Origin: Lachnospiraceae bacterium | Lineage (GTDB): Bacteria > Bacillota > Clostridia > Lachnospirales > Lachnospiraceae | Assembly: GCA_009779895.1 (NCBI GenBank) | Contig: WRBB01000007.1 | Coordinates: 1-64,000, forward strand | Direction: 5' to 3' | DNA: 64,000 nucleotides | Shown: piece by piece, positions 1 through 64,000 of the stretch | Layout of the letters: every line of letters starts with the position of its first letter | How positions within the stretch are numbered: position 1 is the first letter of the stretch | Notes under the pieces: model-generated | Database searches by the model: none | The model's input: the letters and a program-made list of their open reading frames with translations, nothing else | What the model was told of the DNA's origin: nothing | Translations under genes and position numbers: made by a program

Positions 1-151
1 CCTCTGGTGTTTTCACATTCACCGTTATTACTGTTCCCGCTACCATATTTTCACCAAAATTCTCTTTTAAAAATGGAAAAAAATCCATATGGTTTTTAAC
101 AAATTCATGCCTTTCATTGATAATCTTCATCACGGTTAATGGATTAATCAT
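1..151 (-). CDS. small conserved hypothetical protein, N-terminal part (cut by window edge)
   Basis: The first 50 codons of a minus-strand gene that runs off the left edge. It begins MINPLTVMKIINERHEFVK with a strong AAGGAG site nine bases before the ATG at 151. The segment is lysine-rich, then has a short conserved-looking stretch ending in VITVNVKTPE. From memory it resembles a family of roughly 70-residue clostridial proteins of unknown role that start MNP and end near a TTPEG motif; that match is recollection, not a search. It lies downstream of the polysaccharide cluster and is separated from it by a hairpin at 187-215. No function can be assigned. Confidence 0.6.
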   Translation of the reverse strand, partial: MINPLTVMKIINERHEFVKNHMDFFPFLKENFGENMVAGTVITVNVKTPE

Positions 152-186
152 TTTGTTTTCTCCTTGAAATTAAATTGTTATATTTT

Positions 187-215
187 TTATTATCGCTGTG
201 AAAGAGCGATAATAA
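187..215 (-). terminator. hairpin between the polysaccharide cluster and the small downstream gene
   Basis: Perfect 11-bp inverted repeat (TTATTATCGCT / AGCGATAATAA) with a 7-base loop, starting a few bases after the stop of the last glycosyltransferase gene. No clean U-run follows on the minus strand, so termination is inferred from position and stem strength. Confidence 0.5.
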
Positions 216-220
216 ATTTC

Positions 221-2029
221 TTACTTTTCTTCTTCCACCCCTAAGTACTTACGCCAAAAGTCTTCTGTTACAACACTTGGTGCTTCATCACGATATCTTT
301 TTACCGTCTTATCAAAATCTTTGTTTATCTTTCCTAAAACACCAAACATTCGCTTCAAAATCCGAAATACTTCTTTATAACTTTTTTCCGTCACAAAACC
401 TTTTTGCGTATTATCATCATAATTAAGTACTGTACGCACACGATAAAATTTTGAAATATGAGGCGAACCCACCGGAACTGTAGCCTTTCTACCCGCCGGT
501 AGCATCCAACCATTCAACACCAGTTTACGCCAAAGCCGCTTCACCTTAGTCTCACTGTAAAGACAACCCTCTACAAATTCATTATAAATCATCGACACAG
601 GCAATTCTGATAAATCCTGAAGTTTATATGCAGACTGAATCACTTTGAGATTTAGCTCATTTGGATTTTGCTCAGCCAACCACTGAAAACCTTTGAAAAA
701 ATCTTCATAAGCATCCATCACCATATCCGCTTCCTTATAACGATAAATCAAACAATTGTACTTTATCAACCAAAGCAAATATTTCCGCAGAAACCTCTTA
801 GAAAATAATTTCGAATACAAAGCCGCCAAAATAAAATCATTTCGTATCGTATAATAGTTTTTCAGTGAACTCCATTTTTTTTCAAAGGATTCGTGCCACA
901 AACATATCCCATTTAATGTAAGCTTGGGCATATCTGCCATACGCAAATTATGTTCCACATCATCTCTTTGCACAAATAATGGCAAAGAAAGATTGTTGCG
1001 CAATTCTTCTTTCAAAGGCATACAGCAAAACCACCAACCCAAGTAATCAACAGACTCTATTATATCACTTCTTAAGACATTTTTCACCTTATTTATGTCC
1101 AAACCGTATTTATTGAAAATAATATAACCATCTCTCCAACTTTCACCGGCCGCATGCAATACATTTGGTTTATCCAACCTAAGCATGGACCCCCCCAACA
1201 TAGCATTTTCCCACTCTGGCTTTAACATTTTTTGAAAAGCATATAAACGCTCCAAAGCATGTTGCGTAAAAACCACATCGTCATCCATCAATATCACATG
1301 GCTTGTACCCAAACACGCTTGATCTTGAAAAGCTTCCAAAATCCCACGGGTAAACCCACCTGAACCACCACTATTCAAGTTGTACACAACCTTAATATTT
1401 TCAGAAGATACCCCTTCTATATCCAATGTTTGCCCATTATCAGCGATATAAACTTGCAGATGCCCATGTAAGCATGATTTTTCATTCTGAAAAACATGAT
1501 TTGTTAACATTTCCATGTTTTTTGTAATATAAGCCTCACGTCTATACGTACAGATACAAATCGCCAAATTAATTTCCCGTAGATTTTCCTCATCCACTTC
1601 TGTGATATATGCACCGCTATAAAAACTTGTATCTTTTAAAGCACGTAACTTAAACGCTAGGATTCCTTTTGGAAGACATGCCGGAAATGCTCTTTCTACA
1701 GACCCACTGCCATTTGATTCAATTTTTTCGGAATATAAAACATACTCCTCAACGGAACTGCCCCTCTCTCCCAATTCATAACGAGTCAACGATAGTTCTA
1801 CACTCCCTGAAAAACGCAAAGAAACCCCTAAATTGTCCAATTTAGAGTATAACATCCATTTCTCATAAGAAAACGAATTGAAGTAAGTATTGAAATTCAG
1901 CTCACAGCCTCCACGCAGCTCCATCATCTCTGCTGTACTATCCAATACCGCAAGCATATTATTATAACGTATATACGAACTTCTCTCACTTTCACCAATC
2001 CCGGGAAACTGAATTTTTTGTAATATCAT
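221..2029 (-). CDS. GlfT2-like family 2 glycosyltransferase (galactofuranosyltransferase type)
   Basis: A 602-residue cytosolic glycosyltransferase with the GlfT2 layout: an N-terminal beta-rich domain (about 1-150), a GT-A nucleotide-sugar domain starting at ICTYRR (about 157), then a helical C-terminus. Visible motifs are GGSGGFTRG (about 221-229), the metal-binding DDD (about 249-251), a second DD pair (about 356-357) and WHE (about 378-380), which correspond to the donor-binding and catalytic positions of mycobacterial GlfT2. I chose the ATG at 2029 because an AGGAGG site precedes it and the homologous neighbour also begins with a similar IILQ/ILQ stretch; an upstream ATG at 2080 would overlap the neighbouring gene. 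Sugar specificity (galactofuranose or other) is inferred from family only. It is the last gene of the surface-polysaccharide run. Confidence 0.85.
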   Translation of the reverse strand: MILQKIQFPGIGESERSSYIRYNNMLAVLDSTAEMMELRGGCELNFNTYFNSFSYEKWMLYSKLDNLGVSLRFSGSVELSLTRYELGERGSSVEEYVLYSEKIESNGSGSVERAFPACLPKGILAFKLRALKDTSFYSGAYITEVDEENLREINLAICICTYRREAYITKNMEMLTNHVFQNEKSCLHGHLQVYIADNGQTLDIEGVSSENIKVVYNLNSGGSGGFTRGILEAFQDQACLGTSHVILMDDDVVFTQHALERLYAFQKMLKPEWENAMLGGSMLRLDKPNVLHAAGESWRDGYIIFNKYGLDINKVKNVLRSDIIESVDYLGWWFCCMPLKEELRNNLSLPLFVQRDDVEHNLRMADMPKLTLNGICLWHESFEKKWSSLKNYYTIRNDFILAALYSKLFSKRFLRKYLLWLIKYNCLIYRYKEADMVMDAYEDFFKGFQWLAEQNPNELNLKVIQSAYKLQDLSELPVSMIYNEFVEGCLYSETKVKRLWRKLVLNGWMLPAGRKATVPVGSPHISKFYRVRTVLNYDDNTQKGFVTEKSYKEVFRILKRMFGVLGKINKDFDKTVKRYRDEAPSVVTEDFWRKYLGVEEEK

Positions 2030-2072
2030 AGTAAGGAGCCCCCTCCTACTTAAAATCTTTAAATTGTATTTT

Positions 2073-4745
2073 CTACTCACTAATGTTTATTATATCAAAT
2101 ATCAGATAATTGTCTAGCCCCTTTACTTGCGAAGCACTTACCATAAATTCATCATATATACTAGCATTTGGAATAAAATGAATCGAAAAATAAGCCCAAT
2201 TTATCTCTTCTTCATTCTCTGATATACGATGCCTATATATCACCTGGAACTGGTCGCTCACCGAATCTTTTACATGAAAACATAATTCCTTTGCTTCTGA
2301 TTTCACTCGAAAACAAACACTAAGCTTATATACGTTTCCTCTTTTTAATGACTTAGACAACAAAGTGGTTGCATATCGTGCCGTTTTACGATACACCTCC
2401 CCTTTTACCTTTAAAGTTGTGCGCCCTTCTACCAGATGCGCTTCCCATACCTTTTTATCAAAATCAAATATGAAACGGTCACCACACCTTGACACTAAAT
2501 TTTCGCCTTTACTATATGCATGATATATATCTTCTCTACTGGGATGAAACGCAACCTCAACGGCCTTTGAAAATGCTTTTTCCTTAACCGATTCCTGAAA
2601 CAAATCCCGCTGCGCTGAGCAAAAATTCTGATTTCCCTTGATATAACCGTTTCCACCTAACCAATCCAAAGGGACCTCTTTTTTTACTGCGATAAATTCA
2701 CGTGGTATAATATTCAAAAACAAATCACCGCGCTCACTATTACATAAAACCGCCGACACACCTCTACCGGAATCCAATCCCGGATCCCGATGAGAGATAC
2801 CCCAAAAATCACCTAACGTCAAATCACCCGGTCTAGCTAAACCTTGATATTTGCATAACTCACAGTGGGATGCACACATGGTATGATTATGAAATACACG
2901 TTGATAAGCATCTTCTTTTTCACCATTTCGAAGATACACACTGCCATCTTTTCCCACCGCCTTAATGCAGGTACAATTCCAGCCCTTGCTTTTATCTCTA
3001 AATGTATAACTCTGTAAACCTTCCGGAAAAGAATCTTCCACATACTTTTGAAAAAACATTGCAGATGGCGCATGGGAGCACAAAATATCTACCAGCAATA
3101 AACGCTCATAGTCTTTTGCCAAGTACGCCCGAAGCCCATACACTTGACAAGGCGTTCCTGTAAACATCACAAATTGCCCCTGTTCCAATCTTTCTTTTAT
3201 AGCCGTAAACACAGTACCCAAATAACTTTGCAAATACTTAGATTTCTGCAACAAATGCAATTCATCTTCACGATCAACAATCCTATGCGCAACCGTAAAA
3301 TCATCTCGCCATGCCGCCCCAACAATACATCCACCCCAACGAAAAATCTCTTTTGCCAATAAAGTGAACATACCACCGCTAGAGCTGGCTTCTAGTATCT
3401 CCTGATCCGAAGCAACCATTTCATAGCAAGGTGGTTTTCTATTACAAGGATTCACCGGTAAAATCAATGCCGGGCATACCTTTTCACACTTACCACAAAC
3501 AATACACTTTTTTTCTTCTATCACAGAACGATAATAGCCCCATTCGTCTGCCTCCAGATACAATGCCCCCATTGGGCACATATTTGTACACGCACTGCAA
3601 GCTGTACATAATTTAGAATCTAAAACAGATGTAATTGCTCTAACCGGCAGGGATACAGATAGCAACTTTTCCCTCGGTTGCTCCAAAGCTGCCTGCAACC
3701 ATTTTTTTGAAGCCTCAACATTATGCTTTAAATTCTGATTTATCAAACCTATATCAACAGTTGTTAAAAACGTCGGATTTTCCATAATCAACTCCGGATC
3801 CGTAACCAGCCGTTCCGGCACACCCAACACATTCATCAATGAACTAAAACGAGAAATCCCCCGTTCTTTATTTGTGATGGCTGTAAAAGATTTTTCAAAT
3901 ATTGCGGCCATCGCCGCACCATGACAAGAATCTGTTATAACATATGCACTATTCTTTATAAAATACAACCAATCCTCTATTTGAAGATTTTCCACCACCT
4001 CCAAGTCTAATTTCTCTTTGTTTTTATGAAAAAGCCATGGAAAACCATCCAACATATTAATCAATTTAATACCTAACTTTTCAGAAGCATATAGCAATGC
4101 TTTTCGTTTTGCCGGTGTCGGATCAAGGATATAAGTGGCAATATATGGCTCTTTCTCTTGAAAACGTGATTTCGCTGCCAAGTCATCATATACTTTTCTA
4201 TCTACTATAAAAACCGGATCGAGTACATGCTTTGCCTCTATCCCATAAACCTCTCGCGCAATGTCAACACCTTGATCTTCACGCACTGAAATGGCATTAA
4301 ATTTTTTCATCAAATCTATCGTTTTTCTTTTTTCAGATTCAGGCATAAAATCCATGCTATGACCAAAAGAAGCGGCATAAGCAATCTTCTTTTTATTCGG
4401 AGCAACAAAATCAAAATAAAATGCTTTACCAAAATTGTGGCTAATACCATAATTCCAAACTTGATCTGAACCAAGAACAAAAGTATCACAAACATCATTT
4501 AAATCTTTTAAATCTTCTAAAGAATATGATTTACTGATATGATAATGCTCTTTTGAAAATCGTTGTGCATGTGTATCACCTAACTCAAAATCTTTCTTAC
4601 TCGAAATGGATGGCTTATTTATCATTAACACAGAGTAACCTAAGTTTTCAATCGTTTGATTTAAACCATAATAAGTAGCAATACTACCATAATTACAGCC
4701 GTACCACACCCCAACTATTCCAACATCATATTTCTTCTTGTCCAT
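2073..4745 (-). CDS. polysaccharide pyruvyl transferase fused to ferredoxin and FrhB-like reductase domains
   Basis: An 890-residue fusion. Residues 1-350 look like a CsaB/WcaK-type polysaccharide pyruvyl transferase, with an N-terminal GVWYGCNYGS loop, LGSDQVWN near 91-98 and TDSCHGAAMA near 271-280. Residues about 380-424 hold two four-cysteine [4Fe-4S] motifs (CTACSACTNMC and [11 protein letters not shown]). Residues about 440-740 match the coenzyme F420 hydrogenase beta subunit (FrhB) fold, with the SSSGGMFTLLA motif. The last 120 residues are beta-rich and unidentified. FrhB-like proteins and pyruvyl transferases often sit side by side in polysaccharide loci; here they are one chain. Likely role: transfer and redox handling of a pyruvyl or related group on the glycan. 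The electron donor and true substrate are unknown. It sits 26 bp after the second GlfT2-like gene. Confidence 0.85.
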   Translation of the reverse strand: MDKKKYDVGIVGVWYGCNYGSIATYYGLNQTIENLGYSVLMINKPSISSKKDFELGDTHAQRFSKEHYHISKSYSLEDLKDLNDVCDTFVLGSDQVWNYGISHNFGKAFYFDFVAPNKKKIAYAASFGHSMDFMPESEKRKTIDLMKKFNAISVREDQGVDIAREVYGIEAKHVLDPVFIVDRKVYDDLAAKSRFQEKEPYIATYILDPTPAKRKALLYASEKLGIKLINMLDGFPWLFHKNKEKLDLEVVENLQIEDWLYFIKNSAYVITDSCHGAAMAAIFEKSFTAITNKERGISRFSSLMNVLGVPERLVTDPELIMENPTFLTTVDIGLINQNLKHNVEASKKWLQAALEQPREKLLSVSLPVRAITSVLDSKLCTACSACTNMCPMGALYLEADEWGYYRSVIEEKKCIVCGKCEKVCPALILPVNPCNRKPPCYEMVASDQEILEASSSGGMFTLLAKEIFRWGGCIVGAAWRDDFTVAHRIVDREDELHLLQKSKYLQSYLGTVFTAIKERLEQGQFVMFTGTPCQVYGLRAYLAKDYERLLLVDILCSHAPSAMFFQKYVEDSFPEGLQSYTFRDKSKGWNCTCIKAVGKDGSVYLRNGEKEDAYQRVFHNHTMCASHCELCKYQGLARPGDLTLGDFWGISHRDPGLDSGRGVSAVLCNSERGDLFLNIIPREFIAVKKEVPLDWLGGNGYIKGNQNFCSAQRDLFQESVKEKAFSKAVEVAFHPSREDIYHAYSKGENLVSRCGDRFIFDFDKKVWEAHLVEGRTTLKVKGEVYRKTARYATTLLSKSLKRGNVYKLSVCFRVKSEAKELCFHVKDSVSDQFQVIYRHRISENEEEINWAYFSIHFIPNASIYDEFMVSASQVKGLDNYLIFDIINISE

Positions 4746-4771
4746 AAATCAAAATGCCCTCTCAGTTGTTC

Positions 4772-6253
4772 TTAAGTATTTATCTCTTTAAATGATTGAA
4801 ATGCCCGATTTATTTTTATCCAAAATACAGGCAAACGAATGCATATCATAACCATTACAAACAAACCCGCAAATGTCCTCTGCAAAGCAAGCTTTTCTTT
4901 TTTTTCAGTATATGCAAAAAAGAATTCCCGACCTTTGCAATAATCTATCATCGCCTGCAAAGAAGGATATAATGAAAAATATTTTTTTGCCCGAAAATCA
5001 TACATCACCCGTAGCAACCATTTTTTTAACAGCTCTTTTCCCGACTCACAAAATCCATATATGGTATTTACAATCATTGCATTGCGAATATCATAATAAT
5101 ATATAAACGCCGACTGCCTATTTTCGTAGGTTTCATGCCACACTTGTATGCCATTTAACAAAATTGGTTTCCCACCATGCCGCAAACCATATTCTACATC
5201 ATCACAATGGATAAAAAAAGGTAACGGGATCTCTTCCCGAACAAAAGACATCGGAAAACAAGCAAACCACCAACCACTATATTCACCTAAACTTTGATTC
5301 ATTTCTAAAAGCCCGGATCGCTCTCGCATGTCCTGCTGATAACCTACATGCCGAACATCACCTTGATTCCAGCACTCTGCCGCCGTATATTGAACACACG
5401 GCTCCTCCAAGCTAAACATGCGTCCGGCCACCACCACATCCCGGTATTTTGGAAGAACAAAACATAACAATCCATAGAGCCGATAAAAGCTTTCCAACTC
5501 TACCCTAGCATCATCATCCATAAAAATCACATGGGTGATACCATCTCGCTTTTCATCTTGTCTGCTTTCCAGCACACCACGGGTAAACCCACCGGAACCT
5601 CCCGTATTAGGATTGTGGTATAAGTATATCCCTGCCTGTTCTATATTTTTAGGCAATTCTGAGGCATTGTCTACAATGCGAACGCACATGCCCCCATAGT
5701 AGGATGAATCTTTATCAAAAAACAAACTCTCTTTTATTCTTTCCAAATTGGCATACAGCTCTTGGTTACGTTGATAAGTACAAATAATCAAAGACAACTG
5801 TATCTTTCTAACCGCTAATTTTTCTTCATTCAAACAATAAGCCGCCTGATATAAACAAGTATCCGAAACCGCCTCTATTTCAAGAAAAATCAAACCCGTT
5901 TTCGCTGCCCCTTGAAAAGAAATCACAACATCACGAAATATATCTTTCGCATCTATAGAATTCTCTTGCAAAATCAGTTTCTTTTTTCCATCCCAAGCGC
6001 ACAAACGAATGAAAAAATCTCCCTGTATCTTCACCTTTAAAACCCAATTTTGCTGGCCTGTGTACTTGTTCCAAGCCCAGCAATCAAAGCTATTCATATA
6101 TGTGTCTGTCGAAACAATCGAACCTTTTTTAATCACAAAACATTCTTTTTTATTTTCCACCGGTCCAAGGCTTCGATAAAAAAGTCTTTCATCCATTTTT
6201 GCACTTGCTGAAAATATTACCCTTTGCAAAATTATATCCGCAACCTCAAACAT
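4772..6253 (-). CDS. second GlfT2-like family 2 glycosyltransferase
   Basis: A 493-residue paralogue of the glycosyltransferase at 221-2029. It shares the N-terminal beta domain, SLIICTYQR (about 154-162), TGGSGGFTRG (about 218-226), DDD (246-248), CDD (350-352) and VWHET (371-375). It is about 110 residues shorter at the C-terminus, so its helical domain is reduced. The start at 6253 has GAGAAAGGG upstream, and only three bases separate it from the stop of the preceding gene, so the genes are translationally linked. Two such enzymes in one locus suggest alternate linkages of the same furanose or a two-step chain start and extension, as GlfT1/GlfT2 do in mycobacteria; this is inference. Confidence 0.85.
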   Translation of the reverse strand: MFEVADIILQRVIFSASAKMDERLFYRSLGPVENKKECFVIKKGSIVSTDTYMNSFDCWAWNKYTGQQNWVLKVKIQGDFFIRLCAWDGKKKLILQENSIDAKDIFRDVVISFQGAAKTGLIFLEIEAVSDTCLYQAAYCLNEEKLAVRKIQLSLIICTYQRNQELYANLERIKESLFFDKDSSYYGGMCVRIVDNASELPKNIEQAGIYLYHNPNTGGSGGFTRGVLESRQDEKRDGITHVIFMDDDARVELESFYRLYGLLCFVLPKYRDVVVAGRMFSLEEPCVQYTAAECWNQGDVRHVGYQQDMRERSGLLEMNQSLGEYSGWWFACFPMSFVREEIPLPFFIHCDDVEYGLRHGGKPILLNGIQVWHETYENRQSAFIYYYDIRNAMIVNTIYGFCESGKELLKKWLLRVMYDFRAKKYFSLYPSLQAMIDYCKGREFFFAYTEKKEKLALQRTFAGLFVMVMICIRLPVFWIKINRAFQSFKEINT

Positions 6254-6256
6254 CGA

Positions 6257-7213
6257 TTACCCTTTCTCTGATTCACCGATTTCCTTGCGCAGTGCTGCCA
6301 CTTCTTTCTTTAAGTTTTCAATTTCTTTTTTCATACCACCGATTTCATAAATTGCTGAGGAATTGAGAACCCGTGTTTTAATTTTATTACTTAAGCTTTT
6401 TTCTTTCAAAAGGTTGTCCATAGAATTCACCTTAGACATACCGGTAACTACATCAATCATCTGCAAAAAATAAACAAACGTATCTTCTACATAACTCAAA
6501 GGTGTCAGCTCACGTATACTGTGCTCACTGCTGTGAACAAAGTCCGGAAAACCTACTTTTTTGCAATAAGGCATATACTTATAAAGACAGGTATATAACT
6601 GATTGAGCCACTCATTCGCCTTACCAACCTCGTATTTCTCCGGGTGCTTATAGGTAGTCGCTTTGACATCATTGATAATTGTTTCCGCATAGCGGGATTC
6701 TATTACAATAATATTCCTCTCATCATAACCATCCGGATTTTCATCACTTTTTACAATAGACTTAATGAACTGATGATAACGCTTTTCAATGACTTCCATC
6801 TTCATATCAGCAAACCCATAAGGCTGAATCTTTACCGGCCCAACCTCTTGAAACAATGTATTTAACTCACTTTCTTTTGTCTCATCATAAACCATATGCA
6901 TCTTTTTTTTACCATCATCCACCAAAAAACGGGATGATAATTCATCAGCCAAGTCAATCACCAAATACTCTGCTGTACTTTTCTTGAGCAATTCCACCGC
7001 ATTCTTTCGCCCTTGTATACTAAACATACGTTTTTCATACGACGACAATGTAGTTTGCTGCATCCGATCCTCTTCTACAGAAAAAGATTTTTCATACAAT
7101 GTCGTAATCGGAACATTACTAATACAACGATTAATCTTATAATGACCATTCAAATCATGGCGAAATATATCTCTGCTCACGTAACTTCCTAAAATATCCA
7201 TTTCTATACTCAT
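6257..7213 (-). CDS. DUF6270-like protein of the polysaccharide locus
   Basis: A 318-residue protein without a signal peptide or membrane span. It opens MSIEMDILGSYVSRDIFRH, which fits the Gly-Ser-x-Val-Ser-Arg-Asp start I associate with DUF6270, a family seen in capsule and glycan loci and sometimes likened to SGNH hydrolases because of the early Gly-Ser. The last 35 residues form a Lys/Glu heptad-like coiled coil. An AAAGGAG site precedes the ATG at 7213. It lies between a COG5610-type HAD protein and a glycosyltransferase in one tight operon, so a role in glycan modification or assembly is inferred. Family assignment is from memory. Confidence 0.65.
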   Translation of the reverse strand: MSIEMDILGSYVSRDIFRHDLNGHYKINRCISNVPITTLYEKSFSVEEDRMQQTTLSSYEKRMFSIQGRKNAVELLKKSTAEYLVIDLADELSSRFLVDDGKKKMHMVYDETKESELNTLFQEVGPVKIQPYGFADMKMEVIEKRYHQFIKSIVKSDENPDGYDERNIIVIESRYAETIINDVKATTYKHPEKYEVGKANEWLNQLYTCLYKYMPYCKKVGFPDFVHSSEHSIRELTPLSYVEDTFVYFLQMIDVVTGMSKVNSMDNLLKEKSLSNKIKTRVLNSSAIYEIGGMKKEIENLKKEVAALRKEIGESEKG

Positions 7214-7227
7214 ACACCCAAACTCCT

Positions 7228-9225
7228 TTATTCCGTATTAACCTGAAACGATTGTCCACCGGCTATCCGTAAAACTATTTTTAAATGCTTTTCCAATGCC
7301 AATACTGAAGTAATATAAGCATCACGACCGGAAATCGTCGAAACATTTCCCAACCGCTTCGTGTAGTAATTAGCAAAGTCTAAGACACCCTGCTGAATGT
7401 CTTTCGCCAAACATTCTTCCTTTTTCTCTTCAAATACAAAAGCAATTTGCCCATCTACGAGTCGAAACCCTCGAAAAGATGGGGACGGGGAAGAAAGTAG
7501 TAACTCTGCAAGAATATTGTGTCCTGCGCCCGGATTGTGCCACTTCCAAATATCTCGGTTTTTCTCTTGAGAAAATAAATAAGAAGAAAGCTTTCCGCTA
7601 TACATTTGAGCTTCACTACTAAAACAATCCGTACTACGCAAAGAATTTGTGCCGGCCAACAAACCCTGTATTTGACAATCCAATTTCCAGACATGCCGAA
7701 CCAAATAGTCCAATTGCATGGCACCACTACCTGCCCAACCTATATCTACCACTGCCACTCTTTTGCACCCTTGCAAAACATCACGATAATAGCGTCCCCC
7801 GGCCTCTATTTGCTCTTCATAATATTCTAACAACCGATCCCAATGCTTTTGCAAATATGCTTTTACATCAGCAGCTATTTCATCATTTAATTTACTCTCC
7901 TTTGTGTACGCTGCATTTTCCGCAACATATAACGAAAGCATAGGCAACAATTCCATTGATTCAAAAATACGATACAGACTATATCCTTGATTGACTTTTT
8001 GCGCAAGGAAACGTTTAAAAAAATCCTGCTTATTCTGCCTTGCACACATCTTTGTCCCCGCCAAACGAGACCAATAGACGTAAGTGCTTTGTTCTTGGGG
8101 ATAAAGAACATCATAAACCTGCTTGATAATCTCTCCATCCCGTGCCAAAAATAAAATCTGATCTATGTTATTATTTCTTACATATGTATGAATCCACCGA
8201 GCATATCCTAATACAAATAAACCACCATATATAAAACCCAATTCGTAAGCCTTTGAAAACTGGGCGCGGCCGTTATGTATATAAGAGTTAATGACACCTC
8301 GATAAACACTGCCGGTAATTGTTGACATATCTATCGGACGATAAGGCAAGCCCAAATCATTCACATTTGGGTAATAGTAAGCACAAAAACCATGTTTCTT
8401 TGCCTGTTGGTAATCTGCATATTCGTTATCACCAACTTGAATGTAGGACAAATTTTCCCCTATGCTTCTTTTTACATGCTCATAAAGTTGACCGTCACTT
8501 TTTGAAATTCCATATTCACTAGAAACAAAAACCGTTTCGAAAAATCCCCCGAATCCGGCTTTCTCCAACAAAGCAGTCACTTGCGCTTTGCTAAAATACA
8601 TATCTGAAATAGCTATCATGCGCTTATTTTTCTTTTTAAGACACTGAAGTACTTCCAACATATAAAGATTCGCAAAACAATATTTCTCTTCTACTGCGAA
8701 CTCTACCGCACAACCCTCCGCCTGCGTTAAGCCTGCTTCTTCCTCCATCAATTGCCAAATATCTTCTAAACTTACTTCTCGATGACCTTTTTCTTTATAC
8801 TTCAATTCACGAGCTTTCCGCTCTATTTCTATGCGCATTTCCGTGAAATTGAGGTAACCCAATTCTTCTCCCATAAAATAAAACAAATCAGAAGGTGTAT
8901 CTACAGGGCGAAATAATAACGTATCAAACACATCAAAAGAAACCACATCATATTGAGTCAATTTCTGAACCAAATGCTCCACAGGCTCTCTTTTGTTTTG
9001 TATAGACTCACTCACATCCTCATAACGAAGATTCCGGCTATTCCCAAGGGAAATCTTTACATCATTTTCTTTTCTCTTGCCTACACCGTAACGAATTTGC
9101 AATCCCATCAAATAGAACCATGCCCATTTGCGGCCATTACTTCCTGCTTGTTTGCGAAAGGTTTTGTATTTTTTTTGAATCTGAGGGTTTCGATTGACCA
9201 AATAATGATATATTTTTTCTTTCAT
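7228..9225 (-). CDS. COG5610-type HAD-superfamily protein of surface-polysaccharide loci
   Basis: A 665-residue protein with an N-terminal HAD hydrolase fold. Motif I is FDVFDTLLFRP near residues 98-108, motif II is in AISDMYFSK near 210, a candidate motif III lysine lies in GISKSDG, and VGDNEYAD is motif IV near 262. The C-terminal half carries LFLARDGEI and VVDIGWAGSG, motifs shared with the protein at 11835-13229. COG5610 proteins are common in Clostridia glycan loci and are presumed sugar phosphatases or transferases; the reaction here is unknown. The ATG at 9225 follows GAGAGA; a TTG just upstream is less likely. It starts 13 bp after the Wzt-like gene. Confidence 0.8.
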   Translation of the reverse strand: MKEKIYHYLVNRNPQIQKKYKTFRKQAGSNGRKWAWFYLMGLQIRYGVGKRKENDVKISLGNSRNLRYEDVSESIQNKREPVEHLVQKLTQYDVVSFDVFDTLLFRPVDTPSDLFYFMGEELGYLNFTEMRIEIERKARELKYKEKGHREVSLEDIWQLMEEEAGLTQAEGCAVEFAVEEKYCFANLYMLEVLQCLKKKNKRMIAISDMYFSKAQVTALLEKAGFGGFFETVFVSSEYGISKSDGQLYEHVKRSIGENLSYIQVGDNEYADYQQAKKHGFCAYYYPNVNDLGLPYRPIDMSTITGSVYRGVINSYIHNGRAQFSKAYELGFIYGGLFVLGYARWIHTYVRNNNIDQILFLARDGEIIKQVYDVLYPQEQSTYVYWSRLAGTKMCARQNKQDFFKRFLAQKVNQGYSLYRIFESMELLPMLSLYVAENAAYTKESKLNDEIAADVKAYLQKHWDRLLEYYEEQIEAGGRYYRDVLQGCKRVAVVDIGWAGSGAMQLDYLVRHVWKLDCQIQGLLAGTNSLRSTDCFSSEAQMYSGKLSSYLFSQEKNRDIWKWHNPGAGHNILAELLLSSPSPSFRGFRLVDGQIAFVFEEKKEECLAKDIQQGVLDFANYYTKRLGNVSTISGRDAYITSVLALEKHLKIVLRIAGGQSFQVNTE

Positions 9226-9238
9226 CAAAATCTCTCTT

Positions 9239-11020
9239 TCACTTGTTCATCCTTTCATAAGCTGCACAAACCGATGCCGTATCACCGTACATCATCAGCT
9301 TACTCTTCTCAATCCATATCGCACTTGTGCAAATCTCACGAATTGTTGAAGCCGAATGGGATACAATTAAAACAGTAGAACCACTACGAATTTGCTTTTT
9401 GATTCTAGCATTACTCTTCACCTTAAAATGTGCGTCGCCAACACTTAACACTTCATCTAAAATTAAGATTTCCGGTGTGTCTCTAATTGTTGCAACCGAA
9501 AACGCCAATCGCGATACCATACCCGATGAATAATTTCGAACCTTTTCATCCATAAATCCATCTAATTCCGCAAATTCTACAATTTCATCATATTTCTCAT
9601 CTATAAATTCTTTGGAATAACCAATGATAGCTCCATTTAGATAAACATTTTCCCGACCGGTCAGCTCTCCATCAAAACCGGTTCCTAAAGTCAAAAGCTG
9701 AATCTTGTCCCGGTCAACCACAACACTACCCTCTGTGGGAGGCAAAGCACCGGAAATAATTTTAAGCAAAGTACTTTTTCCGGAACCATTGGTTCCTATA
9801 ATACCAATCACTTCTCCCTCTTTTACACTAAAAGTAATATCATTCAATGCACGGAATTTATTTATATTTCTTTTTCTACGAATGATTCGAATCGCCAGCT
9901 CCTTTAAACTACTTGCCTCGTCTTTCTCACGCGTAAAATCCATGGATATCCCTTCTACTTGAAGGACAATTTTGCGTTCATCTACCAATCGAAAATCTTC
10001 AATATGATCAAAATCTTCATAGTCATCTAAAGAGCTTTTTTGATATTCATTTGCATCTTGTGATGTTTGCAGACTTCGGCGGCGGCGTTCCAATCGTCTC
10101 TCTTCATTACGTCGCCTAATCTCCTCTTTCTTTCTGGTACGATTAAAATTCATCTTCAAATAAAACAACGCAATCAGCACCAACACCAAAAACAACAACA
10201 CAATAGTAAAAATCACTTGATTTCTTGTAGCAACAGAAGGGTTCGCTTCATGTATCACCGATGCTTCTGATGTAAGCCCTGCAAAATCTGTCTCCTCTTC
10301 CACGGTTTCCTCTTCTACAATTGGCGTTTCCGATGCTTCTTGGCGGTGAATGGTCAAAACATATTGAGCCGAACCGGTGACCGGACTATTCACCACAATC
10401 ACTATCCTATTTTCACCAACAGACAAATTTCTATCCGAAATCTCTACTGTAGCTTCCGGATCAATGGTAGTGACTCCAATTTCAGGCATTTCAATTTCAT
10501 AACCCACCTCAATGATGTAATGAAAAAGAGCCGAATCAAATTGCTCCAAATCATAACCATTGATATGAATGCCTCCCAATCTGGAACTTTCCGGTGCTTC
10601 AATACGTATCGGAGATGTGACAGACGGAAATTCACTATTAATACCCACATCTGTATGAACATTCACGTAGCGAATGGAGATAGAAGTATCACCTGCCATA
10701 CGTGTGTGAAAATTTAACATTGTACTATAAGCACCATCAAACAATGGGCCAGGTGCTAACCGCACAACACCCGGTTCTATCAATTCCCCACCGGCTATAA
10801 ACTCCAAAAATCTATCCTCAAATGTCACCAACATCTCTAATTGATTGACCGGATAAGGTGCTACAAAATGTATGCCTACTTCCACTTGCTCATTCAGATT
10901 CCAAAGATACCCTTCCGAACCAAAAGCAATGGTCTCGCCCTCTGCCTGAACCGTTTTGCTTGGCAAAAACACCAGCAATAATATAAGTAATATTAATTTT
11001 AAACTAAAACGTTTTTTCAT
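9239..11020 (-). CDS. Wzt-type polysaccharide ABC ATPase with N-terminal cohesin-like exported domain and membrane anchor
   Basis: A 593-residue protein of unusual order. Residues 1-27 are a signal peptide (hydrophobic LILLILLLVFLP, then QAEG). Residues about 28-140 resemble a cohesin-like beta sandwich. Residues about 147-227 resemble a cadherin-like beta-sandwich repeat ending VLTIHRQ. An acidic linker follows, then one membrane span at about 268-288 and a highly basic Arg/Lys/Glu stretch. Residues about 350-593 are a Wzt/TagH-type ATPase with GTNGSGKST (409-417), YSSGM (497-501), LILDE (519-523) and H-loop His555. The permease gene lies 9 bp upstream. The layout implies an exported glycan- or protein-binding module tethered to the exporter motor. 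Ordinary Wzt proteins carry a C-terminal cytoplasmic glycan-binding domain instead. Domain names in the exported part are by pattern only. Confidence 0.85.
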   Translation of the reverse strand: MKKRFSLKLILLILLLVFLPSKTVQAEGETIAFGSEGYLWNLNEQVEVGIHFVAPYPVNQLEMLVTFEDRFLEFIAGGELIEPGVVRLAPGPLFDGAYSTMLNFHTRMAGDTSISIRYVNVHTDVGINSEFPSVTSPIRIEAPESSRLGGIHINGYDLEQFDSALFHYIIEVGYEIEMPEIGVTTIDPEATVEISDRNLSVGENRIVIVVNSPVTGSAQYVLTIHRQEASETPIVEEETVEEETDFAGLTSEASVIHEANPSVATRNQVIFTIVLLFLVLVLIALFYLKMNFNRTRKKEEIRRRNEERRLERRRRSLQTSQDANEYQKSSLDDYEDFDHIEDFRLVDERKIVLQVEGISMDFTREKDEASSLKELAIRIIRRKRNINKFRALNDITFSVKEGEVIGIIGTNGSGKSTLLKIISGALPPTEGSVVVDRDKIQLLTLGTGFDGELTGRENVYLNGAIIGYSKEFIDEKYDEIVEFAELDGFMDEKVRNYSSGMVSRLAFSVATIRDTPEILILDEVLSVGDAHFKVKSNARIKKQIRSGSTVLIVSHSASTIREICTSAIWIEKSKLMMYGDTASVCAAYERMNK

Positions 11021-11029
11021 AGTTACCCT

Positions 11030-11848
11030 CTATATTTTAATCAATATTTTCGTTTTATTCTTTCTCAAAACAGCATAACCTAATGCATACGCAAACACAC
11101 CCCAGAAAATCATCTGAATATTCTGACCCACACTAGGAAATTCTTGCCACATCACCACCTGCCTGGCACTATGAATATAATTAAAAATCGGATTGGCTCG
11201 GACCACTACATCAATTACCCCGGTCAAGTCATCTACAGACCAGAATATCGCTGACGTAAAAAACAACAGCTGTGTAATGACCGCCCAAAGATGCTTAATA
11301 TCTCCAAAAAACACATAAGCCGTTGCTAGAATAAAAGAAGTACCCAAAGCAAATAATAGGGTAAAAAAAACAATGACCGGAAAATATAAAACATACCAGG
11401 TCACCGACACACGGAAAACAACCAACATCAATATATAAGCAACCATAGAATACATAAAGTTTACAAAAGCAGAATAGGATCGTGTAAAAACAAAAACCTC
11501 CATGGGAAATTTCACTTTAATTAGCATAGGGCGATTATCCACCAACGTTGTAAGTGAAGCATTTGCCGCATCTGTAAATAGGCCAAATATCATCTGTCCC
11601 GTCATAATATAAATAGGAAAATGCGGAATTGCACGATCAAATATTTGACTAAAAATAACCGCCAAAATTGTCATACGCAACAAAGGACTTAATACACTCC
11701 AAATAATACCCAAAAAAGAACGGGAATATTTCCGCTTAATCTCTCTTCCAACCAATTCCCGTATTAAAAACATATACTGCTTTCTTTTTTGTTGCTTCTC
11801 CGTCAAACTTCCAACATCATCTATATATAACTCACTATACTTTCCCAT
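11030..11848 (-). CDS. Wzm/TagG-type polysaccharide ABC transporter permease
   Basis: A 272-residue ABC-2 family membrane protein with about six hydrophobic spans. The cytoplasmic N-terminus has the typical LIRELVGREIKRKYSRS motif that precedes the first helix in O-antigen and teichoic-acid permeases. With the ATPase directly downstream it would form an exporter for undecaprenyl-linked glycan. The ATG at 11848 follows GTGGAG and overlaps the end of the preceding gene by 14 bases, so the two are co-translated. Substrate inference rests on the surrounding glycosyltransferases. Confidence 0.9.
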   Translation of the reverse strand: MGKYSELYIDDVGSLTEKQQKRKQYMFLIRELVGREIKRKYSRSFLGIIWSVLSPLLRMTILAVIFSQIFDRAIPHFPIYIMTGQMIFGLFTDAANASLTTLVDNRPMLIKVKFPMEVFVFTRSYSAFVNFMYSMVAYILMLVVFRVSVTWYVLYFPVIVFFTLLFALGTSFILATAYVFFGDIKHLWAVITQLLFFTSAIFWSVDDLTGVIDVVVRANPIFNYIHSARQVVMWQEFPSVGQNIQMIFWGVFAYALGYAVLRKNKTKILIKI

Positions 11849-13229
11849 TTTTTAATCTCCACATCACTGTAGTTCTCATATATAACAAACGTTTATAAAA
11901 CCGATATTGCCACAAATAATACTTTTCTTTTTTCCCTATCCTTACAATACTGCCTTCATGCCAAGCACTCTCTTTGATTTTACTTTTTTTGACCCCTAAC
12001 ATGGTTACTATTTTATTGCAGATTCCATTGGCGGCCAGTTCCTTTTCGTTCAATTCAGCCGCGATACACTGGGCATAATCCTCAAACACATCATCGGAAA
12101 ACGTAATTCGACCAAAACAAACCACCTCTGCCTTTGTTGGCGTTGCCATAAAAATCTTCAATGAGCGATACAAGGGCTTTTTGGCTTCCGTACAATCAAA
12201 GTCCATATCTTGCCGAAAGGCATCTATCAACAATGCGGTATAGGCCAAAACAACCTGTTTGATTTTATTTTGAAACTCTTTTTTTTCATCATCTATACTT
12301 AAATAAAAGGGATGATAACCTGTTTCTGCATCTCCATATCCTATCGTCATACCATGAGCCGCACTAAAAACCCCCTCAAACAACGAATTGCTGAAAGAGA
12401 TCTTTTCTTCAATTCCTTTTGTGGGCGAAAAGTAGTAACAACTATAATCTGCTGCCTTTGCTCCAACCGGAATGGTATATAATCCCCAATAAAACCCCTT
12501 GATATCCTTTGTTCTGCCACCTTGGCGCAGTGCCTGATTCAAGCTCTTTTGGGTAGAACCTGTCCAGCCACTATCTACAATGGCACTCTCCACATCATCC
12601 AAAAGACCCGCTTGCCCCAAATAACCCATCAAATTGGGCAACATTTCTTTGGAAGAGACTTCCAAACACTGCAAAAATACCTGATTTTTTTTCAACGCTT
12701 CTCTTACATCTTTTAATCGGGCATAAGGTATTTCTTCATCCGGTCTCAAATCCAAATCCAAGCAAGCCAATACTAAATTTTGCTGCGCTTTATCTAAACC
12801 GGTTCGCTTTAAAATTACATGTAAATTTACGACAATACTATTGCGACAAATATAATCCAAAGCCGCATCTATATCCAAATGAAACAAAGGCGTACGCAAA
12901 GAATAGCGTGAACAATATAAATAATGGCAGGTAAGCGGCAACTGAAAGGTCTCCACAAGCTTCTCCGCAATTCGGTACATCAAGTACCCATCCCGCGCCA
13001 AAAAGTAAAGCCGCTTGATTTCTTTTCTAAGAGCCTGTTGAACCACCCATAAGGTAAATGTATTGATACAAGGTGCCAAAACGGACCAAGTCACACTCTC
13101 TAGCACATCAAGCTTTTTACTCCCTTGGCTTTCATAAACTTCCAATGGTGTCAACAAGGGAGGGTAAGTATTTAGTACATCTTTATATGTTCCATACCGT
13201 TCTAGCATCTCTTCACAAATTGTTATCAC
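11835..13229 (-). CDS. stand-alone homologue of the COG5610 C-terminal domain
   Basis: A 464-residue protein with no HAD domain. It shares LYFLARDGYLMYRIA, a Y-x-SR motif and VDSGWTGSTQ with the C-terminal half of the protein at 7228-9225 (LFLARDGEI, YWSR, VVDIGWAGSG). The shared part is therefore a separable module. It lacks membrane spans and a signal peptide. The start is a GTG at 13229 whose GTGA overlaps the stop of the glycosyltransferase upstream; an internal ATG at 13208 is an alternative. Function is unknown; context points to glycan assembly. Conserved Arg-Asp and Asp-x-Gly-Trp residues are the natural active-site candidates. Confidence 0.75.
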   Translation of the reverse strand: MITICEEMLERYGTYKDVLNTYPPLLTPLEVYESQGSKKLDVLESVTWSVLAPCINTFTLWVVQQALRKEIKRLYFLARDGYLMYRIAEKLVETFQLPLTCHYLYCSRYSLRTPLFHLDIDAALDYICRNSIVVNLHVILKRTGLDKAQQNLVLACLDLDLRPDEEIPYARLKDVREALKKNQVFLQCLEVSSKEMLPNLMGYLGQAGLLDDVESAIVDSGWTGSTQKSLNQALRQGGRTKDIKGFYWGLYTIPVGAKAADYSCYYFSPTKGIEEKISFSNSLFEGVFSAAHGMTIGYGDAETGYHPFYLSIDDEKKEFQNKIKQVVLAYTALLIDAFRQDMDFDCTEAKKPLYRSLKIFMATPTKAEVVCFGRITFSDDVFEDYAQCIAAELNEKELAANGICNKIVTMLGVKKSKIKESAWHEGSIVRIGKKEKYYLWQYRFYKRLLYMRTTVMWRLKNGKV

Positions 13230-14032
13230 GTTTTTTCATCTCTCTTTATCTTCACCAACCATTTTGCTGGTATCAAAAACCCCAACAAAGGGCGGAATAT
13301 ATATGGTACCGTCCTCGCCTCCAAGATTCCCATCTTTTGAAAGCCCCAATATCGAACTTTCATCTCAGACACGCGGGCAGAACATGTTCGGCGCACATAA
13401 GACTTACTATCTTCACGATATACAAACAGATACTCTGTCATATTCCGTCCTTGATACCCCGCCATATGCAAGCGCATAAATAACTCATAATCCTCACAAC
13501 GTCTCGTTATCTCCGCATTGTTATAACCTTTACAAGCCAACAAAACTTTTTTACGAAACATCACAGATGGATGAATATAAGGTGAATACTTTAAAAAATC
13601 TTTAGCATCAGGTGCTTCTTTCATCCTACGCACGCCCCAAATACTATTTCCATCCATCAAAAAAGCCGATGTACCCACCCAGGCAATGTCCTTTTGTTGC
13701 TCCATATAATCAAACTGCTTTTCCAACCGGAATCTCAGCGAAATATCATCATCATCCATCCGAGCAATATAATCACCTTTTGCGATGCGAATGCAATGAT
13801 TCAAAGCCTTTGCCAATCCTTGGTTTCTTTCACTGCGTCCACAAACAATACGGAAATCCCGCTTAGACAATGCAGCTATCTGAGTTGCATATACCAAATC
13901 AGATCCATCATCCCAAATAATCAACTCCCAATCTATAAAACTCTGTCGAATCAGGGAATCAACCGCTGCAATCAATCGCTGCATCTGTGGGTTATACACC
14001 CCCATAATCACACTTACTTTAGGCTTTTTCAT
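13226..14032 (-). CDS. family 2 glycosyltransferase
   Basis: A GT-A fold glycosyltransferase of 268 residues. The N-terminal KVSVIMGVYN, the WDDGS nucleotide-binding motif (near residue 40) and ARMDDDD (near 90) are standard for GT2 enzymes that transfer hexoses to lipid-linked glycans. No membrane span is present. The ATG at 14032 is preferred; a TTG two codons upstream would extend it slightly. It overlaps the preceding glycosyltransferase gene by 14 bases and the next gene by 4. The donor sugar is not predictable. Confidence 0.88.
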   Translation of the reverse strand: MKKPKVSVIMGVYNPQMQRLIAAVDSLIRQSFIDWELIIWDDGSDLVYATQIAALSKRDFRIVCGRSERNQGLAKALNHCIRIAKGDYIARMDDDDISLRFRLEKQFDYMEQQKDIAWVGTSAFLMDGNSIWGVRRMKEAPDAKDFLKYSPYIHPSVMFRKKVLLACKGYNNAEITRRCEDYELFMRLHMAGYQGRNMTEYLFVYREDSKSYVRRTCSARVSEMKVRYWGFQKMGILEARTVPYIFRPLLGFLIPAKWLVKIKRDEKT

Positions 14033-15176
14033 AAACAACTCTCATGATATCATTTGTATTTTCTTTTGCAAATTTTTGCACGCTTTCCCGGCAATACACT
14101 TGCATCTGCTTCATCCCATCCGATGATACATTTGCATAATACACAATCTCTTTTACATACTCGGCGGCGCTATTCTCTTTGCAAACAGAACCATTTTTTC
14201 TGTGTTGCATATACTCTCTTGTGCCACGGTTATCACCGGAAATCACCGGTACCCCCATAGCCAAAGCCTCAACAGCTACCATGCCTAACCCCTCACGCTT
14301 AGACGGAAACGCAAACAAATCCGCTCCAACCAAAGCGGTGCGCACATCTTGGGTATAACCACGCAGGGACACCATATCTGACAAATGCCAAACTTGGATT
14401 AATTTCTCCAATCTTTTCCGGAAAAATCCTTCACCATATATGCTATAACAAATTTTCTCAGCCAACTTCGGGTTTTCTTTTTTCAATTTTTGCAGCGCAC
14501 ACAACATCACTTCTTGATTTTTATTTTCATTTAACTCACCAACAGTAATGATATGAAATGCATCTGCCTTCATCCCCAATTTTTCTTTTTCTAAACCTTT
14601 ATTATCATCAGGCAATCGCTGAAACGCACACAAATCCAAACCCGCACCGGGTATTTGAAACACCGCACCACCCGGGCGCAGCTGCAATGTTTTGCCTGCT
14701 TGATAATCCTCTTGGTTGATGGTAATTAATACATCCGTATACCGAGCCAATCCAGACTCAATCATCCGAAACACACTATTGTTCAACAAAGGAGCCCCTT
14801 TATAGAAATGAAAACCATGGGCTGTATAAAAGACCTTTACCTGATTTTGAAAACGACGGCCGGCCAACCTGCCCAACACACCTCCAACAGGAGTATGACA
14901 ATGAATCAAACGAATCTGATACCGTTCAATCAAATCCAACAACTGCTTGTAAGCCCTTTTGTTCGCACGAAACATATAAGGGGAACGTGCAATATCAATA
15001 TGATGCATGGTAATCTGCAACTCTTCTAGTTTTTTAAATTCAAAAAAATAATGTGGATCCTTTACATTTGATGCGTAATGGACCTGATAGCCCAATCCTT
15101 GTAATATACACACATTTTCCAATTCGAACTTATTTAAAAAGCCACTTACTGCTGTTATAATCATTGCGTTTTTCAT
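14019..15176 (-). CDS. family 4 glycosyltransferase (GT-B, EpsD/CapM-like), first gene of the polysaccharide run
   Basis: A 385-residue GT-B glycosyltransferase. The N-terminal half has a lipid-acceptor-type start and LIHCHTPVGGVLGRLAG near residue 100. The C-terminal half has TVGELNENKNQE and the nucleotide-sugar motif FPSKREGLGMVAVEALAMG, with the E-x7-E pattern of the GT4 family. Such enzymes add GalNAc, GlcNAc or hexose early in EPS and capsule assembly. It is the promoter-proximal gene of the minus-strand run, and the 160-bp gap upstream is shared with a divergent gene. Donor identity is unknown. Confidence 0.88.
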   Translation of the reverse strand: MKNAMIITAVSGFLNKFELENVCILQGLGYQVHYASNVKDPHYFFEFKKLEELQITMHHIDIARSPYMFRANKRAYKQLLDLIERYQIRLIHCHTPVGGVLGRLAGRRFQNQVKVFYTAHGFHFYKGAPLLNNSVFRMIESGLARYTDVLITINQEDYQAGKTLQLRPGGAVFQIPGAGLDLCAFQRLPDDNKGLEKEKLGMKADAFHIITVGELNENKNQEVMLCALQKLKKENPKLAEKICYSIYGEGFFRKRLEKLIQVWHLSDMVSLRGYTQDVRTALVGADLFAFPSKREGLGMVAVEALAMGVPVISGDNRGTREYMQHRKNGSVCKENSAAEYVKEIVYYANVSSDGMKQMQVYCRESVQKFAKENTNDIMRVVYEKA

Positions 15177-15269
15177 AAATACTCACCCGAACACCAATCA
15201 GTATATCACAAATAAGCAAAGAAATCTACAAATCGACTCCCAATTTATACAAGCATACATTCACATATT

Positions 15270-15298
15270 TTACTTTATTTTTTATTTATGTGTATAAT
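15270..15298 (+). promoter_or_regulatory. candidate promoter for the RACo-like gene
   Basis: TATAAT at 15293-15298 with TTACTT at 15270-15275 (17-bp spacer), 38 bases before the ATG at 15337. The -10 is consensus, the -35 is weak. Confidence 0.45.
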
Positions 15299-15336
15299 AT
15301 ACGTATAGAACAAAAGTAACAAATGGAGAATTCCAA

Positions 15337-16554
15337 ATGATAAAAGAAACATCTACCCAAAATAAAAACTACGGGATTGCCGCAGATATTGGCACCACAA
15401 CCATCGCCATGCAATTGATTGAACGCACCCATGGCAAACCCGTAGAACTATATACAGCACTCAATGGACAAAGAATCTTTGGGCCTGATGTTATCAGCCG
15501 CATCGAAGCATCCAACAACGGAGACCGTGTCCTTTTACAAAATCTTATCCACAAAGATTTGGCACAAGGAATCATGCAACTTACCAAACAGGGTAACATC
15601 AAACCACAAAAAATGATTCTTGCCGCAAATACAACAATGGTACATTTATTGATGGGATATTCTTGCAAAAACTTAGGTGTTTCGCCTTTTACACCCGTCA
15701 ATCTCAAAACCATTCATACAACCAACCGAGATTTATGCAACGAAATTAACTTTGATTTCCCTATCATGATATACCCCGGTATCTCTGCCTATGTGGGAGG
15801 TGATATCACCGCCGGTCTGTACGCCCTTGGCTTTGACACAAAAGAAAAAGTTTCTATTTTGATTGATTTCGGAACAAATGGAGAAATCGCCATCGGTAAC
15901 AAAGAACGCATCCTTGTAGCTTCAACGGCAATCGGGCCCGCCTTTGAAGGCGGAAATATAACCCACGGATGTACCGGTATGCCTGGTGCCATCCATCATG
16001 TCACTATTCAAAATGGAAAACCCATCCTTGAAACCATACAAAACAAACCACCCATTGGCATTTGTGGAACCGGTGCAATTGAAATCATTTACGAGTTACG
16101 AAAAACGCATTATTTAGACAAAACCGGATTACTCATTGCGGATTTCTTTGATGATGGTTATCCCATCACCACTTCTGCAAAAGGAAAAAACATCATCTTT
16201 ACCCAAAAGGATATCCGTGAAATACAGCTTGCTAAGTCCGCTGTACGAGCCGGCATTGAAACACTTATGCGTAAATATGGCATTAACTACGACCAAGTAG
16301 AACATCTTTATATTGCGGGTGGCTTTGGTTTTGAACTGAACGCAAACAAAGCCGTTGGAATGGGCTTGCTGCCAAAAGAATGTCTTGCTAAAATAAAAAC
16401 CGTAGGAAATAGTAGTCTAAGAGGATGTGTCCTTGGGCTATCCGATAAAAAAAAACAAAGCAGACTGCAACATATTGTGGATATCTCATCTGAACTTTAT
16501 CTCGGTAATGATGCTACTTTTAATAGCCTTTTTATGGAATATATGTATTTTTAA
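15337..16554 (+). CDS. RACo-like ASKHA-domain ATPase (DUF4445 type) without the ferredoxin domain
   Basis: A 405-residue protein of the ASKHA ATPase fold. It has IAADIGTTTIAMQL (residues 14-27) as phosphate loop 1, LIDFGTNGEIAI near 182 as phosphate loop 2, and YIAGGFGFELN near 328 in the adenosine region. This matches the C-terminal part of RACo, the reductive activator of corrinoid iron-sulfur proteins and methyltransferases. The N-terminal [2Fe-2S] ferredoxin part of RACo is absent, so the protein would need another electron donor. No corrinoid protein or methyltransferase gene lies nearby. A GGAG site precedes the ATG. Confidence 0.85.
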   Translation: MIKETSTQNKNYGIAADIGTTTIAMQLIERTHGKPVELYTALNGQRIFGPDVISRIEASNNGDRVLLQNLIHKDLAQGIMQLTKQGNIKPQKMILAANTTMVHLLMGYSCKNLGVSPFTPVNLKTIHTTNRDLCNEINFDFPIMIYPGISAYVGGDITAGLYALGFDTKEKVSILIDFGTNGEIAIGNKERILVASTAIGPAFEGGNITHGCTGMPGAIHHVTIQNGKPILETIQNKPPIGICGTGAIEIIYELRKTHYLDKTGLLIADFFDDGYPITTSAKGKNIIFTQKDIREIQLAKSAVRAGIETLMRKYGINYDQVEHLYIAGGFGFELNANKAVGMGLLPKECLAKIKTVGNSSLRGCVLGLSDKKKQSRLQHIVDISSELYLGNDATFNSLFMEYMYF

Positions 16555-16589
16555 TAAATGAATCATAACAAAATTTAGGAGACTCTAAC

Positions 16590-17054
16590 ATGGAATGGAA
16601 ATTAAAAACATTTGAAGAACTAACAAACAAAGAATTATACGAAATACTAAAAGCGCGGGAAGAAATCTTTATTATTGAACAAACCTGCATCTACCCAGAC
16701 ATTGATTCCAAAGATTTTACTGCATATCACTTGTTTTCAGAAGAAAATGGTATACTAACCTCTTACTTACGCATTCTGCCAAAGGGCATTCGATTTAAAG
16801 AAATCTCTTTTGGCCGTGTCATCACCAAAGAAAACTATCGCCGCAAGGGATTGGGCTTAGAATTGATGAAAAAAGCCTTACATTTTACCAACACCGTTTT
16901 AAAAGAGCAGAGCGTACGCATCTCTGCCCAAGCCTATTTATTAGACTTCTATGGTAGTCTTGGTTTTAAACCCGTATCCGAACTCTATTTAGAAGATGGT
17001 ATCGATCATTATGAAATGTTATTTACGGCATCTAAAGATACCTTTCTTACGTAA
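16590..17054 (+). CDS. ElaA-like GNAT acetyltransferase
   Basis: A 154-residue GNAT-fold protein. It starts MEWKLKTFEEL and has FIIEQTCIYPDIDSKD (about 27-42), the signature of the ElaA group, then FGRVITKENYRRKGLGLELM (about 72-91), the acetyl-CoA pyrophosphate loop (R/K-R-K-G-x-G). ElaA proteins are cytosolic N-acyltransferases of uncertain substrate. It lies 35 bp after the RACo-like gene, with TAGGAGA upstream of its ATG, and probably shares its transcript. It ends one base before the convergent HD gene. Confidence 0.85.
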   Translation: MEWKLKTFEELTNKELYEILKAREEIFIIEQTCIYPDIDSKDFTAYHLFSEENGILTSYLRILPKGIRFKEISFGRVITKENYRRKGLGLELMKKALHFTNTVLKEQSVRISAQAYLLDFYGSLGFKPVSELYLEDGIDHYEMLFTASKDTFLT

Positions 17055-17591
17055 TCAATCTTTAATCAAGCGATGGAAAATGGTCTTGAATTCGTCTTCC
17101 ATTTGAGAAAAAGCAACAAAACAAAAAACAGGCTTGCTTTGTAGTGGTTTGCATTCTCCCTCTGTATTTCTTCCCATGATTTCTTTAAATTCCCAGGGTA
17201 AGATGCCGTCGTCAATCTCATCTACCGCCAACGCCTCTTCGTTGGTCAAAGGTGAGCCTAAAAAATATTCATACACCACATTTTGCAAATGAGCTTCGAT
17301 TTCTAAGTATGTGGGCAAATGCTTTTTAACCGGTCTGGTAATATCCGAAATATATGCCTCACTACCATCATGTAGTAAACAAGCCAATTGAATGCGTTTG
17401 GATAAACCTCTTGCCGCCGCTTCATTGGCGCAATTCACACAGTGCTGTGCCACCGAATAAAAATGTTTGAGATGCCCATTCGCGCGGCAAAGCATCGAAA
17501 GAGAACGTGCAATATCCACAATATTTAGTTGCGCCGGGTTTGGATTGGTTGGTGTGAAATGTTCACCCGTATAGGTTGTCATAAAATCCAT
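17055..17591 (-). CDS. HD-domain phosphohydrolase (YfbR-like)
   Basis: A 178-residue HD-superfamily metal-dependent phosphohydrolase. Visible metal ligands are H in FYSVAQHCVNCA (about residues 44-55), the HD pair in CLLHDGSEAY (about 71-80) and a later Asp in VDEIDDG. The closest pattern is the YfbR/COG1896 group of nucleotidases and related HD proteins, which remove phosphate from deoxynucleotides; substrate is not certain. An AAAGGAG site lies nine bases before the ATG at 17591. The gene converges with elaA and follows ppc by 36 bp. Confidence 0.8.
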   Translation of the reverse strand: MDFMTTYTGEHFTPTNPNPAQLNIVDIARSLSMLCRANGHLKHFYSVAQHCVNCANEAAARGLSKRIQLACLLHDGSEAYISDITRPVKKHLPTYLEIEAHLQNVVYEYFLGSPLTNEEALAVDEIDDGILPWEFKEIMGRNTEGECKPLQSKPVFCFVAFSQMEDEFKTIFHRLIKD

Positions 17592-17627
17592 CGTATCAAC
17601 TCCTTTATCTTTTTACAAACTTCCAAA

Positions 17628-20324
17628 TCAACCGGTATTTTGTAAGCCTGCTGATACACCGTTCACCGTCAACAATAACAATTGCTGCCAATCTTCACGA
17701 TTGCTTTCATCCGCTTCCTTACGCAGGGCCCGTAACGCACGAACCTGTAGTAAGGAAAGCGCATCTACATAAGGCGCACGCAACTGCACCGCTCTACCAA
17801 GTACACGGCGTGTTTCCAATGGCCATCTGGCTCCTGTCACACGAAGCACCCACTTTCTGGTCGCCCTTAACTCTTCTAGCACCAATTCTGCCAACTCATC
17901 TCTATCTCCCAAACGCAAATACATTTTTCCAATTCGTTCATCAATTTTAGCCAAAGACATCTCTACATTATCCAACATGGTATTAAACAAAGGCCACTCT
18001 TGGAAAGCGATTTGCAATATCTGCAAGCCATCCTCTCTGGACTCTGCAAAGGTTTGTAAGGCTGTACCCAATCCATACCAACCTGCTAGATTGATACGTG
18101 ACTGACTCCAAGAAAACACCCAAGGAATTGCACGCAAATCAGCCAAGGAATTCACCGACAAACCACGTTTGGCCGGACGAGAACCAATGGTCAATAAACC
18201 CAACTCCTCCAACGGCGTAACTTGTGCAAACCAAGTTGGAAAACCCTCTGTACGCACCAATACCAAAAACTTCTCCCTAGATACTTGATCCAAAGCCTTG
18301 GCCAAATCTGCATACTTGGCAGTTGTCTCTATGTTGCGTTTTTCAATGGAGGGCGCACCTGCCATCAATATAGCGGAAGCCACCTGTTCAATATGATTGG
18401 TTGCTATGGTTGGATCGCCGTAACGAGCCTGAATGACCTCTCCTTGCTCCGTCAATTTAAAGCGACCATCTACAGAGCCGGCCGGCTGCGCCAGCAAAGC
18501 TCTATTTGCCGGACCCCCACCACGACCCAAGGAACCACCACGACCATGGAATAAAGTCAGCACAAGTTTGTGCCCCTTTGCCCATTTTGTAATCCTTGCT
18601 TGGGCAGAATGCAACGATATCGTCGCAGATACCGGCCCCACATCCTTAGAGGAATCCGAATATCCCAACATAACCTCTATGCGACGACCATTTTCACTGA
18701 GGCGCTTTTGCACTTGTGGAATCTCTAACACTTTTTCTAAAATTTCAACAGAACCCTCTAAGTCCGCAAAGGTTTCAAACAAGGGAATGGCATCTATCAC
18801 CGGACGCTCGTCCTTATCCGGAAAAGCATACTCTGCCAATTTATAAACAGCACTCAAATGCTCTGCCGTTTGGGTAAAGGATACAATAAACCGCCGTGCC
18901 GCCCGAATGCCATAACGAGCTTGAATCGAACCCAAAGCACGGAATGTATCTAACACTTCTTTTGAACGTTCGGATAAATCTTTGGCGTTTATCCCTTTTT
19001 CTTCTATTTCAGCCAGTGCTTCCATCAAAACTTGAGAATGTTGGCGCATTTCCAACTCAGCCAAATGAAAACCAAAAGAATTGACCTGCCATATCAAACG
19101 CTGCAACTGACCATAAGCTGCCCGCGGTGCACCTGCTGCTAATAACGAATTTTGCACCGTTGCCAAATCACCTTCCAATTTTTCAGCATTTGGATACGCT
19201 AAATCCGCATTGCGATTGCGGGTAGCCGCAATCCGCACTGCAATCATAGCCAACACGCTGCGATGGGTTTCCCCTGACGACTCTTCCGATATTTTGGCCG
19301 CACAAACAGGATCCATCTGCCACAGACGATTCCATAATGCCATCAAATCATCCGAGGGAGGCGTTTCATTGTTTGATACGGTAATCTTACGTGCTACATA
19401 TTTTGCATGCCCCTCCAACGCTGTCAAAATATGTTGAGAAGCCGTGCTCGCCGCTTGTAAAGTCACCTCGGAAGTCGCATTTGGATTGCCATCCCGATCA
19501 CCACCAATCCAGCTGCCCATCTTCACAAAAGGAAACACAACGGGTTTGGAATAACCTGCCTCTTCCCCCAAAATCCAATCATCCAATCGCCGATACACAT
19601 CCGGCAATGCATCAAACATCGTTGACTCAAACACATCCATGACCATCTTAACCTCATCAATCACAGTTGGTTTGGCCGGTCGAAGAGGAGCCGTACGCCA
19701 CAAAATATCAATTTCCGCCAAAAGTACCCGCTCTAGCTCTGCACCGGCAGTACCGGCAGGATTAATCGTGTCGCGTGTAGATAATAAATCCGTAATACGT
19801 CGAACGGCCCGACTCACAGAACGACGACGTGCCTCTGTGGGGTGAGCTGTCAACACCGGGCGAAATTCCATTTCATTCAAACGCCGAATGGCCTCTTCCC
19901 GCCCCACTTCCTTTGTCAGTTGCGTAAATGCCGCCGGAATGGACTCATCTACTGCCGGGTCAAAATCAGCATTGTCAGCTGCAATGCGACGCAACAAACG
20001 TACACGATGAAACTCTTCCGCTAAATTTGCCAAATGAAAATAAGTCGTAAACGCACGGGTCACTTGATGGGCACGTTCCACTGTAAACGTCTCTACCAAA
20101 GCTTCTGCCTCGGCCAATGCAATACCATCACCACCATGTTCCCAACTTCTTAAATCTTCTTTATAAGCCTGGACAGTCAACGAACGTAATTTTTCCACAT
20201 CATCTAAAAGCCCCTGCCCCCCGGATTCTTTTAAAATCTTGCCTAGCAATCCACCCAACAAATGGATATCCGCCTGCAAAGGGTCAGGCACCCCATGCCC
20301 TACATCAAGTTTTTCATTTACCAT
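17628..20324 (-). CDS. ppc: phosphoenolpyruvate carboxylase
   Basis: An 898-residue, full-length bacterial-type PEP carboxylase, which makes oxaloacetate from PEP and bicarbonate. Catalytic landmarks are present: LTAHPTEARRRS with the essential His (about 161), GSWIGGDRDGNPN (about 270-282), LGYSDSSKDVG (near 553), FHGRGGSLGRGGGP (near 585) and the C-terminal QNTG. The gene looks clearly richer in G+C than the polysaccharide genes to its right-hand side, though I did not measure it; conserved protein constraint or transfer could explain this. A candidate promoter lies at 20344-20371. It supplies C4 acids for anaplerosis and would balance the malic enzyme at 42890. Confidence 0.97.
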   Translation of the reverse strand: MVNEKLDVGHGVPDPLQADIHLLGGLLGKILKESGGQGLLDDVEKLRSLTVQAYKEDLRSWEHGGDGIALAEAEALVETFTVERAHQVTRAFTTYFHLANLAEEFHRVRLLRRIAADNADFDPAVDESIPAAFTQLTKEVGREEAIRRLNEMEFRPVLTAHPTEARRRSVSRAVRRITDLLSTRDTINPAGTAGAELERVLLAEIDILWRTAPLRPAKPTVIDEVKMVMDVFESTMFDALPDVYRRLDDWILGEEAGYSKPVVFPFVKMGSWIGGDRDGNPNATSEVTLQAASTASQHILTALEGHAKYVARKITVSNNETPPSDDLMALWNRLWQMDPVCAAKISEESSGETHRSVLAMIAVRIAATRNRNADLAYPNAEKLEGDLATVQNSLLAAGAPRAAYGQLQRLIWQVNSFGFHLAELEMRQHSQVLMEALAEIEEKGINAKDLSERSKEVLDTFRALGSIQARYGIRAARRFIVSFTQTAEHLSAVYKLAEYAFPDKDERPVIDAIPLFETFADLEGSVEILEKVLEIPQVQKRLSENGRRIEVMLGYSDSSKDVGPVSATISLHSAQARITKWAKGHKLVLTLFHGRGGSLGRGGGPANRALLAQPAGSVDGRFKLTEQGEVIQARYGDPTIATNHIEQVASAILMAGAPSIEKRNIETTAKYADLAKALDQVSREKFLVLVRTEGFPTWFAQVTPLEELGLLTIGSRPAKRGLSVNSLADLRAIPWVFSWSQSRINLAGWYGLGTALQTFAESREDGLQILQIAFQEWPLFNTMLDNVEMSLAKIDERIGKMYLRLGDRDELAELVLEELRATRKWVLRVTGARWPLETRRVLGRAVQLRAPYVDALSLLQVRALRALRKEADESNREDWQQLLLLTVNGVSAGLQNTG

Positions 20325-20343
20325 ATCATAAATCTCCTCACCT

Positions 20344-20371
20344 ATAATAGCATTAGTATATCAAAGTTCAA
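20344..20371 (-). promoter_or_regulatory. candidate ppc promoter
   Basis: On the minus strand TTGAAC (20371-20366) and TATTAT (20349-20344) are separated by 16 bp, about 20 bases upstream of the ppc ATG. It lies directly after the msrA remnant. Confidence 0.5.
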
Positions 20372-20385
20372 CCATTTTTAAAAGT

Positions 20386-20532
20386 TCATTCTACCGCACT
20401 TTTTGCTCTTTCAAAAGCATCCATTCCAATGTGACAGTATCCCGTTGGATTTTTATCTAAATAATTTTGATGATAATCTTCTGCTAAATAATAGTTTCGA
20501 AGCGGCATTACCTCTATCGCAATGGGTGCTTC
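20386..20532 (-). pseudogene. msrA: C-terminal remnant of peptide methionine sulfoxide reductase MsrA
   Basis: About 48 codons that read as the MsrA C-terminus: an [20 protein letters not shown] stretch followed by KNPTGYCHI and a short tail to a stop at 20386. The YHQ-YL and GYCHI motifs are highly characteristic of MsrA. The first two-thirds of the gene, including the catalytic Gly-Cys-Phe-Trp, is missing. The remnant overlaps the last codons of the aldo/keto reductase gene in another frame, so a deletion joined the two genes. Any product would be inactive. Confidence 0.85.
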
Positions 20533-21635
20533 ATTTCTGCAATTTCCCCTAACCGCTCCATAATCGGTAAATGTTGGGTACATTCCCTCTCACATTTTCC
20601 ACAAACAATACATTCCCCCGCCTGCTCACTTGGTATACCCCAATGAAATTTAAAACGATTGAGACATTCTTCCTCTTTTCCTGTCAATATCTTTATATTG
20701 TAAGCATCCATAAACTTGGGAATATCAATATCCACCGGACATCCCATACAATATCCACAACCTGTACATAGGTCATTTAAAGCAATGCCATCTTTGCTAT
20801 GCTCTGCCACAATTTCATGAGCAGGGCGTTCTACCAGACCCTCCACCGCTTTGACCGCCTCGTCTACCTGCTCGGTGGTACCTATGCCATTTAAAGCTAC
20901 GGTCACTTCCTTATGAGAAGCCACAAAACGCAAAGCCGCCTGTGCAACGTTTAAATCCGTACCCTCTGTCAAATAAGCAAAGGTTTCCGGACTACCCGGA
21001 ATCACACCACCCCCTACAGGGTTCATGGCCACAACACCCATACCACTTTGATGCGCACTTTCAATGCCATGTTGGCGGAAACGATAATTCAAAGGATTAT
21101 AACCAATCAACATACCTTTAAATTTTTGGCTGGCAATGACTTTTTCTATACCATCCCCTTCCATATGGGAAGAAAATACAATATTGCGAATCAAACCCTC
21201 TGCCTGAGCCTCCTCAAACCAACCATACATCGTATCATACAACTTTTCATATGCATCCAAATTTAAAATACACCACATATGATAATAATCTATATAATCT
21301 GTTTGCATACGCGTTAGAGATTTATCCAAACGTTTGCGAAAATCATCCCGCGTCGGATTTTCCCCCACCGTGCCAAAATTTGTTTTTGACGATAGAAAAA
21401 TATCCTCACGATTAATCTGCTTAACCGCATGGCCTATGATTATTTCGCTTTTATCATCACAATAAAAAGGAGCCGTATCCCAATAATTGATTCCTTTATC
21501 CAAAGCATACAAAGGCAATTCCGCAAGTTTTTCAAAACGATTTTCTTTTACATCCGTTTCATTGAAACGCATCGCTCCAAATCCAATCGCCGAAACCATC
21601 TTTCCGCTGTTACCATATTCTTTATAATACATCAT
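20514..21635 (-). CDS. aldo/keto reductase with C-terminal [4Fe-4S] ferredoxin domain
   Basis: A 373-residue enzyme. The N-terminal TIM barrel has the AKR tetrad: Asp and Tyr in [10 protein letters not shown] (about 53-62), Lys in SSKTNFG (about 82) and His in YYHMWCIL (about 118). The C-terminus adds two cysteine clusters, [14 protein letters not shown] (near 303) and [17 protein letters not shown] (near 340), as in ferredoxin-linked AKRs of anaerobes. The ATG at 21635 sits eight bases after GGAG; a GTG two codons upstream is less likely. The stop at 20514 lies inside the msrA scar, and the C-terminus looks complete. Physiological substrate unknown. Confidence 0.9.
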
Positions 21636-21711
21636 ATGCACCTCTCCGTTTTTATTTTATAGATTCATTGTAGCAATTCTACAAAATAATCGCAAATTTA
21701 ATTGCAAGATT

Positions 21712-22680
21712 CTATGCCCACCACATTTGTGAAGCTGCTTCATTCAGCATAACAGCCTTTAAATTTGTCACCGCCCGTTCAAAGCCCTCTTCAATAGACA
21801 TCAATGGATCTTCATGCTCAATGCTCACAACATGATCATAACCATACAAACGTAAGGCACTCATCATATCCGACCAAACACTTAAACCGTGGCCGCAACC
21901 AACGGAACGAAACGTCCATGCTCTGGTGCTAAGATTGTCATAGGTTTGCATATCCGTTAAGCCATACATATTCACATTATCTTGGTCTATATAGGTATCT
22001 TTGGCATGGAAGTGATGGATGGCTCCCTCCTTGCCTAAAATCTTAATTGCAGCAACCGGATCAATGCCTTGCCACCACAAATGACTGGGATCTAGGTTTG
22101 CGCCTATGGCTTTGCAGGTTGCTTCCCGTAACTTTAATAATGTATAAGGAGTGTGTACCAAAAAACCACCATGTAGTTCCAAAGCAATCTTTACATTTTT
22201 ACTTTCTGCCAGAGCACCTATTTCTTTCCAGTAAGGGATCAATTTTTCTTCCCACTGCCATTTGAGCACATCACCAAACTCCGTTGGCCAAGCAACGACA
22301 GGCCAATTGGGATATTTTGCATTTTCATGATCACCGGCAGTGCCGGAAAAGCAATTCACAACCGGCACATTACAAAGTGCCGCCAACTGAATGGCTTTCC
22401 GCAAATCTTCATCCGATTTCTGCGCAAGTTTCCCGTCGGGCGAAATGGGATTGCCATGGCAACTAAAAGCACTGATTATCAATCCCCTGTCACTGATTTT
22501 TTGCAAATAGGCTTTTCTTTCATTTTCATCTTCTAATAACAAATCCGTGGGACAATGATTGTTTCCCGGATAAGAACCGGTACCAATTTCTACCGCTTGT
22601 AAACCGGATTGTACGACTCTATCTAACATTTCTTCAAACGTTTTCTCACCAAAAAGAACTGTAAAAACACCTAATTTCAT
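21712..22680 (-). CDS. xylose-isomerase-like TIM-barrel sugar epimerase/isomerase
   Basis: A 322-residue protein of the AP endonuclease 2 / xylose isomerase-like TIM-barrel superfamily. Metal-binding residues are visible in ALELHGGFLVHTP (Glu, near 168), LDPSHLWWQG (Asp and His, near 197), HFHAKDTY (His, near 228) and SIEHEDP (Glu, near 296). Such enzymes isomerise or epimerise keto sugars, or dehydrate inosose. It follows the Gfo/Idh/MocA oxidoreductase by 14 bp, a pairing common in catabolism of polyols and oxidised sugars. The exact substrate is unknown. Confidence 0.85.
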   Translation of the reverse strand: MKLGVFTVLFGEKTFEEMLDRVVQSGLQAVEIGTGSYPGNNHCPTDLLLEDENERKAYLQKISDRGLIISAFSCHGNPISPDGKLAQKSDEDLRKAIQLAALCNVPVVNCFSGTAGDHENAKYPNWPVVAWPTEFGDVLKWQWEEKLIPYWKEIGALAESKNVKIALELHGGFLVHTPYTLLKLREATCKAIGANLDPSHLWWQGIDPVAAIKILGKEGAIHHFHAKDTYIDQDNVNMYGLTDMQTYDNLSTRAWTFRSVGCGHGLSVWSDMMSALRLYGYDHVVSIEHEDPLMSIEEGFERAVTNLKAVMLNEAASQMWWA

Positions 22681-22694
22681 ATTCGCTTACTCCT

Positions 22695-23783
22695 TTATGA
22701 TTTATTATTATTAAAATATACAGGTTTCCCGGTTTTGGCAGATTCATAAATCCCTTCCAAAATCTGCGTGATTACCATCGCTTCTTCCGGCTTAACAACC
22801 GGCTCGGTATCATTTATAATACAAGCAATCCATGCGCGGGCTTCCATGAAATGTTCCGGCTCTTCCTGTCCTTCATAAAAAGCAACGCCATCACTACCAA
22901 TGTTGATTTTCTTTTCATATAAGCACCCGTGCGCTTCACCATTAATCACCAAACCCTTTTTCATTTCAGCTCCTCCAGCAGTTCCAAACAAAGAAGTAAT
23001 GGCTTCCCCTTCATCAAGGGTATTCAAGGCCCAACTGGTTTCTAAAATAATGGTTGCCCCATTTTCCATCGTAATAAAACCAAAGGCAGAATCTTCTACC
23101 TTAAATTCATCCGGATTCCAAGAACCAAAAGCATTGGCGGCATTTTCAGTGGATGAAAGTTTATGATAGACATTGCCTACCACATACTTAGGTTTATAAT
23201 TGTCCATCATCCACAAAGATAAATCCAACGCATGGGTGCCAATGTCAATCAAAGGCCCGCCGCCTTGTTCTTCCTCATTTAAAAAAACGCCCCAAGTAGG
23301 CACAGCTCGGCGGCGAATCGCATGGGCTTTGGCGAAATAAATTTCTCCCAGTTCATTGTTTGCGCATAAGGTTTTGAGATATTGACTATCAGGCCTAAAA
23401 CGATTTTGATAACCCACTGACAATTTTTTACCGGTTTTCTTAGCCGCATCTACCATGGCTTGCGCTTCTACAGCCGTTTTAGCCATGGGCTTTTCACACA
23501 TAACATGTTTATTGCTTTCTAAAGCATCAATCGCAATCGGAGCGTGAGATTTGTTGGGTGTACAGATATGCACCACTTGAATCTCTTCATTTGCCAACAA
23601 GTCTTTGTAATCCGTATAAACATTTGCCCCGGTAGCACCAAAGCTATCCCGCGCCTTTTCTGCGCGTTCTCGAACCGCATCACAAAAACCAACTAGCTCC
23701 ACCTCATCCAGATTGGCCAACGCCGGCATATGCTTATTCATACCAATGCCACCGCAACCAATGATTCCAATTTTTAATTTCAT
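22695..23783 (-). CDS. Gfo/Idh/MocA-family NAD(P)-dependent oxidoreductase
   Basis: A 362-residue oxidoreductase with an N-terminal Rossmann motif IGIIGCGGIGMNKHMP (residues 5-20), the conserved CEKPMAK motif carrying the catalytic Lys (about 95-101), and GGGPLIDIGTHALDL (about 174-188) carrying the Asp and His that bind substrate hydroxyls. These enzymes oxidise sugars, inositols or sugar derivatives at a secondary alcohol. AAAGGAT precedes the ATG. It is co-directional with the TIM-barrel epimerase and lies 18 bp downstream of the regulator at 23802-24848, which suggests that regulator controls this pair. Confidence 0.9.
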   Translation of the reverse strand: MKLKIGIIGCGGIGMNKHMPALANLDEVELVGFCDAVRERAEKARDSFGATGANVYTDYKDLLANEEIQVVHICTPNKSHAPIAIDALESNKHVMCEKPMAKTAVEAQAMVDAAKKTGKKLSVGYQNRFRPDSQYLKTLCANNELGEIYFAKAHAIRRRAVPTWGVFLNEEEQGGGPLIDIGTHALDLSLWMMDNYKPKYVVGNVYHKLSSTENAANAFGSWNPDEFKVEDSAFGFITMENGATIILETSWALNTLDEGEAITSLFGTAGGAEMKKGLVINGEAHGCLYEKKINIGSDGVAFYEGQEEPEHFMEARAWIACIINDTEPVVKPEEAMVITQILEGIYESAKTGKPVYFNNNKS

Positions 23784-23801
23784 TATAAAATATCCTTTCT
23801 G

Positions 23802-24848
23802 TTATATATTTGTTTTTTTTACATGATTAATCATGGAAGAGACTTTGGCATTTGCATGAATAGTATGAATTATGACACTAGGATGTGCCTTGACATATAC
23901 CACATATATCTCATGTGCAAAAGCTTGCCCCAAATCCTCCACATCTGCAAAATCCAACACAACCTCCTTGAATTTATCAAATCTACTATACAATCGTCTG
24001 GCCTGAGATCTTGCAATCGGATACCCATATTCACAAATTTGCTTAATTGGTATCTGCGTTTTCACAAATCCGTCATCACTGGATGAAAACATATCAAAAA
24101 CCTCCTTTGCTTCCTTATGTGAACTATTCAACATTCCAAGCAAAACGAAAGTTCCTTCTCTCTTACTTATTTCTATATCAATCTTTGATAAATCATGAAG
24201 TGCATCCTCTATATTATCATGGGTAAATAACGTTTCATCAGACATTATAACAAAAGTGTCCATAATCCTCGAAGTGAAAAAAATACCCTCACCCGAATGA
24301 CCTTCTTTTGCTGTTGTAAGCTTTCCTTTAAACAACTCAACCGCAGCGTCCCTCACTGTCACCTCAATACCTTGTTCCGCCAATATATATGCTTGAATTT
24401 TATGAAAAATTCCCACACCTTTATCCATAATTATTATTTTAGTATTCAAAGCATTTCTAATAAATCTACATGTAATATAAGCCGACCCAGAATGCTCTAT
24501 CGCATTATTCATCATTTCCATAAATGAATATGCCCATATTTTTTCAACATTATCCGGTAAACCTTTCAATAAAGGCAAAATATCTCTAAAATAAATCGCA
24601 TGCTCTTCTAAATGCGCACTGTTGTTATATGTAAAATTCTTTTCAGCAGATACTAACTCATACAAACATTTTCGATTACTGCCGGTAACCACTTTATGCT
24701 CCAATAATTCTTTTAAATATCGCCTGACAGTGGTGTGAGACACATCCATTGTAGATGCCGTTTTCGTAATCATATTCTCCGCATCTTTTTCAACCTGTTC
24801 TAAAATATAATTTATAATGCGTTCTTTTTTTTGCCTTGTAAACGACAT
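23802..24848 (-). CDS. single-protein regulator: winged HTH, GHKL ATPase and STAS-like (DUF4325) domains
   Basis: A 348-residue cytosolic protein. Residues 1-60 look like a DeoR-type winged HTH (VSHTTVRRYLKELLEHKVV). Residues about 85-250 are a GHKL/HATPase fold with N-box MEMMNNAIEHSG (110-121), DKGVG (142-146) and a G-lid HSGEGIF (184-190). Residues about 265-340 resemble the STAS-like DUF4325 domain (GYPIARSQARRLYSR, then FADVEDLGQAFAHEI). The layout joins DNA binding, nucleotide binding and a partner-switch-like domain in one chain, with no phospho-acceptor His box. It starts right after AAAGGTGG and precedes the Gfo/Idh/MocA gene by 18 bp. The signal it senses is unknown. Confidence 0.8.
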   Translation of the reverse strand: MSFTRQKKERIINYILEQVEKDAENMITKTASTMDVSHTTVRRYLKELLEHKVVTGSNRKCLYELVSAEKNFTYNNSAHLEEHAIYFRDILPLLKGLPDNVEKIWAYSFMEMMNNAIEHSGSAYITCRFIRNALNTKIIIMDKGVGIFHKIQAYILAEQGIEVTVRDAAVELFKGKLTTAKEGHSGEGIFFTSRIMDTFVIMSDETLFTHDNIEDALHDLSKIDIEISKREGTFVLLGMLNSSHKEAKEVFDMFSSSDDGFVKTQIPIKQICEYGYPIARSQARRLYSRFDKFKEVVLDFADVEDLGQAFAHEIYVVYVKAHPSVIIHTIHANAKVSSMINHVKKTNI

Positions 24849-24927
24849 TTTCCACCTTTCTTTGAAACTTATTTTTTTCTACATGAACTATATTTTCTCT
24901 TTTTTTAACTATATCATAGGTTTTTCA

Positions 24928-25408
24928 TCAATTCAAGAGCAACTCCAGTTCTTCCTCTCCTAAAATATGATATGTCACACTTTTTGTTTTTCCCGCAGCC
25001 ACTACCTGCACTTTATCACCAACTCGCTTTGCTTGAACTTTCATCACTTGAACCCTTAACAATTAAATTCTCGTTTTCATCCCCTAAAGTACTCAATTGT
25101 TTTGATAAATCTATAATCTGGCTATCAATCACCATATCAAACATAAAACTTTGATAATTTTTTAATCTCTCATTGATAACGATTTCATGCTGCTTTGCAT
25201 TTTGATCCACCAAGGCCAAAGACTGCTCTAATATACTGTCATAATAAGTAAAATAAGCAATGATACTTACCAAAATAATAGGAATTACCGATATGAAAAA
25301 ATACAATCCAATCAATTTACTTTTAAGCGTCCAGCCCTTATTCTTTCTTCTTCGCAATGATTTTTTCCTTTTCCGCAGCAACCAACCTGGTTTCAAATTC
25401 TTTTTCAT
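24928..25408 (-). pseudogene. remnant of a YesM-like membrane sensor protein
   Basis: A 130-codon frame (25408-25016) begins with a very basic segment, one membrane span (LIGLYFFISVIPIILVSII) and about 60 residues of an extracellular helical or Cache-like region, the usual start of YesM-type sensor kinases. It stops early. A second frame (25044-24928, 38 codons, MKVQAKRVGDKVQVVAAG to a stop) overlaps its end and continues coding-like sequence. Together they cover far less than a 500-600 residue kinase, so I read this as a deletion or frameshift remnant. No HAMP, kinase or ATPase part remains. Confidence 0.55.
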
Positions 25409-25456
25409 TGTAGTATACTGAATTTAATAAATCAAGGCGAAAGGATGGGAATACCC

Positions 25457-26155
25457 ATGAAAAGAAATATAATTACAATTGATGAAAACAAATGTATCGG
25501 TTGCGGGCTATGTGCTTCGGCTTGCCACCAAGGAGCCATTGGTCTTGTAGATGGAAAAGCAAAACTGCTACACGAAGATTACTGTGATGGACTTGGGCGG
25601 TGCTTGCCGGTTTGCCCCACAGAAGCAATTCGTTTTGAAGAACAAGAAATTGAAACCGTGACCGTACCGTCTGATATAGAAAATAAACAGCCGGATACGT
25701 TGGCATGTGGTTGCCCCGGCACAAATGCAAAGGCAATCAAACGAGAACACACGCCCGAAAAGATACAAGTAAAAACATCAGCAAATGAAAGCCACCTCAG
25801 TCAATGGCCCGTGCAGATAAAGTTGGTACCACCAAATGCACCTTATTTTAATAACGCTCGTTTACTCATTGCCGCTGACTGTGCCGCCTATGCCTATGGT
25901 AACTTTCATAACGAATATATGAAAAATAGGATAACAATCATTGGCTGCCCCAAATTGGACGATGGAGATTATGCAGAAAAACTAACAACGATTCTACAAC
26001 AAAACGATATAAAATCTGTAACGATTGTTCGAATGGAAGTCCCCTGTTGTAGCGGGATTGAACATGCTGCAAAGACTGCGTTGCAAAATTGCGGGAAGAT
26101 GATACCATGGCAGGTCGTAACCATCTCAACAGATGGAAAAACGATAGAAAATTAA
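25457..26155 (+). CDS. two-cluster ferredoxin-type iron-sulfur protein
   Basis: A 232-residue protein. Residues 1-60 hold two [4Fe-4S] motifs, CIGCGLCASACHQ and a CDGLGRCLPVCP set. A central CGCPGTNAK follows. The C-terminal half has QWPVQIKLVPPNAPYF and IGCPKLDDGDYAEKL, then VPCCSGIEHA, a pattern I recognise from a widespread clostridial ferredoxin family of unknown partner. I prefer the ATG at 25457 (MKRNIITIDENKC) over the ATG at 25445 because family members begin at that point. Likely role: soluble electron carrier or cluster-bearing redox sensor. It has its own direction and sits divergent from the sensor remnant. Confidence 0.85.
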   Translation: MKRNIITIDENKCIGCGLCASACHQGAIGLVDGKAKLLHEDYCDGLGRCLPVCPTEAIRFEEQEIETVTVPSDIENKQPDTLACGCPGTNAKAIKREHTPEKIQVKTSANESHLSQWPVQIKLVPPNAPYFNNARLLIAADCAAYAYGNFHNEYMKNRITIIGCPKLDDGDYAEKLTTILQQNDIKSVTIVRMEVPCCSGIEHAAKTALQNCGKMIPWQVVTISTDGKTIEN

Positions 26156-26209
26156 AGGAATGATTTACATAGTACCCAATCCATTGATTGTTATATCTCT
26201 ATTATTCCT

Positions 26210-26839
26210 CTATATCCTCACCATACGTTTACAACAAGAAGCCACATACCCATCATGTGTCACTATGATCAATGTTTTCCCAACCCTATTTAACCCCACC
26301 AATAATTGTAAAAGCAAATCTCGGTTTTCCACATCTAAAGATCCTGTTGGTTCATCCGCCAAAATAAGCTCACAAGGTTTTAACAGTGCTCTCGCTAATG
26401 CCACTCGTTGTTGCTCTCCGCCGGATAAAGCATACACTTTTTGCAAAAGAAAGGATGCGGTTAAACCAACATCTTCCAAAGCTTTTTCCATCATTAACAA
26501 CTTCTCTTGCTTTGTTGCTTTTACATACGTTAAGGCAACTTCTAAATTTTGTTTTACATTCAAATGATCAATCAAAGCAAAATTTTGATATAAATACGAA
26601 ATTTTATTACGCAAATAAAACTTCTGTCTTTTAGAAGAAACCTCCTCCCCAAAAAGTTTAACTACTCCGGCATCCGGAGAATCCATCAAACCAATTAAAT
26701 TCAATAACGTAGATTTTCCGGAGCCACTTTTTCCAACAATGGCAACAGACTCTCCTTTTTCTATTTCCAGATTATATTTTTCAAAAACAACCTTTTTCTT
26801 ATACCTTTTTGTAATATCTAACAGTTGACAGGCAAACAT
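26210..26839 (-). CDS. ABC ATPase of a lactococcin-972-type bacteriocin system
   Basis: A 209-residue LolD/MacB-like ATPase with Walker A GKSGSGKST (about 36-44), signature LSGGEQQRVALARALL (about 139-154) and Walker B LILADEPTGSLD (about 159-170), and H-loop THD. It is the partner of the large membrane protein whose stop lies three bases upstream of its start. The gene order bacteriocin, large integral membrane protein, ATPase is that of the lactococcin 972 group, in which the pair is thought to export the peptide or provide immunity. AAGGAGG precedes the ATG at 26839. Confidence 0.9.
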   Translation of the reverse strand: MFACQLLDITKRYKKKVVFEKYNLEIEKGESVAIVGKSGSGKSTLLNLIGLMDSPDAGVVKLFGEEVSSKRQKFYLRNKISYLYQNFALIDHLNVKQNLEVALTYVKATKQEKLLMMEKALEDVGLTASFLLQKVYALSGGEQQRVALARALLKPCELILADEPTGSLDVENRDLLLQLLVGLNRVGKTLIIVTHDGYVASCCKRMVRI

Positions 26840-26842
26840 TTT

Positions 26843-28996
26843 TCAACCTCCTTCTTGCAAGAGCTTTTGACCACTCTTTTTCTCCAGATAATACAATATC
26901 AATATAGATAATAATAATTCCATACTTAATATTGTAATTGCAACCATAAAAATAATCGGCAAATTCAACGGATACATGAAATATTTACAAATTAAAAACG
27001 ATGCCATTATTTGAACCACTGACATTAAAATCAAATAATAAAAATACTTTTGATTTATCTTTCCAAAGCTATACCCAAAAACTCGCTGCACCGCATATAT
27101 TTTTTTATTGCTATGAAATAAAATGAAAATATTTTGCACCAGCAAAAGCAATATCACCATGAGCAACACAAACAATACAAATACATTCCTCCAAACATTT
27201 TCTCTAATATCCGCCAATTGACGAGTCATTAACTCATCTACTACAATTAAATGCTGTAAATTATGTTCCAGCTCCAACTTCTCCAATGTTGGCAGTAGCA
27301 ATTCATAGGTATCTTGAAAACTGCCGCCTTGCAATTTCACTTTCAATGCGTCTCTGACACCACCACCTAAAACCAATTCCCGCTCTACTGCCAAACTATT
27401 ATTTTCTGTAATCACTCTAATAATTGGATCATGTATAAAATTTCCATTGTCTAAAAACACCTCCGGATTAAATGAAAATACTGACTGCCCTTCTTTTAGC
27501 CAGAGTATTGTAATTTCAGTGGTTTTTAAATATTCCGACACAGAAAGTCCATATACATTTTCGTCAATATCTAACCGCCATTCTTTTTCTTCTTGGAAAA
27601 ACGCTCTGATTTTCGTCTCTTCCTCTTTGTACTGCTCCGGTATCGCAACCAAATAATCTTGATTTTGCTCTGAGATTATAATCTGCTCATTGGCACTATC
27701 ATAAAGAGGGAAACGCTTCAAATAATTTGGATTAACCGTAATATATCTAACATCTACTTTATCATAAAGTAAAGAATCAGGCTCATACGACCTTGCATTT
27801 ATAAAAAGTGAACCCATTGCATTTAGTACCGGATATAATTCTTGATTTATTCTTACATCCATTTGATATATTTCTTTTGGTTGGGCATCCCCTGTATACA
27901 AAGGATAAAACATCGCATAATCACCACTTATTTCCCATTTTTGAAACATTTCTTCTTTTATATTCCACTCACTATAATCTAACCATGCGCTAGAACCAAC
28001 AAATAATGCCAAAACAGAAATACATACCTTAAAACAGACATTTATAAGTAACATTGTCTTTTTATTGGATTTATTATTTAATCCTTTATATGCAGGTGTT
28101 TGCGCAATAACAAAACAAGTTAAACCAGAGGATACTAAAATAGCCAAACATAATAGCACTTGTTTATATATTACTTGAAATAAAAAATACATTTCTCCAT
28201 AAAAAATCGAAATCACCAAACCTACACCTACAATGCTTATGCATATCATACCAAAGGCAGTCATAATCCATCGCCCTACAACTTGATACCAAATAAGCCC
28301 ACCGGATAAACCATTCAGTTTCAGAATACTGATTTGTTTTTGCCTTACAACTACATAATACATAAGCAAAATAACAAGAACCACAATCATAAAAAACAAC
28401 CACAGCTCCACTGTTTGGTTTAAATCAATAGGAACTTCCATCATCGTTTGACTTATAAAATCAGCATAACTAAGTGGTGCTCCTATATCAATGCCTTTCT
28501 CCTTAAAATATTGATTTAATCTTTCTGCAAAATCCTCTAAAAACATCTCCAAACTTATGGGCGTAGCAAGTTCAACACTATAATACCCATAAGTAGGGAG
28601 AGATTCATATAATTGCTGAAAAGGAAAAATATACACGGAATATCCTGTGCCAAAACTATTCACAGCTCCCATTTGCTCTTGCCCATCGAGCATCTCCCAA
28701 AAATCTGTTTCTTTTACAAAATAAACATACTTAGAGATTACCATATCCCCCTTTTCATCATATAAGGTGCTTGTACGAAAAAGATTTGATCCTCTAGCCT
28801 GTGCCGTTTCAGTCAACATCGTATTAATTAATTCCGGATTCGCAAACATCAATTCATTTGGAATATAAAAAGGTTCTGCAAATCCATTTTCAAAATGACG
28901 TATCTTTTGCATGGTCGAGGCACTGTACGCCTGATAACTATGCCATAATAAATAAACTGAAATGGCTACCATGATTATCACAATAAACTTTCTCAT
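26843..28996 (-). CDS. bacteriocin-associated integral membrane (immunity/export) protein
   Basis: A 717-residue membrane protein with a FtsX/MacB-like topology. It has an N-terminal span (residues 4-20), a large outside domain, three or four spans near 205-305 and one near 325, a second large outside domain (about 345-605), and three spans at the C-terminus. This size and layout match the TIGR01654-type bacteriocin-associated membrane proteins from memory. The ATG at 28996 follows AAAGGA by seven bases; a TTG two codons upstream is less likely. It lies between the bacteriocin gene and the ATPase. Role: export of, or immunity to, the bacteriocin; which one is unsettled in this family. Confidence 0.85.
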   Translation of the reverse strand: MRKFIVIIMVAISVYLLWHSYQAYSASTMQKIRHFENGFAEPFYIPNELMFANPELINTMLTETAQARGSNLFRTSTLYDEKGDMVISKYVYFVKETDFWEMLDGQEQMGAVNSFGTGYSVYIFPFQQLYESLPTYGYYSVELATPISLEMFLEDFAERLNQYFKEKGIDIGAPLSYADFISQTMMEVPIDLNQTVELWLFFMIVVLVILLMYYVVVRQKQISILKLNGLSGGLIWYQVVGRWIMTAFGMICISIVGVGLVISIFYGEMYFLFQVIYKQVLLCLAILVSSGLTCFVIAQTPAYKGLNNKSNKKTMLLINVCFKVCISVLALFVGSSAWLDYSEWNIKEEMFQKWEISGDYAMFYPLYTGDAQPKEIYQMDVRINQELYPVLNAMGSLFINARSYEPDSLLYDKVDVRYITVNPNYLKRFPLYDSANEQIIISEQNQDYLVAIPEQYKEEETKIRAFFQEEKEWRLDIDENVYGLSVSEYLKTTEITILWLKEGQSVFSFNPEVFLDNGNFIHDPIIRVITENNSLAVERELVLGGGVRDALKVKLQGGSFQDTYELLLPTLEKLELEHNLQHLIVVDELMTRQLADIRENVWRNVFVLFVLLMVILLLLVQNIFILFHSNKKIYAVQRVFGYSFGKINQKYFYYLILMSVVQIMASFLICKYFMYPLNLPIIFMVAITILSMELLLSILILYYLEKKSGQKLLQEGG

Positions 28997-29038
28997 AATC
29001 AAATCCTTTCTATGATAAAAAATAACCTACTAAAAATA

Positions 29039-29467
29039 TTATCTAACATCATAATATGCATACGCCGTACGATTTATTCTTCCAATCACCTCTGACTTTG
29101 CCCAAATATTTCTATTTTTCCAACCACTTGTACCTATTTTCCCATCTAAAGTTACAGTTGTACGAGATTGTTTGTTTGGATGCATATACTCTGAATATGC
29201 TATTTTATAATTTTTTGACTCAGAAAGATAAGTACCATATCTCCATGTCCCACCCTCTTTCTTTACAGTGATACGCGAAAAAGGTGTCACTTCATCAGGT
29301 ATATAAATTTCATATTTTCCTATTGTTTCAATACTTACCACTCCTTTCGCTTTCTCATCCATCTGAATATCCGATGCATAAACATTATTCACCAATAAAC
29401 CTCCACTCCAAAAAGATATTGCCAACAAAGATACTACCGCTATTACTTTTATTTTCTTATTTCTCAT
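29039..29467 (-). CDS. lactococcin-972-family bacteriocin precursor
   Basis: A 142-residue secreted precursor. Residues 1-32 are a Sec signal peptide (KKIKVIAVVSLLAISFW, then a likely cut after VYAS). The mature part carries the family hallmarks: GGTWRYGT (72-79), a Tyr-rich SEYMHPNKQS (92-101), SGWKNRNIWAKSEV (about 114-127) and the ending TAYAYYDVR. Lactococcin 972 acts on dividing Gram-positive cells by binding lipid II; that is family knowledge. The mature protein here is longer than the 66-residue archetype by about 40 residues at its N-terminus. No leader double-glycine is present. It is the first gene of the operon. Confidence 0.88.
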   Translation of the reverse strand: MRNKKIKVIAVVSLLAISFWSGGLLVNNVYASDIQMDEKAKGVVSIETIGKYEIYIPDEVTPFSRITVKKEGGTWRYGTYLSESKNYKIAYSEYMHPNKQSRTTVTLDGKIGTSGWKNRNIWAKSEVIGRINRTAYAYYDVR

Positions 29468-29973
29468 TTATTGTAAGTTCCTTTCTTTCTGCTAATTAAT
29501 TATAAATTTCTACTAAATCCACACTACCTTGCTTCCACTAAATTTTCTTTAAATATTTTATCAAAAAAACTTATTTTCCCCTCACCTCCATACCATCTAT
29601 ATCTATTTCATCTTCTTTGGAAAACCTTGCTACAGAACCTGCATAAATTGTAGCATTGATTATCTATAACAGAGGAGAAGTAAAGAGTTACTTCTGAATA
29701 CCTCCAATCCAATTATACATCGGTAAGCAATATGCGTAAAGGGGAAATTCTCCCCTTTACGTATCATCATTGCAAGGGCTATAATTTTATCTGAAGTATT
29801 TACAAACAAGTCTACAAAGAACTAGTCAATGCTACAGTTTGTGCAGATTCTATGGCAAAATTTCCACAGCAAAAAATTATATAGGAGGGATGTCCATATT
29901 CAAATTTATCATGTAACAAAAAGTTAACTATTATGTTATTTAAAGGTTATTGAGGTGTAGAAAGGATTTTAAA
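29468..29973. other. 506-bp divergent intergenic region with two hairpins and a coding-like fragment
   Basis: No full gene seen. Contents: a TATAAT-like -10 on the minus strand near 29499-29504 for the bacteriocin gene (no good -35); an 8-bp hairpin at 29676-29695; an 11-bp hairpin at 29735-29761 (CGTAAAGGGGA stem); and a candidate plus-strand promoter, TTATCA (29906-29911) and TATTAT (29929-29934), before the secreted-protein gene. On the minus strand near 29580-29675 a short open frame reads INATIYAGSVARFSKEDE and stops, with no start or ribosome site; it may be a gene remnant. Confidence 0.5.
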
Positions 29974-30618
29974 ATGAAAAATGAAAAAATGAAAAAAAAC
30001 AGTATAAAAATATTTACAATGTTATTATGTTTAACATTATTAACTAGTACAACCATTTTTACGAATGCCCAGAATGTAAGCCCTCCGGAAAATGAAGGAG
30101 CAAAAATGAACTTTATAAGTATTGATGATGAAACAGGTATAGCAAATGATGGACTTCCTATAAAGCAAAGCAGAAAAGTGAGCGGTACGATATGGAGCAG
30201 CACTTGGTATGCAGGAACGAATTTAAAGGTTGTCGAAAAAGCAATTGCGACAGGTGAATCAAATATAGAAAAACGATTTGTTAAGTACCTAACAGGATCT
30301 TGGGCAAAAGCAGAAGATTACTCATGGAGCAAAAGCAATTCTGCATCATGGAGTATTTCAGCTTCCGCAACTGCCGAGGTAGCGAATGCCGTCCGAACAT
30401 CTTTGGGATTATCCGCTTCAAGAACGACAACTTATAGTGTTACAGTCAAGATACCAGCGATTAAAACGAAATATAGTAAACTTGGTTTTGCGAATGATTA
30501 TTTTAGACAAAATTATAAATATACAATGACTGTCGATGGGAAACAAACACAGTCTCATACAGGCTATATTGATACACCAACTAAAAATAGCTATTTAATT
30601 GTTTATTACCAAAAATAA
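29974..30618 (+). CDS. secreted beta-rich protein, family unknown
   Basis: A 214-residue protein I do not recognise. It has a signal peptide (basic start, then FTMLLCLTLLTSTTIFTNA, cut likely near residue 33). The mature part has WSSTWYAGTNLKV, then a Ser/Trp/Thr-rich stretch with alternating small and bulky residues (SWSKSNSASWSISASA, later LGLSASRTTTYSVTV), which looks like long amphipathic beta strands. The end NSYLIVYYQK is also beta-like. Aerolysin-type pore-forming or other beta-hairpin toxins show such alternation, but this is only a pattern. The ATG at 29974 follows AAAGGA; an upstream TTG in frame is less likely. It lies divergent from the bacteriocin operon and 60 bp before a lipoprotein gene. 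Confidence 0.7.
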   Translation: MKNEKMKKNSIKIFTMLLCLTLLTSTTIFTNAQNVSPPENEGAKMNFISIDDETGIANDGLPIKQSRKVSGTIWSSTWYAGTNLKVVEKAIATGESNIEKRFVKYLTGSWAKAEDYSWSKSNSASWSISASATAEVANAVRTSLGLSASRTTTYSVTVKIPAIKTKYSKLGFANDYFRQNYKYTMTVDGKQTQSHTGYIDTPTKNSYLIVYYQK

Positions 30619-30678
30619 TAACTCGCATCTTTTATTTGTATTTTACTGATAAAGTGTACGAAAGGATAGGAAAAACTT

Positions 30679-31437
30679 ATGAAAAAGATATGTATTACCG
30701 TATTATGTGTCTGCATACTATTTACAGGATGTGCTGTCAAAAGAGAAAAACGCGGATTTTTCGCTTGGATGGATGGATATTTAGCTATGGCACAAGGAGA
30801 AGAATTTGGCATTGCCTTGACCTATTTTTTTGAACCCGGCAATGCTCCTTTTACAACAGATGAAATTTACAGTCTATCTTTTGGGGGAGTAAAACAAGTA
30901 GAAATAGTGAATTTTTCCATTACTTCTTTGGATTCTGATATGCCTTTACAATATGCAGCATATTCTTTTGATTTAGATATTAAAGCTATGGAAAAGGGCG
31001 TTTTTAAGACTGATACCTTAGTGGCTACAATGAGCAACAATTCCTCTATTACTTTTCGAATTGGAGAATGGGTTTTTGATGTTGAAGAATTCGCATTACC
31101 TCCGGAAGCAGAAAATAAAATTAACGTGTGGAGTTCACCGGCAGCCGGAAGTAATCCAAGGGTATTTGCATATGCTTATTCTATTATTGATGATATAAAA
31201 ATAAAGGAAATTTGGCTATCAGAACATGTTGTTTTATCAGAAGAGAATGGTTTACCACTTTCCAATGAAATTGAATTACCTCAAATCATAAATGCCCCGA
31301 TTAATTTTATTCGCCCCAAAATTATTCTTGATACTGGCGGTGAGGAGATGGTTGCTTTGGGAATGAGTTACTATAGTGGAGCCATAAATATACAAAAAGA
31401 TGTTTTAGAAAAAAGTAAAGAACTGAACGGCAAGTAA
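30679..31437 (+). CDS. hypothetical lipoprotein
   Basis: A 252-residue protein with a lipobox: KKICITVLCVCILFTGC, the cysteine at residue 18. The mature part is a soluble, acidic, beta-rich domain on the outer face of the membrane with no motif I recognise. It follows the secreted beta-rich protein by 60 bp in the same direction, with AAAGGA upstream of the ATG, so the two may be co-expressed. If the upstream protein is a toxin, this lipoprotein would be a natural surface immunity protein; this is inference from order alone. Confidence 0.75.
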   Translation: MKKICITVLCVCILFTGCAVKREKRGFFAWMDGYLAMAQGEEFGIALTYFFEPGNAPFTTDEIYSLSFGGVKQVEIVNFSITSLDSDMPLQYAAYSFDLDIKAMEKGVFKTDTLVATMSNNSSITFRIGEWVFDVEEFALPPEAENKINVWSSPAAGSNPRVFAYAYSIIDDIKIKEIWLSEHVVLSEENGLPLSNEIELPQIINAPINFIRPKIILDTGGEEMVALGMSYYSGAINIQKDVLEKSKELNGK

Positions 31438-31474
31438 AAACACCATTTCATTATCAAACTATTTTTTTTAAGCA

Positions 31475-31505
31475 TTGACTCTTACGTTACGTTATAGTTT
31501 ATAGT
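31475..31505 (+). promoter_or_regulatory. MerR-class promoter with 19-bp spacer
   Basis: TTGACT (31475-31480) and TATAGT (31500-31505) are separated by 19 bp. This overlong spacer is the hallmark of promoters activated by MerR-family proteins, which twist the DNA to realign the hexamers. The spacer holds the repeated ACGTTACGTTA sequence. It lies 31 bases before the regulator's own ATG, so autoregulation is likely. Confidence 0.7.
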
Positions 31506-31536
31506 AAAATTAGTTTCACAGAAAGAGGTGAGAACA

Positions 31537-32277
31537 ATGAAGCTAAAAATTAATGAAGTAGCCAAACTTACAGGCATAACAGTCAGAACACTCCATTATT
31601 ATGATGAAATTGGACTGTTATCTCCAAGCGAAGTTACTGAAGCAGGCTATCGTCTATATGATGAAAGGGCATTGCATTATCTGCAACAAATACTATTTTT
31701 TAGAGAACTTGATTTCCAATTAAATCAAATCAAAGAAATAGTTACCGACCCCACTTTTAATGCGAATGACGCGTTAAAAAATCATCAAGATTTATTAACT
31801 AAAAAACGAGATCGTATTGACAAGTTAATAAAACTTGTAAAAAAAACAATTAAAGGAGGAACTGGTATGAGTTTCAAAGAATTTGACATTTCGGAAATTG
31901 AAGCACTGAAAGAAAAGTATGCCACAGAAGTTAAGGAGCATTGGGGGCACACAGCCGCATATGCTGAAAGTACAAAAAAGACCAAAAATTATGACACAGC
32001 AAAATGGAATGAACTTCAAAAAGTACAAGACAGCATTTTTCTTCGTTTTGCTGAAAGCATGGGTAAAGAACCCAGTCATACAGATATCCAAGCTCTTGTA
32101 AAAGAACGGCAAGACTTCATCACAAATAATTTCTACGTTTGTTCAAATGAAATGTTACAAGAACTTGCTCAAATGAATTTGACAGACGAAAGATTTAAGA
32201 AAAACATTGACAAATTTGCTGATGGTTTGACTGAATTCATTGCAAAAGCTACAGATATTTATTGTAAGCAAGCGTAA
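31537..32277 (+). CDS. MerR-family regulator with TipAS drug-recognition domain
   Basis: A 246-residue TipA-like protein. Residues 1-70 are the MerR winged HTH (LKINEVAKLTGITVRTLHYY, then LSPSEVTEAGYRLY), residues 75-108 a dimer coiled coil, and residues about 125-246 the TipAS domain (EHWGHTAAYAES, then FYVCSNEMLQELAQM). TipA proteins bind thiopeptides and other cyclic peptides and activate their own promoter. An AAAGGAGG at 31852-31859 lies seven bases before the in-frame ATG at 31867, so a short TipAS-only form of 136 residues may be made, as in Streptomyces. The ATG at 31537 follows AGAGGTGAG; the GTG at 31528 is less likely. Confidence 0.9.
   Translation: MKLKINEVAKLTGITVRTLHYYDEIGLLSPSEVTEAGYRLYDERALHYLQQILFFRELDFQLNQIKEIVTDPTFNANDALKNHQDLLTKKRDRIDKLIKLVKKTIKGGTGMSFKEFDISEIEALKEKYATEVKEHWGHTAAYAESTKKTKNYDTAKWNELQKVQDSIFLRFAESMGKEPSHTDIQALVKERQDFITNNFYVCSNEMLQELAQMNLTDERFKKNIDKFADGLTEFIAKATDIYCKQA
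31852..31869 (+). promoter_or_regulatory. internal ribosome binding site and start for a TipAS-only product
   Basis: AAAGGAGG (31852-31859) followed after seven bases by an in-frame ATG (31867-31869) inside the MerR/TipA gene. The product would be residues 111-246, the drug-binding domain alone. Streptomyces tipA makes both forms this way. Confidence 0.65.
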
Positions 32278-32348
32278 TGGATAGTAGGTCAAGGAGCAAT
32301 TTGACGGTTTTTAATTTTTGTTGATGATGGAATGTACTTGCTTGTGAT

Positions 32349-32394
32349 ATACTCCCATCTTTGACACTTGTATAAAGGTAAAAGATGGGAGTAT
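32349..32394. terminator. bidirectional hairpin between the MerR gene and the inositol operon
   Basis: Perfect 14-bp inverted repeat (ATACTCCCATCTTT / AAAGATGGGAGTAT) around an 18-base loop, placed between two convergent transcription units. Strong stem; no long T-run. Confidence 0.65.
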
Positions 32395-32419
32395 AACAAT
32401 ATTCTTATGCTTAATCCAC

Positions 32420-33433
32420 TTAAAATGAAATCTCCGCTATTTTCACCGGACGTCTCTCTTCCACCGACTTTTTCGCCGCCAAACCCATCAACACCGGCTT
32501 CAATCCATCCATTACCCCAAGGGGTGTATCTGTATCATTCACAATGGCCGAAATAAAACATTCCACTTCTTTGGCAAAGGATTCCATATAACGCTCCAAG
32601 AAAAAATACAATGGCTTTTCTCCTATCACTCCATCTACAGTACTTAATACCGCTGTCGTATTTGTGTCATTCGCTGTCGCCACCATACCTTTTGCACCAA
32701 AGACTTCTGCTCTTTGATCATAACCGTAAACCGCTTGCCGTGAATTATCAATCACAGCAATTGCGCCGTTTGCCATTTTAAGCGTAATAACCGCAGTATC
32801 TACATCTCCTGCTTTTCCAATTGCAGGATCAACCAAAACAGCCGCTTCTACAAAAATTTCCTCCGCATCACAACCGGCCAAAAAACGCACCATATCAAAA
32901 TCATGAATGGTCATATCCAAAAACATCCCACCAGACACGGCTGCATATTCTGCAGATGGTGGCTCAGGATCTCTGGAAGTTACACGAATGATGTGTGGTT
33001 CACCAATCTTACCCGCTGCAACCGCTGCTTGTACAGCCGCAAAGTTATGATCAAAACGACGATTAAATCCTACTTGATATTTTACGTTTGAACCCTCTAA
33101 AGCCTGAATAACCTCTTTGATTTTTTCTACATCATAGTCAATCGGTTTTTCACAAAATACATGTTTGCCCGCATGGATTGCTTCTACAGAAATATTGGAA
33201 TGGGTATCTGTAGAAGAACAAATCAACACCGCATCAATTTCCGGATCCGTCAAAATTTCTCTATAATCCTTAACTGCATGTTCTATACCCATGCTTTTTG
33301 CCCATTCAATCATTTCATCATTCATAAACGGATCCGCTATGGTTTTCACTTTTGCATAATGGATACGTGTACCAATGCTGGTTGCATGTACTTTTCCAAT
33401 TCGGCCTGCGCCAATAATACCCACTGTAATCAT
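32420..33433 (-). CDS. iolG: myo-inositol 2-dehydrogenase (Gfo/Idh/MocA family)
   Basis: A 337-residue NAD-dependent dehydrogenase with Rossmann motif GIIGAGRIGKVHA (residues 5-17), catalytic CEKPID (93-98), GFNRRFDHNF (about 124-133) and the substrate-binding DMTIHDFDMVRFL (about 171-183). The GFNRRFD and SRDP-type loops are those of bacterial IolG, which oxidises myo-inositol to scyllo-inosose. It is the last gene of the minus-strand operon with iolE and a second dehydrogenase, 26 bp after iolE. AGAGGAGG precedes the ATG. A related substrate such as another inositol isomer is possible. Confidence 0.88.
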   Translation of the reverse strand: MITVGIIGAGRIGKVHATSIGTRIHYAKVKTIADPFMNDEMIEWAKSMGIEHAVKDYREILTDPEIDAVLICSSTDTHSNISVEAIHAGKHVFCEKPIDYDVEKIKEVIQALEGSNVKYQVGFNRRFDHNFAAVQAAVAAGKIGEPHIIRVTSRDPEPPSAEYAAVSGGMFLDMTIHDFDMVRFLAGCDAEEIFVEAAVLVDPAIGKAGDVDTAVITLKMANGAIAVIDNSRQAVYGYDQRAEVFGAKGMVATANDTNTTAVLSTVDGVIGEKPLYFFLERYMESFAKEVECFISAIVNDTDTPLGVMDGLKPVLMGLAAKKSVEERRPVKIAEISF

Positions 33434-33458
33434 TTTTTTCCTCCTCTATAGGCTTGCT

Positions 33459-34358
33459 TTATAATCCTGTTTTTTCTCCAATGAATGTTCTTGCTTTTAC
33501 AGCATATACAAAGGGATTTGCCACAGCAGGGTCCTGTTCTGCCTCAACAACCATATAACCCGCATAATTACTTTGGGCAAGTACGGCAAAAATCGGGGCA
33601 AAATCCAAACTACCATCACCCGGCACTGTAAAAGCTCCTTTTCGAACACTTTCCAAAAAGCTCCATCCTTCTACTTTTGCTTGTGCAACCACTTCTTGGC
33701 GAATGTCCTTTAAATGAACATGCTTAATCCTGCTTGCATATTTTTGCACCATTTCCAACGGATCTTCACCACAGTAAGCAAAATGCCCTGTATCAAATAA
33801 CAAATGAACATATTGCGGATCTGTATGCGCCATCATCCGCTCTACTTCAGCAGCATTTTCTACCACCGTTCCCATATGATGATGGAACGTCAAATAAATT
33901 CCATACTCCGTTATGGCAATTTTCCCCAACTGGTTCATACCCGCACAAAATATAGTCCATTCTTCCTCATTCATTACATATTTGTCACCAAATATGGCTA
34001 CATTTTGTTTCCCTTGCGTACTATAACTTTGCTCAGAAACACCAATTACCTTAGCGCCTACCGCTCTTAAAAATTCTAATTGAGTCCGAAACGCTTTTTC
34101 TACCTCCGCAAAAGGTCGGGTAATCAGAAAACACGAAAACCATTGGTTACAAATTTCCATACCACGAATATCCAAATATTGTTTCAACACCACCGGATCC
34201 TTGGGGTACTTATTTCCCACTTCCGAACCGGTAAAACCGGCCAATGCCATTTCACTCACACACTGTTCAAAGGTATTTTCTTTGCCCAACTCCGGCAAAT
34301 CATCATTGGTCCATCCGATTGGAGCTATACCTAACTTTACTTTACTTTTATCTAACAT
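33459..34358 (-). CDS. iolE: myo-inosose-2 dehydratase
   Basis: A 299-residue TIM-barrel enzyme (xylose isomerase-like). It begins VKLGIAPIGWTNDDLPELG, the IolE signature, and keeps metal-binding residues in YLTFHHHMGTVVE (near 146), FDTGHFAYCGEDP (near 183), HVHLKDI (near 208) and VVEAEQDP (near 265). It dehydrates scyllo-inosose to 3D-trihydroxycyclohexane-dione, the second step of inositol breakdown. The ATG at 34358 follows GGAG; a longer reading upstream would overlap the neighbour and is not favoured. The start lies 18 bp after the end of the upstream dehydrogenase gene. Confidence 0.9.
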   Translation of the reverse strand: MLDKSKVKLGIAPIGWTNDDLPELGKENTFEQCVSEMALAGFTGSEVGNKYPKDPVVLKQYLDIRGMEICNQWFSCFLITRPFAEVEKAFRTQLEFLRAVGAKVIGVSEQSYSTQGKQNVAIFGDKYVMNEEEWTIFCAGMNQLGKIAITEYGIYLTFHHHMGTVVENAAEVERMMAHTDPQYVHLLFDTGHFAYCGEDPLEMVQKYASRIKHVHLKDIRQEVVAQAKVEGWSFLESVRKGAFTVPGDGSLDFAPIFAVLAQSNYAGYMVVEAEQDPAVANPFVYAVKARTFIGEKTGL

Positions 34359-34375
34359 CTTTTTTTCTCCATATC

Positions 34376-35395
34376 TTATAAATTGATTAATTCTCCCGTT
34401 TGCCAAGATTTTCTACATGCCTCAGCAACAATCGTTGCTTGCAAACCATCATTGGCCGATACCTCCGGTTGTTTTCCTTTGTTGATACAAGCAACAAACG
34501 CTCTCATTTCATCTATAAAAGCCTGTTTAAAACGCTCCGAAAAATTTTGAGACGTAGGTCGAACCACACCATGCTCATTGCATATCGTTACCAAATTTTT
34601 CTCCGGATGATGTGCCAAAGAAATTGTTCCCTTTGTTCCAATCAATTCCATTTCCACATGATAACCATGGACCGCATTTCTACCTGCCACCAAAAAAGCA
34701 ATGGTCTTGTCTTGCATTTCCAACATAGCCGCTCCCGTTTCCAATTCTCCAGCCTCATCCAACTCCGGGTAAGCCGCATTTTTACCCAAAGCCCAAACTC
34801 GTTTTACCTCTGTTTTGGTAAACCAACGCAACAAATCAATATCATGAATGGACATATCCGCAAAAATACCGCCACTATTGCTTCTTTTGGCAAATTTCAC
34901 AAAACTTTCCATGCCACTACTTGGGTCAATACCATAACAGCGTACCACCGTCAAATCGCCAATTTCACCCGCCTCTACCAATTCCTTTGCATACTGGTAG
35001 GATGCATCATAACGACGCATAAAACCCAAAAAGAAAACCTGATCAAAATGCTGCTCTATAGTTGTGATTGTCCGTTTGATTTCATCCACATCCAGACCAA
35101 TCGGTTTCTCACAAAATACATGCTTGCCTGCCAAAAGAGCCAATTGTATTTGTTCCAAATGAAAACCCGATGGAGACACAATCACAACGCCATCAAGTTC
35201 AGGGTTTTTTATCATATCCACATAAGAGGAATACGTATCTTTTACACCCAACGTTTCTTTTGCATAATCCAATTCTTCCGGCACAATGCTGCAAGCAGCA
35301 ATCAATTCACTGCCGGGAACATGCCATGCAATATTTTCACCATGAATCCGTCCTAATCTACCCAATCCAACAATTCCAAATTTCAAACGCTTCAT
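34376..35395 (-). CDS. second inositol-type dehydrogenase (Gfo/Idh/MocA family)
   Basis: A 339-residue paralogue of the iolG product with Rossmann motif FGIVGLGRLGRIHGENIA (residues 6-23), CEKPIG (about 97-102), GFMRRYDASYQY (about 128-139) and ADMSIHDIDLLRW (about 181-193). Two such enzymes in one operon usually cover different inositol isomers or the reverse reaction (scyllo-inositol, D-chiro-inositol), as IolG, IolW and IolX do in Bacillus; the assignment is inferred. It has GAGGT upstream of its ATG and lies 52 bp after the permease gene. Confidence 0.87.
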   Translation of the reverse strand: MKRLKFGIVGLGRLGRIHGENIAWHVPGSELIAACSIVPEELDYAKETLGVKDTYSSYVDMIKNPELDGVVIVSPSGFHLEQIQLALLAGKHVFCEKPIGLDVDEIKRTITTIEQHFDQVFFLGFMRRYDASYQYAKELVEAGEIGDLTVVRCYGIDPSSGMESFVKFAKRSNSGGIFADMSIHDIDLLRWFTKTEVKRVWALGKNAAYPELDEAGELETGAAMLEMQDKTIAFLVAGRNAVHGYHVEMELIGTKGTISLAHHPEKNLVTICNEHGVVRPTSQNFSERFKQAFIDEMRAFVACINKGKQPEVSANDGLQATIVAEACRKSWQTGELINL

Positions 35396-35447
35396 CTTTT
35401 ATTTACCTCATAAAAACCCAAACATCAAACATTCTATCTTTCTAATC

Positions 35448-36446
35448 TTACCGTTTGCGATTCTTTTGCATATCAATCACAACCGCACCCACAATAATCA
35501 TACCTTGAACAATTTGTTGCACATAAGCATCAATACCCAACAAGGTAAACCCATTGGTCAAGGTTCCTAAAATCAAAGCACCCACTACGACACCCCATAC
35601 TTTGCCAACGCCACCGCCATGGCTGGTTCCACCAATTGTAGCCGCCGCAATCGCTGTTGTTTCAAACATCGTACCTGCTGCCGGTTGAATGGAGCCACCG
35701 GTTCTACCAATAAAAATCAAAGCCGAAATCGCCGCAAACACACCGGGAATTACATAAACCCAAACCAAAGCCCTTTTTACTTTGATACCTGAAATCTCCG
35801 CCGCTTCAACATTACCACCAATGGCATAGACACTTTTGCCAAAGGTTGTAAAGTTCATCAAAACCCAAATAAAAAATACACATATTGCATAAATAACCAC
35901 CGGCATAGGGATATAACCAAAAATCCGCTCACCAAACATATTAATCGACGGATTGATATTGCTGATTGGCCTACCCTGCGAAACCATAAGGGCTGCTCCA
36001 CGAAAAGCAATCTGGCTGCCTAATGTAGCAATAAAAGGCGGAATAGACGTATAAGCTACCAAAGCACCATTAATAAAACCAATCAAAGCACCCACCAAAA
36101 TTGCCACAATGGCCGTCACAATCAATGGCGGCATCCCTAAATTCGGAAACACTCGATCCACAGCATCCGGACTTTGACTAATAATACCGGCGACGATTCC
36201 GGCAAAAGCCAGCGTAGAACCCACAGATAAGTCAATCCCCTTAGAAACCAAAACCACAAATATCCCCAATGCCAAGATTCCAAAAATTGCAGATTGCGTT
36301 AATAAATTCAAAATATTATTTAATACCAGAAAATTGGAGTTCATCAAGGATAAACCTACAATCATAATGACCAAAACAATCATGATTAAATAATCTGATA
36401 GTAGCTCTTTTATACCTCTTGATTTCATCTTCTCTATCACTTTCAT
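35448..36446 (-). CDS. inositol/ribose-type ABC transporter permease
   Basis: A 332-residue RbsC-family permease with eight to ten spans and the conserved GIFVVLVSKGIDLSVGS motif and a later GRTGGSIQPAAGTMFE motif. These import monosaccharides or inositol in family-2 carbohydrate uptake systems. The ATG at 36446 follows AAAGGAG and starts seven bases after the stop of the ATPase gene; earlier in-frame ATG codons lie inside the ATPase gene. It forms a transporter with the genes at 36454-37980 and 38067-39029. Confidence 0.92.
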   Translation of the reverse strand: MKVIEKMKSRGIKELLSDYLIMIVLVIMIVGLSLMNSNFLVLNNILNLLTQSAIFGILALGIFVVLVSKGIDLSVGSTLAFAGIVAGIISQSPDAVDRVFPNLGMPPLIVTAIVAILVGALIGFINGALVAYTSIPPFIATLGSQIAFRGAALMVSQGRPISNINPSINMFGERIFGYIPMPVVIYAICVFFIWVLMNFTTFGKSVYAIGGNVEAAEISGIKVKRALVWVYVIPGVFAAISALIFIGRTGGSIQPAAGTMFETTAIAAATIGGTSHGGGVGKVWGVVVGALILGTLTNGFTLLGIDAYVQQIVQGMIIVGAVVIDMQKNRKR

Positions 36447-36453
36447 TTTTATA

Positions 36454-37980
36454 TTACTCCTTTGCAATTCCCTTGAAATCATTCTTCTCTTCACTGGCGT
36501 AAGCAAGCACCAATTCTTGACTGACATCCGCGTTATCTAAAATACCAGTAACCTTGCCCTCATGCATCACCACAATCCTATCACTCATTCCCAAGACCTC
36601 CGGCATATCTGAAGATACCATCAAAATGCACTTACCCTCTGCTGCCAACTTGGAAATATTGCGATGAATCTCTGACTTTGCACCCACATCAATACCCCTT
36701 GTAGGCTCATCTAAAATCAAAATATCCGGATCCGTTAAAAGCCATTTGGCAATCAAGGATTTTTGTTGATTACCACCGCTCAAATTCATAATCCTCGTTT
36801 CACCACTTGGTGTTTTTACCGTAAGTTTTTTAATATATGCATCAGAATCTTGTTTCATGTTTTTGACTTTCAACAATCCTATCTTATTTGCATAATCCTT
36901 AATGGAACCAGATAAGATATTATCACTTACCGACAACATCGGAAACAGCCCCGTCTTTCGCCTGTCTTCCGTCAAAAAAGCAAAACCATTTCTAATTGCA
37001 TCTTTTGCACTTTTATTTTCTATTTCTTTGTTATTTAAATAAATTTTTCCTTTTACTTTATGCCGTACCCCAAACAACGTTTCCATTACCTCTGAACGAC
37101 CTGCTCCAACCAAACCGGCAAAACCCAAGATTTCACCTCGACGCAAGACAAAACTTACGTTATCGAACACCTTGCCATCTGATAACTTCTCTACTTCTAA
37201 AACAACTTCACCCAATTCCACGGTCTCTTTGGGATACAACTCATCCAACGCACGGCCTACCATAAAACGAATCATATCATCTGTTGTTGTATCAGCCACG
37301 TCACGATCCGTCACATATTGTCCATCTCTAAAAACAGTTATGCGATCACAAATTTCCTTTATTTCTTCCAATTTATGAGAAATAAAAACTACGCTTCTAC
37401 CCTCTGCTTTCAGTTGGCGAATAATTTTAAATAACTGCGCCTTTTCTTTATCTGTCAAAGATGACGTGGGTTCGTCCATAATAATTAACTTGGCATCGTA
37501 AGAAATCGCTTTCGCAATTTCCACCATTTGCATCTTCGCCACCGTCAACTTCTTGATTTGCATGGTTGGGTCTACAGAAAGACCAATACGATCCAATACT
37601 TCTGTGGTCATTGTAGCCATTTTTTTATGATTCACAAGGCCCAATGCATTTTTCGGTTCTCTACCAAGCCAAATGTTTTCCATGATACTTCTTTCACGAA
37701 CCGGTGTCAGTTCTTGATGTATCATAGAAATACCCCGCTCAATGGATTTCAAAATACTATTATCCTGAAACACCTGGCCATCAAACCAGATTTCACCGCC
37801 GCTTGGTTGGTACATACCAATGATACATTTCATTAGGGTAGATTTGCCAGCACCATTCTCACCCAACACACAATGCACTTCACCCTTGTTAATTGTCAAA
37901 TGAATTTTATCTAAAGCTTTTACGCCGGGAAACTCCTTTGACATGTCCGTTATCTTTAGTAAAACCTCTCCATTTGCCAT
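36454..37980 (-). CDS. inositol/ribose-type ABC transporter ATPase (double domain)
   Basis: A 508-residue RbsA/MglA-type protein with two ATPase halves. The first has LGENGAGKSTLMK (about 38-50), LTVAKMQMVEIAKA and LIIMDEPTSSLTD. The second has GLVGAGRSEVMET in place of a classical Walker A and a good LSGGNQQKSLIAKWL signature with LILDEPTRGIDVG. This asymmetry is normal for the family. It powers the permease encoded next to it. AGAAAGGTT precedes the ATG. It lies downstream of the binding-protein gene, separated by a hairpin at 38005-38057 that probably lowers its expression relative to the binding protein. Confidence 0.95.
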   Translation of the reverse strand: MANGEVLLKITDMSKEFPGVKALDKIHLTINKGEVHCVLGENGAGKSTLMKCIIGMYQPSGGEIWFDGQVFQDNSILKSIERGISMIHQELTPVRERSIMENIWLGREPKNALGLVNHKKMATMTTEVLDRIGLSVDPTMQIKKLTVAKMQMVEIAKAISYDAKLIIMDEPTSSLTDKEKAQLFKIIRQLKAEGRSVVFISHKLEEIKEICDRITVFRDGQYVTDRDVADTTTDDMIRFMVGRALDELYPKETVELGEVVLEVEKLSDGKVFDNVSFVLRRGEILGFAGLVGAGRSEVMETLFGVRHKVKGKIYLNNKEIENKSAKDAIRNGFAFLTEDRRKTGLFPMLSVSDNILSGSIKDYANKIGLLKVKNMKQDSDAYIKKLTVKTPSGETRIMNLSGGNQQKSLIAKWLLTDPDILILDEPTRGIDVGAKSEIHRNISKLAAEGKCILMVSSDMPEVLGMSDRIVVMHEGKVTGILDNADVSQELVLAYASEEKNDFKGIAKE

Positions 37981-38004
37981 AACCTTTCTCTCTTTCTTTA
38001 TCCT

Positions 38005-38057
38005 AAAAATCCTCCCAAAATTTCCAAGCTGTTTTATGTCTTTTCGAGAGGATTTTT
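38005..38057 (-). terminator. stem-loop after the binding-protein gene (partial terminator)
   Basis: 10-bp inverted repeat (AAAAATCCTC / GAGGATTTTT) around a 33-base loop between the binding protein and the ATPase gene. Such stems stabilise the binding-protein mRNA or reduce read-through. Confidence 0.5.
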
Positions 38058-38066
38058 CTTATATTT

Positions 38067-39029
38067 CTATCTGAACTCGTCGATATTTTCTTGTGTTACC
38101 AATCGAAAATCAACCCATCTTACACTTTCTGGTGGCGCATTTCCTTCAAACACTTCAATCAAAATCTCCATGGCACCACGCCCTTGTCCCACTGCATCTT
38201 GAAATACCGTTGCAACCAAACCGCCATCCGCAACCGCATCCAAAGCATCCGGTGTTGCATCCAAGCCGATAATTAAAATATCTTCACGATTGTTGCTTCT
38301 TGTGGCCTGCAAAGCACCAAGTGCCATCTCATCATTGTTGGCAACAATTGCATTTAACGTATCACCAAAAGTAGAAATCCAGTTTTCAGCCAATGTAATT
38401 GCCAAATCTCTTTGCCACTGCGCTGTCTCCACTGCCAAAATCTCAATATCAGGGTATTCTTCTTCTATCACTTGCTGAACACCCTCTGTACGACTTACAG
38501 CACCTTCATTTCCCAAAATACCCATAGCAACCGCAATACCACCTTGCCCCTCAAGTAACTCACCGATAAATTCCATTTGCATGATACCACCGGTAATCTC
38601 ATTGGAACCTACATAATATACACCCGCAGGCATATTGTCTTCTTCACCGGCAAAGGGATTTCTATTGATAAAAACAAGAGGAATGCCCGCCTCTGTTGCT
38701 GCTCTTACAATCGGATCCATACCACTGGTATCCACAGGGATTACCACCAAAGCATCTACCCCGTTTTGAATCAAGGTATTCACCGCATCTTGCTGTGTCA
38801 ACAAATCCTCTCTTGCATTTTCCACACGCACTTCAAAGCCTTTTTCTTCTGCCGCTTCCTGCGCTGCATTTAAAATAAAGGTTTGAAATGTATCATTTAA
38901 ATTGTTAATCACATAACCAATCACCTTATCCTCACCTGCTCCCGAACCGCCGCCTGCACATCCAATCAAGGATAATGCCATAACACCAGCCAATACTACC
39001 CCAAATAATGTTCGTAAACTTTTTCTCAT
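38067..39029 (-). CDS. inositol/ribose-type ABC substrate-binding lipoprotein
   Basis: A 320-residue periplasmic-binding-protein type I lipoprotein. The signal peptide ends in the lipobox LSLIGC, then a Gly-rich linker. The body starts KVIGYVINNLNDTFQTFILN, has a conserved NTLIQNGVDALVVIPVD and NRNPFAGEED, and IIGLDATPDALDAV near the C-terminus. The pattern is close to inositol-binding IbpA proteins and other family-2 sugar binders. The ATG at 39029 follows AAAGGAG; an upstream in-frame ATG would remove this spacing. It is the first gene of the operon that continues to iolG. Confidence 0.92.
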   Translation of the reverse strand: MRKSLRTLFGVVLAGVMALSLIGCAGGGSGAGEDKVIGYVINNLNDTFQTFILNAAQEAAEEKGFEVRVENAREDLLTQQDAVNTLIQNGVDALVVIPVDTSGMDPIVRAATEAGIPLVFINRNPFAGEEDNMPAGVYYVGSNEITGGIMQMEFIGELLEGQGGIAVAMGILGNEGAVSRTEGVQQVIEEEYPDIEILAVETAQWQRDLAITLAENWISTFGDTLNAIVANNDEMALGALQATRSNNREDILIIGLDATPDALDAVADGGLVATVFQDAVGQGRGAMEILIEVFEGNAPPESVRWVDFRLVTQENIDEFR

Positions 39030-39060
39030 TTTAATACTACTCCTTTCGTTATACATCTGT

Positions 39061-39080
39061 GCATATTATGCGCATGATTT
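39061..39080. promoter_or_regulatory. LacI-type operator in the leader of the inositol operon
   Basis: Dyad centred on ATGCGCAT (39068-39075), flanked by TTATGCGCATGA. It lies in the leader between the promoter (39114-39142) and the binding-protein gene, and resembles the half sites at 39196-39223. Confidence 0.6.
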
Positions 39081-39113
39081 TTAAAAATACATGCATAATT
39101 TTCTTCTAAACAC

Positions 39114-39142
39114 ATAATAGCAATCCTTTTTTCGAATGTCAA
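39114..39142 (-). promoter_or_regulatory. promoter of the inositol transporter operon
   Basis: TTGACA (39142-39137) and TATTAT (39119-39114), 17-bp spacer, on the minus strand about 80 bases before the ATG at 39029. A near-consensus sigma-A promoter. Confidence 0.8.
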
Positions 39143-39195
39143 ATATAAAGTTTCACCTGTTTTTTAAGCATATTGCACAGATTGTAGTTGATTTA

Positions 39196-39223
39196 TTGCG
39201 CATAATATAATTTTTATGCGCAA
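39196..39223. promoter_or_regulatory. perfect inverted repeat, likely LacI-family operator pair
   Basis: TTGCGCATAA (39196-39205), 8-bp spacer, TTATGCGCAA (39214-39223): a perfect 10-bp inverted repeat. It lies between the divergent inositol operon and the LacI gene, with a related ATGCGCAT site at 39068-39075 and ATGCACAT near 39249-39256. Multiple sites suggest looping repression of both promoters. Confidence 0.75.
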
Positions 39224-39260
39224 ATATTGTTAAATTTTAATCAATTTTATGCACATTTCA

Positions 39261-39296
39261 TTGACTTATTACCCGACATGCTTTATGCTATATAAT
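39261..39296 (+). promoter_or_regulatory. promoter of the LacI-family regulator gene
   Basis: TTGACT (39261-39266) with TATGCT (39284-39289) at 17 bp; a better TATAAT at 39291-39296 is at 24 bp. One operator-like ATGCACAT overlaps its upstream side, which fits autoregulation. Confidence 0.55.
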
Positions 39297-39323
39297 AGAA
39301 TCTCATTTGGGAGGTATGATTTC

Positions 39324-40355
39324 ATGATAACAACGCAGGAACTTGCAAAACTAGCCGGTGTCAGCCAATCAACCGTGTCGAGAAGTTTAAACAACTCGCC
39401 GCGCATTTCCGCTACCACCAGAGAAAAAATACAAACACTAGCGAAACAACACGGCTACAACAACAAAAAAAAGATGCGCTTTTCTGCACATCCAAATAAT
39501 AACAATCGCAACGGCGGCATCGCCATTGTCATTGGTGCCGACCATATGCGGGCACCTTTAGAATTGTACTTAGAATACCTAACCAATGAAGTCATTCATC
39601 AAATTAACCACCATCAGTATTATGCTACTATTTTACCCTTTGATGCAAGCAACGAGTCCTTACAACACATTCAAGCCACCATTGACAACGGAGACATCAA
39701 AGGAGTCGTTATCATCTACCACGATTATCAAACGGCATTAGAAAAGTACCTGACTGCGATTCATATACCGCATATATACACCCAGTATTTCTCACGAACG
39801 ATGAAAAAAAATCTAAACATCATAGACGTTGACCACTTTACCGGCGGCGCACTTGCTACAAACCATCTTATTTCACTGGGGCATAAACGCATCTGCACTC
39901 TAACAAACAGCGGCAGTGACTTCGACGAACGAACAGACGGGTATCTGTCTGCCTTAAAAAAACATGGTCTGCCCATCCACCCCGAGTGGATTATCCATAC
40001 CGGAAACACTTATGAAAACGGTTATAATACCATCACCAAACATTGGGACGCCTTACAAAATTGCACTGCTTTTTTTGCACAAACCGACCTGGTTGGAATC
40101 GCTGTGATTAATTTTTTAAAAGACCAAGGATTTTCGGTTCCTGCGCAATATTCCGTCATTGGCTTTGACGGTATTTCAGAGGGCGCTTATTGCCGTCCTG
40201 AACTCACCACTATTTTACAACCCACCTTTGCCATTGCCGAAACCAGCCTAAAACGACTGACTTATTTAATCGAACACCAAGACAACGGCGCTTCACATTC
40301 TTTTGTGCCACCTCAGCTTTTTGTACGAAAGTCTACAGCAAAGGCCGTAGAATAG
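39324..40355 (+). CDS. LacI-family transcriptional regulator of the inositol operon
   Basis: A 343-residue repressor. Residues 1-25 form the HTH (TTQELAKLAGVSQSTVSRSL), followed by the hinge region and a sugar-binding core with GFDGISEG near the C-terminus (about 288-295). The ATG at 39324 follows GGGAGG by nine bases; an open frame upstream of it is not used. It is divergent from the binding-protein operon and separated by inverted-repeat operators (39061-39223), so it most likely represses inositol uptake and dissimilation. Its 3' end overlaps the convergent histidine kinase gene by 23 bp. Ligand is inferred as an inositol or its derivative. Confidence 0.9.
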   Translation: MITTQELAKLAGVSQSTVSRSLNNSPRISATTREKIQTLAKQHGYNNKKKMRFSAHPNNNNRNGGIAIVIGADHMRAPLELYLEYLTNEVIHQINHHQYYATILPFDASNESLQHIQATIDNGDIKGVVIIYHDYQTALEKYLTAIHIPHIYTQYFSRTMKKNLNIIDVDHFTGGALATNHLISLGHKRICTLTNSGSDFDERTDGYLSALKKHGLPIHPEWIIHTGNTYENGYNTITKHWDALQNCTAFFAQTDLVGIAVINFLKDQGFSVPAQYSVIGFDGISEGAYCRPELTTILQPTFAIAETSLKRLTYLIEHQDNGASHSFVPPQLFVRKSTAKAVE

Positions 40356-42903
40356 CATCTAATCTGGCAATATCAAGGGGTTTCGCAAGAAACCCTTGAA
40401 AACCGTGACGATAAAACATTTCTTCCGTTTCTTTTGTTGCATCTCCCGTCAAGGCAATCATCGGTATTTCCTTGGCATATAAACTACCTAGTCCACGGAT
40501 TTTTTCTGCCGTCTCCAAACCATCCATTCCTGGCATATTATAATCCATAAAAATCATAGCATACATGAACTTTTCCTCTTGCATTCGCACAACAGCTTCT
40601 TGCCCACTCGTCACACAATCGACTTTGATGTTTTTATGACGACCAATTAAAACCCGTGCCATATCAAGATTTGTCTGATTATCATCTACCACCAACATTC
40701 TCATATCAGTGCTACCCGGTACAGACTTTTTCACTTCTTGCAATTCATCTCGCACCCACTTTCTCAATATGCCATCCAATTCTGCAATATCAATGGGTTT
40801 GGCCAAAAAACCTTGAAAGCCATGCTTACAAAACATTTCTTTGTTTCCGCTAATCGCATTTGCCGTCAAAGCAATCACCGGTATTTCCTCGGCATATGAA
40901 CTACCCAGCCCACGAATCTCTTTCATCACCTCTATACCATCCATCTCCGGCATCATATAATCCATAAAAACCGCAGCATAGATTGGCTTAGCGTTTTTTA
41001 TTCGCACGATGGCCTCTTGCCCGGTCGTCACACAATCGACCTGCAATTTATAACGTTCTAGCAAACCTTTTGCAACGTCTAAATTCGTTCTAAAATCATC
41101 TACCACAAGCACGTTTGCATAACTTAAATCAATCGGTTGTAACTTACCGGCATCATCTCTTTTTTCTTCTATATACTGAAATTTTTGTAGTTTCTCAACA
41201 AGCGTAGCACCCAACGTTACATCATTTACAAAACCTTGTTTAATACGAACACGAAAGGCACTTCCCTTACCATATTCACTCTCAACCTCTATGCTACCAT
41301 CCATCAGCTCTACCAATCGTTTGGTAATAGACAAACCCAAACCGGTTCCCTCAATTCTACGATTCGCCTTGGTATCCACTTGGCTGTAATCCGTAAATAA
41401 TTTCGCCATATCAGATTCACGGATACCAATTCCCGTATCACACACCGCAATATCCAACCAAACTTGATTGCGCCCTGCCATTTCCGCCCGAATACATAGA
41501 GACACCATTCCTTTGCGGGTATATTTTAAAGCATTGCTCAATAAATTGTTTAAAATCTGTTTCACTCGCAAATCATCACCATGTAATGTAGCAAATAAAG
41601 ATGCTTCTATATCCAACGCAAAAGTAATGGGTTTTTCGCCAATCCGAAGAACATTTAAGGTAATTGCATCATTGATTAAGCTCGCTGTATCATAATCCAC
41701 CGGCGTAAGCTCCAATTTGCCCGATTCTATTTTGGAAATATCTAAAATACCATTCACAATACTAAGTAAGGTAAGCCCTGCCGTCCTGATTTTCTTAACA
41801 TAATCAGAATGATCTTTGACCGTATCCTCCATTAGCATCAAATCCGTCAAACCAACTACGACATTTAAAGGCGTTCTCATTTCATGGCTCATATTAGCCA
41901 AAAAACGACTCTTGGTAAGGGATGCCTCTTCTGCTACCTTACGCAAACGATCCACTTCGTCATAGGGCTTTTTAATGATAATCGCTGCAATCAACGAGGT
42001 AATCACACCCAAAACCAAGGCAATTGCACCAATCAAAGTCATACCACCCGGCACCTCCCGCAGCGGGCTTTCCGCTTTTGGTGTCACAACACCCAAAAAC
42101 CAACCCTCATTAGATGCTGTAATCGGGCGAAAGGCCACAAAACGCGGTTCCCCGCCGATGCTATAATGCCCAATCCCCCGCTCACCGGCCAAACCACGCA
42201 ACCGCACCTCAGCTGCTCCTTCATAGGCACTATCCACCTTAGACAATTCAATCAGGTTCATTCGTGTATCTACCCAATCCCGATGATAATTTACAATCAT
42301 AACCCCCTCTGCATCATCCACAAAAACATGACCGGATTCATAAATGCGAAACCCATCCATCAGATCATTGAAATAATGGCCGGAAATCGCCACCGCCAAA
42401 ACAAAACCATCACGCATAGGTGCTGACACATACATCACAAGCGGGCTATAGGCAACACGTTTTGTGGTTGAAATGCCTTGATTTCCCGCAAATGCCGACT
42501 CCATAAAAGATTCTCTATACAAGCGCTCCGGCAATATAATATCACCAAAGGATGCAACCAAAGCCGATTCACTATAAATAGCCAAACTAATAAACACAGG
42601 GTAGGCTTCATAAAAATAAGCCAATACCGCTTCCATATCTTCACCGACTTGATACACCAAATCAACATCTCGCGCCGCATCAGCAGTCATCATTTTTAAA
42701 ATACGTATTTCTGCCGATAGATATTTATCAGCCATATCCGCAACTGCCAATAAGTCATGCTCAATTGAAGTGCTTAAATTATTTCTTAAAAAGCGCGTTC
42801 CCATGGCGAGACTAAACACAATAATCACAACGGTAATCGCTATAATTGCTGCAACAATGCGAAGATACATCGCCTTATGGGCTTCGTTTCTACGTTTCAA
42901 CAT
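40333..42903 (-). CDS. hybrid sensor histidine kinase with Cache sensor and two receiver domains
   Basis: An 856-residue membrane kinase. A span near residues 12-33 and another near 285-310 bracket an extracellular dCache-like sensor domain. The kinase core has the H-box MSHEMRTPLNVVVGL (near 336) and G-boxes VCDTGIGI and GTGLGL. Two receiver domains follow, the first with LVVDDFRTNLD and MDYMMPEMDG, the second with LVVDDNQTNLD and MDYNMPGMDG. No DNA-binding or output domain is present, so a separate partner must take the signal. A very strong AAGGAGGCAAGGAGG precedes the ATG at 42903. It overlaps the end of the malic enzyme gene by 14 bases. Confidence 0.92.
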   Translation of the reverse strand: MLKRRNEAHKAMYLRIVAAIIAITVVIIVFSLAMGTRFLRNNLSTSIEHDLLAVADMADKYLSAEIRILKMMTADAARDVDLVYQVGEDMEAVLAYFYEAYPVFISLAIYSESALVASFGDIILPERLYRESFMESAFAGNQGISTTKRVAYSPLVMYVSAPMRDGFVLAVAISGHYFNDLMDGFRIYESGHVFVDDAEGVMIVNYHRDWVDTRMNLIELSKVDSAYEGAAEVRLRGLAGERGIGHYSIGGEPRFVAFRPITASNEGWFLGVVTPKAESPLREVPGGMTLIGAIALVLGVITSLIAAIIIKKPYDEVDRLRKVAEEASLTKSRFLANMSHEMRTPLNVVVGLTDLMLMEDTVKDHSDYVKKIRTAGLTLLSIVNGILDISKIESGKLELTPVDYDTASLINDAITLNVLRIGEKPITFALDIEASLFATLHGDDLRVKQILNNLLSNALKYTRKGMVSLCIRAEMAGRNQVWLDIAVCDTGIGIRESDMAKLFTDYSQVDTKANRRIEGTGLGLSITKRLVELMDGSIEVESEYGKGSAFRVRIKQGFVNDVTLGATLVEKLQKFQYIEEKRDDAGKLQPIDLSYANVLVVDDFRTNLDVAKGLLERYKLQVDCVTTGQEAIVRIKNAKPIYAAVFMDYMMPEMDGIEVMKEIRGLGSSYAEEIPVIALTANAISGNKEMFCKHGFQGFLAKPIDIAELDGILRKWVRDELQEVKKSVPGSTDMRMLVVDDNQTNLDMARVLIGRHKNIKVDCVTSGQEAVVRMQEEKFMYAMIFMDYNMPGMDGLETAEKIRGLGSLYAKEIPMIALTGDATKETEEMFYRHGFQGFLAKPLDIARLDAILRPLL

Positions 42904-44080
42904 CCGTCTCCCTCCTTGCCTCCTTTATCGCTTTGGCAGCACATGCTACCGCCTCCGCCACTTTTGGAACCACTGCTTGATCCAAAGCACTTGGAATAAT
43001 ATAATCAACGGACAACTCTTCTTCTGTAACTTGGGCAGCGATTGCATAAGCTGCTGCCAACAACATTTCTTCATGAATCACACGAGCACGCACATCAAAA
43101 GCACCCCGAAAAATACCGGGGAATGCCAAAACATTATTAATTTGATTGGGAAAGTCGCTGCGTCCTGTACCTACAATAAAAGCTCCATGAGAAATTGCCG
43201 CTTCCGGCATAATCTCCGGCACGGGATTGGCCATCGGAAATAAAATCGGTTTCTCATTCATGGAACGAATCATCTCTCCTGTCACAATCCCCGGTGCAGA
43301 TACACCAATGAAAACATCCGCCCCTTTCATCGCCTCTGCCAAACCACCTTGCAGTTTATTCACATTAGTAAGCTTTGCCATTGCAGCATGAATCGGACGC
43401 AAAGCATCATCACCCGCACAAAGAATCCCATAGCGGTCACATAAAATAATATCTTTCAAACCAAGGGATAATAATAATTTTGTAATCCCAATCCCCGCGG
43501 CGCCTGCTCCATTAATCACCACACTTGCCTCTTTTGGACTTTTACCTGCAAGTTTTAAAGCATTCAATAAAGCCGCCAATACTACCACCGCCGTCCCATG
43601 CTGATCATCATGGAAAATCGGAATATCACAGCACCCTTGCAATCGTTCCTCTATTTCAAAGCAACGTGGTGCTGCAATGTCTTCTAAGTTAATACCGCCA
43701 AAACTGCCTGCCAATAATCGAACTGTATTTACAATCTCATCTACACTTTGCGAACGAATACAAAGGGGAATCGCATCTACACCGGCAAAAGCCTTAAACA
43801 AAGCACATTTACCCTCCATAACCGGCATACCCGCCTCTGGCCCAATATCACCCAAGCCCAAGACTGCCGAACCATCCGTAATTACCGCCACCAAATTGCC
43901 GCGCCGTGTCAATTCATAACTTTTATTGATGTCTTTTTGTATCTCTAAACAAGGTGCCGCAACACCCGGCGTATAAGACAATGACAAATCATCACGGGTT
44001 TTTAAAGGAACCCGACAAATCACCTCTATTTTTCCTTGCCACTCTTGATGTTTTTTCAGCGATTCGGTTGCGTAATCCAT
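42890..44080 (-). CDS. NAD(P)-dependent malic enzyme
   Basis: A 396-residue bacterial malic enzyme, converting malate to pyruvate and CO2. It has SLSYTPGVAAPCLEI (about 34-48), GDIGPEAGMPVMEGKCALFKAF-type loop near 81, and the metal-binding DDQHGTAVVVLAAL (near 156), with the nucleotide fold INGAGAAGIGITKLL (near 185). A serine at 338 or so, before NQINNVLAFPGIF, completes the site. The ATG at 44080 follows AAGGGGG. A longer reading to 44152 is not supported by a ribosome site. It precedes the hybrid kinase and may share its mRNA. Confidence 0.93.
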   Translation of the reverse strand: MDYATESLKKHQEWQGKIEVICRVPLKTRDDLSLSYTPGVAAPCLEIQKDINKSYELTRRGNLVAVITDGSAVLGLGDIGPEAGMPVMEGKCALFKAFAGVDAIPLCIRSQSVDEIVNTVRLLAGSFGGINLEDIAAPRCFEIEERLQGCCDIPIFHDDQHGTAVVVLAALLNALKLAGKSPKEASVVINGAGAAGIGITKLLLSLGLKDIILCDRYGILCAGDDALRPIHAAMAKLTNVNKLQGGLAEAMKGADVFIGVSAPGIVTGEMIRSMNEKPILFPMANPVPEIMPEAAISHGAFIVGTGRSDFPNQINNVLAFPGIFRGAFDVRARVIHEEMLLAAAYAIAAQVTEEELSVDYIIPSALDQAVVPKVAEAVACAAKAIKEARRETDVET

Positions 44081-44251
44081 TCTAAAAACCCCCTTGATTT
44101 CTTTGCATTCCTTAGTCTCATTACTACTATTATATAAAAATATCATATTCATATTTTAATGTCAAAACGAAACAGCGAAAAAAAGCCTTGGAATATAAAA
44201 CGTGCTTCTGATATGATATATAATAACAATTACCCGAAAAGGAGGTTTCGA

Positions 44252-45262
44252 ATGAATCATCATAAATATAGAAATACCAAAGGTATTGTAGCAGTGGGAT
44301 GTATCGTTACCGATGTTTGCTATACCATAGATAAATACCCACGCAAAGGAAATCTCACAAAAATATATAAGCCTTTTCTTTCCACCGGAGGGCTTAGTAA
44401 TATCGTCATTGATTTGGCCAGACTGGATAAAAATCTACCCATTACTGTAGGCGGAGTCATCGGCACAGATGAACATGGCGATTTTATTTTAGAAAAACTG
44501 GGACAGTATCCGAATGTTAATCTAAACAATATCATTCGTCGTGGCCGAACTTCCACAAGCTATGTTATGACAGAGGCTTGCAGCAAAGAACGAACCTTTT
44601 TCTATGACAGTGTCGGCAACGATGAACTTAGCCCAAAGGACATTGATTTTTCAGCTTTAAAAGGAGATTTTTTCATATTGGAATACCTATTGTCTTTGGA
44701 TGCTTTGGATGCTTTTGATACCGAATATGGCACCAAAAGTGCTTATGTCCTGAACCAAGCCCAAAAAGCCGGTATGAAAACTTTTGTTGATGTGATTTCC
44801 GAGGAAAAAAAAGAACGCTATAAAACAGCAGTGATACCCACTTTAAAATACGTAGACTATTTTACTTGCAATGAAATCGAAGCCGGCTCCATTGTTGGCA
44901 CAAAGCACCATGATGATGCCGGTATTGATGACAATAACATGTTTGCTACTTTAGAAAAAATCCGAACGTTTGGAGTGAGTGAGTGGATTGTGATACACGC
45001 ACCATCCTGTGCCTTTGGTCTAAACTGCAAAACAGGCGAAACCTTTAAAAAACCATCGGCTTCTCTGCCAAAAGATTACATCAAAGGTACCATCGGCGCA
45101 GGGGATGCCTTTGCTGCAGGTGTGGTTTATGCTGCATACAAAGGACTTGACTTGGAAACAGCTATGATAGCCGGCATTCAATGTGCCGCCCGTGCGCTTG
45201 GGCAAATCGACAACAACCTAGGTGTGATTCCTTTTGAACAGATGATGGTTGAGCAACTTTAA
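44252..45262 (+). CDS. PfkB-family carbohydrate kinase
   Basis: A 336-residue kinase of the ribokinase/PfkB family. Signature 1 is near STGGLSNIVIDLARL (about 44-58). Signature 2 is GTIGAGDAFAAGVVYA (about 279-294), with the catalytic Asp in GAGD. Substrate is not predictable from motifs; ribose, fructose, deoxy-sugars or nucleosides are all handled by the family. The ATG at 44252 follows AAAAGGAGG by six bases; a longer reading from 44159 has no such site. Candidate promoter: TTGGAA at 44188 and TATGAT at 44212. It is divergent from the malic enzyme gene. Confidence 0.88.
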   Translation: MNHHKYRNTKGIVAVGCIVTDVCYTIDKYPRKGNLTKIYKPFLSTGGLSNIVIDLARLDKNLPITVGGVIGTDEHGDFILEKLGQYPNVNLNNIIRRGRTSTSYVMTEACSKERTFFYDSVGNDELSPKDIDFSALKGDFFILEYLLSLDALDAFDTEYGTKSAYVLNQAQKAGMKTFVDVISEEKKERYKTAVIPTLKYVDYFTCNEIEAGSIVGTKHHDDAGIDDNNMFATLEKIRTFGVSEWIVIHAPSCAFGLNCKTGETFKKPSASLPKDYIKGTIGAGDAFAAGVVYAAYKGLDLETAMIAGIQCAARALGQIDNNLGVIPFEQMMVEQL

Positions 45263-45269
45263 ACATCAT

Positions 45270-45313
45270 TGCAACAGGCAAAGTCACTTTGTACAGTTTC
45301 TTGCATTTTTTTT
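45270..45313 (+). terminator. weak terminator after the PfkB kinase gene
   Basis: A short hairpin (CAAAG / CTTTG around 279-291 of the block, with flanking TGCAA / TTGCA) followed by a run of eight T residues. Confidence 0.45.
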
Positions 45314-45423
45314 AGTTACTGCTCACATTGTATCATTCCTTTGACTTCGTTATACTTTTACCTAGGGTTACATAACCTCAGATTACTGATACTAGCAAAT
45401 AAATTTAAGGAGACTATATTAAA

Positions 45424-46536
45424 ATGGCAAGTTTATCACTAAAAGACATTCAAAAAATTTATCCCAATGGATTCCAAGCAGTAAAAGACTTTAATCTGGA
45501 TATTGAGGACAAAGAGTTTATCATCTTTGTTGGTCCTTCCGGTTGCGGAAAGTCTACTACACTACGTATGATTGCCGGTTTGGAAGATATTTCCGGCGGT
45601 AGCCTCGAAATCGACGGCAAAGTTATGAATGATGTTGAACCAAAAGACCGTGATATTGCGATGGTTTTCCAAAACTATGCGCTTTATCCTCACATGACTG
45701 TACGTGACAACATGGCCTTTGGTTTGAAATTACGTAAGGTTCCAAAAGCTGAAATCAAAGAAAAAGTAGAAGAAGCCGCTCGCATTCTTGATCTGGACAA
45801 ATTGTTAGATCGTAAACCAAAAGCCCTTTCCGGCGGTCAAAGACAACGTGTGGCCATGGGGCGTGCTATCGTTCGTCATCCCAAAGTTTTCTTAATGGAT
45901 GAGCCTCTTTCAAACTTAGATGCCAAATTGAGAGTACAGATGCGGATTGAAATCTCAAAATTACACCAAAACTTAGGTGCAACGATGATTTATGTTACAC
46001 ATGACCAAACAGAAGCCATGACACTTGGTACCAGAATCGTCGTTATGAAAGACGGTATTGTGATGCAAGTGGATTCTCCAACAAACCTTTACAATACACC
46101 AAACAATCTGTTTGTTGCCGGTTTTATCGGTTCTCCACAAATGAACTTCCAAGATGCGGTCGTAGCAGTAAATGGCAGTGATGTGACTTTAACCATTGGT
46201 GATCATGTATTAAAAGCACCTGCTTCCAAAAAACAAGCCTTGATTGATGGCGGTTATGACGGCAAAACGATTGTTTTAGGCATTCGTCCGGAAAACATTC
46301 ATGACGAAGAGTCTATTATTGCTGCAAATCCTGATTCTGTTATCACATCAAATATCAAAGTTTATGAGTTATTGGGTGCGGAAGTTTATTTATACTTTGA
46401 TGTAGAAGGCACACAAATGACTGCACGTGTTAACCCACGTACAACACTTAGAACCGGTGATGATGCAACATTTGCATTGGATATGGAAAAAATCCATCTC
46501 TTTGACAAAGAAACAGAGTTGACGATTACAAACTAA
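45424..46536 (+). CDS. msmK: MsmK/UgpC-type sugar ABC transporter ATPase (orphan)
   Basis: A 370-residue family-1 carbohydrate importer ATPase with Walker A GPSGCGKST (about 38-46), signature LSGGQRQRVAMGRAIV (about 138-153), Walker B VFLMDEPLSNLD (about 157-168), H-loop THD, and the C-terminal MalK-type regulatory OB domain (GIRPENIH motif near 289). No permease or binding protein is adjacent, which is usual for MsmK in Firmicutes, where one ATPase serves several sugar importers. AAGGAGA precedes the ATG. A terminator lies 32 bases after its stop. Confidence 0.92.
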   Translation: MASLSLKDIQKIYPNGFQAVKDFNLDIEDKEFIIFVGPSGCGKSTTLRMIAGLEDISGGSLEIDGKVMNDVEPKDRDIAMVFQNYALYPHMTVRDNMAFGLKLRKVPKAEIKEKVEEAARILDLDKLLDRKPKALSGGQRQRVAMGRAIVRHPKVFLMDEPLSNLDAKLRVQMRIEISKLHQNLGATMIYVTHDQTEAMTLGTRIVVMKDGIVMQVDSPTNLYNTPNNLFVAGFIGSPQMNFQDAVVAVNGSDVTLTIGDHVLKAPASKKQALIDGGYDGKTIVLGIRPENIHDEESIIAANPDSVITSNIKVYELLGAEVYLYFDVEGTQMTARVNPRTTLRTGDDATFALDMEKIHLFDKETELTITN

Positions 46537-46567
46537 TACCTTAAAATGAAATAGTAGTAAATGGAGG

Positions 46568-46594
46568 GGCTGTACTACACTGTACAGCCTTTTT
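46568..46594 (+). terminator. Rho-independent terminator after the MsmK gene
   Basis: 8-bp stem GGCTGTAC / GTACAGCC (46568-46575 and 46582-46589), 6-base loop, then TTTTT. It sits between the ATPase and the CdaR-like gene, so read-through expression of the latter would be partial. Confidence 0.8.
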
Positions 46595-46619
46595 ATGTGC
46601 AGAGGATCAAAAGATAATT

Positions 46620-47534
46620 ATGACAATAGAGATAGAAAAAGCATTATCTGAACTAAAAAAACTAACCGGAACAGATTTTGAAGTTTCATCAAACTCTGCT
46701 GCCAGCCCCGCAGAAACTTTGACACAACTTCGTTATCTCATTACAGCCTATCAAGAGAAGTACAACAAAACAGACTTCCTGGTTAGCCTGATGCATGGTC
46801 CTATTCCATCCTATGATTTACAAGAACGAGCCAAACGCTTACACATTGACCCAAACATAGCTCGTGTTATGCTTCTGATTGAGTTAAAATCAGCATCTGA
46901 ACTGGCTACCGCCACAGAAATTTTAAAAAATCTCGTGGATTCTCGTACAAAAACCTTGTTTGTACCAATTAACAAAAACCAAATCGCCCTTTTAAAACCA
47001 ATCAAAGCCAAAGAAACCAATGAACACATTCGTATGTTTTGCCATATGTTGACCGATACCCTAAATATGGAAGCGCTTGTATCCGTTCATCTTTCCTATA
47101 GCGAAACATTTCATTCTTTACTAGATCTGGCAGAAGTTTATCGGGAAAACACATTGGCCTTACGCATTGGAAAGTTATTTCACTCGGATAAAAATGTTTT
47201 TCCCAACAACAAACTAGGCGTCGGGCGATTAATTGGTGCATTGCCCCTGAACGTTTGCGAAGATTTTATCACAGAACTATTCGGAACGGATTTACCGGAA
47301 ATCATTGACGATGACACCCAACGAATCATCAGCAGATTTATCCGCAACAATCAAAACATTGCAGAGACTGCAAAGCAGTTACATATGCATCGAAACACAC
47401 TTATCTTACGCTTAGAAAAAATCGAAAAAAGCACCGGCCTTGATCTTCGTCAATTTGAAGATGCCATGACCTTAAAAATTGCTATGATGGTAATGAGTTA
47501 TTATCAAACAGAAAGGAAACAAAAAAATGAATGA
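46620..47534 (+). CDS. CdaR/PucR-type HTH regulator
   Basis: A 304-residue cytosolic protein. The last 60 residues are a PucR/CdaR-type HTH (FIRNNQNIAETAKQLHMHRNT, then LRLEKIEKSTGLDLRQFED). The rest is a helical sensor part without a recognised ligand domain; it is not the GAF or diacid-sensing type. Only a weak ribosome site precedes the ATG. Lachnospirales often place such a gene next to msmK, so a role in carbohydrate control is likely. The last codons overlap the start of the next gene by 8 bp. Confidence 0.8.
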   Translation: MTIEIEKALSELKKLTGTDFEVSSNSAASPAETLTQLRYLITAYQEKYNKTDFLVSLMHGPIPSYDLQERAKRLHIDPNIARVMLLIELKSASELATATEILKNLVDSRTKTLFVPINKNQIALLKPIKAKETNEHIRMFCHMLTDTLNMEALVSVHLSYSETFHSLLDLAEVYRENTLALRIGKLFHSDKNVFPNNKLGVGRLIGALPLNVCEDFITELFGTDLPEIIDDDTQRIISRFIRNNQNIAETAKQLHMHRNTLILRLEKIEKSTGLDLRQFEDAMTLKIAMMVMSYYQTERKQKNE

Positions 47535-48033
47535 CGCATTATATGAACACATCGTTGCCCGCAAATCCGGCCCTTTAGATTTGGTTAAGAAAATAGGAAT
47601 CATTGTAGCTTTGGTTTTACTTTTATTCATACTATTTTCTATTCCCACAGTTGGTACATTCGCTCTGATTATTGTAGCCGGCTTAGGGTTTTTGGCATAT
47701 CAATTTGTTTTCACAAAATTAAATGTTGAGTATGAGTACGCTTTGTTGAATCATGATATTGATATTGATATCATCTATAGCCAACAAAAAAGAAAACGGT
47801 TGTTAAGTTTTGATTTCCAACAAGCCGAAATCATCGCTCCCAAAAACTCGCCTCGATTAAACGCCATTAACCCGGAAAAAACTTATGATTTTACTTCACG
47901 GGCCGCAGATGCAAAGACTTATGCCATCGTGATTTCTTTGGAACGAAAAAAAGTCTGTGTGTTGATTGAGCCGGATCAAGGTATGATTAATCATATGAAA
48001 CCTTGGATGGGAAGCAAATTTTTTCTTGATTAA
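47527..48033 (+). CDS. DUF6106-like membrane protein
   Basis: A 168-residue protein with two adjacent membrane spans (about residues 22-44 and 47-60) and a soluble C-terminal domain. The opening MNDALYEHIVARK and the later VEYEYALLNHDIDIDIIY resemble DUF6106 proteins, found next to sugar ABC ATPases and CdaR-type regulators in Clostridia. Family match is from memory. GAAAGGA precedes the ATG, which lies inside the end of the regulator gene, so the two are translationally coupled. A strong hairpin at 48038-48083 ends the unit. Function unknown. Confidence 0.65.
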   Translation: MNDALYEHIVARKSGPLDLVKKIGIIVALVLLLFILFSIPTVGTFALIIVAGLGFLAYQFVFTKLNVEYEYALLNHDIDIDIIYSQQKRKRLLSFDFQQAEIIAPKNSPRLNAINPEKTYDFTSRAADAKTYAIVISLERKKVCVLIEPDQGMINHMKPWMGSKFFLD

Positions 48034-48037
48034 AATC

Positions 48038-48083
48038 GAACATCGCAATGAAGTTAAAAAAACAAAACTTCATTGCGATGTTC
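48038..48083. terminator. strong bidirectional hairpin between the DUF6106-like and trxB genes
   Basis: Perfect 18-bp inverted repeat (left arm 48038-48055, right arm 48066-48083) with an A-rich 10-base loop. It sits between two convergent genes and can end transcription from either side. Confidence 0.75.
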
Positions 48084-48099
48084 TTAAATTTATGACAAA

Positions 48100-49014
48100 C
48101 TAGCGAAACGCTAGGTATTTGCAGGCCGCCAGTGCTGCTACAGCCCCATCTGCTGCCGCCGTAGTCAATTGCCTCACCTCTTTGGTGCGACAATCACCGG
48201 CTGCAAAAATCTGTGGATGTGATGTCATACAATCTTCTGCGGATAACACAAAACCGTAACTATCCAAAGACACAATCCCACCAAATCTTTCATTGTCCGG
48301 CACTTGCCCAATCGCTACAAATACACCGGACACGTCAATAGTGGACTCCGCTTCCGTTTCTTTGTTGACCAAAACCAAACCGGTTACTTCTGTTTCTCCT
48401 ACAATCTCTTTAATGGTACTATTTAAAACAAACTCTACATTTTCTTTTCCTCTTAAAACTTCAACCAGACTCTCTTCCCCACGAAACGCATCCCGGCGAT
48501 GAATCAAATAAACCCGATTGCAATAGTTCGACAAAAATTCTGCATCTTCCAAAGCAGTATTGCCACCACCATTTACCGCTACATCCAACCCTCTAAAAAA
48601 TGCACCGTCACAAGTAGCACAATAAGATACACCCGCTCCAATCAACTCCCGTTCTTTGGGAATACCTAACTTTCTAGGCGTAACCCCCGACGCAATAATA
48701 ACCGTTTTGCAAGATATTTTTTCATCCGCCGTCTGTATCACCATCACACCATCTATTTCTTTGATATCGATGACCTGCGCCTGCTTGGTTTCCGCCCCTT
48801 GATCCTTGGCCTGCTTTAATAAAGCAAAAGAAAATTCCGCACCACTGATACTAGCAATACCCGGGTAGTTTTCCACATGAAGAGAGGAAGCAATTTGACC
48901 ACCAAAAGTAGTACCCTCAAATATAATCGTCCTTTTACCTGCACGTTGACCATAAACAGCAGCCGTCATTCCGGCAGCACCACCGCCAACAATTCCAATG
49001 TCATACATCTTCAT
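48100..49014 (-). CDS. trxB: thioredoxin reductase
   Basis: A 304-residue FAD/NADPH enzyme. It has the FAD motif IVGGGAAGMTAAVYG (about 8-22), the redox pair YCATC (Cys132 and Cys135), a second dinucleotide motif VNGGGNTALEDAEFLS (near 147), and FAAGDC near 270. It reduces thioredoxin at NADPH cost. It lies 76 bp after nrdD, whose product carries its own thioredoxin domain, so this reductase is its obvious electron source. AAAGGA precedes the ATG at 49014; a second ATG two codons later is also possible. Confidence 0.95.
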   Translation of the reverse strand: MKMYDIGIVGGGAAGMTAAVYGQRAGKRTIIFEGTTFGGQIASSLHVENYPGIASISGAEFSFALLKQAKDQGAETKQAQVIDIKEIDGVMVIQTADEKISCKTVIIASGVTPRKLGIPKERELIGAGVSYCATCDGAFFRGLDVAVNGGGNTALEDAEFLSNYCNRVYLIHRRDAFRGEESLVEVLRGKENVEFVLNSTIKEIVGETEVTGLVLVNKETEAESTIDVSGVFVAIGQVPDNERFGGIVSLDSYGFVLSAEDCMTSHPQIFAAGDCRTKEVRQLTTAAADGAVAALAACKYLAFR

Positions 49015-49031
49015 TCCCTTTCCTTTTGAAC

Positions 49032-49050
49032 GGGCGACTTTACGTCGCCC
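49032..49050 (-). terminator. hairpin between nrdD and trxB
   Basis: 7-bp stem GGGCGAC / GTCGCCC with a 5-base loop, between the nrdD stop and the trxB ribosome site. It may be a processing or attenuation stem, as no T-run follows. Confidence 0.4.
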
Positions 49051-49090
49051 ATAATCATGTACAAAGCGGGCAAGCCCACGTCAACACTTC

Positions 49091-51430
49091 CTAGCCTTCA
49101 ATCCCGTCTATGTAGGCTTTGATGTTTGAAGCATTGCTCATTTTTTGTACACCCTTTTCATCTACAACGACCAGCGTAGGTGCTTGTCGTACACCAAATT
49201 CTCTCGCCAAATCTATATTTTCTTCCGCATCTACCGTTTTATAAACAATCTTGGCAGCATTTAAAGATGTTGCGGCAACCTCACAATTGGGACAAGTCTT
49301 GGTGGTAAATAACAATGTCTTGGAACCATACGCTTCCAAATTGTGCCCTTCTTCCTTTGCACCGGCTACATTGTATACTTTTCGTTCTTTATATTCCTGA
49401 GACTTACCATCATTCCAATTCTTCACAGGGCGATAATATCCTGTAATACGACTATACACTTCTGTTTCTTCCTGGCAAGTCGGACAAACCAACTCCTCAC
49501 CCCGCAAGTAACCATGGTTTTTACAAATAGAATAAGTCGGCGACATCGTATAATAAGGCAGTTTATAATTTGTAGCAATGGCACGCACCAAATGGGCCGC
49601 CGCATTCCAGTCCGGTAATTTTTCCCCTAGGAATGTATGGAATACGGTACCGGATGTATAAAGGGTTTGCAATTCATCTTGAATATCCAACGCCTCAAAT
49701 ACATCATCCGTATAACTAACAGGCAAATGAGAACTATTGGTATAATATGGTGTACCGCAATCCTCCGCCGCCGTAATAATATCACCAAAACGTGCTACAT
49801 CATGTTTTGCCAAACGATAAGTTGTCGATTCCGCAGGTGTTGCCTCCAGATTATACAATTCACCATACAATTCTTGATAATCAGACAAACGCTCACGCAT
49901 ATGATTTAACACTCTCTTGGTAAATGCCTGCGTTTCTGTATGCGTCATATCTTTTTGAATCCACTTAGCATTTAAAGCCGCTTCATTCATGCCAATCAAA
50001 CCAATGGTGGAAAAATGATTGTCAAAGGAACCTAAATATCTCTTTGTATAGGGATACAATCCTTCTTCTAACAACTTAGAAATAACTTGTCGCTTGGTAT
50101 GCAAAGAACGAGCTGATATGTCCATCATACGGTTCAAGCGCACAAAGAACTCCTCTTCCGTCTTTGCCAAATAAGCAATCCGTGGCATATTAATGGTCAC
50201 AACACCAATGGAACCGGTGCTTTCACCACTGCCAAAAAATCCACCGGATTTCTTACGCAACTCTCTTAAGTCCAAACGCAAGCGACAGCACATGCTACGC
50301 ACATCACTTGGTTCCATATCACTGTTGATATAATTTGAAAAGTAAGGTGTACCATACTTGGCTGTCATCTCAAATAACAAACGATTGTTTTCATTGTCCG
50401 ACCAATCAAATTCATTGGTAATGGAATAAGTCGGAATCGGATATTGGAAGCCACGTCCTTGTGAATCTCCCTCTATCATGGTTTCAATAAATGCTTTATT
50501 GACCATGTTCATCTCTTCTTGGCAATCACCATAGGTAAAGTCCACCTCTTCCCCGCCAATAATCGCCGGTAAATTGGCCAAATCATTCGGTATCGTCCAA
50601 TCCAATGTAATATTTGAAAAAGGTGCCTGTGTACCCCAGCGAGAGGGAATATTTACACCATATATAAAGGACTCAATGCATTTTTTCACATCACGATAAC
50701 TCAAATTGTCCACTCTCACAAAAGGAGCCAGGTATGTGTCAAAAGAAGAAAACGCTTGTGCACCCGCCCACTCATTTTGCATAATACCTAAAAAGTTGAC
50801 CATTTGATTGCAAAGAACACTCAAATGCTTTGCCGGAGCCGAAGTAATACGCCCCATAACACCACCAAGACCCTCTTGAATCAGCTGTTTCAAAGACCAA
50901 CCTGCACAATATCCGGTCAGCATAGACAAGTCATGAATATGAAGATCCGCACCTTTGTGTGCGTTGTTGATTTCATCATCGTATATCTCAGATAACCAGT
51001 AATTGGCTGTAACGGCGCCGGAGTTACTCAAAATCAAACCACCCACTGAATAAGTAACGGTAGAATTTTCTTTTACACGCCAATCCGTAATGCGCACATA
51101 ACTATCTATAATGTCTTTATAATCAACCATCGTCGCATTTAGATTACGAACTTTTTCTCTTTGTTTTCGATAAAGAATATAGCTCTTGGCAACATCAGCA
51201 TAACCCGCCTTAATCAACATAGCCTCTACACTGTCTTGCACATCTTCTACCGCAATCAAATTGTCTTTGATCTTCGGCTCATAATCTGCTGTCACTTTCA
51301 ACGCCAATAAATCAATAATATCTTGGTTATGATGGCGTTCACAAGCATCAAAAGCCGATTTAACCGCCTCTCCGATCTTGGCTAATTGAAACACGGCAAT
51401 CTTGCCATCTCGTTTTAGAACTTGATACAT
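49091..51430 (-). CDS. nrdD: anaerobic ribonucleoside-triphosphate reductase fused to a thioredoxin-like domain
   Basis: A 779-residue class III reductase, which makes deoxynucleotides in anaerobes. Residues 1-95 are an ATP-cone (VLKRDGKIAVFQLAKIGEAV). The core has the glycyl-radical site RITGY (Gly about 664) and the zinc motif C-x2-H-x9-C-x2-C (about 636-652). Residues about 700-779 are a thioredoxin/NrdH-like domain with CPNC (713-716) and cis-Pro motif QAPTLV. The fused redoxin suggests thioredoxin-type reduction in place of formate. The activase NrdG is not in this window. Promoter at 51491-51519. Confidence 0.95.
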   Translation of the reverse strand: MYQVLKRDGKIAVFQLAKIGEAVKSAFDACERHHNQDIIDLLALKVTADYEPKIKDNLIAVEDVQDSVEAMLIKAGYADVAKSYILYRKQREKVRNLNATMVDYKDIIDSYVRITDWRVKENSTVTYSVGGLILSNSGAVTANYWLSEIYDDEINNAHKGADLHIHDLSMLTGYCAGWSLKQLIQEGLGGVMGRITSAPAKHLSVLCNQMVNFLGIMQNEWAGAQAFSSFDTYLAPFVRVDNLSYRDVKKCIESFIYGVNIPSRWGTQAPFSNITLDWTIPNDLANLPAIIGGEEVDFTYGDCQEEMNMVNKAFIETMIEGDSQGRGFQYPIPTYSITNEFDWSDNENNRLLFEMTAKYGTPYFSNYINSDMEPSDVRSMCCRLRLDLRELRKKSGGFFGSGESTGSIGVVTINMPRIAYLAKTEEEFFVRLNRMMDISARSLHTKRQVISKLLEEGLYPYTKRYLGSFDNHFSTIGLIGMNEAALNAKWIQKDMTHTETQAFTKRVLNHMRERLSDYQELYGELYNLEATPAESTTYRLAKHDVARFGDIITAAEDCGTPYYTNSSHLPVSYTDDVFEALDIQDELQTLYTSGTVFHTFLGEKLPDWNAAAHLVRAIATNYKLPYYTMSPTYSICKNHGYLRGEELVCPTCQEETEVYSRITGYYRPVKNWNDGKSQEYKERKVYNVAGAKEEGHNLEAYGSKTLLFTTKTCPNCEVAATSLNAAKIVYKTVDAEENIDLAREFGVRQAPTLVVVDEKGVQKMSNASNIKAYIDGIEG

Positions 51431-51490
51431 CTTTGTATTCTCCTTCCTCTTCCCACCAATATTTCACTCATTATTTTTCATGGTTCTTTT

Positions 51491-51519
51491 ATTCTACACG
51501 TGACCGGGTAGAAAGTCAA
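51491..51519 (-). promoter_or_regulatory. nrdD-trxB promoter
   Basis: TTGACT (51519-51514) and TAGAAT (51496-51491), 17-bp spacer, about 60 bases before the nrdD ATG. No NrdR-type box is obvious. Confidence 0.75.
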
Positions 51520-51523
51520 TCAA

Positions 51524-51575
51524 AAAAACAACATCTTGTGATTAAATATTTATTAAAACACAAGATGTTGTTTTT
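51524..51575 (-). terminator. Rho-independent terminator of the 51615-63981 cluster
   Basis: A 17-bp inverted repeat (AAAAACAACATCTTGTG / CACAAGATGTTGTTTTT) with an 18-base loop; on the minus strand it is followed by a run of T residues. It ends the long minus-strand cluster before nrdD. Confidence 0.85.
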
Positions 51576-51614
51576 ATAAGGTTTTTTATTTTTCAAATAA
51601 CATCTGCTTTTTTC

Positions 51615-52565
51615 TTAATTTACAATAAACGGGCACGCTTTTCCCGTTAATACATCCATCAAATTTTTCACCGACGCATTTGCCATATTTTCCGTCGCTT
51701 CCTTCGTATGGGCACCGGTATGAGGTGTCAGCACCACATTATCCAGCTCAAATAAAGGAGATGCTTCAGGTGGCTCTACCGCAAAAGCATCTAAGCCCAA
51801 TCCACCCAATCTACCACTTTGCAGAGCTTCATAAGCATCTTGTTCATGCACCAAGCCTCCCCTTGATGTATTCACAATAATAACACCCGACTTCATCAAC
51901 TGAATGGTTTTTTTATTAACATAATGTAAGGTTTCGTCATTGAGCGGAATATGCAAGCTAATTACATCTGACTCTTTCATCACATCCATTTGCGTACCAT
52001 TTTCGATTTCATGTTCCCGGCAATAAGATTCATCCATAAAAGGGTCGTATGCGATGACTTTCATACCAAAACCCTGACCGCAACGAGCAACCACTTTCCC
52101 AATGGCACCCAATCCCAAAATCCCCAAGGTTTTGCCTTTTAATTCCATGCCACTGGAACGCACCCATGCTCCGGATTTCGTCTGTTTATCCAAGTAAGGG
52201 ATCCGCCTGGCCAACGACAAAATCAAACCCATTGCCAACTCTCCCACTGCTTGGGCATTCACACCCGGCGTATTTGTAACAGGTATCCCTGCTTTCTTTG
52301 CCGCTTCAATATCCACACGATCATATCCGGCCCCATAACGGGAAATCACTTTTAAATTCGGAGCCGCTTGTATTACCTTTTCTGTCACAAAATCCAATCC
52401 CGCCAAATAGCCGTCACAATCTTTTAATAATTCAATTAATTCCTCTTCCTGCAAAGGTTTCCCTGTTGGATTAAACACCAACTCTTTGGCAAATTCTCGT
52501 AATTTCTCCATTGCGTCTGATTGATTATTCGAATGCATCGATGTAGGTGTCACAAGTATTTTCAT
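51615..52565 (-). CDS. D-isomer-specific 2-hydroxyacid dehydrogenase (phosphoglycerate-dehydrogenase-like)
   Basis: A 316-residue NAD-dependent dehydrogenase. The Rossmann motif LGILGLGAIGKVVA lies near 147-160, the catalytic Arg in VNTSRGGLVHE (near 229), the Glu in FAVEPPEASP (near 258) and the His in LTPHTGAHTKEA (near 282). The family interconverts 2-keto and D-2-hydroxy acids, such as glycerate and hydroxypyruvate or 2-keto sugar acids. AAAGGAAT lies upstream of the ATG. It ends just before the cluster terminator. A truncated copy of its C-terminus is at 63103-63189. Confidence 0.9.
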   Translation of the reverse strand: MKILVTPTSMHSNNQSDAMEKLREFAKELVFNPTGKPLQEEELIELLKDCDGYLAGLDFVTEKVIQAAPNLKVISRYGAGYDRVDIEAAKKAGIPVTNTPGVNAQAVGELAMGLILSLARRIPYLDKQTKSGAWVRSSGMELKGKTLGILGLGAIGKVVARCGQGFGMKVIAYDPFMDESYCREHEIENGTQMDVMKESDVISLHIPLNDETLHYVNKKTIQLMKSGVIIVNTSRGGLVHEQDAYEALQSGRLGGLGLDAFAVEPPEASPLFELDNVVLTPHTGAHTKEATENMANASVKNLMDVLTGKACPFIVN

Positions 52566-52587
52566 AATAATTCATCCATTCCTTTCT

Positions 52588-53544
52588 CTAGTGATTGTAT
52601 AAACGCACAAAATTATCATGTGTCATTTTTTCAATTTGTGCCTCGGTAATACCGTATTCTCGCAACAAAGGAAAAAAAGACGTAAATAAATAACACAACC
52701 CAATCCCCTCGGGATGATATGCTTTTAATCGCTCCCTTGTTGTATCCAAAGAACAAAGTATTTGATTGCCATAACCAGCATCTATCAACTCTTTTATAAG
52801 CTTTGCTTCACTTTCATCATCATGATACTTAAAACGGCCAATGGTATCAAACTCTAAGGTAATACCTTTTTCCAAAACCGGCAAGTAAAATGACAAAGGC
52901 TTTATTTCTCTATCCATATGACAAAACATAATCTTACGCGGGTTGATGCCCCATTTTTGTAAATATCCCAGCAATGCCACATGATCCGCTTCTTGGTCAA
53001 TATGAACTTTCATAGGCACATCACAATGTATCGCCGCTTTTGCCGCCGCTTCAAAACACTTCAGATATTGCGGTGTCAATCCAATTACATCAAGAGCTGT
53101 CTTAATAATACCGGCACGTAAACCGACAACCCACTCTTTTGGTGCCTTGCTATCTATATCTCGAAAAACGCCCACTTCCAATTCATGCACATAAACATCT
53201 TTTAATTGTTCCAAAGAATAAGTAAATAACCAGTGATCTTTTGGATAAAAAGCATGCTTATGAAAACCTGTCGAACAAATAATATGGACACCCGTATCTT
53301 TTGATATTTGGGCCAGTCCCTCCGCTACCCGATTGCAACCACCCGGTTGTGCATCTACGAGGGTGTTACCTCCCATGCTTTTAAAAGCACGCACTTCAAC
53401 CGTACTCTTATTTATATCATCAATACAAAGAGCCTGATTTAATGTTGCAGATACACCTTTGCTAATCAATAAGTGTTCATGGCTTTGGCAAAAGCCAATT
53501 TCATCCGGTGCTTTTGCCCCATTTACTGTTATGATTTTTTTCAT
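52588..53544 (-). CDS. phosphotriesterase-family hydrolase, likely sugar-lactonase
   Basis: A 318-residue amidohydrolase-superfamily TIM barrel. The metal ligands of the PTE family are visible: His22 and His24 in CQSHEHLL, a Lys in AGIIKT (near 147), His in KVHIDQ (near 183), His in IMFCHMD (near 217) and Asp in LCSLDTTR (near 267). PTE-like lactonases open sugar lactones and related esters; phosphotriesters are side substrates. In this cluster of dehydrogenases, lactone hydrolysis fits well. AGGTGATGAAAG precedes the ATG at 53544. Confidence 0.85.
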   Translation of the reverse strand: MKKIITVNGAKAPDEIGFCQSHEHLLISKGVSATLNQALCIDDINKSTVEVRAFKSMGGNTLVDAQPGGCNRVAEGLAQISKDTGVHIICSTGFHKHAFYPKDHWLFTYSLEQLKDVYVHELEVGVFRDIDSKAPKEWVVGLRAGIIKTALDVIGLTPQYLKCFEAAAKAAIHCDVPMKVHIDQEADHVALLGYLQKWGINPRKIMFCHMDREIKPLSFYLPVLEKGITLEFDTIGRFKYHDDESEAKLIKELIDAGYGNQILCSLDTTRERLKAYHPEGIGLCYLFTSFFPLLREYGITEAQIEKMTHDNFVRLYNH

Positions 53545-53550
53545 CTTTCA

Positions 53551-54126
53551 TCACCTGCGTGGATTGTCTACAATCACAGCTTTTCCGTCTTCTTCCACAA
53601 TCATTTTACGATAGCCGTTCTCTTCAATTGTGCCATAATCATGACCGGCATCTGCATCAAACGTATAAAACAAAACCAAAGGCTCTGAACCCGTATTTAC
53701 CGTTCTATGTGAATATCTGCGCGGCACATAAACCGCATCCCCTTTTTTAAGAGGTTTCTCAATGGTATCTCCCTCCGGATTTTCCATCACCATATAACCC
53801 GCACCCTGTAAGGTATAATATACCTCCGCCGTTTCCAAAATCGTATGAAAATGACCTTTTGTCATATAATACTCATTCCCGATTTTTCCGGGATAAATGA
53901 CTGTAGTACCAAAAGCCAAATCTCCTTTTCGTTCCGGCGCACCAAGTTCATGAAACTCATAAATCATCGGGTCTTCTTTTTTCAAAATCTCTGCTGCTGC
54001 ATCCGTATCTAAAAAGATATCTTTCACAACAGAAAGAGGACGTTTTGACGTTACCGCACTGTCTGATTTTCCTGTATCCAAATCAAAATCTACTACAAAG
54101 CCATCATTCCAATTAAAGTGATTCAT
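53551..54126 (-). CDS. cupin-type (archaeal-type) glucose-6-phosphate isomerase-like protein
   Basis: A 191-residue single-domain cupin. The metal motif KGHFHTILETAEVYY (His, His, Glu) is near residues 92-106 and the fourth ligand His is in PRRYSHRTVN (near 138). This is the pattern of the Pyrococcus-type phosphoglucose isomerase, unrelated to the usual Pgi. Substrate is not proven: it may isomerise another aldose or keto acid phosphate. The ATG at 54126 follows AAAGGAAGC; a GTG eight codons upstream is less likely. It starts 34 bp after the shikimate-dehydrogenase-like gene ends. Confidence 0.82.
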   Translation of the reverse strand: MNHFNWNDGFVVDFDLDTGKSDSAVTSKRPLSVVKDIFLDTDAAAEILKKEDPMIYEFHELGAPERKGDLAFGTTVIYPGKIGNEYYMTKGHFHTILETAEVYYTLQGAGYMVMENPEGDTIEKPLKKGDAVYVPRRYSHRTVNTGSEPLVLFYTFDADAGHDYGTIEENGYRKMIVEEDGKAVIVDNPRR

Positions 54127-54159
54127 CCCACTGCTTCCTTTCTCTGACACAACATCTAT

Positions 54160-55098
54160 CTAAACACTTTTTGCAATTTCACTTAATTTTTCCAAACACT
54201 GTTCATCTATATCTATATGAAATACTTCCGCAATCACCTGCGTCCAACCATGAATAAAGTAAATCCAACCGTCTTCCACAAACAAACGTCTTTCCTTGGC
54301 TTGTGCTTGCGCTTGATACATAAATATCAAATCACCCCTATAATTGATTTCCCAAACCAAACTATCCATAGGAAACACACAAGCATCCGTAAGAGGGGAA
54401 CCCGGCATATCCTTGCCTAAACCCGTTGCGTTTACAATCAAAGAACGGGGTTTTAAGCTTGCTAATGTCTTGTCATTATCCACCGGTGTCGGATTGTGTG
54501 TGTACTCCATTTTTGTTTTTGGATTCAAACCTTTCAAATGCGCTTTGGCCGACTCTAACCGAGGTATACTTCGATTGGCCAATATGATTTTGCCCGGTAC
54601 ATTACTTCCAAATTTTTCTTGGGTCAAATACATACTCATAGCCAAACTACTGCCACCGGCACCTAATAAAAGTACATCACCATCAAAATCTTTCCAATAA
54701 TTTGCCGGCACAAAATGCTCCAACGCCAAACCACTGGAAATCGGATCCTTTGCATGGGCACAAAAATCATTGCCCTTTTTCGAAATACAAGAAATCTCAT
54801 TTAATGCCGCTGCGTAAGGATCTATATATGTAAACATATCTTTACACGCATGAAACAAATCGATCTTATGTGTTGTCACTAAGGCTCCCAGTGAAAGAGG
54901 GTCATTTTTAATAAAATCTACCGCCTCACGATAATCTTCATCCGGACCATGAATAGGAAGATCAATGCCTTTTATCACGGCATCTTTCAAATCCAGGGCA
55001 CGCGCCCATTCCGGAAAAACGCTCATAATAGAAGATTTTGCTGTTGTAACTCCAATAAAATATAACGTTGGTTGTGTTGCCTTTTTGTATTTTCCCAT
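54160..55098 (-). CDS. shikimate-dehydrogenase-like oxidoreductase
   Basis: A 312-residue AroE-type two-domain protein. The substrate-binding domain has VTTAKSSIMSVFPEWARALD (from about 17, replacing the SxS motif), catalytic Lys in VTTHKIDL (Lys78) and Asp in AHAKDPISSG (Asp118). The NADP(H) domain has LLLGAGGSSLAMSMYL (near 143) and INATGLGK-like VNATGLGKDMPG. It is about 30 residues longer than AroE of E. coli. In a sugar catabolism cluster it probably oxidises a cyclic polyol, such as quinate, shikimate or a similar cyclitol, rather than serving aromatic synthesis; this is inference. GAGGAAAA precedes the ATG. Confidence 0.82.
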   Translation of the reverse strand: MGKYKKATQPTLYFIGVTTAKSSIMSVFPEWARALDLKDAVIKGIDLPIHGPDEDYREAVDFIKNDPLSLGALVTTHKIDLFHACKDMFTYIDPYAAALNEISCISKKGNDFCAHAKDPISSGLALEHFVPANYWKDFDGDVLLLGAGGSSLAMSMYLTQEKFGSNVPGKIILANRSIPRLESAKAHLKGLNPKTKMEYTHNPTPVDNDKTLASLKPRSLIVNATGLGKDMPGSPLTDACVFPMDSLVWEINYRGDLIFMYQAQAQAKERRLFVEDGWIYFIHGWTQVIAEVFHIDIDEQCLEKLSEIAKSV

Positions 55099-55137
55099 AA
55101 AAACATTTTCCTCTCTAAATTAACTATTATCAACCCA

Positions 55138-56127
55138 TCACTTAACCACAAAACTTCGTGAAGAACGATCTGTATTAATCGCAATGGCAATTAAAATAAT
55201 GGCACCATATACAATGCTTTGCCAAAACACATTCACGCCAACAATATTCATACCATTTTGAATCATAGCAACAATAAACACACCTAATATTGTATTTAAA
55301 ACGCTTCCTGCACCACCCACCAAAGAGGTACCGCCAAGCACTACAGCCGAAATAACCATCAAAGTAAATGCTTCACCGGCAGTAGGGGCGGCACTTCTCG
55401 CTTTTGCCATCAAAAAAATGGCACCCAAAGCCGTACAAAATCCATTCATCGCAAATACGGTAATTTTAATCCGGTCTACCGGAAGTCCGGCCAGTCGAGC
55501 TGTTCGTTCATTGCCACCAATCGCATACACACCACGTCCAAAAGATGTTCGTGTTAACAATATATAATAAACCACAATCACAATAAAAGCAATAAGCAAA
55601 GGCAAACCTAATGGACCAAAAGAAATATTATACCAGTTAATGGTTGCCCAAAGTGGCTGTGGTAAAAAAACAGATGCATTTTGAATCAACAGTGCTGCAG
55701 ATGCCCAAATAGACATAAACGCTAAGGATGCAATAAAGGATGGTGCCTTTGTTTTTACATGAATCAATCCCAATAAAATACCTGAGACAATCGCCGCAAT
55801 TAAAGTCAACAGAAATGCTACGATCGCTGCAACCACCACCATACCCGGATTTGCTTCAACCGTTTCTAAAAAACGCAGCAAAATTGTAATAACCAACACG
55901 TTGGCCGCAGAACAAAGAGCACCTATCGAGAGATCTATTGATCCTAAGAGCAAAACCGGTGTCATACCTGCCGCCATAATCATTAGGGGAGCTGTGTCAC
56001 TTAACAGGCTATTGATGTTCGCCGCATTCAAAAAACGAGGCTCTATCATTGTAAATATCGCTATCAACAAAACCATTACAGCAATGCTGAAATAGGTATT
56101 AAAATACTTTCTCTGTATGGCTTTCAT
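55138..56127 (-). CDS. RbsC-type ABC sugar permease (second of two)
   Basis: A 329-residue permease with nine or ten hydrophobic spans and the conserved AAGMTPVLLLGSIDLSIGAL motif and GRGVYAIGGNERTARLAGLP motif. It lies 25 bp after the ATPase gene. The other permease of this system is at 57706. Heteromeric permease pairs occur in some family-2 importers. GTGAGGAG precedes the ATG. Confidence 0.9.
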   Translation of the reverse strand: MKAIQRKYFNTYFSIAVMVLLIAIFTMIEPRFLNAANINSLLSDTAPLMIMAAGMTPVLLLGSIDLSIGALCSAANVLVITILLRFLETVEANPGMVVVAAIVAFLLTLIAAIVSGILLGLIHVKTKAPSFIASLAFMSIWASAALLIQNASVFLPQPLWATINWYNISFGPLGLPLLIAFIVIVVYYILLTRTSFGRGVYAIGGNERTARLAGLPVDRIKITVFAMNGFCTALGAIFLMAKARSAAPTAGEAFTLMVISAVVLGGTSLVGGAGSVLNTILGVFIVAMIQNGMNIVGVNVFWQSIVYGAIILIAIAINTDRSSRSFVVK

Positions 56128-56152
56128 ATATTTATTCTCCTCACACCTTTTG

Positions 56153-57682
56153 CTAAACCATTAAGCTTACTAAATCAACCTGGCTCGGCTTCTCTCCAAC
56201 AGCCGCATTAAACTCTCCGGTGATTAAACCGTCTCGCATGACCAATACCCGATTGCTCATACTGCTACACTCTTCTAAGGTATCTCCCAGCAAAATGACA
56301 GACTTACCCTCCGCAACAATATCTCGAATCAAGTTATAAATTTCTTCTTTTGCACCAACATCCACGCCTCTGGTTGGATGATTTAATATCAATACATCCG
56401 CCTCTGATACAAGGGCACGAGAAAATACTACTTTCTGTTGATTTCCACCGGAAAGCTGTATCACAAGCTCATCTCCACCATTGGTCTTAATATTCAATTT
56501 TTTAATCCACTCTTTTGCCTGTTCCCCTACACGTTTTCGAGAAACAAGTCCATTTTTCTTTAACAGTTTTGCATTGGAAAGAGCAATATTGTCCTCAACC
56601 GACAAGCTTCGAATCACACCCTCTACAAGACGTTCTTTGGGAATCATCAAAATACCATCTTTCAAAGCATGTACGGGAGCACTATATTTAACAGCTCTAC
56701 CCTTTACCGTCAACGCACCGCTTGTAGGCTTCTCATCTCCACAAAGAACCGAACATATCTCTTCCTTTCCGGAACCTACTACGCCACAGAAGCCTAAGAT
56801 TTCTCCCTTGTGTAATTTAAAACTACAATGCTTAAATTTACCCCAAAGCCCTAAGTCATTGGCTTCTAAAATCACTTCATCTGATGGCTCTGATTGCTTT
56901 TCCAACTTATAATACTCTGTCGTTGTTTCACGACCAACCATCAACTCATACAATATACGTTCTGTCGCCGCTTCAACCGGCATGTTCCCGGCATTTCCAC
57001 CATCTTTATACACATAAACACGATCTGAAATTTCCAATACTTCATCCAAACGATGCGATACAAAAACTACAGAATGGCCTTTTGCTGTTAATTTACGTAT
57101 CTCAACAAAAAGTCGCTGCGTTTCTTCTTCATTTAAAACAGAAGTCGGTTCATCCAATAAAATCAGACATTTTTCATCACCCTCTTTTTGCTTGGTAATA
57201 TTAACCACTTTTGCAATTTCAATCATCTGTCTCGTTGCAAAGTTTAAATCAATCACTTTCTTTCTAGGGTTAATAAAATCACTACCCACCTCAGCCAATA
57301 CGCCTTTGGCATCTTCATACATCTTCTTCCAATTGACGATACCAAACTTTCTGAAGTCTTTCTCATGACCAAAAAATATATTTTGCCCAACGGATAAGCT
57401 AGTAATCAACGACTGCTCTTGATATACCATACCCACACCCGCCGCATTTGCATCCAAAGGATTTTTGGGTGAAAACGCTTTTCCGTGCATCATCATTTCA
57501 CCGATATCCTGCCCTTGCACACCAATAATAATCTTAAGTAACGTAGATTTTCCGGCACCATTCTCACCGATTAAGCCAATCACTTCTCCTTCATAAACAT
57601 CTAAATCAACACCCTTTAAGGCTTGTGTTTCATAAAAGGATTTTTTTATGTTTTTTGCAGAAAACATTAACTTTTTTTCCAT
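56153..57682 (-). CDS. RbsA-type double ABC ATPase of the second sugar importer
   Basis: A 509-residue ATPase with two halves. The first has GENGAGKSTLLK (near 39) and LNFATRQMIEIAKVV, then LILLDEPTSVLNE. The second has GVVGSGKEEICSV and a good LSGGNQQKVVFSRALV signature with LILNHPTRGVDVG; note His in place of the usual Glu after Walker B in the second half, and a Phe-Ala-Thr-Arg-Gln start rather than a canonical LSG-x-Q in the first half. Such degenerate halves are typical of the family. The ATG at 57682 follows GAAAGGGGAG; nine further upstream codons are not used. Confidence 0.92.
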   Translation of the reverse strand: MEKKLMFSAKNIKKSFYETQALKGVDLDVYEGEVIGLIGENGAGKSTLLKIIIGVQGQDIGEMMMHGKAFSPKNPLDANAAGVGMVYQEQSLITSLSVGQNIFFGHEKDFRKFGIVNWKKMYEDAKGVLAEVGSDFINPRKKVIDLNFATRQMIEIAKVVNITKQKEGDEKCLILLDEPTSVLNEEETQRLFVEIRKLTAKGHSVVFVSHRLDEVLEISDRVYVYKDGGNAGNMPVEAATERILYELMVGRETTTEYYKLEKQSEPSDEVILEANDLGLWGKFKHCSFKLHKGEILGFCGVVGSGKEEICSVLCGDEKPTSGALTVKGRAVKYSAPVHALKDGILMIPKERLVEGVIRSLSVEDNIALSNAKLLKKNGLVSRKRVGEQAKEWIKKLNIKTNGGDELVIQLSGGNQQKVVFSRALVSEADVLILNHPTRGVDVGAKEEIYNLIRDIVAEGKSVILLGDTLEECSSMSNRVLVMRDGLITGEFNAAVGEKPSQVDLVSLMV

Positions 57683-57705
57683 ATCCGCTCCCCTTTCGAA
57701 ACATA

Positions 57706-58725
57706 TCATTTACTGATGATTGTGGCACCACGTTTTACTGTCAAAATCACAGCAATCAAAATGATTGCACCCTCTATACCGGTTCGAATATGAGGATTAA
57801 TACCAACCATGGTCAAACCATTAAACAACACCGTCATAATCAATACACCGATAAGCGTATTTACAACACCACCTTTGCCGCCGGAAAGTGCCGTACCACC
57901 AATTACAACCGCAGCCTGAGCCGGAAACATCAATCCTGTACCAATACCAACCTGACCTTGCCCCAAACGAAGCGCGCCAACCACACCGGCTACCCCAAAG
58001 CAAAATCCTGCTAACGTAAATACCATTACTTTCACACGGCTCACATTCACACCAACTGCACGTGGAACTGTTTCGTCAGTCCCCACCGCATAAACATAAC
58101 GACCAAAAGGCGTATATTCCTGTATAAAAAAACATATTACAAATACAATAATCGCGACCCAAGCGATTGCCGGAATTCCCAAAAAACTCATTTGCGGAAC
58201 ACTCCTAAAAAATGGGTCTTCTATCGTAGGATGTATCCCACCATATGAAAGCATCCCTATTCCAATGCAAATATTCATAAACGCAAAACTTACCATAAAC
58301 GAGGGGATTTTTAATTTTACATGCATCATACCAATGATAAAACCAATCAATACACTACAAAATATCGCCAAAACCAATCCCCAAATACCTAAGTCAAATT
58401 CCGTTCTTGTATTTAATAGAAAAACACCTGCCAATGAACCTGCCATACCTACAGTTCCATTAATGGATAAATCAATACTACCAATCATAATAACAAAAGT
58501 AAGCCCCAGAGCTACCATCAGGGGAATTGACATCTGATTTAATAGAGCTACTAAGTTACCAACACTAAAAAAAGCATTCCCCATAATCGCTGTGAATACT
58601 ACAATCATCACAACCAATACCAAAATTGGTGTCCATTTCATCAAACGCTCTTTTTTATGATCCAATTTAATCTTTGCGGCAAACTCATCTGTAATTGTCA
58701 TTGTTTTTGCATTCGCTCTAGCCAT
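57706..58725 (-). CDS. RbsC-type ABC sugar permease (first of two)
   Basis: A 339-residue permease with nine or ten spans. It has LGLTFVIMIGSIDLSINGTV (near 91-110) and a GRYVYAVGTDETVPRAVGV loop. A 30-residue charged cytosolic N-terminus precedes the first helix. It lies between the binding-protein gene and the ATPase. A strong GGGAGAGAG precedes the ATG. Confidence 0.9.
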   Translation of the reverse strand: MARANAKTMTITDEFAAKIKLDHKKERLMKWTPILVLVVMIVVFTAIMGNAFFSVGNLVALLNQMSIPLMVALGLTFVIMIGSIDLSINGTVGMAGSLAGVFLLNTRTEFDLGIWGLVLAIFCSVLIGFIIGMMHVKLKIPSFMVSFAFMNICIGIGMLSYGGIHPTIEDPFFRSVPQMSFLGIPAIAWVAIIVFVICFFIQEYTPFGRYVYAVGTDETVPRAVGVNVSRVKVMVFTLAGFCFGVAGVVGALRLGQGQVGIGTGLMFPAQAAVVIGGTALSGGKGGVVNTLIGVLIMTVLFNGLTMVGINPHIRTGIEGAIILIAVILTVKRGATIISK

Positions 58726-58778
58726 TTATCTCTCTCCCATTCTTTTACCAAACGAGGATTTCTTTTTTTGTATACACA

Positions 58779-58810
58779 AGGGTTGGAAATCACTTTTTAT
58801 TTCCAACCCT
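58779..58810 (-). terminator. stem-loop after the binding-protein gene of the second importer
   Basis: Perfect 12-bp stem AGGGTTGGAAAT / ATTTCCAACCCT around an 8-base loop, 37 bases after the binding-protein stop. No T-run follows, so it more likely protects the binding-protein mRNA and lowers permease expression. Confidence 0.6.
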
Positions 58811-58846
58811 ATGTACATATTGTCCTATCTCTTTAAAGCGTGCAAA

Positions 58847-60058
58847 CTATTCCATTGCAGATGCTCTTGCATAAAAGATATTTGTAAAATCAAAACTTGG
58901 TGCATTTTCTACAAAATCAGCAAAAAATTGCTCCACGTTATCTGTTGTTACCAAAACAGACGGTGTAAAGAACTCTCTATATCCTTGCGGCAATTCCTCT
59001 ACATCAAGCAATCCTGTCCAAGCTGCATAAGCGATGGCCAAAGTATAACTACTTTGTAAGAAACCATTGGCTGAAACAGTTGCTACCGCATTTCCTGCTC
59101 TTACCGCCGCTACCATATCATCTGTTGCGTCAATACCTGTTACACCTACTTCTCCTAAAAGCCCTGCATTATCCAACGCTTGTAATACACCGGTCGCCAT
59201 GTTATCATTGGCACACCAAATTCCACCTACATCAGGGGTTACATTTAACCATGTTTCTGTCAAAGTAAGGGCTTCCGCAGTCAACCAATTGCCGGTATCT
59301 TCATGTGCAACCGTGATACCCGGAAACGACTCCAAAGCTGCATCAAAGCCACGTCTACGATCGATTGCCGCAGTATTTCCAAGCATACCCTCGATTACAA
59401 AAACATTGCCTTCACCACCCATGTTTTCAAATAGCAATCTGGCTGTTTCATAACCACCCGTAAAATTATCCGCCGAAGTATGAATCACCCAATTTGGTGT
59501 AAAGTCCATTGGACCGACACCGTCAGGCTTGTTCCAAGCAGTTCCCATAAATCCGCCGCCCTCTGCCATCGCTTCTGCCAAGGCAGGTGCAATTGCAGAT
59601 TCATTTGGATCCGCATAAGCGATTGCATTACCACCGGCTAGTGCTGAAAATTGGCGCATATTATTAATCTCTACGTCATTGGAACCACCTGAATCCAATA
59701 CTTGCGTTGTATGCGCTTGCCCTATGCTATCTAACCATTCAGAAAACATATTCATACCCTCAATTTTCGTTACGATATATGGGTTGTCTAAGCCACGAAT
59801 TGAAACGGCAATATGAAGTTCTGTATCCAATTTCTCTTGTGGAATCTGAGAAGGATCCAAAACAAAGCTTGACCAATCTGTAGCACCGGCATCCGGTGCT
59901 TCCGCCTCATCCGGCTCTTCTGCTACATCGGCATCATCCGCAGGAGCTTCCGCTACAGGTGCTTCTGTACCTGTATCACCCGAATCTGAATCTGTACAAG
60001 CAACTAAGCCCATCATCATCAACCCAACAACAAGTAACAATGCAATCATTTTTTTCAT
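58847..60058 (-). CDS. substrate-binding lipoprotein of the second sugar importer
   Basis: A 403-residue periplasmic-binding-protein type I lipoprotein. The signal has lipobox MGLVAC; the mature start is a low-complexity Ala/Glu/Asp/Pro-rich linker (about 25-60). The core has LHIAVSIRGLDNPYIVTKIEG (near 72) and a ligand loop with WLTAEALTLTE. It is larger than the inositol binder at 38067 and only distantly similar. The ATG at 60058 follows AAAGGAGG. Its promoter is at 60128-60156 with a strong operator at 60087-60108. Ligand unknown. Confidence 0.9.
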   Translation of the reverse strand: MKKMIALLLVVGLMMMGLVACTDSDSGDTGTEAPVAEAPADDADVAEEPDEAEAPDAGATDWSSFVLDPSQIPQEKLDTELHIAVSIRGLDNPYIVTKIEGMNMFSEWLDSIGQAHTTQVLDSGGSNDVEINNMRQFSALAGGNAIAYADPNESAIAPALAEAMAEGGGFMGTAWNKPDGVGPMDFTPNWVIHTSADNFTGGYETARLLFENMGGEGNVFVIEGMLGNTAAIDRRRGFDAALESFPGITVAHEDTGNWLTAEALTLTETWLNVTPDVGGIWCANDNMATGVLQALDNAGLLGEVGVTGIDATDDMVAAVRAGNAVATVSANGFLQSSYTLAIAYAAWTGLLDVEELPQGYREFFTPSVLVTTDNVEQFFADFVENAPSFDFTNIFYARASAME

Positions 60059-60086
60059 ACCTATATCCTCCTTTTGGATTATCCCA

Positions 60087-60108
60087 GACATAGCAATGTT
60101 GCTATGTC
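60087..60108. promoter_or_regulatory. perfect 22-bp palindrome, repressor operator of the second sugar operon
   Basis: GACATAGCAA-TG-TTGCTATGTC, an exact inverted repeat, lies between the promoter (60128-60156) and the binding-protein gene, at about +13 to +34 of the transcript. I saw no second exact copy in the window, and no regulator gene of this cluster is present. Confidence 0.75.
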
Positions 60109-60127
60109 ATAACATTGTATTGATAAA

Positions 60128-60156
60128 ATTATATCATTATCTTTTTAAAAAATCAA
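60128..60156 (-). promoter_or_regulatory. promoter of the second sugar importer operon
   Basis: TTGATT (60156-60151) and TATAAT (60133-60128), 17-bp spacer. It lies immediately after the terminator of the gene at 60210. Confidence 0.75.
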
Positions 60157-60158
60157 TT

Positions 60159-60200
60159 AAAAAAATCAGCGATAAGGTTTATCCTATCGCTGATTTTTTT
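60159..60200 (-). terminator. terminator of the dehydrogenase/lactonase unit
   Basis: Stem AATCAGCGATA / TATCGCTGATT with one bulge near the loop and flanking A and T runs, just after the gene at 60210. It ends that minus-strand unit before the importer promoter. Confidence 0.8.
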
Positions 60201-60209
60201 ACGAAAACA

Positions 60210-61235
60210 CTATTTTTGTACATCAATCAATACTTTCATGGTCGTTTCTCTATTTGCATCAATAAATTCATATGCCTCTTTATACTTCGCAAAAGGAAAA
60301 TGCTTACTTACCAATGGAGCCAATTTCACCTTACCTTGATTCACCAGTTCGATTGCTTCAATGTAATGCTCATTGCGATACATCATACTGTTGTACAAAC
60401 ACAATTCTTTGTCATTTGCCAAAGCAAGATTTACAGTAGCCAACCCATCAAAAACTGCTACCACAATAATCGTAGAACCTTTGCGGGCATATTGAATCGC
60501 TTGACCAATCGTAGTATCATTTCCGGCACAATCAAAGATAACATCCGCTTTATCTGCGCCAAAATGCTCTGAAATGGCATCACCTAAATCAACATTTTTT
60601 GTATTGACGCAAATATCAATGCCACATTCCTTGGCTTTATCCAAACGGAAATCACTAATATCACTAATCATTACCTGGGCCGCACCCATACCTTTGGCCG
60701 CCTGTGCCAAAAGATTTCCAATGGGACCTGCACCCAATACCACCACCTTCGCCCCGGCAATATCTCCTGCTTGGCACACTGCATGAACACCTACTGCAAG
60801 GGGTTCAATCATAGCACCATCTTCAAAACTCATACCATCCGGCAACACAGTAACCTTTTCTGCTGCCACAAGAAAATATTCAGAGGCAGCACCTGTACAT
60901 TGAAAACCCATTACTTTTAGTTCTTCACAAAGATTATATTTTCCATGACGGCAGGGGTAACATACACCACAAACTTCCTGGGGTTGAATGGTCGCTCTTT
61001 GACCAACTTTCAAACGTTCTACGCCCTCACCCAATTCTACAATCTCCCCGGAAACTTCATGGCCTTGTGTCACAGGATAAGACGTAAATGGATGCTTGCC
61101 ATGATATACATGAATGTCAGAACCACAAACACCAATTTCCATCATACGCAATAAAACTTGCCCTTTGCCCGGTTTTACATCTCTCACTTCTCGAAAAGTA
61201 ATAACACCCGGTGCTGTCATAACTTGTTGTAACAT
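60210..61235 (-). CDS. zinc-dependent alcohol dehydrogenase (sorbitol/idonate-dehydrogenase type)
   Basis: A 341-residue MDR enzyme. Catalytic zinc ligands are in GVCGSDIHVYHG (Cys about 37) and TQGHEVSGEIVELG (His and Glu about 59-60). The structural zinc site is CGVCYPCRHGKYNLC (four Cys, about 89-103). The nucleotide fold is VVLGAGPIGNLLAQAAKG. The enzymes oxidise polyols or sugar acids at a secondary alcohol. The ATG at 61235 follows AAAAGGAG; a longer start is not supported. Its substrate probably reflects the cluster's imported sugar. Confidence 0.9.
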   Translation of the reverse strand: MLQQVMTAPGVITFREVRDVKPGKGQVLLRMMEIGVCGSDIHVYHGKHPFTSYPVTQGHEVSGEIVELGEGVERLKVGQRATIQPQEVCGVCYPCRHGKYNLCEELKVMGFQCTGAASEYFLVAAEKVTVLPDGMSFEDGAMIEPLAVGVHAVCQAGDIAGAKVVVLGAGPIGNLLAQAAKGMGAAQVMISDISDFRLDKAKECGIDICVNTKNVDLGDAISEHFGADKADVIFDCAGNDTTIGQAIQYARKGSTIIVVAVFDGLATVNLALANDKELCLYNSMMYRNEHYIEAIELVNQGKVKLAPLVSKHFPFAKYKEAYEFIDANRETTMKVLIDVQK

Positions 61236-61258
61236 AATATCTCTCCTTTTCAAACGCC

Positions 61259-62251
61259 TTAAGGTTCAATTTCCAACAAACTCATCGTTGCAGGTAACTC
61301 ATGGGCTGTATTAACCTTGTCACCACCGGTCACACAATCAAAACAAGAAACCGCAATCTTTCCGTTCCACACACAAGGCTCACCCGGTTGATCCAATTCA
61401 CCATTTACACCATCGGTATCCGGGCTTTGCGCAATTCGTGTCACCTTTCCACTCGGATCAATCTTCGCAATGGCATTGACCACAAAATCTGCCACATATA
61501 TATTGCCGTATTCATCAATCGTCATACCATCTGTGGAACGTAAATTCTCCGGATCCTTTGCAAAAGATACATTTTCTTTGATGCTGCCATCCGGATTAAA
61601 ACGAATCTTAAATACCTCACCATCACCAAAATTACCCACATATAGATTGCCTGCTTTATCAAAAACAATACCATCCATACCATACTGATCATCCGGATTG
61701 TAAGTTTCGTATGTGACAAAAATATTTTCATCTTCCAGCGTATTCGTGATTTGAATGTTTTCATCATCCAAATGAAAACGATAAACACAACTAAGCAAAT
61801 TGCCGCTTTTTGTTTTCACTTTTGTTAACAAACTTTGCGTCACATAAATATAATCACCTTGAATACGTATTCCATTGGGATGTTCCATACCATCAGCTAC
61901 TACCGTAGTTTTTTCAATCACATCCCCATTCATACGAACACGAATAATCCGACCTTGAAACGCCAAACGCGCATCATTTCCCCAGCCTTGATTGTCTACA
62001 ATATACAAATCATCATCGGGGCCATAGGCCAAACCCATGGCACGAGCCTCTCCCGTTTTCTCACTCAGGGGTACATCAAACCACTTTCTTACATTACCCT
62101 TTGTATCCACCTTACAAATACAACTCGGTTTTGACATATCAGCAAAATTGGGACAGGATAAAATCAAATTTCCCTCTTTATCAATCTCCATGCCATCCGG
62201 TGTAACAGCATACTCCTCCGGCAATAAACATAATAATTTTGGTTCTTGCAC
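61259..62251 (-). CDS. SMP-30/gluconolactonase-like beta-propeller protein
   Basis: A 330-residue beta-propeller of the SMP-30/gluconolactonase group. Repeats of the type GLAYGPDDDLYIVDN, VFDKAGNLYVGNFGDGEV and TIDEYGNIYVADFVVN carry the calcium-binding Asp/Asn residues, with an early Glu in EEYAVTPDGMEIDKEG. No signal peptide, so it is cytosolic. The family hydrolyses sugar lactones formed by dehydrogenases, which matches its gene neighbours. The start is GTG at 62251, nine bases after AAGGAGG. It lies between the alcohol dehydrogenase and an SDR gene. Confidence 0.82.
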   Translation of the reverse strand: MQEPKLLCLLPEEYAVTPDGMEIDKEGNLILSCPNFADMSKPSCICKVDTKGNVRKWFDVPLSEKTGEARAMGLAYGPDDDLYIVDNQGWGNDARLAFQGRIIRVRMNGDVIEKTTVVADGMEHPNGIRIQGDYIYVTQSLLTKVKTKSGNLLSCVYRFHLDDENIQITNTLEDENIFVTYETYNPDDQYGMDGIVFDKAGNLYVGNFGDGEVFKIRFNPDGSIKENVSFAKDPENLRSTDGMTIDEYGNIYVADFVVNAIAKIDPSGKVTRIAQSPDTDGVNGELDQPGEPCVWNGKIAVSCFDCVTGGDKVNTAHELPATMSLLEIEP

Positions 62252-62277
62252 TTTATCGTACCTCCTTGACCTTACTT

Positions 62278-63054
62278 TTATACACAGCTAAAGCAACCAT
62301 CAATCACCAGATCACTACCGTTGGTAAAGCTTGCTGCATCAGACAGCAAGTAAATAACACCACCTGCCAGCTCTTCCGGTTGACCATAGCGTTCCATCGG
62401 TGTCAAATCCATCCATCTGTCTTGCCAATCTTGCCTCACATGGCAAGTCAATTCTGTATACATATAACCCGGGCTAACGCTATTCACACGAATACCATCT
62501 TTGCAATACTCTACTGCAAGGCTTTTTGTCAAATGAATCACGCCTGCTTTTGAAGTATTATAAGACGCCTGCTCTTGCGGCCAATTCACAATATGACCTG
62601 ACATAGATGCCGTATTTACAATAGAACCTTTTTTGCCATTTGCAATCAAATATTTTGCAAACTCACTGGCAACATAATATACACCATTTAAGTTTACATC
62701 AATTACTTTTAACCACTCCGCAGGTGTTACTTCTTTTGCTGATTTATGAAGAACAATGCCGGCATTGTTAAACAACAAATCCAATGTTCCCATCTCTGCG
62801 CCCGCTTTTTCAATCGCAACTTTCACAGCATCCGGATCTGTCACATCCACTTCAAATGCAGTCACTTTTTTGCCTGTAGCTTTTGCAATCTCATCTGCCG
62901 CTACCTTAGCTTTCTCTCCTTGCACATCAAAAATAGCAATCTCTGCTCCAACCTCAGCTATCTTTTGGGCAACTACCCTACCAATTCCTTGCGCACCGCC
63001 GGTTACAACAACAACCTTACCCTCTAAAGAAAACAGTTTTTCCAATGCAGTCAT
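62278..63054 (-). CDS. short-chain dehydrogenase/reductase
   Basis: A 258-residue classical SDR. The coenzyme motif is VTGGAQGIGRVVAQ (near 17-30), the NNAG motif is DLLFNNAGIVL (near 91), and the catalytic Ser, Tyr and Lys are in NTASMSGHIV (near 146) and ASYNTSKAGV (near 162). An Asp after the second strand (AIFDVQGEK) indicates NAD preference. Probably oxidises a sugar or polyol of the cluster. AAGGAGG precedes the ATG. It is separated from the next SDR by about 160 bp holding a gene scar. Confidence 0.9.
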   Translation of the reverse strand: MTALEKLFSLEGKVVVVTGGAQGIGRVVAQKIAEVGAEIAIFDVQGEKAKVAADEIAKATGKKVTAFEVDVTDPDAVKVAIEKAGAEMGTLDLLFNNAGIVLHKSAKEVTPAEWLKVIDVNLNGVYYVASEFAKYLIANGKKGSIVNTASMSGHIVNWPQEQASYNTSKAGVIHLTKSLAVEYCKDGIRVNSVSPGYMYTELTCHVRQDWQDRWMDLTPMERYGQPEELAGGVIYLLSDAASFTNGSDLVIDGCFSCV

Positions 63055-63102
63055 TTTAAAAATCCTCCTTCACTTAAAACATCTTTATTATCATTTCCAT
63101 TG

Positions 63103-63189
63103 TTACACACTATTTACAATAAACGGACATTCTTTCCCCGTCAATACATTCATCCAATTTTTTACCAATATATTCACCATATTTTCCGC
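63103..63189 (-). pseudogene. C-terminal remnant of a 2-hydroxyacid dehydrogenase
   Basis: Twenty-eight codons reading AENMVNILVKNWMNVLTGK then ECPFIVNSV and a stop at 63103. This matches the C-terminus of the dehydrogenase at 51615-52565 (ENMANASVKNLMDVLTGK then ACPFIVN). A stop codon lies directly upstream of the matching part in that frame, and no catalytic region remains. It sits between two SDR genes. Confidence 0.85.
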
Positions 63190-63216
63190 TTATTCTTTCT
63201 TTTCTCATTTTCATTA

Positions 63217-63981
63217 TTATCTGGCGGTATAAGCACCATCCACAGACAAAACCGCACCGGTAGCATAAGGCATACTATCATTGGCAAAATGCAAGCAAGC
63301 ATAAGCAATATCCCGTGGATTCCCCATTTTCATCAAGGGTCTATCCGAACTAAGCTCTATCAAAGTCGCTTGTGGATCCGCTGAAGAATCAATTATATTT
63401 TGTACCAATGGCGTTAAGACTCGCCCCGGACACACACAATTCACTCTAATATTTTCCAAAGCATAGTCAACTGCCATACATTGTGACAAAGAAATCATTG
63501 CCGCTTTGGAAACATTGTATGCAGTCTGCCCGGCAATCGCAGCCAATCCCGCTTCTGACGCTATGTTAACAATAGAACCGCGACCATTTTTTTGCATCAG
63601 AGGAATCGCATACTTACTACATAAAAAAGCACCATCCAAATTAACATTCATAATTTTTTGCCACTGAGAAAAGTCCGTTTCACCAACCTTACCCGGCGCA
63701 AAAATCCCGGCACAATTCACTAAAATATCCAATGTCCCATGGGCTTTCGCAATTTTTTCAAAAACCTCTTTTACCTGATTTTCTTTGCCGATATCAAGAG
63801 CAAACACATCCGCTTGTCCACCAATTTCCGCTTTTGCCGCCTGCAATTCATCTTGGTTTATACCAAGCAAAACCACATATGCACCTTGGCTACGAAACAA
63901 CTGTGCCACTTCTTTGCCAATACCGGAAGAACCACCGGTAATAGCAGCCACTTTCCCTTCTAAACAAAAACATTCTTTCAT
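63217..63981 (-). CDS. short-chain dehydrogenase/reductase (second)
   Basis: A 254-residue classical SDR. Motifs: ITGGSSGIGKEVAQLF (near 14-29), LVNCAGIFAPG (near 86-96, with Cys in place of the usual Asn), and NIASEAGLAAIAGQTAYNVS with catalytic Tyr and Lys (near 137-160). Here the region after the second strand, VLLGINQDE, lacks the NAD-type Asp. It is the first gene of the visible cluster on this strand and has a strong GGGAGG site at the right edge; the unit may continue beyond the window. Substrate unknown. Confidence 0.88.
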   Translation of the reverse strand: MKECFCLEGKVAAITGGSSGIGKEVAQLFRSQGAYVVLLGINQDELQAAKAEIGGQADVFALDIGKENQVKEVFEKIAKAHGTLDILVNCAGIFAPGKVGETDFSQWQKIMNVNLDGAFLCSKYAIPLMQKNGRGSIVNIASEAGLAAIAGQTAYNVSKAAMISLSQCMAVDYALENIRVNCVCPGRVLTPLVQNIIDSSADPQATLIELSSDRPLMKMGNPRDIAYACLHFANDSMPYATGAVLSVDGAYTAR

Positions 63982-64000
63982 TGGGTTTCCTCCCTCTTTT

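Follow-up and report, generated by a model that had tools for sequence, protein, structure and literature searches.

Four of the five genes that form the core of a conserved module lie in the 64,000-nucleotide stretch of DNA analysed here (the window), from a Lachnospiraceae bacterium; this gene set is kept together across bacteria of several phyla. The core encodes a dehydrogenase with a predicted AroE fold (AroEL), a protein of the cupin phosphoglucose-isomerase family (GPIc), a PTE-family lactonase, a D-2-hydroxyacid dehydrogenase (HDH) and a KDPG-type aldolase. Established directly were which genes and families are present, how they are linked, which residues are conserved, and that no phosphogluconate dehydratase above cut-off was found in the genomes tested. 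On this basis we tentatively propose that the module breaks down unusual phosphorylated ketohexoses by an Entner-Doudoroff-like oxidation that would require no dehydratase. A wider formulation, which we regard as possible but somewhat doubtful, is that this is an oxidative variant of the Entner-Doudoroff pathway in which a second oxidation replaces dehydration, with AroEL as a new AroE-fold family of sugar-phosphate dehydrogenases and a lactonase position filled independently by two unrelated folds. The module would then travel between Bacillota and Alphaproteobacteria, parts of it also being present in Atribacterota and Lentisphaerota, and would make rare ketoses and hexitols usable.

The ORF list and Pfam matches place twelve ORFs on the minus strand between positions 51615 and 63981. 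Four are core genes, for HDH (51615-52565; PF02826/PF00389), the PTE-family lactonase (52588-53544; PF02126, 138 bits), GPIc (53551-54150, with a start at ATG 54126 or GTG 54150) and AroEL (54160-55098). A CUT2 ABC importer is encoded by two permease genes (55138-56127 and 57706-58725; both PF02653, BPD_transp_2), a gene for an ATPase with two ABC domains (56153-57709; PF00005 in two stretches), which overlaps the second permease gene by 4 bases, and a gene for a sugar-binding lipoprotein (58847-60091; PF13407, Peripla_BP_4; best PDB match 2rjo, E 8.9e-57). The remaining genes are accessory and encode a zinc alcohol dehydrogenase (Zn-ADH; 60210-61253; PF08240/PF00107), an SMP-30/SGL lactonase (61259-62251; PF08450, 67 bits) and two short-chain dehydrogenases, SDR 2 (62278-63054; PF13561), a candidate polyol or sugar dehydrogenase, and SDR 1 (63217-63981; PF13561), which adjoins a second CUT2 importer just past the window end. 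An earlier note on this DNA had placed all the genes that it named on one strand, and their positions are confirmed by the same analysis, with the AroE-like member recognized by its predicted fold. The twelve genes probably form two transcription units. Between the Zn-ADH and binding-protein genes a terminator-like stem of 19 pairs (60201-60158) is followed by a promoter-like site upstream of the importer and core genes (60156-60128), which has 10 of 12 consensus matches and a TG before the -10 element. Both calls are consensus matches from classes whose totals do not stand above shuffles (33 promoter-like sites versus a shuffle mean of 35.6, and 11 terminator-like sites versus 9.7).

AroEL belongs to an uncharacterized family that has no Pfam match and no PDB sequence family, and its best score with the NCBIfam AroE model is 28.3 bits, against a cut-off of 413. 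Its predicted structure has the AroE fold. Lys78 and Asp118 are invariant in 32 sequences and correspond to what we take to be the catalytic Lys/Asp pair of AroE. The window genome encodes a separate true AroE (C2:25203-25451), with whose Lys Lys78 is aligned by MAFFT; Asp118 is aligned with its Asp by hhalign, but with a neighbouring Asp by MAFFT. The motifs VTTHK, AKDP, NYRG and HGWTQ are also conserved. AroEL shares 13-20% identity with AroE, the shikimate/quinate dehydrogenase YdiB and 5-ketofructose reductase, and differs from them in its linkage to sugar genes; 5-ketofructose reductase is a precedent for an AroE fold that acts on a sugar. Carriers include gut Lachnospiraceae such as Clostridium scindens and Faecalicatena contorta, Paenibacillus and other bacilli, and rhizobial plasmids, and those records that bear a name read shikimate dehydrogenase. 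No AroEL match was found in phages.

Linkage was counted in 80 loci of other genomes by tblastn (E 1e-12, half of the query covered). AroEL is linked to GPIc in 71 loci, to HDH in 65, to the PTE protein in 56, to the KDPG-type aldolase in 53 and to an FGGY kinase in 51. All five core genes are present in 42 of the 80 loci, and in 36 of the 55 whose flanks extend 8 kb or more in both directions; the best PTE, HDH or aldolase match shares the strand of AroEL in every locus that has one. This clustering is far beyond chance. The earlier note had named a gene order conserved in no relative as grounds for giving up its proposal, and these do not exist because the grouping is conserved. Pairwise distances of the core genes correlate (rho 0.34-0.75), and the lower values for FGGY against the core (0.13-0.29) fit an entry gene that can be exchanged. 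The GntR regulator correlates with the PTE protein at rho 0.44, above some core pairs, which counts against our reading; all of these correlations rest on a greedy ORF set in which antisense ORFs hid the aldolase in some loci, L010 and L011 among them. Among 98 relatives, including the window genome itself, AroEL occurs in four, PF06560 (the GPIc family) in five and both in three, an overlap with a hypergeometric probability, calculated by hand and with kinship ignored, of about 3e-4, which rises to about 4e-3 when the window genome is left out. Dropped from this tally were a 25-bit AroEL match in G088 and PF06560 matches below 30 bits (G001, G050 and a second one in G015); with these rows the counts are 5/98 and 7/98. 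Also counting against the proposal are atribacterial loci that carry AroEL and GPIc without PTE, HDH or aldolase, and two loci (L015 and L033) without GPIc and PTE.

From these data we infer the following scheme, including which sugar enters it, what each enzyme does and in which sequence, and that hydroxypyruvate is formed. CUT2 importers and variable dehydrogenases would supply a ketose, which the FGGY kinase would convert to a ketose phosphate and GPIc to an aldose phosphate. AroEL would oxidize C1 to give a lactone, and the PTE protein, or a metallo-β-lactamase-fold (MBL) hydrolase in Alphaproteobacteria, would open this sugar-lactone phosphate to the acid. HDH would then oxidize the aldonate phosphate at C2, and the KDPG-type aldolase would cleave the 2-keto acid phosphate to two three-carbon products, hydroxypyruvate and glyceraldehyde 3-phosphate. 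Finally, hydroxypyruvate would be reduced to glycerate and phosphorylated. There is one gene per predicted step, which speaks for this scheme, and a phosphorylated route is most likely because the core has a hexose-phosphate-type isomerase and, in 53 of 80 loci, a KDPG-type aldolase, with a kinase linked in 51.

The individual proteins bear on these assignments to different degrees. GPIc exceeds its family cut-off (PF06560, 107.9 bits versus 20.7) and aligns over its full length to archaeal-type cupin phosphoglucose isomerases (E 1.7e-56), with the stretch TKGHFH...E.Y...H kept; among cluster members the metal motif is present as [TS]KGHxH in 71 of 72 and as E.Y in all 72. The best curated model for the PTE protein is phospho-furanose lactonase; the score of 142.5 bits falls short of its cut-off, 630, which places the protein in another subfamily. 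The PTE family is common to both, and the HEH motif is present in 56 of 57 cluster PTE proteins; the best PDB matches are 3msr and 3ovg (E 1.3e-31), the former presumably a pentonolactone-phosphate lactonase. In alphaproteobacterial plasmid loci the MBL hydrolase is found in six of six and PTE in none, versus no MBL hydrolase in the 80 main loci, so that the lactone-opening place seems to be taken by either of two unrelated folds. The nearest curated models for HDH, phosphoglycerate dehydrogenase at 286.8 bits and glyoxylate reductase at 245.7, both stay under their cut-offs. A glycerate kinase is present in the window genome and in 28 of 38 carrier genomes, a count that has no matched non-carrier set; the absence of PF02595 from 10 of the 38 counts against the scheme.

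The earlier note had no kinase, aldolase or dehydratase in view and placed the later steps elsewhere. An FGGY kinase (C7:78028-79539) and a KDPG-type aldolase (C7:86720-87385) are indeed encoded past the window end; since both lie on the same contig, 23 and 32 kb from AroEL, their apparent lack is a window-edge effect. This aldolase, the only one of its type in the window genome, is on the opposite strand to AroEL, which counts against the proposed route. Three loci without FGGY have a ribokinase-like kinase and a NagB-like protein, which would likewise give a ketose phosphate. No phosphogluconate dehydratase above the curated edd cut-off was found in the window genome or in any of the 38 carriers, which represent the 42 full-core loci minus L044, L045, L067 and L071 (best 306.8 of 708 bits); the profile passed its cut-off in 2 of 14 controls.

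A dehydration might still be hidden, which we consider unlikely yet worth serious attention. An unlinked enzyme of the ILVD_EDD family, or the cupin protein by elimination of the C3 hydroxyl from an enediol, would give a 2-keto-3-deoxy acid phosphate that the aldolase would split into pyruvate and glyceraldehyde 3-phosphate, with HDH as a redox-balancing or salvage reductase. Eda-family enzymes are known for acting on 3-deoxy substrates, and the release of hydroxypyruvate would be an activity new to this family, which counts against the oxidative route. The aldolase of the window genome and five linked aldolases tested pass the curated Eda subfamily cut-off; both Eda subclasses are above cut-off, and a normal 3-deoxy substrate fits them as well or better. 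Moreover, 37 of the 38 carriers have ILVD_EDD proteins below the edd cut-off, with up to five matches each. Some of these are surely IlvD, and one in the window genome, on C10, scores below every curated cut-off and is a possible unlinked dehydratase. In the Marinovum plasmid locus L095, a gene annotated as dihydroxyacid/phosphogluconate dehydratase lies on the opposite strand, roughly 3 kb beyond the core, adjoining a TRAP transporter. However, no dehydratase was identified among the recurrent neighbour families and no ILVD_EDD relative within the 80 loci, GPIc keeps its isomerase residues, and HDH, among the most constant partners, suits a pathway step better than salvage. The oxidative route must also be weighed against a pentose version, with a pentulokinase, pentose-phosphate isomerization, hydrolysis of a pentono-1,4-lactone 5-phosphate and C2 oxidation leading to hydroxypyruvate and phosphoglycolaldehyde. 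The FGGY protein of the window genome is nearest to xylulokinase (388.5 bits, cut-off 380) and thus does not fix the carbon number; the lactonase matches given above and an HAD phosphatase linked in some loci also suit a pentose. We judge this version improbable, as GPIc matches hexose-phosphate isomerases over its whole length, KDPG-type aldolases are known as six-carbon enzymes, phosphoglycolaldehyde would be a poor product and the window contig encodes a protein above the D-psicose 3-epimerase cut-off.

Read as a kinase-free scheme, the proposal of the earlier note would have an unphosphorylated sugar or cyclitol oxidized step by step to an acid through free lactones, with the SDRs, Zn-ADH and SMP-30 as the main enzymes. 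SMP-30 and Zn-ADH genes do neighbour the core in the window and in loci L016 (with an SDR), L022 and L025, and Gfo/Idh and IolM/IolO-like proteins adjoin it in other loci. SMP-30, however, is linked in 11 of 80 loci and is less constant than the isomerase, aldolase and kinase, which point to a phosphorylated route, and in the window genome the SMP-30, Zn-ADH and SDR genes precede the predicted terminator. We regard oxidation of the free compound as very improbable; the genes for the SDRs, SMP-30 and Zn-ADH vary between loci and serve as feeder genes outside the core. Quinate or shikimate use was rejected as a leading idea, given linked genes for a sugar kinase, isomerase and aldolase and an AroE encoded elsewhere. 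The known inositol (IolG-IolM-IolN-IolO) and idonate routes were likewise rejected, all matches being below cut-off: Zn-ADH of the window reaches 177 of 469 bits for idonate dehydrogenase and 183 of 450 for IolM, and an IolG-like neighbour in L052 reaches 292 of 355. Use of idonate or quinate by a known route is unsupported, since none of the corresponding NCBIfam models reaches its cut-off, although the fold by itself is compatible with quinate. Sulfoquinovose, apiose and ascorbate routes were considered on background knowledge and set aside.

The preferred oxidative route resembles the Entner-Doudoroff pathway (G6PDH, 6-phosphogluconolactonase, Edd and Eda) in its predicted course, with oxidation to a lactone, hydrolysis of that lactone, formation of a 2-keto acid phosphate and cleavage by a KDPG-type aldolase. 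It differs in having an AroE-fold first dehydrogenase, a PTE or MBL lactonase, HDH in place of the dehydratase, no Edd above cut-off in the carriers and no G6PD-family protein (PF00479) in the window genome, which is 96.8% complete (9 of 14 controls were positive). The Thermotoga-type inositol route comprises IolG, IolM, IolN and IolO. IolG-, IolM- and IolO-like proteins lie beside the core in some loci, but those tested are below cut-off and not constant, and that route has no step for the core enzymes. In the Pseudomonas 2-ketogluconate 6-phosphate route (KguK and KguD), a hydroxyacid dehydrogenase reduces its substrate towards 6-phosphogluconate, which then enters Edd. The module shares a D-2-hydroxyacid dehydrogenase for a 2-keto aldonate phosphate, whereas its predicted direction is oxidative and no Edd was found. 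In keeping with the claim of a conserved sugar-oxidation system that matches no standard pathway, no description of the gene set or its chemistry was found in the open-licence full-text literature, a source in which subscription papers could be missed. If the proposal is correct, a branch of central sugar catabolism that has its own enzymes is missing from current lists and thousands of genes bear the wrong name; a set of phenotypes on rare sugars, in the gut as well as in the rhizosphere, would also become directly testable.

The PDB sequence matches of the binding proteins name no ligand, and the predicted structure of the window protein is of low quality (pLDDT 54.9). A Rhizobium leguminosarum binding protein adjoining the core matches 4ry9 (E 2.7e-115), which we take to be a talitol complex; no paper confirming this ligand was found in the open-licence literature, and the match is given no weight in our reading. 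Among the feeder enzymes, Zn-ADH has PRK10083 as its best curated model (210 bits), followed by IolM, both below cut-off. SDR 2 scores just above the cut-off of PRK07231, a loose 'glucose 1-dehydrogenase' subfamily model (221.8 versus 215), and an SDR with the same importer type as that beside SDR 1 also occurs in loci L020, L049 and L053.

The twelve open reading frames at 51615–63981 all lie on the minus strand. The earlier note had read this cluster as a route for stepwise oxidation of a sugar or cyclitol via lactones, and its family assignments were confirmed by Pfam and NCBIfam profiles except at 54160–55098 (minus strand). The product of this frame, taken there for a shikimate-dehydrogenase-like oxidoreductase, has no Pfam match, and its NCBIfam AroE matches are far below cut-off (28.3 bits against 413). 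We term this AroE-fold dehydrogenase AroEL, and count as its core partners a cupin phosphoglucose isomerase (GPIc, PF06560), a PTE-like lactonase, a D-2-hydroxyacid dehydrogenase (HDH) and a KDPG-type aldolase. Lys117 and Arg254 of AroEL are invariant and may contact a phosphate or a carboxylate group. The genes for the binding protein, two permeases, ATPase and four core proteins are separated by gaps of 6–121 bases or overlap by 4 bases. Ahead of the block are a site resembling a promoter and a terminator-like stem of 19 pairs, each of a class that does not rise above shuffled sequences. The SDR, SMP-30 and Zn-alcohol dehydrogenase genes are positioned ahead of this stem. As SMP-30 and Zn-alcohol dehydrogenase genes also occur near the core at three other AroEL loci (L016, L022 and L025), their products are best read as feeders for one of several substrates. 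On the opposite strand, approximately 5 kb from the cluster, frames at 44159–46536 read like a PfkB-like kinase and a sn-glycerol/maltose-type ABC ATPase.

The earlier note had placed the kinase, aldolase and dehydratase of the pathway elsewhere, and the first two are encoded on the same contig (C7; 93,164 bases, whose first 64 kb make up the window). The FGGY kinase at C7:78028–79539 scores 388.5 bits against a xylulokinase cut-off of 380, and the KDPG/KHG-type aldolase at C7:86720–87385 (269 bits, cut-off 241) is the single PF01081 match in the genome. Between C7:64000 and C7:84000 (L003 and L004) are a second, third and fourth CUT2-type ABC importer, all within about 22 kb past the end of the window; several sugars may feed one core. 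Adjoining importer genes is a D-psicose 3-epimerase-type protein (C7:69110–70075, L003:9111–10076; 434.5 bits, NCBIfam cut-off 300), a copy whose setting may show a natural role for these epimerases. Further enzymes encoded on C7 beyond the window are another Zn-alcohol dehydrogenase and an aldo-keto reductase, and its regulators there comprise a two-component and a LacI-type one and part of one with a UTRA domain; regulators and importer parts there that lacked a profile match were named by reading the sequence.

At least 7,992 relatives of AroEL are present in the protein collection, including proteins of Clostridium scindens and Faecalicatena contorta. Cultured carriers include F. contorta, Muricomes intestini and Paenibacillus, and Ruminiclostridium cellobioparum also has the core set. 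Their distribution is patchy, with strong matches in 4 of 98 relatives (5 of 98 if one 25-bit match is counted) and, among 398 genomes from the phylum, matches in five, one of them partial; both counts include the genome itself. Searches by tblastn in the best 80 of 140 confirmed AroEL loci found the core partners GPIc (71 loci), HDH (65), PTE (56) and aldolase (53), as well as FGGY kinase (51), GntR (41) and SMP-30 (11). The full five-gene core is present at 42 of these 80 loci, and at 36 of the 55 that extend at least 8 kb to either side of AroEL. The core is incomplete at some loci, and two of the 80 have AroEL without any core partner. The best PTE, HDH or aldolase match is on the strand of AroEL in every locus that has one, as are 68 of 71 GPIc and 38 of 51 FGGY matches. 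For comparison, 5 of the 98 relatives have PF06560 matches scoring more than 80 bits, and three of these five carry AroEL.

AroEL was also found on fifteen plasmid records (47–57% identity), fourteen from Alphaproteobacteria and one from Paraburkholderia. All six plasmid loci examined, each alphaproteobacterial, encode GPIc, the aldolase, AroEL, HDH, an MBL-fold hydrolase and an FGGY kinase, and none of the six encodes PTE; at L091 the GPIc gene is unannotated and was found by tblastn alone. The order GPIc, aldolase, AroEL, HDH, MBL is kept in five and differs in Shinella zoogloeoides (L094). Of two MBL proteins scanned, one gave a weak L-ascorbate-6-phosphate lactonase match (43.9 bits, cut-off 306) and the other only a generic match. 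Because PTE and MBL proteins take the same slot in different groups, we infer that a shared lactone-opening step best explains both. The regulator adjoining the core in Sinorhizobium meliloti Ak57 is near HexR (283.6 bits, cut-off 296), a protein that senses KDPG.

GPIc can be aligned over its full length with cupin phosphoglucose isomerases (E = 1.7e-56). In the ORF-based neighbourhoods of three Lachnospiraceae loci (L014, L015 and L033) no FGGY kinase was found, and a ribokinase-like PfkB kinase is present instead, together with a glucosamine-6-phosphate-deaminase-like protein and a putative PIG-L-type deacetylase; the last was read from sequence and gave no NCBIfam match at threshold, the copies scanned being those of L014. 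An N-acetyl amino sugar possibly enters the module at these loci. Since FGGY kinase and NagB would each yield a ketose phosphate, such a compound is the simplest candidate for the entry metabolite. Distances of the kinase correlate weakly with those of the core (0.13–0.29, against 0.34–0.75 among core genes), which fits the expectation for an exchangeable entry step. The measure is not clean, as GntR and PTE correlate at 0.44, inside the core range. At the same three loci, the PfkB kinase, deaminase-like, PIG-L-type and Gfo/Idh genes are divergent from AroEL and HDH.

No relative of the three ILVD_EDD paralogues of the window genome was found in the 80 AroEL loci. The edd cut-off of 708 bits is reached by none of the 38 full-core genomes (best 306.8) and exceeded in 2 of 14 control genomes; the proteins of the window genome score 256–288 bits, and this genome has no G6PD-family match. 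The constant HDH occupies the place expected for a dehydratase. PdxB and KguD, of the D-2-hydroxyacid dehydrogenase family, act on phosphorylated aldonates, and on this precedent and the position of HDH we propose an order with oxidation at C2. GPIc would isomerize a ketose phosphate, which would then be oxidized at C1; after opening of the lactone, HDH would oxidize C2, and aldol cleavage of a six-carbon substrate would give hydroxypyruvate and glyceraldehyde 3-phosphate. Reduction of hydroxypyruvate would be followed by glycerate kinase (PF02595), which is present in the window genome and in 28 of 38 carriers of the full core versus 5 of 14 controls, the latter unmatched to the carriers.

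Several observations speak against this order. The aldolases fall into two subclasses, the Arg of the E.T.R motif, which binds the substrate carboxylate, being kept in 21 of 46 and not in 25. The aldolases scanned, both linked and from the window genome, pass the Eda subfamily cut-off, and because known substrates of that subfamily are 3-deoxy acids, a hydroxypyruvate-forming activity would be an extrapolation. Dehydration may instead be carried out by an ILVD_EDD-type enzyme unlinked to the core, as ILVD_EDD matches occur in 37 of 38 carriers, several in some. The paralogue of the window genome at C10:19342–20280 (L098), a 604-residue open frame, is over no curated cut-off, and a Marinovum plasmid locus has such a dehydratase gene nearby on the opposite strand. 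A GH1-like frame, read from sequence, stands at the end of L098.

With oxidation at C2, the module would resemble the Entner-Doudoroff pathway but with steps replaced; it includes a single enzyme family that is uncharacterised, AroEL. A full-text search of open-licence literature found no description of this gene set. L-Glucose use as described in PMC12632266 includes a dehydration step, unlike the route proposed here.

Other neighbours recur at AroEL loci. A short GH88-family protein (320–332 amino acids) is encoded immediately upstream of the core, or close to it, at L054, L056, L058 and L085, assigned by Pfam scan for L054 and by clustering for the others, and is accompanied by genes reading like parts of a CUT1-type importer. 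On the FGGY side of L021 and L023, two different DeoC-like proteins stand beside the kinase and an importer; the copies at L021 score 48.6 and 61.5 bits (cut-off 117).
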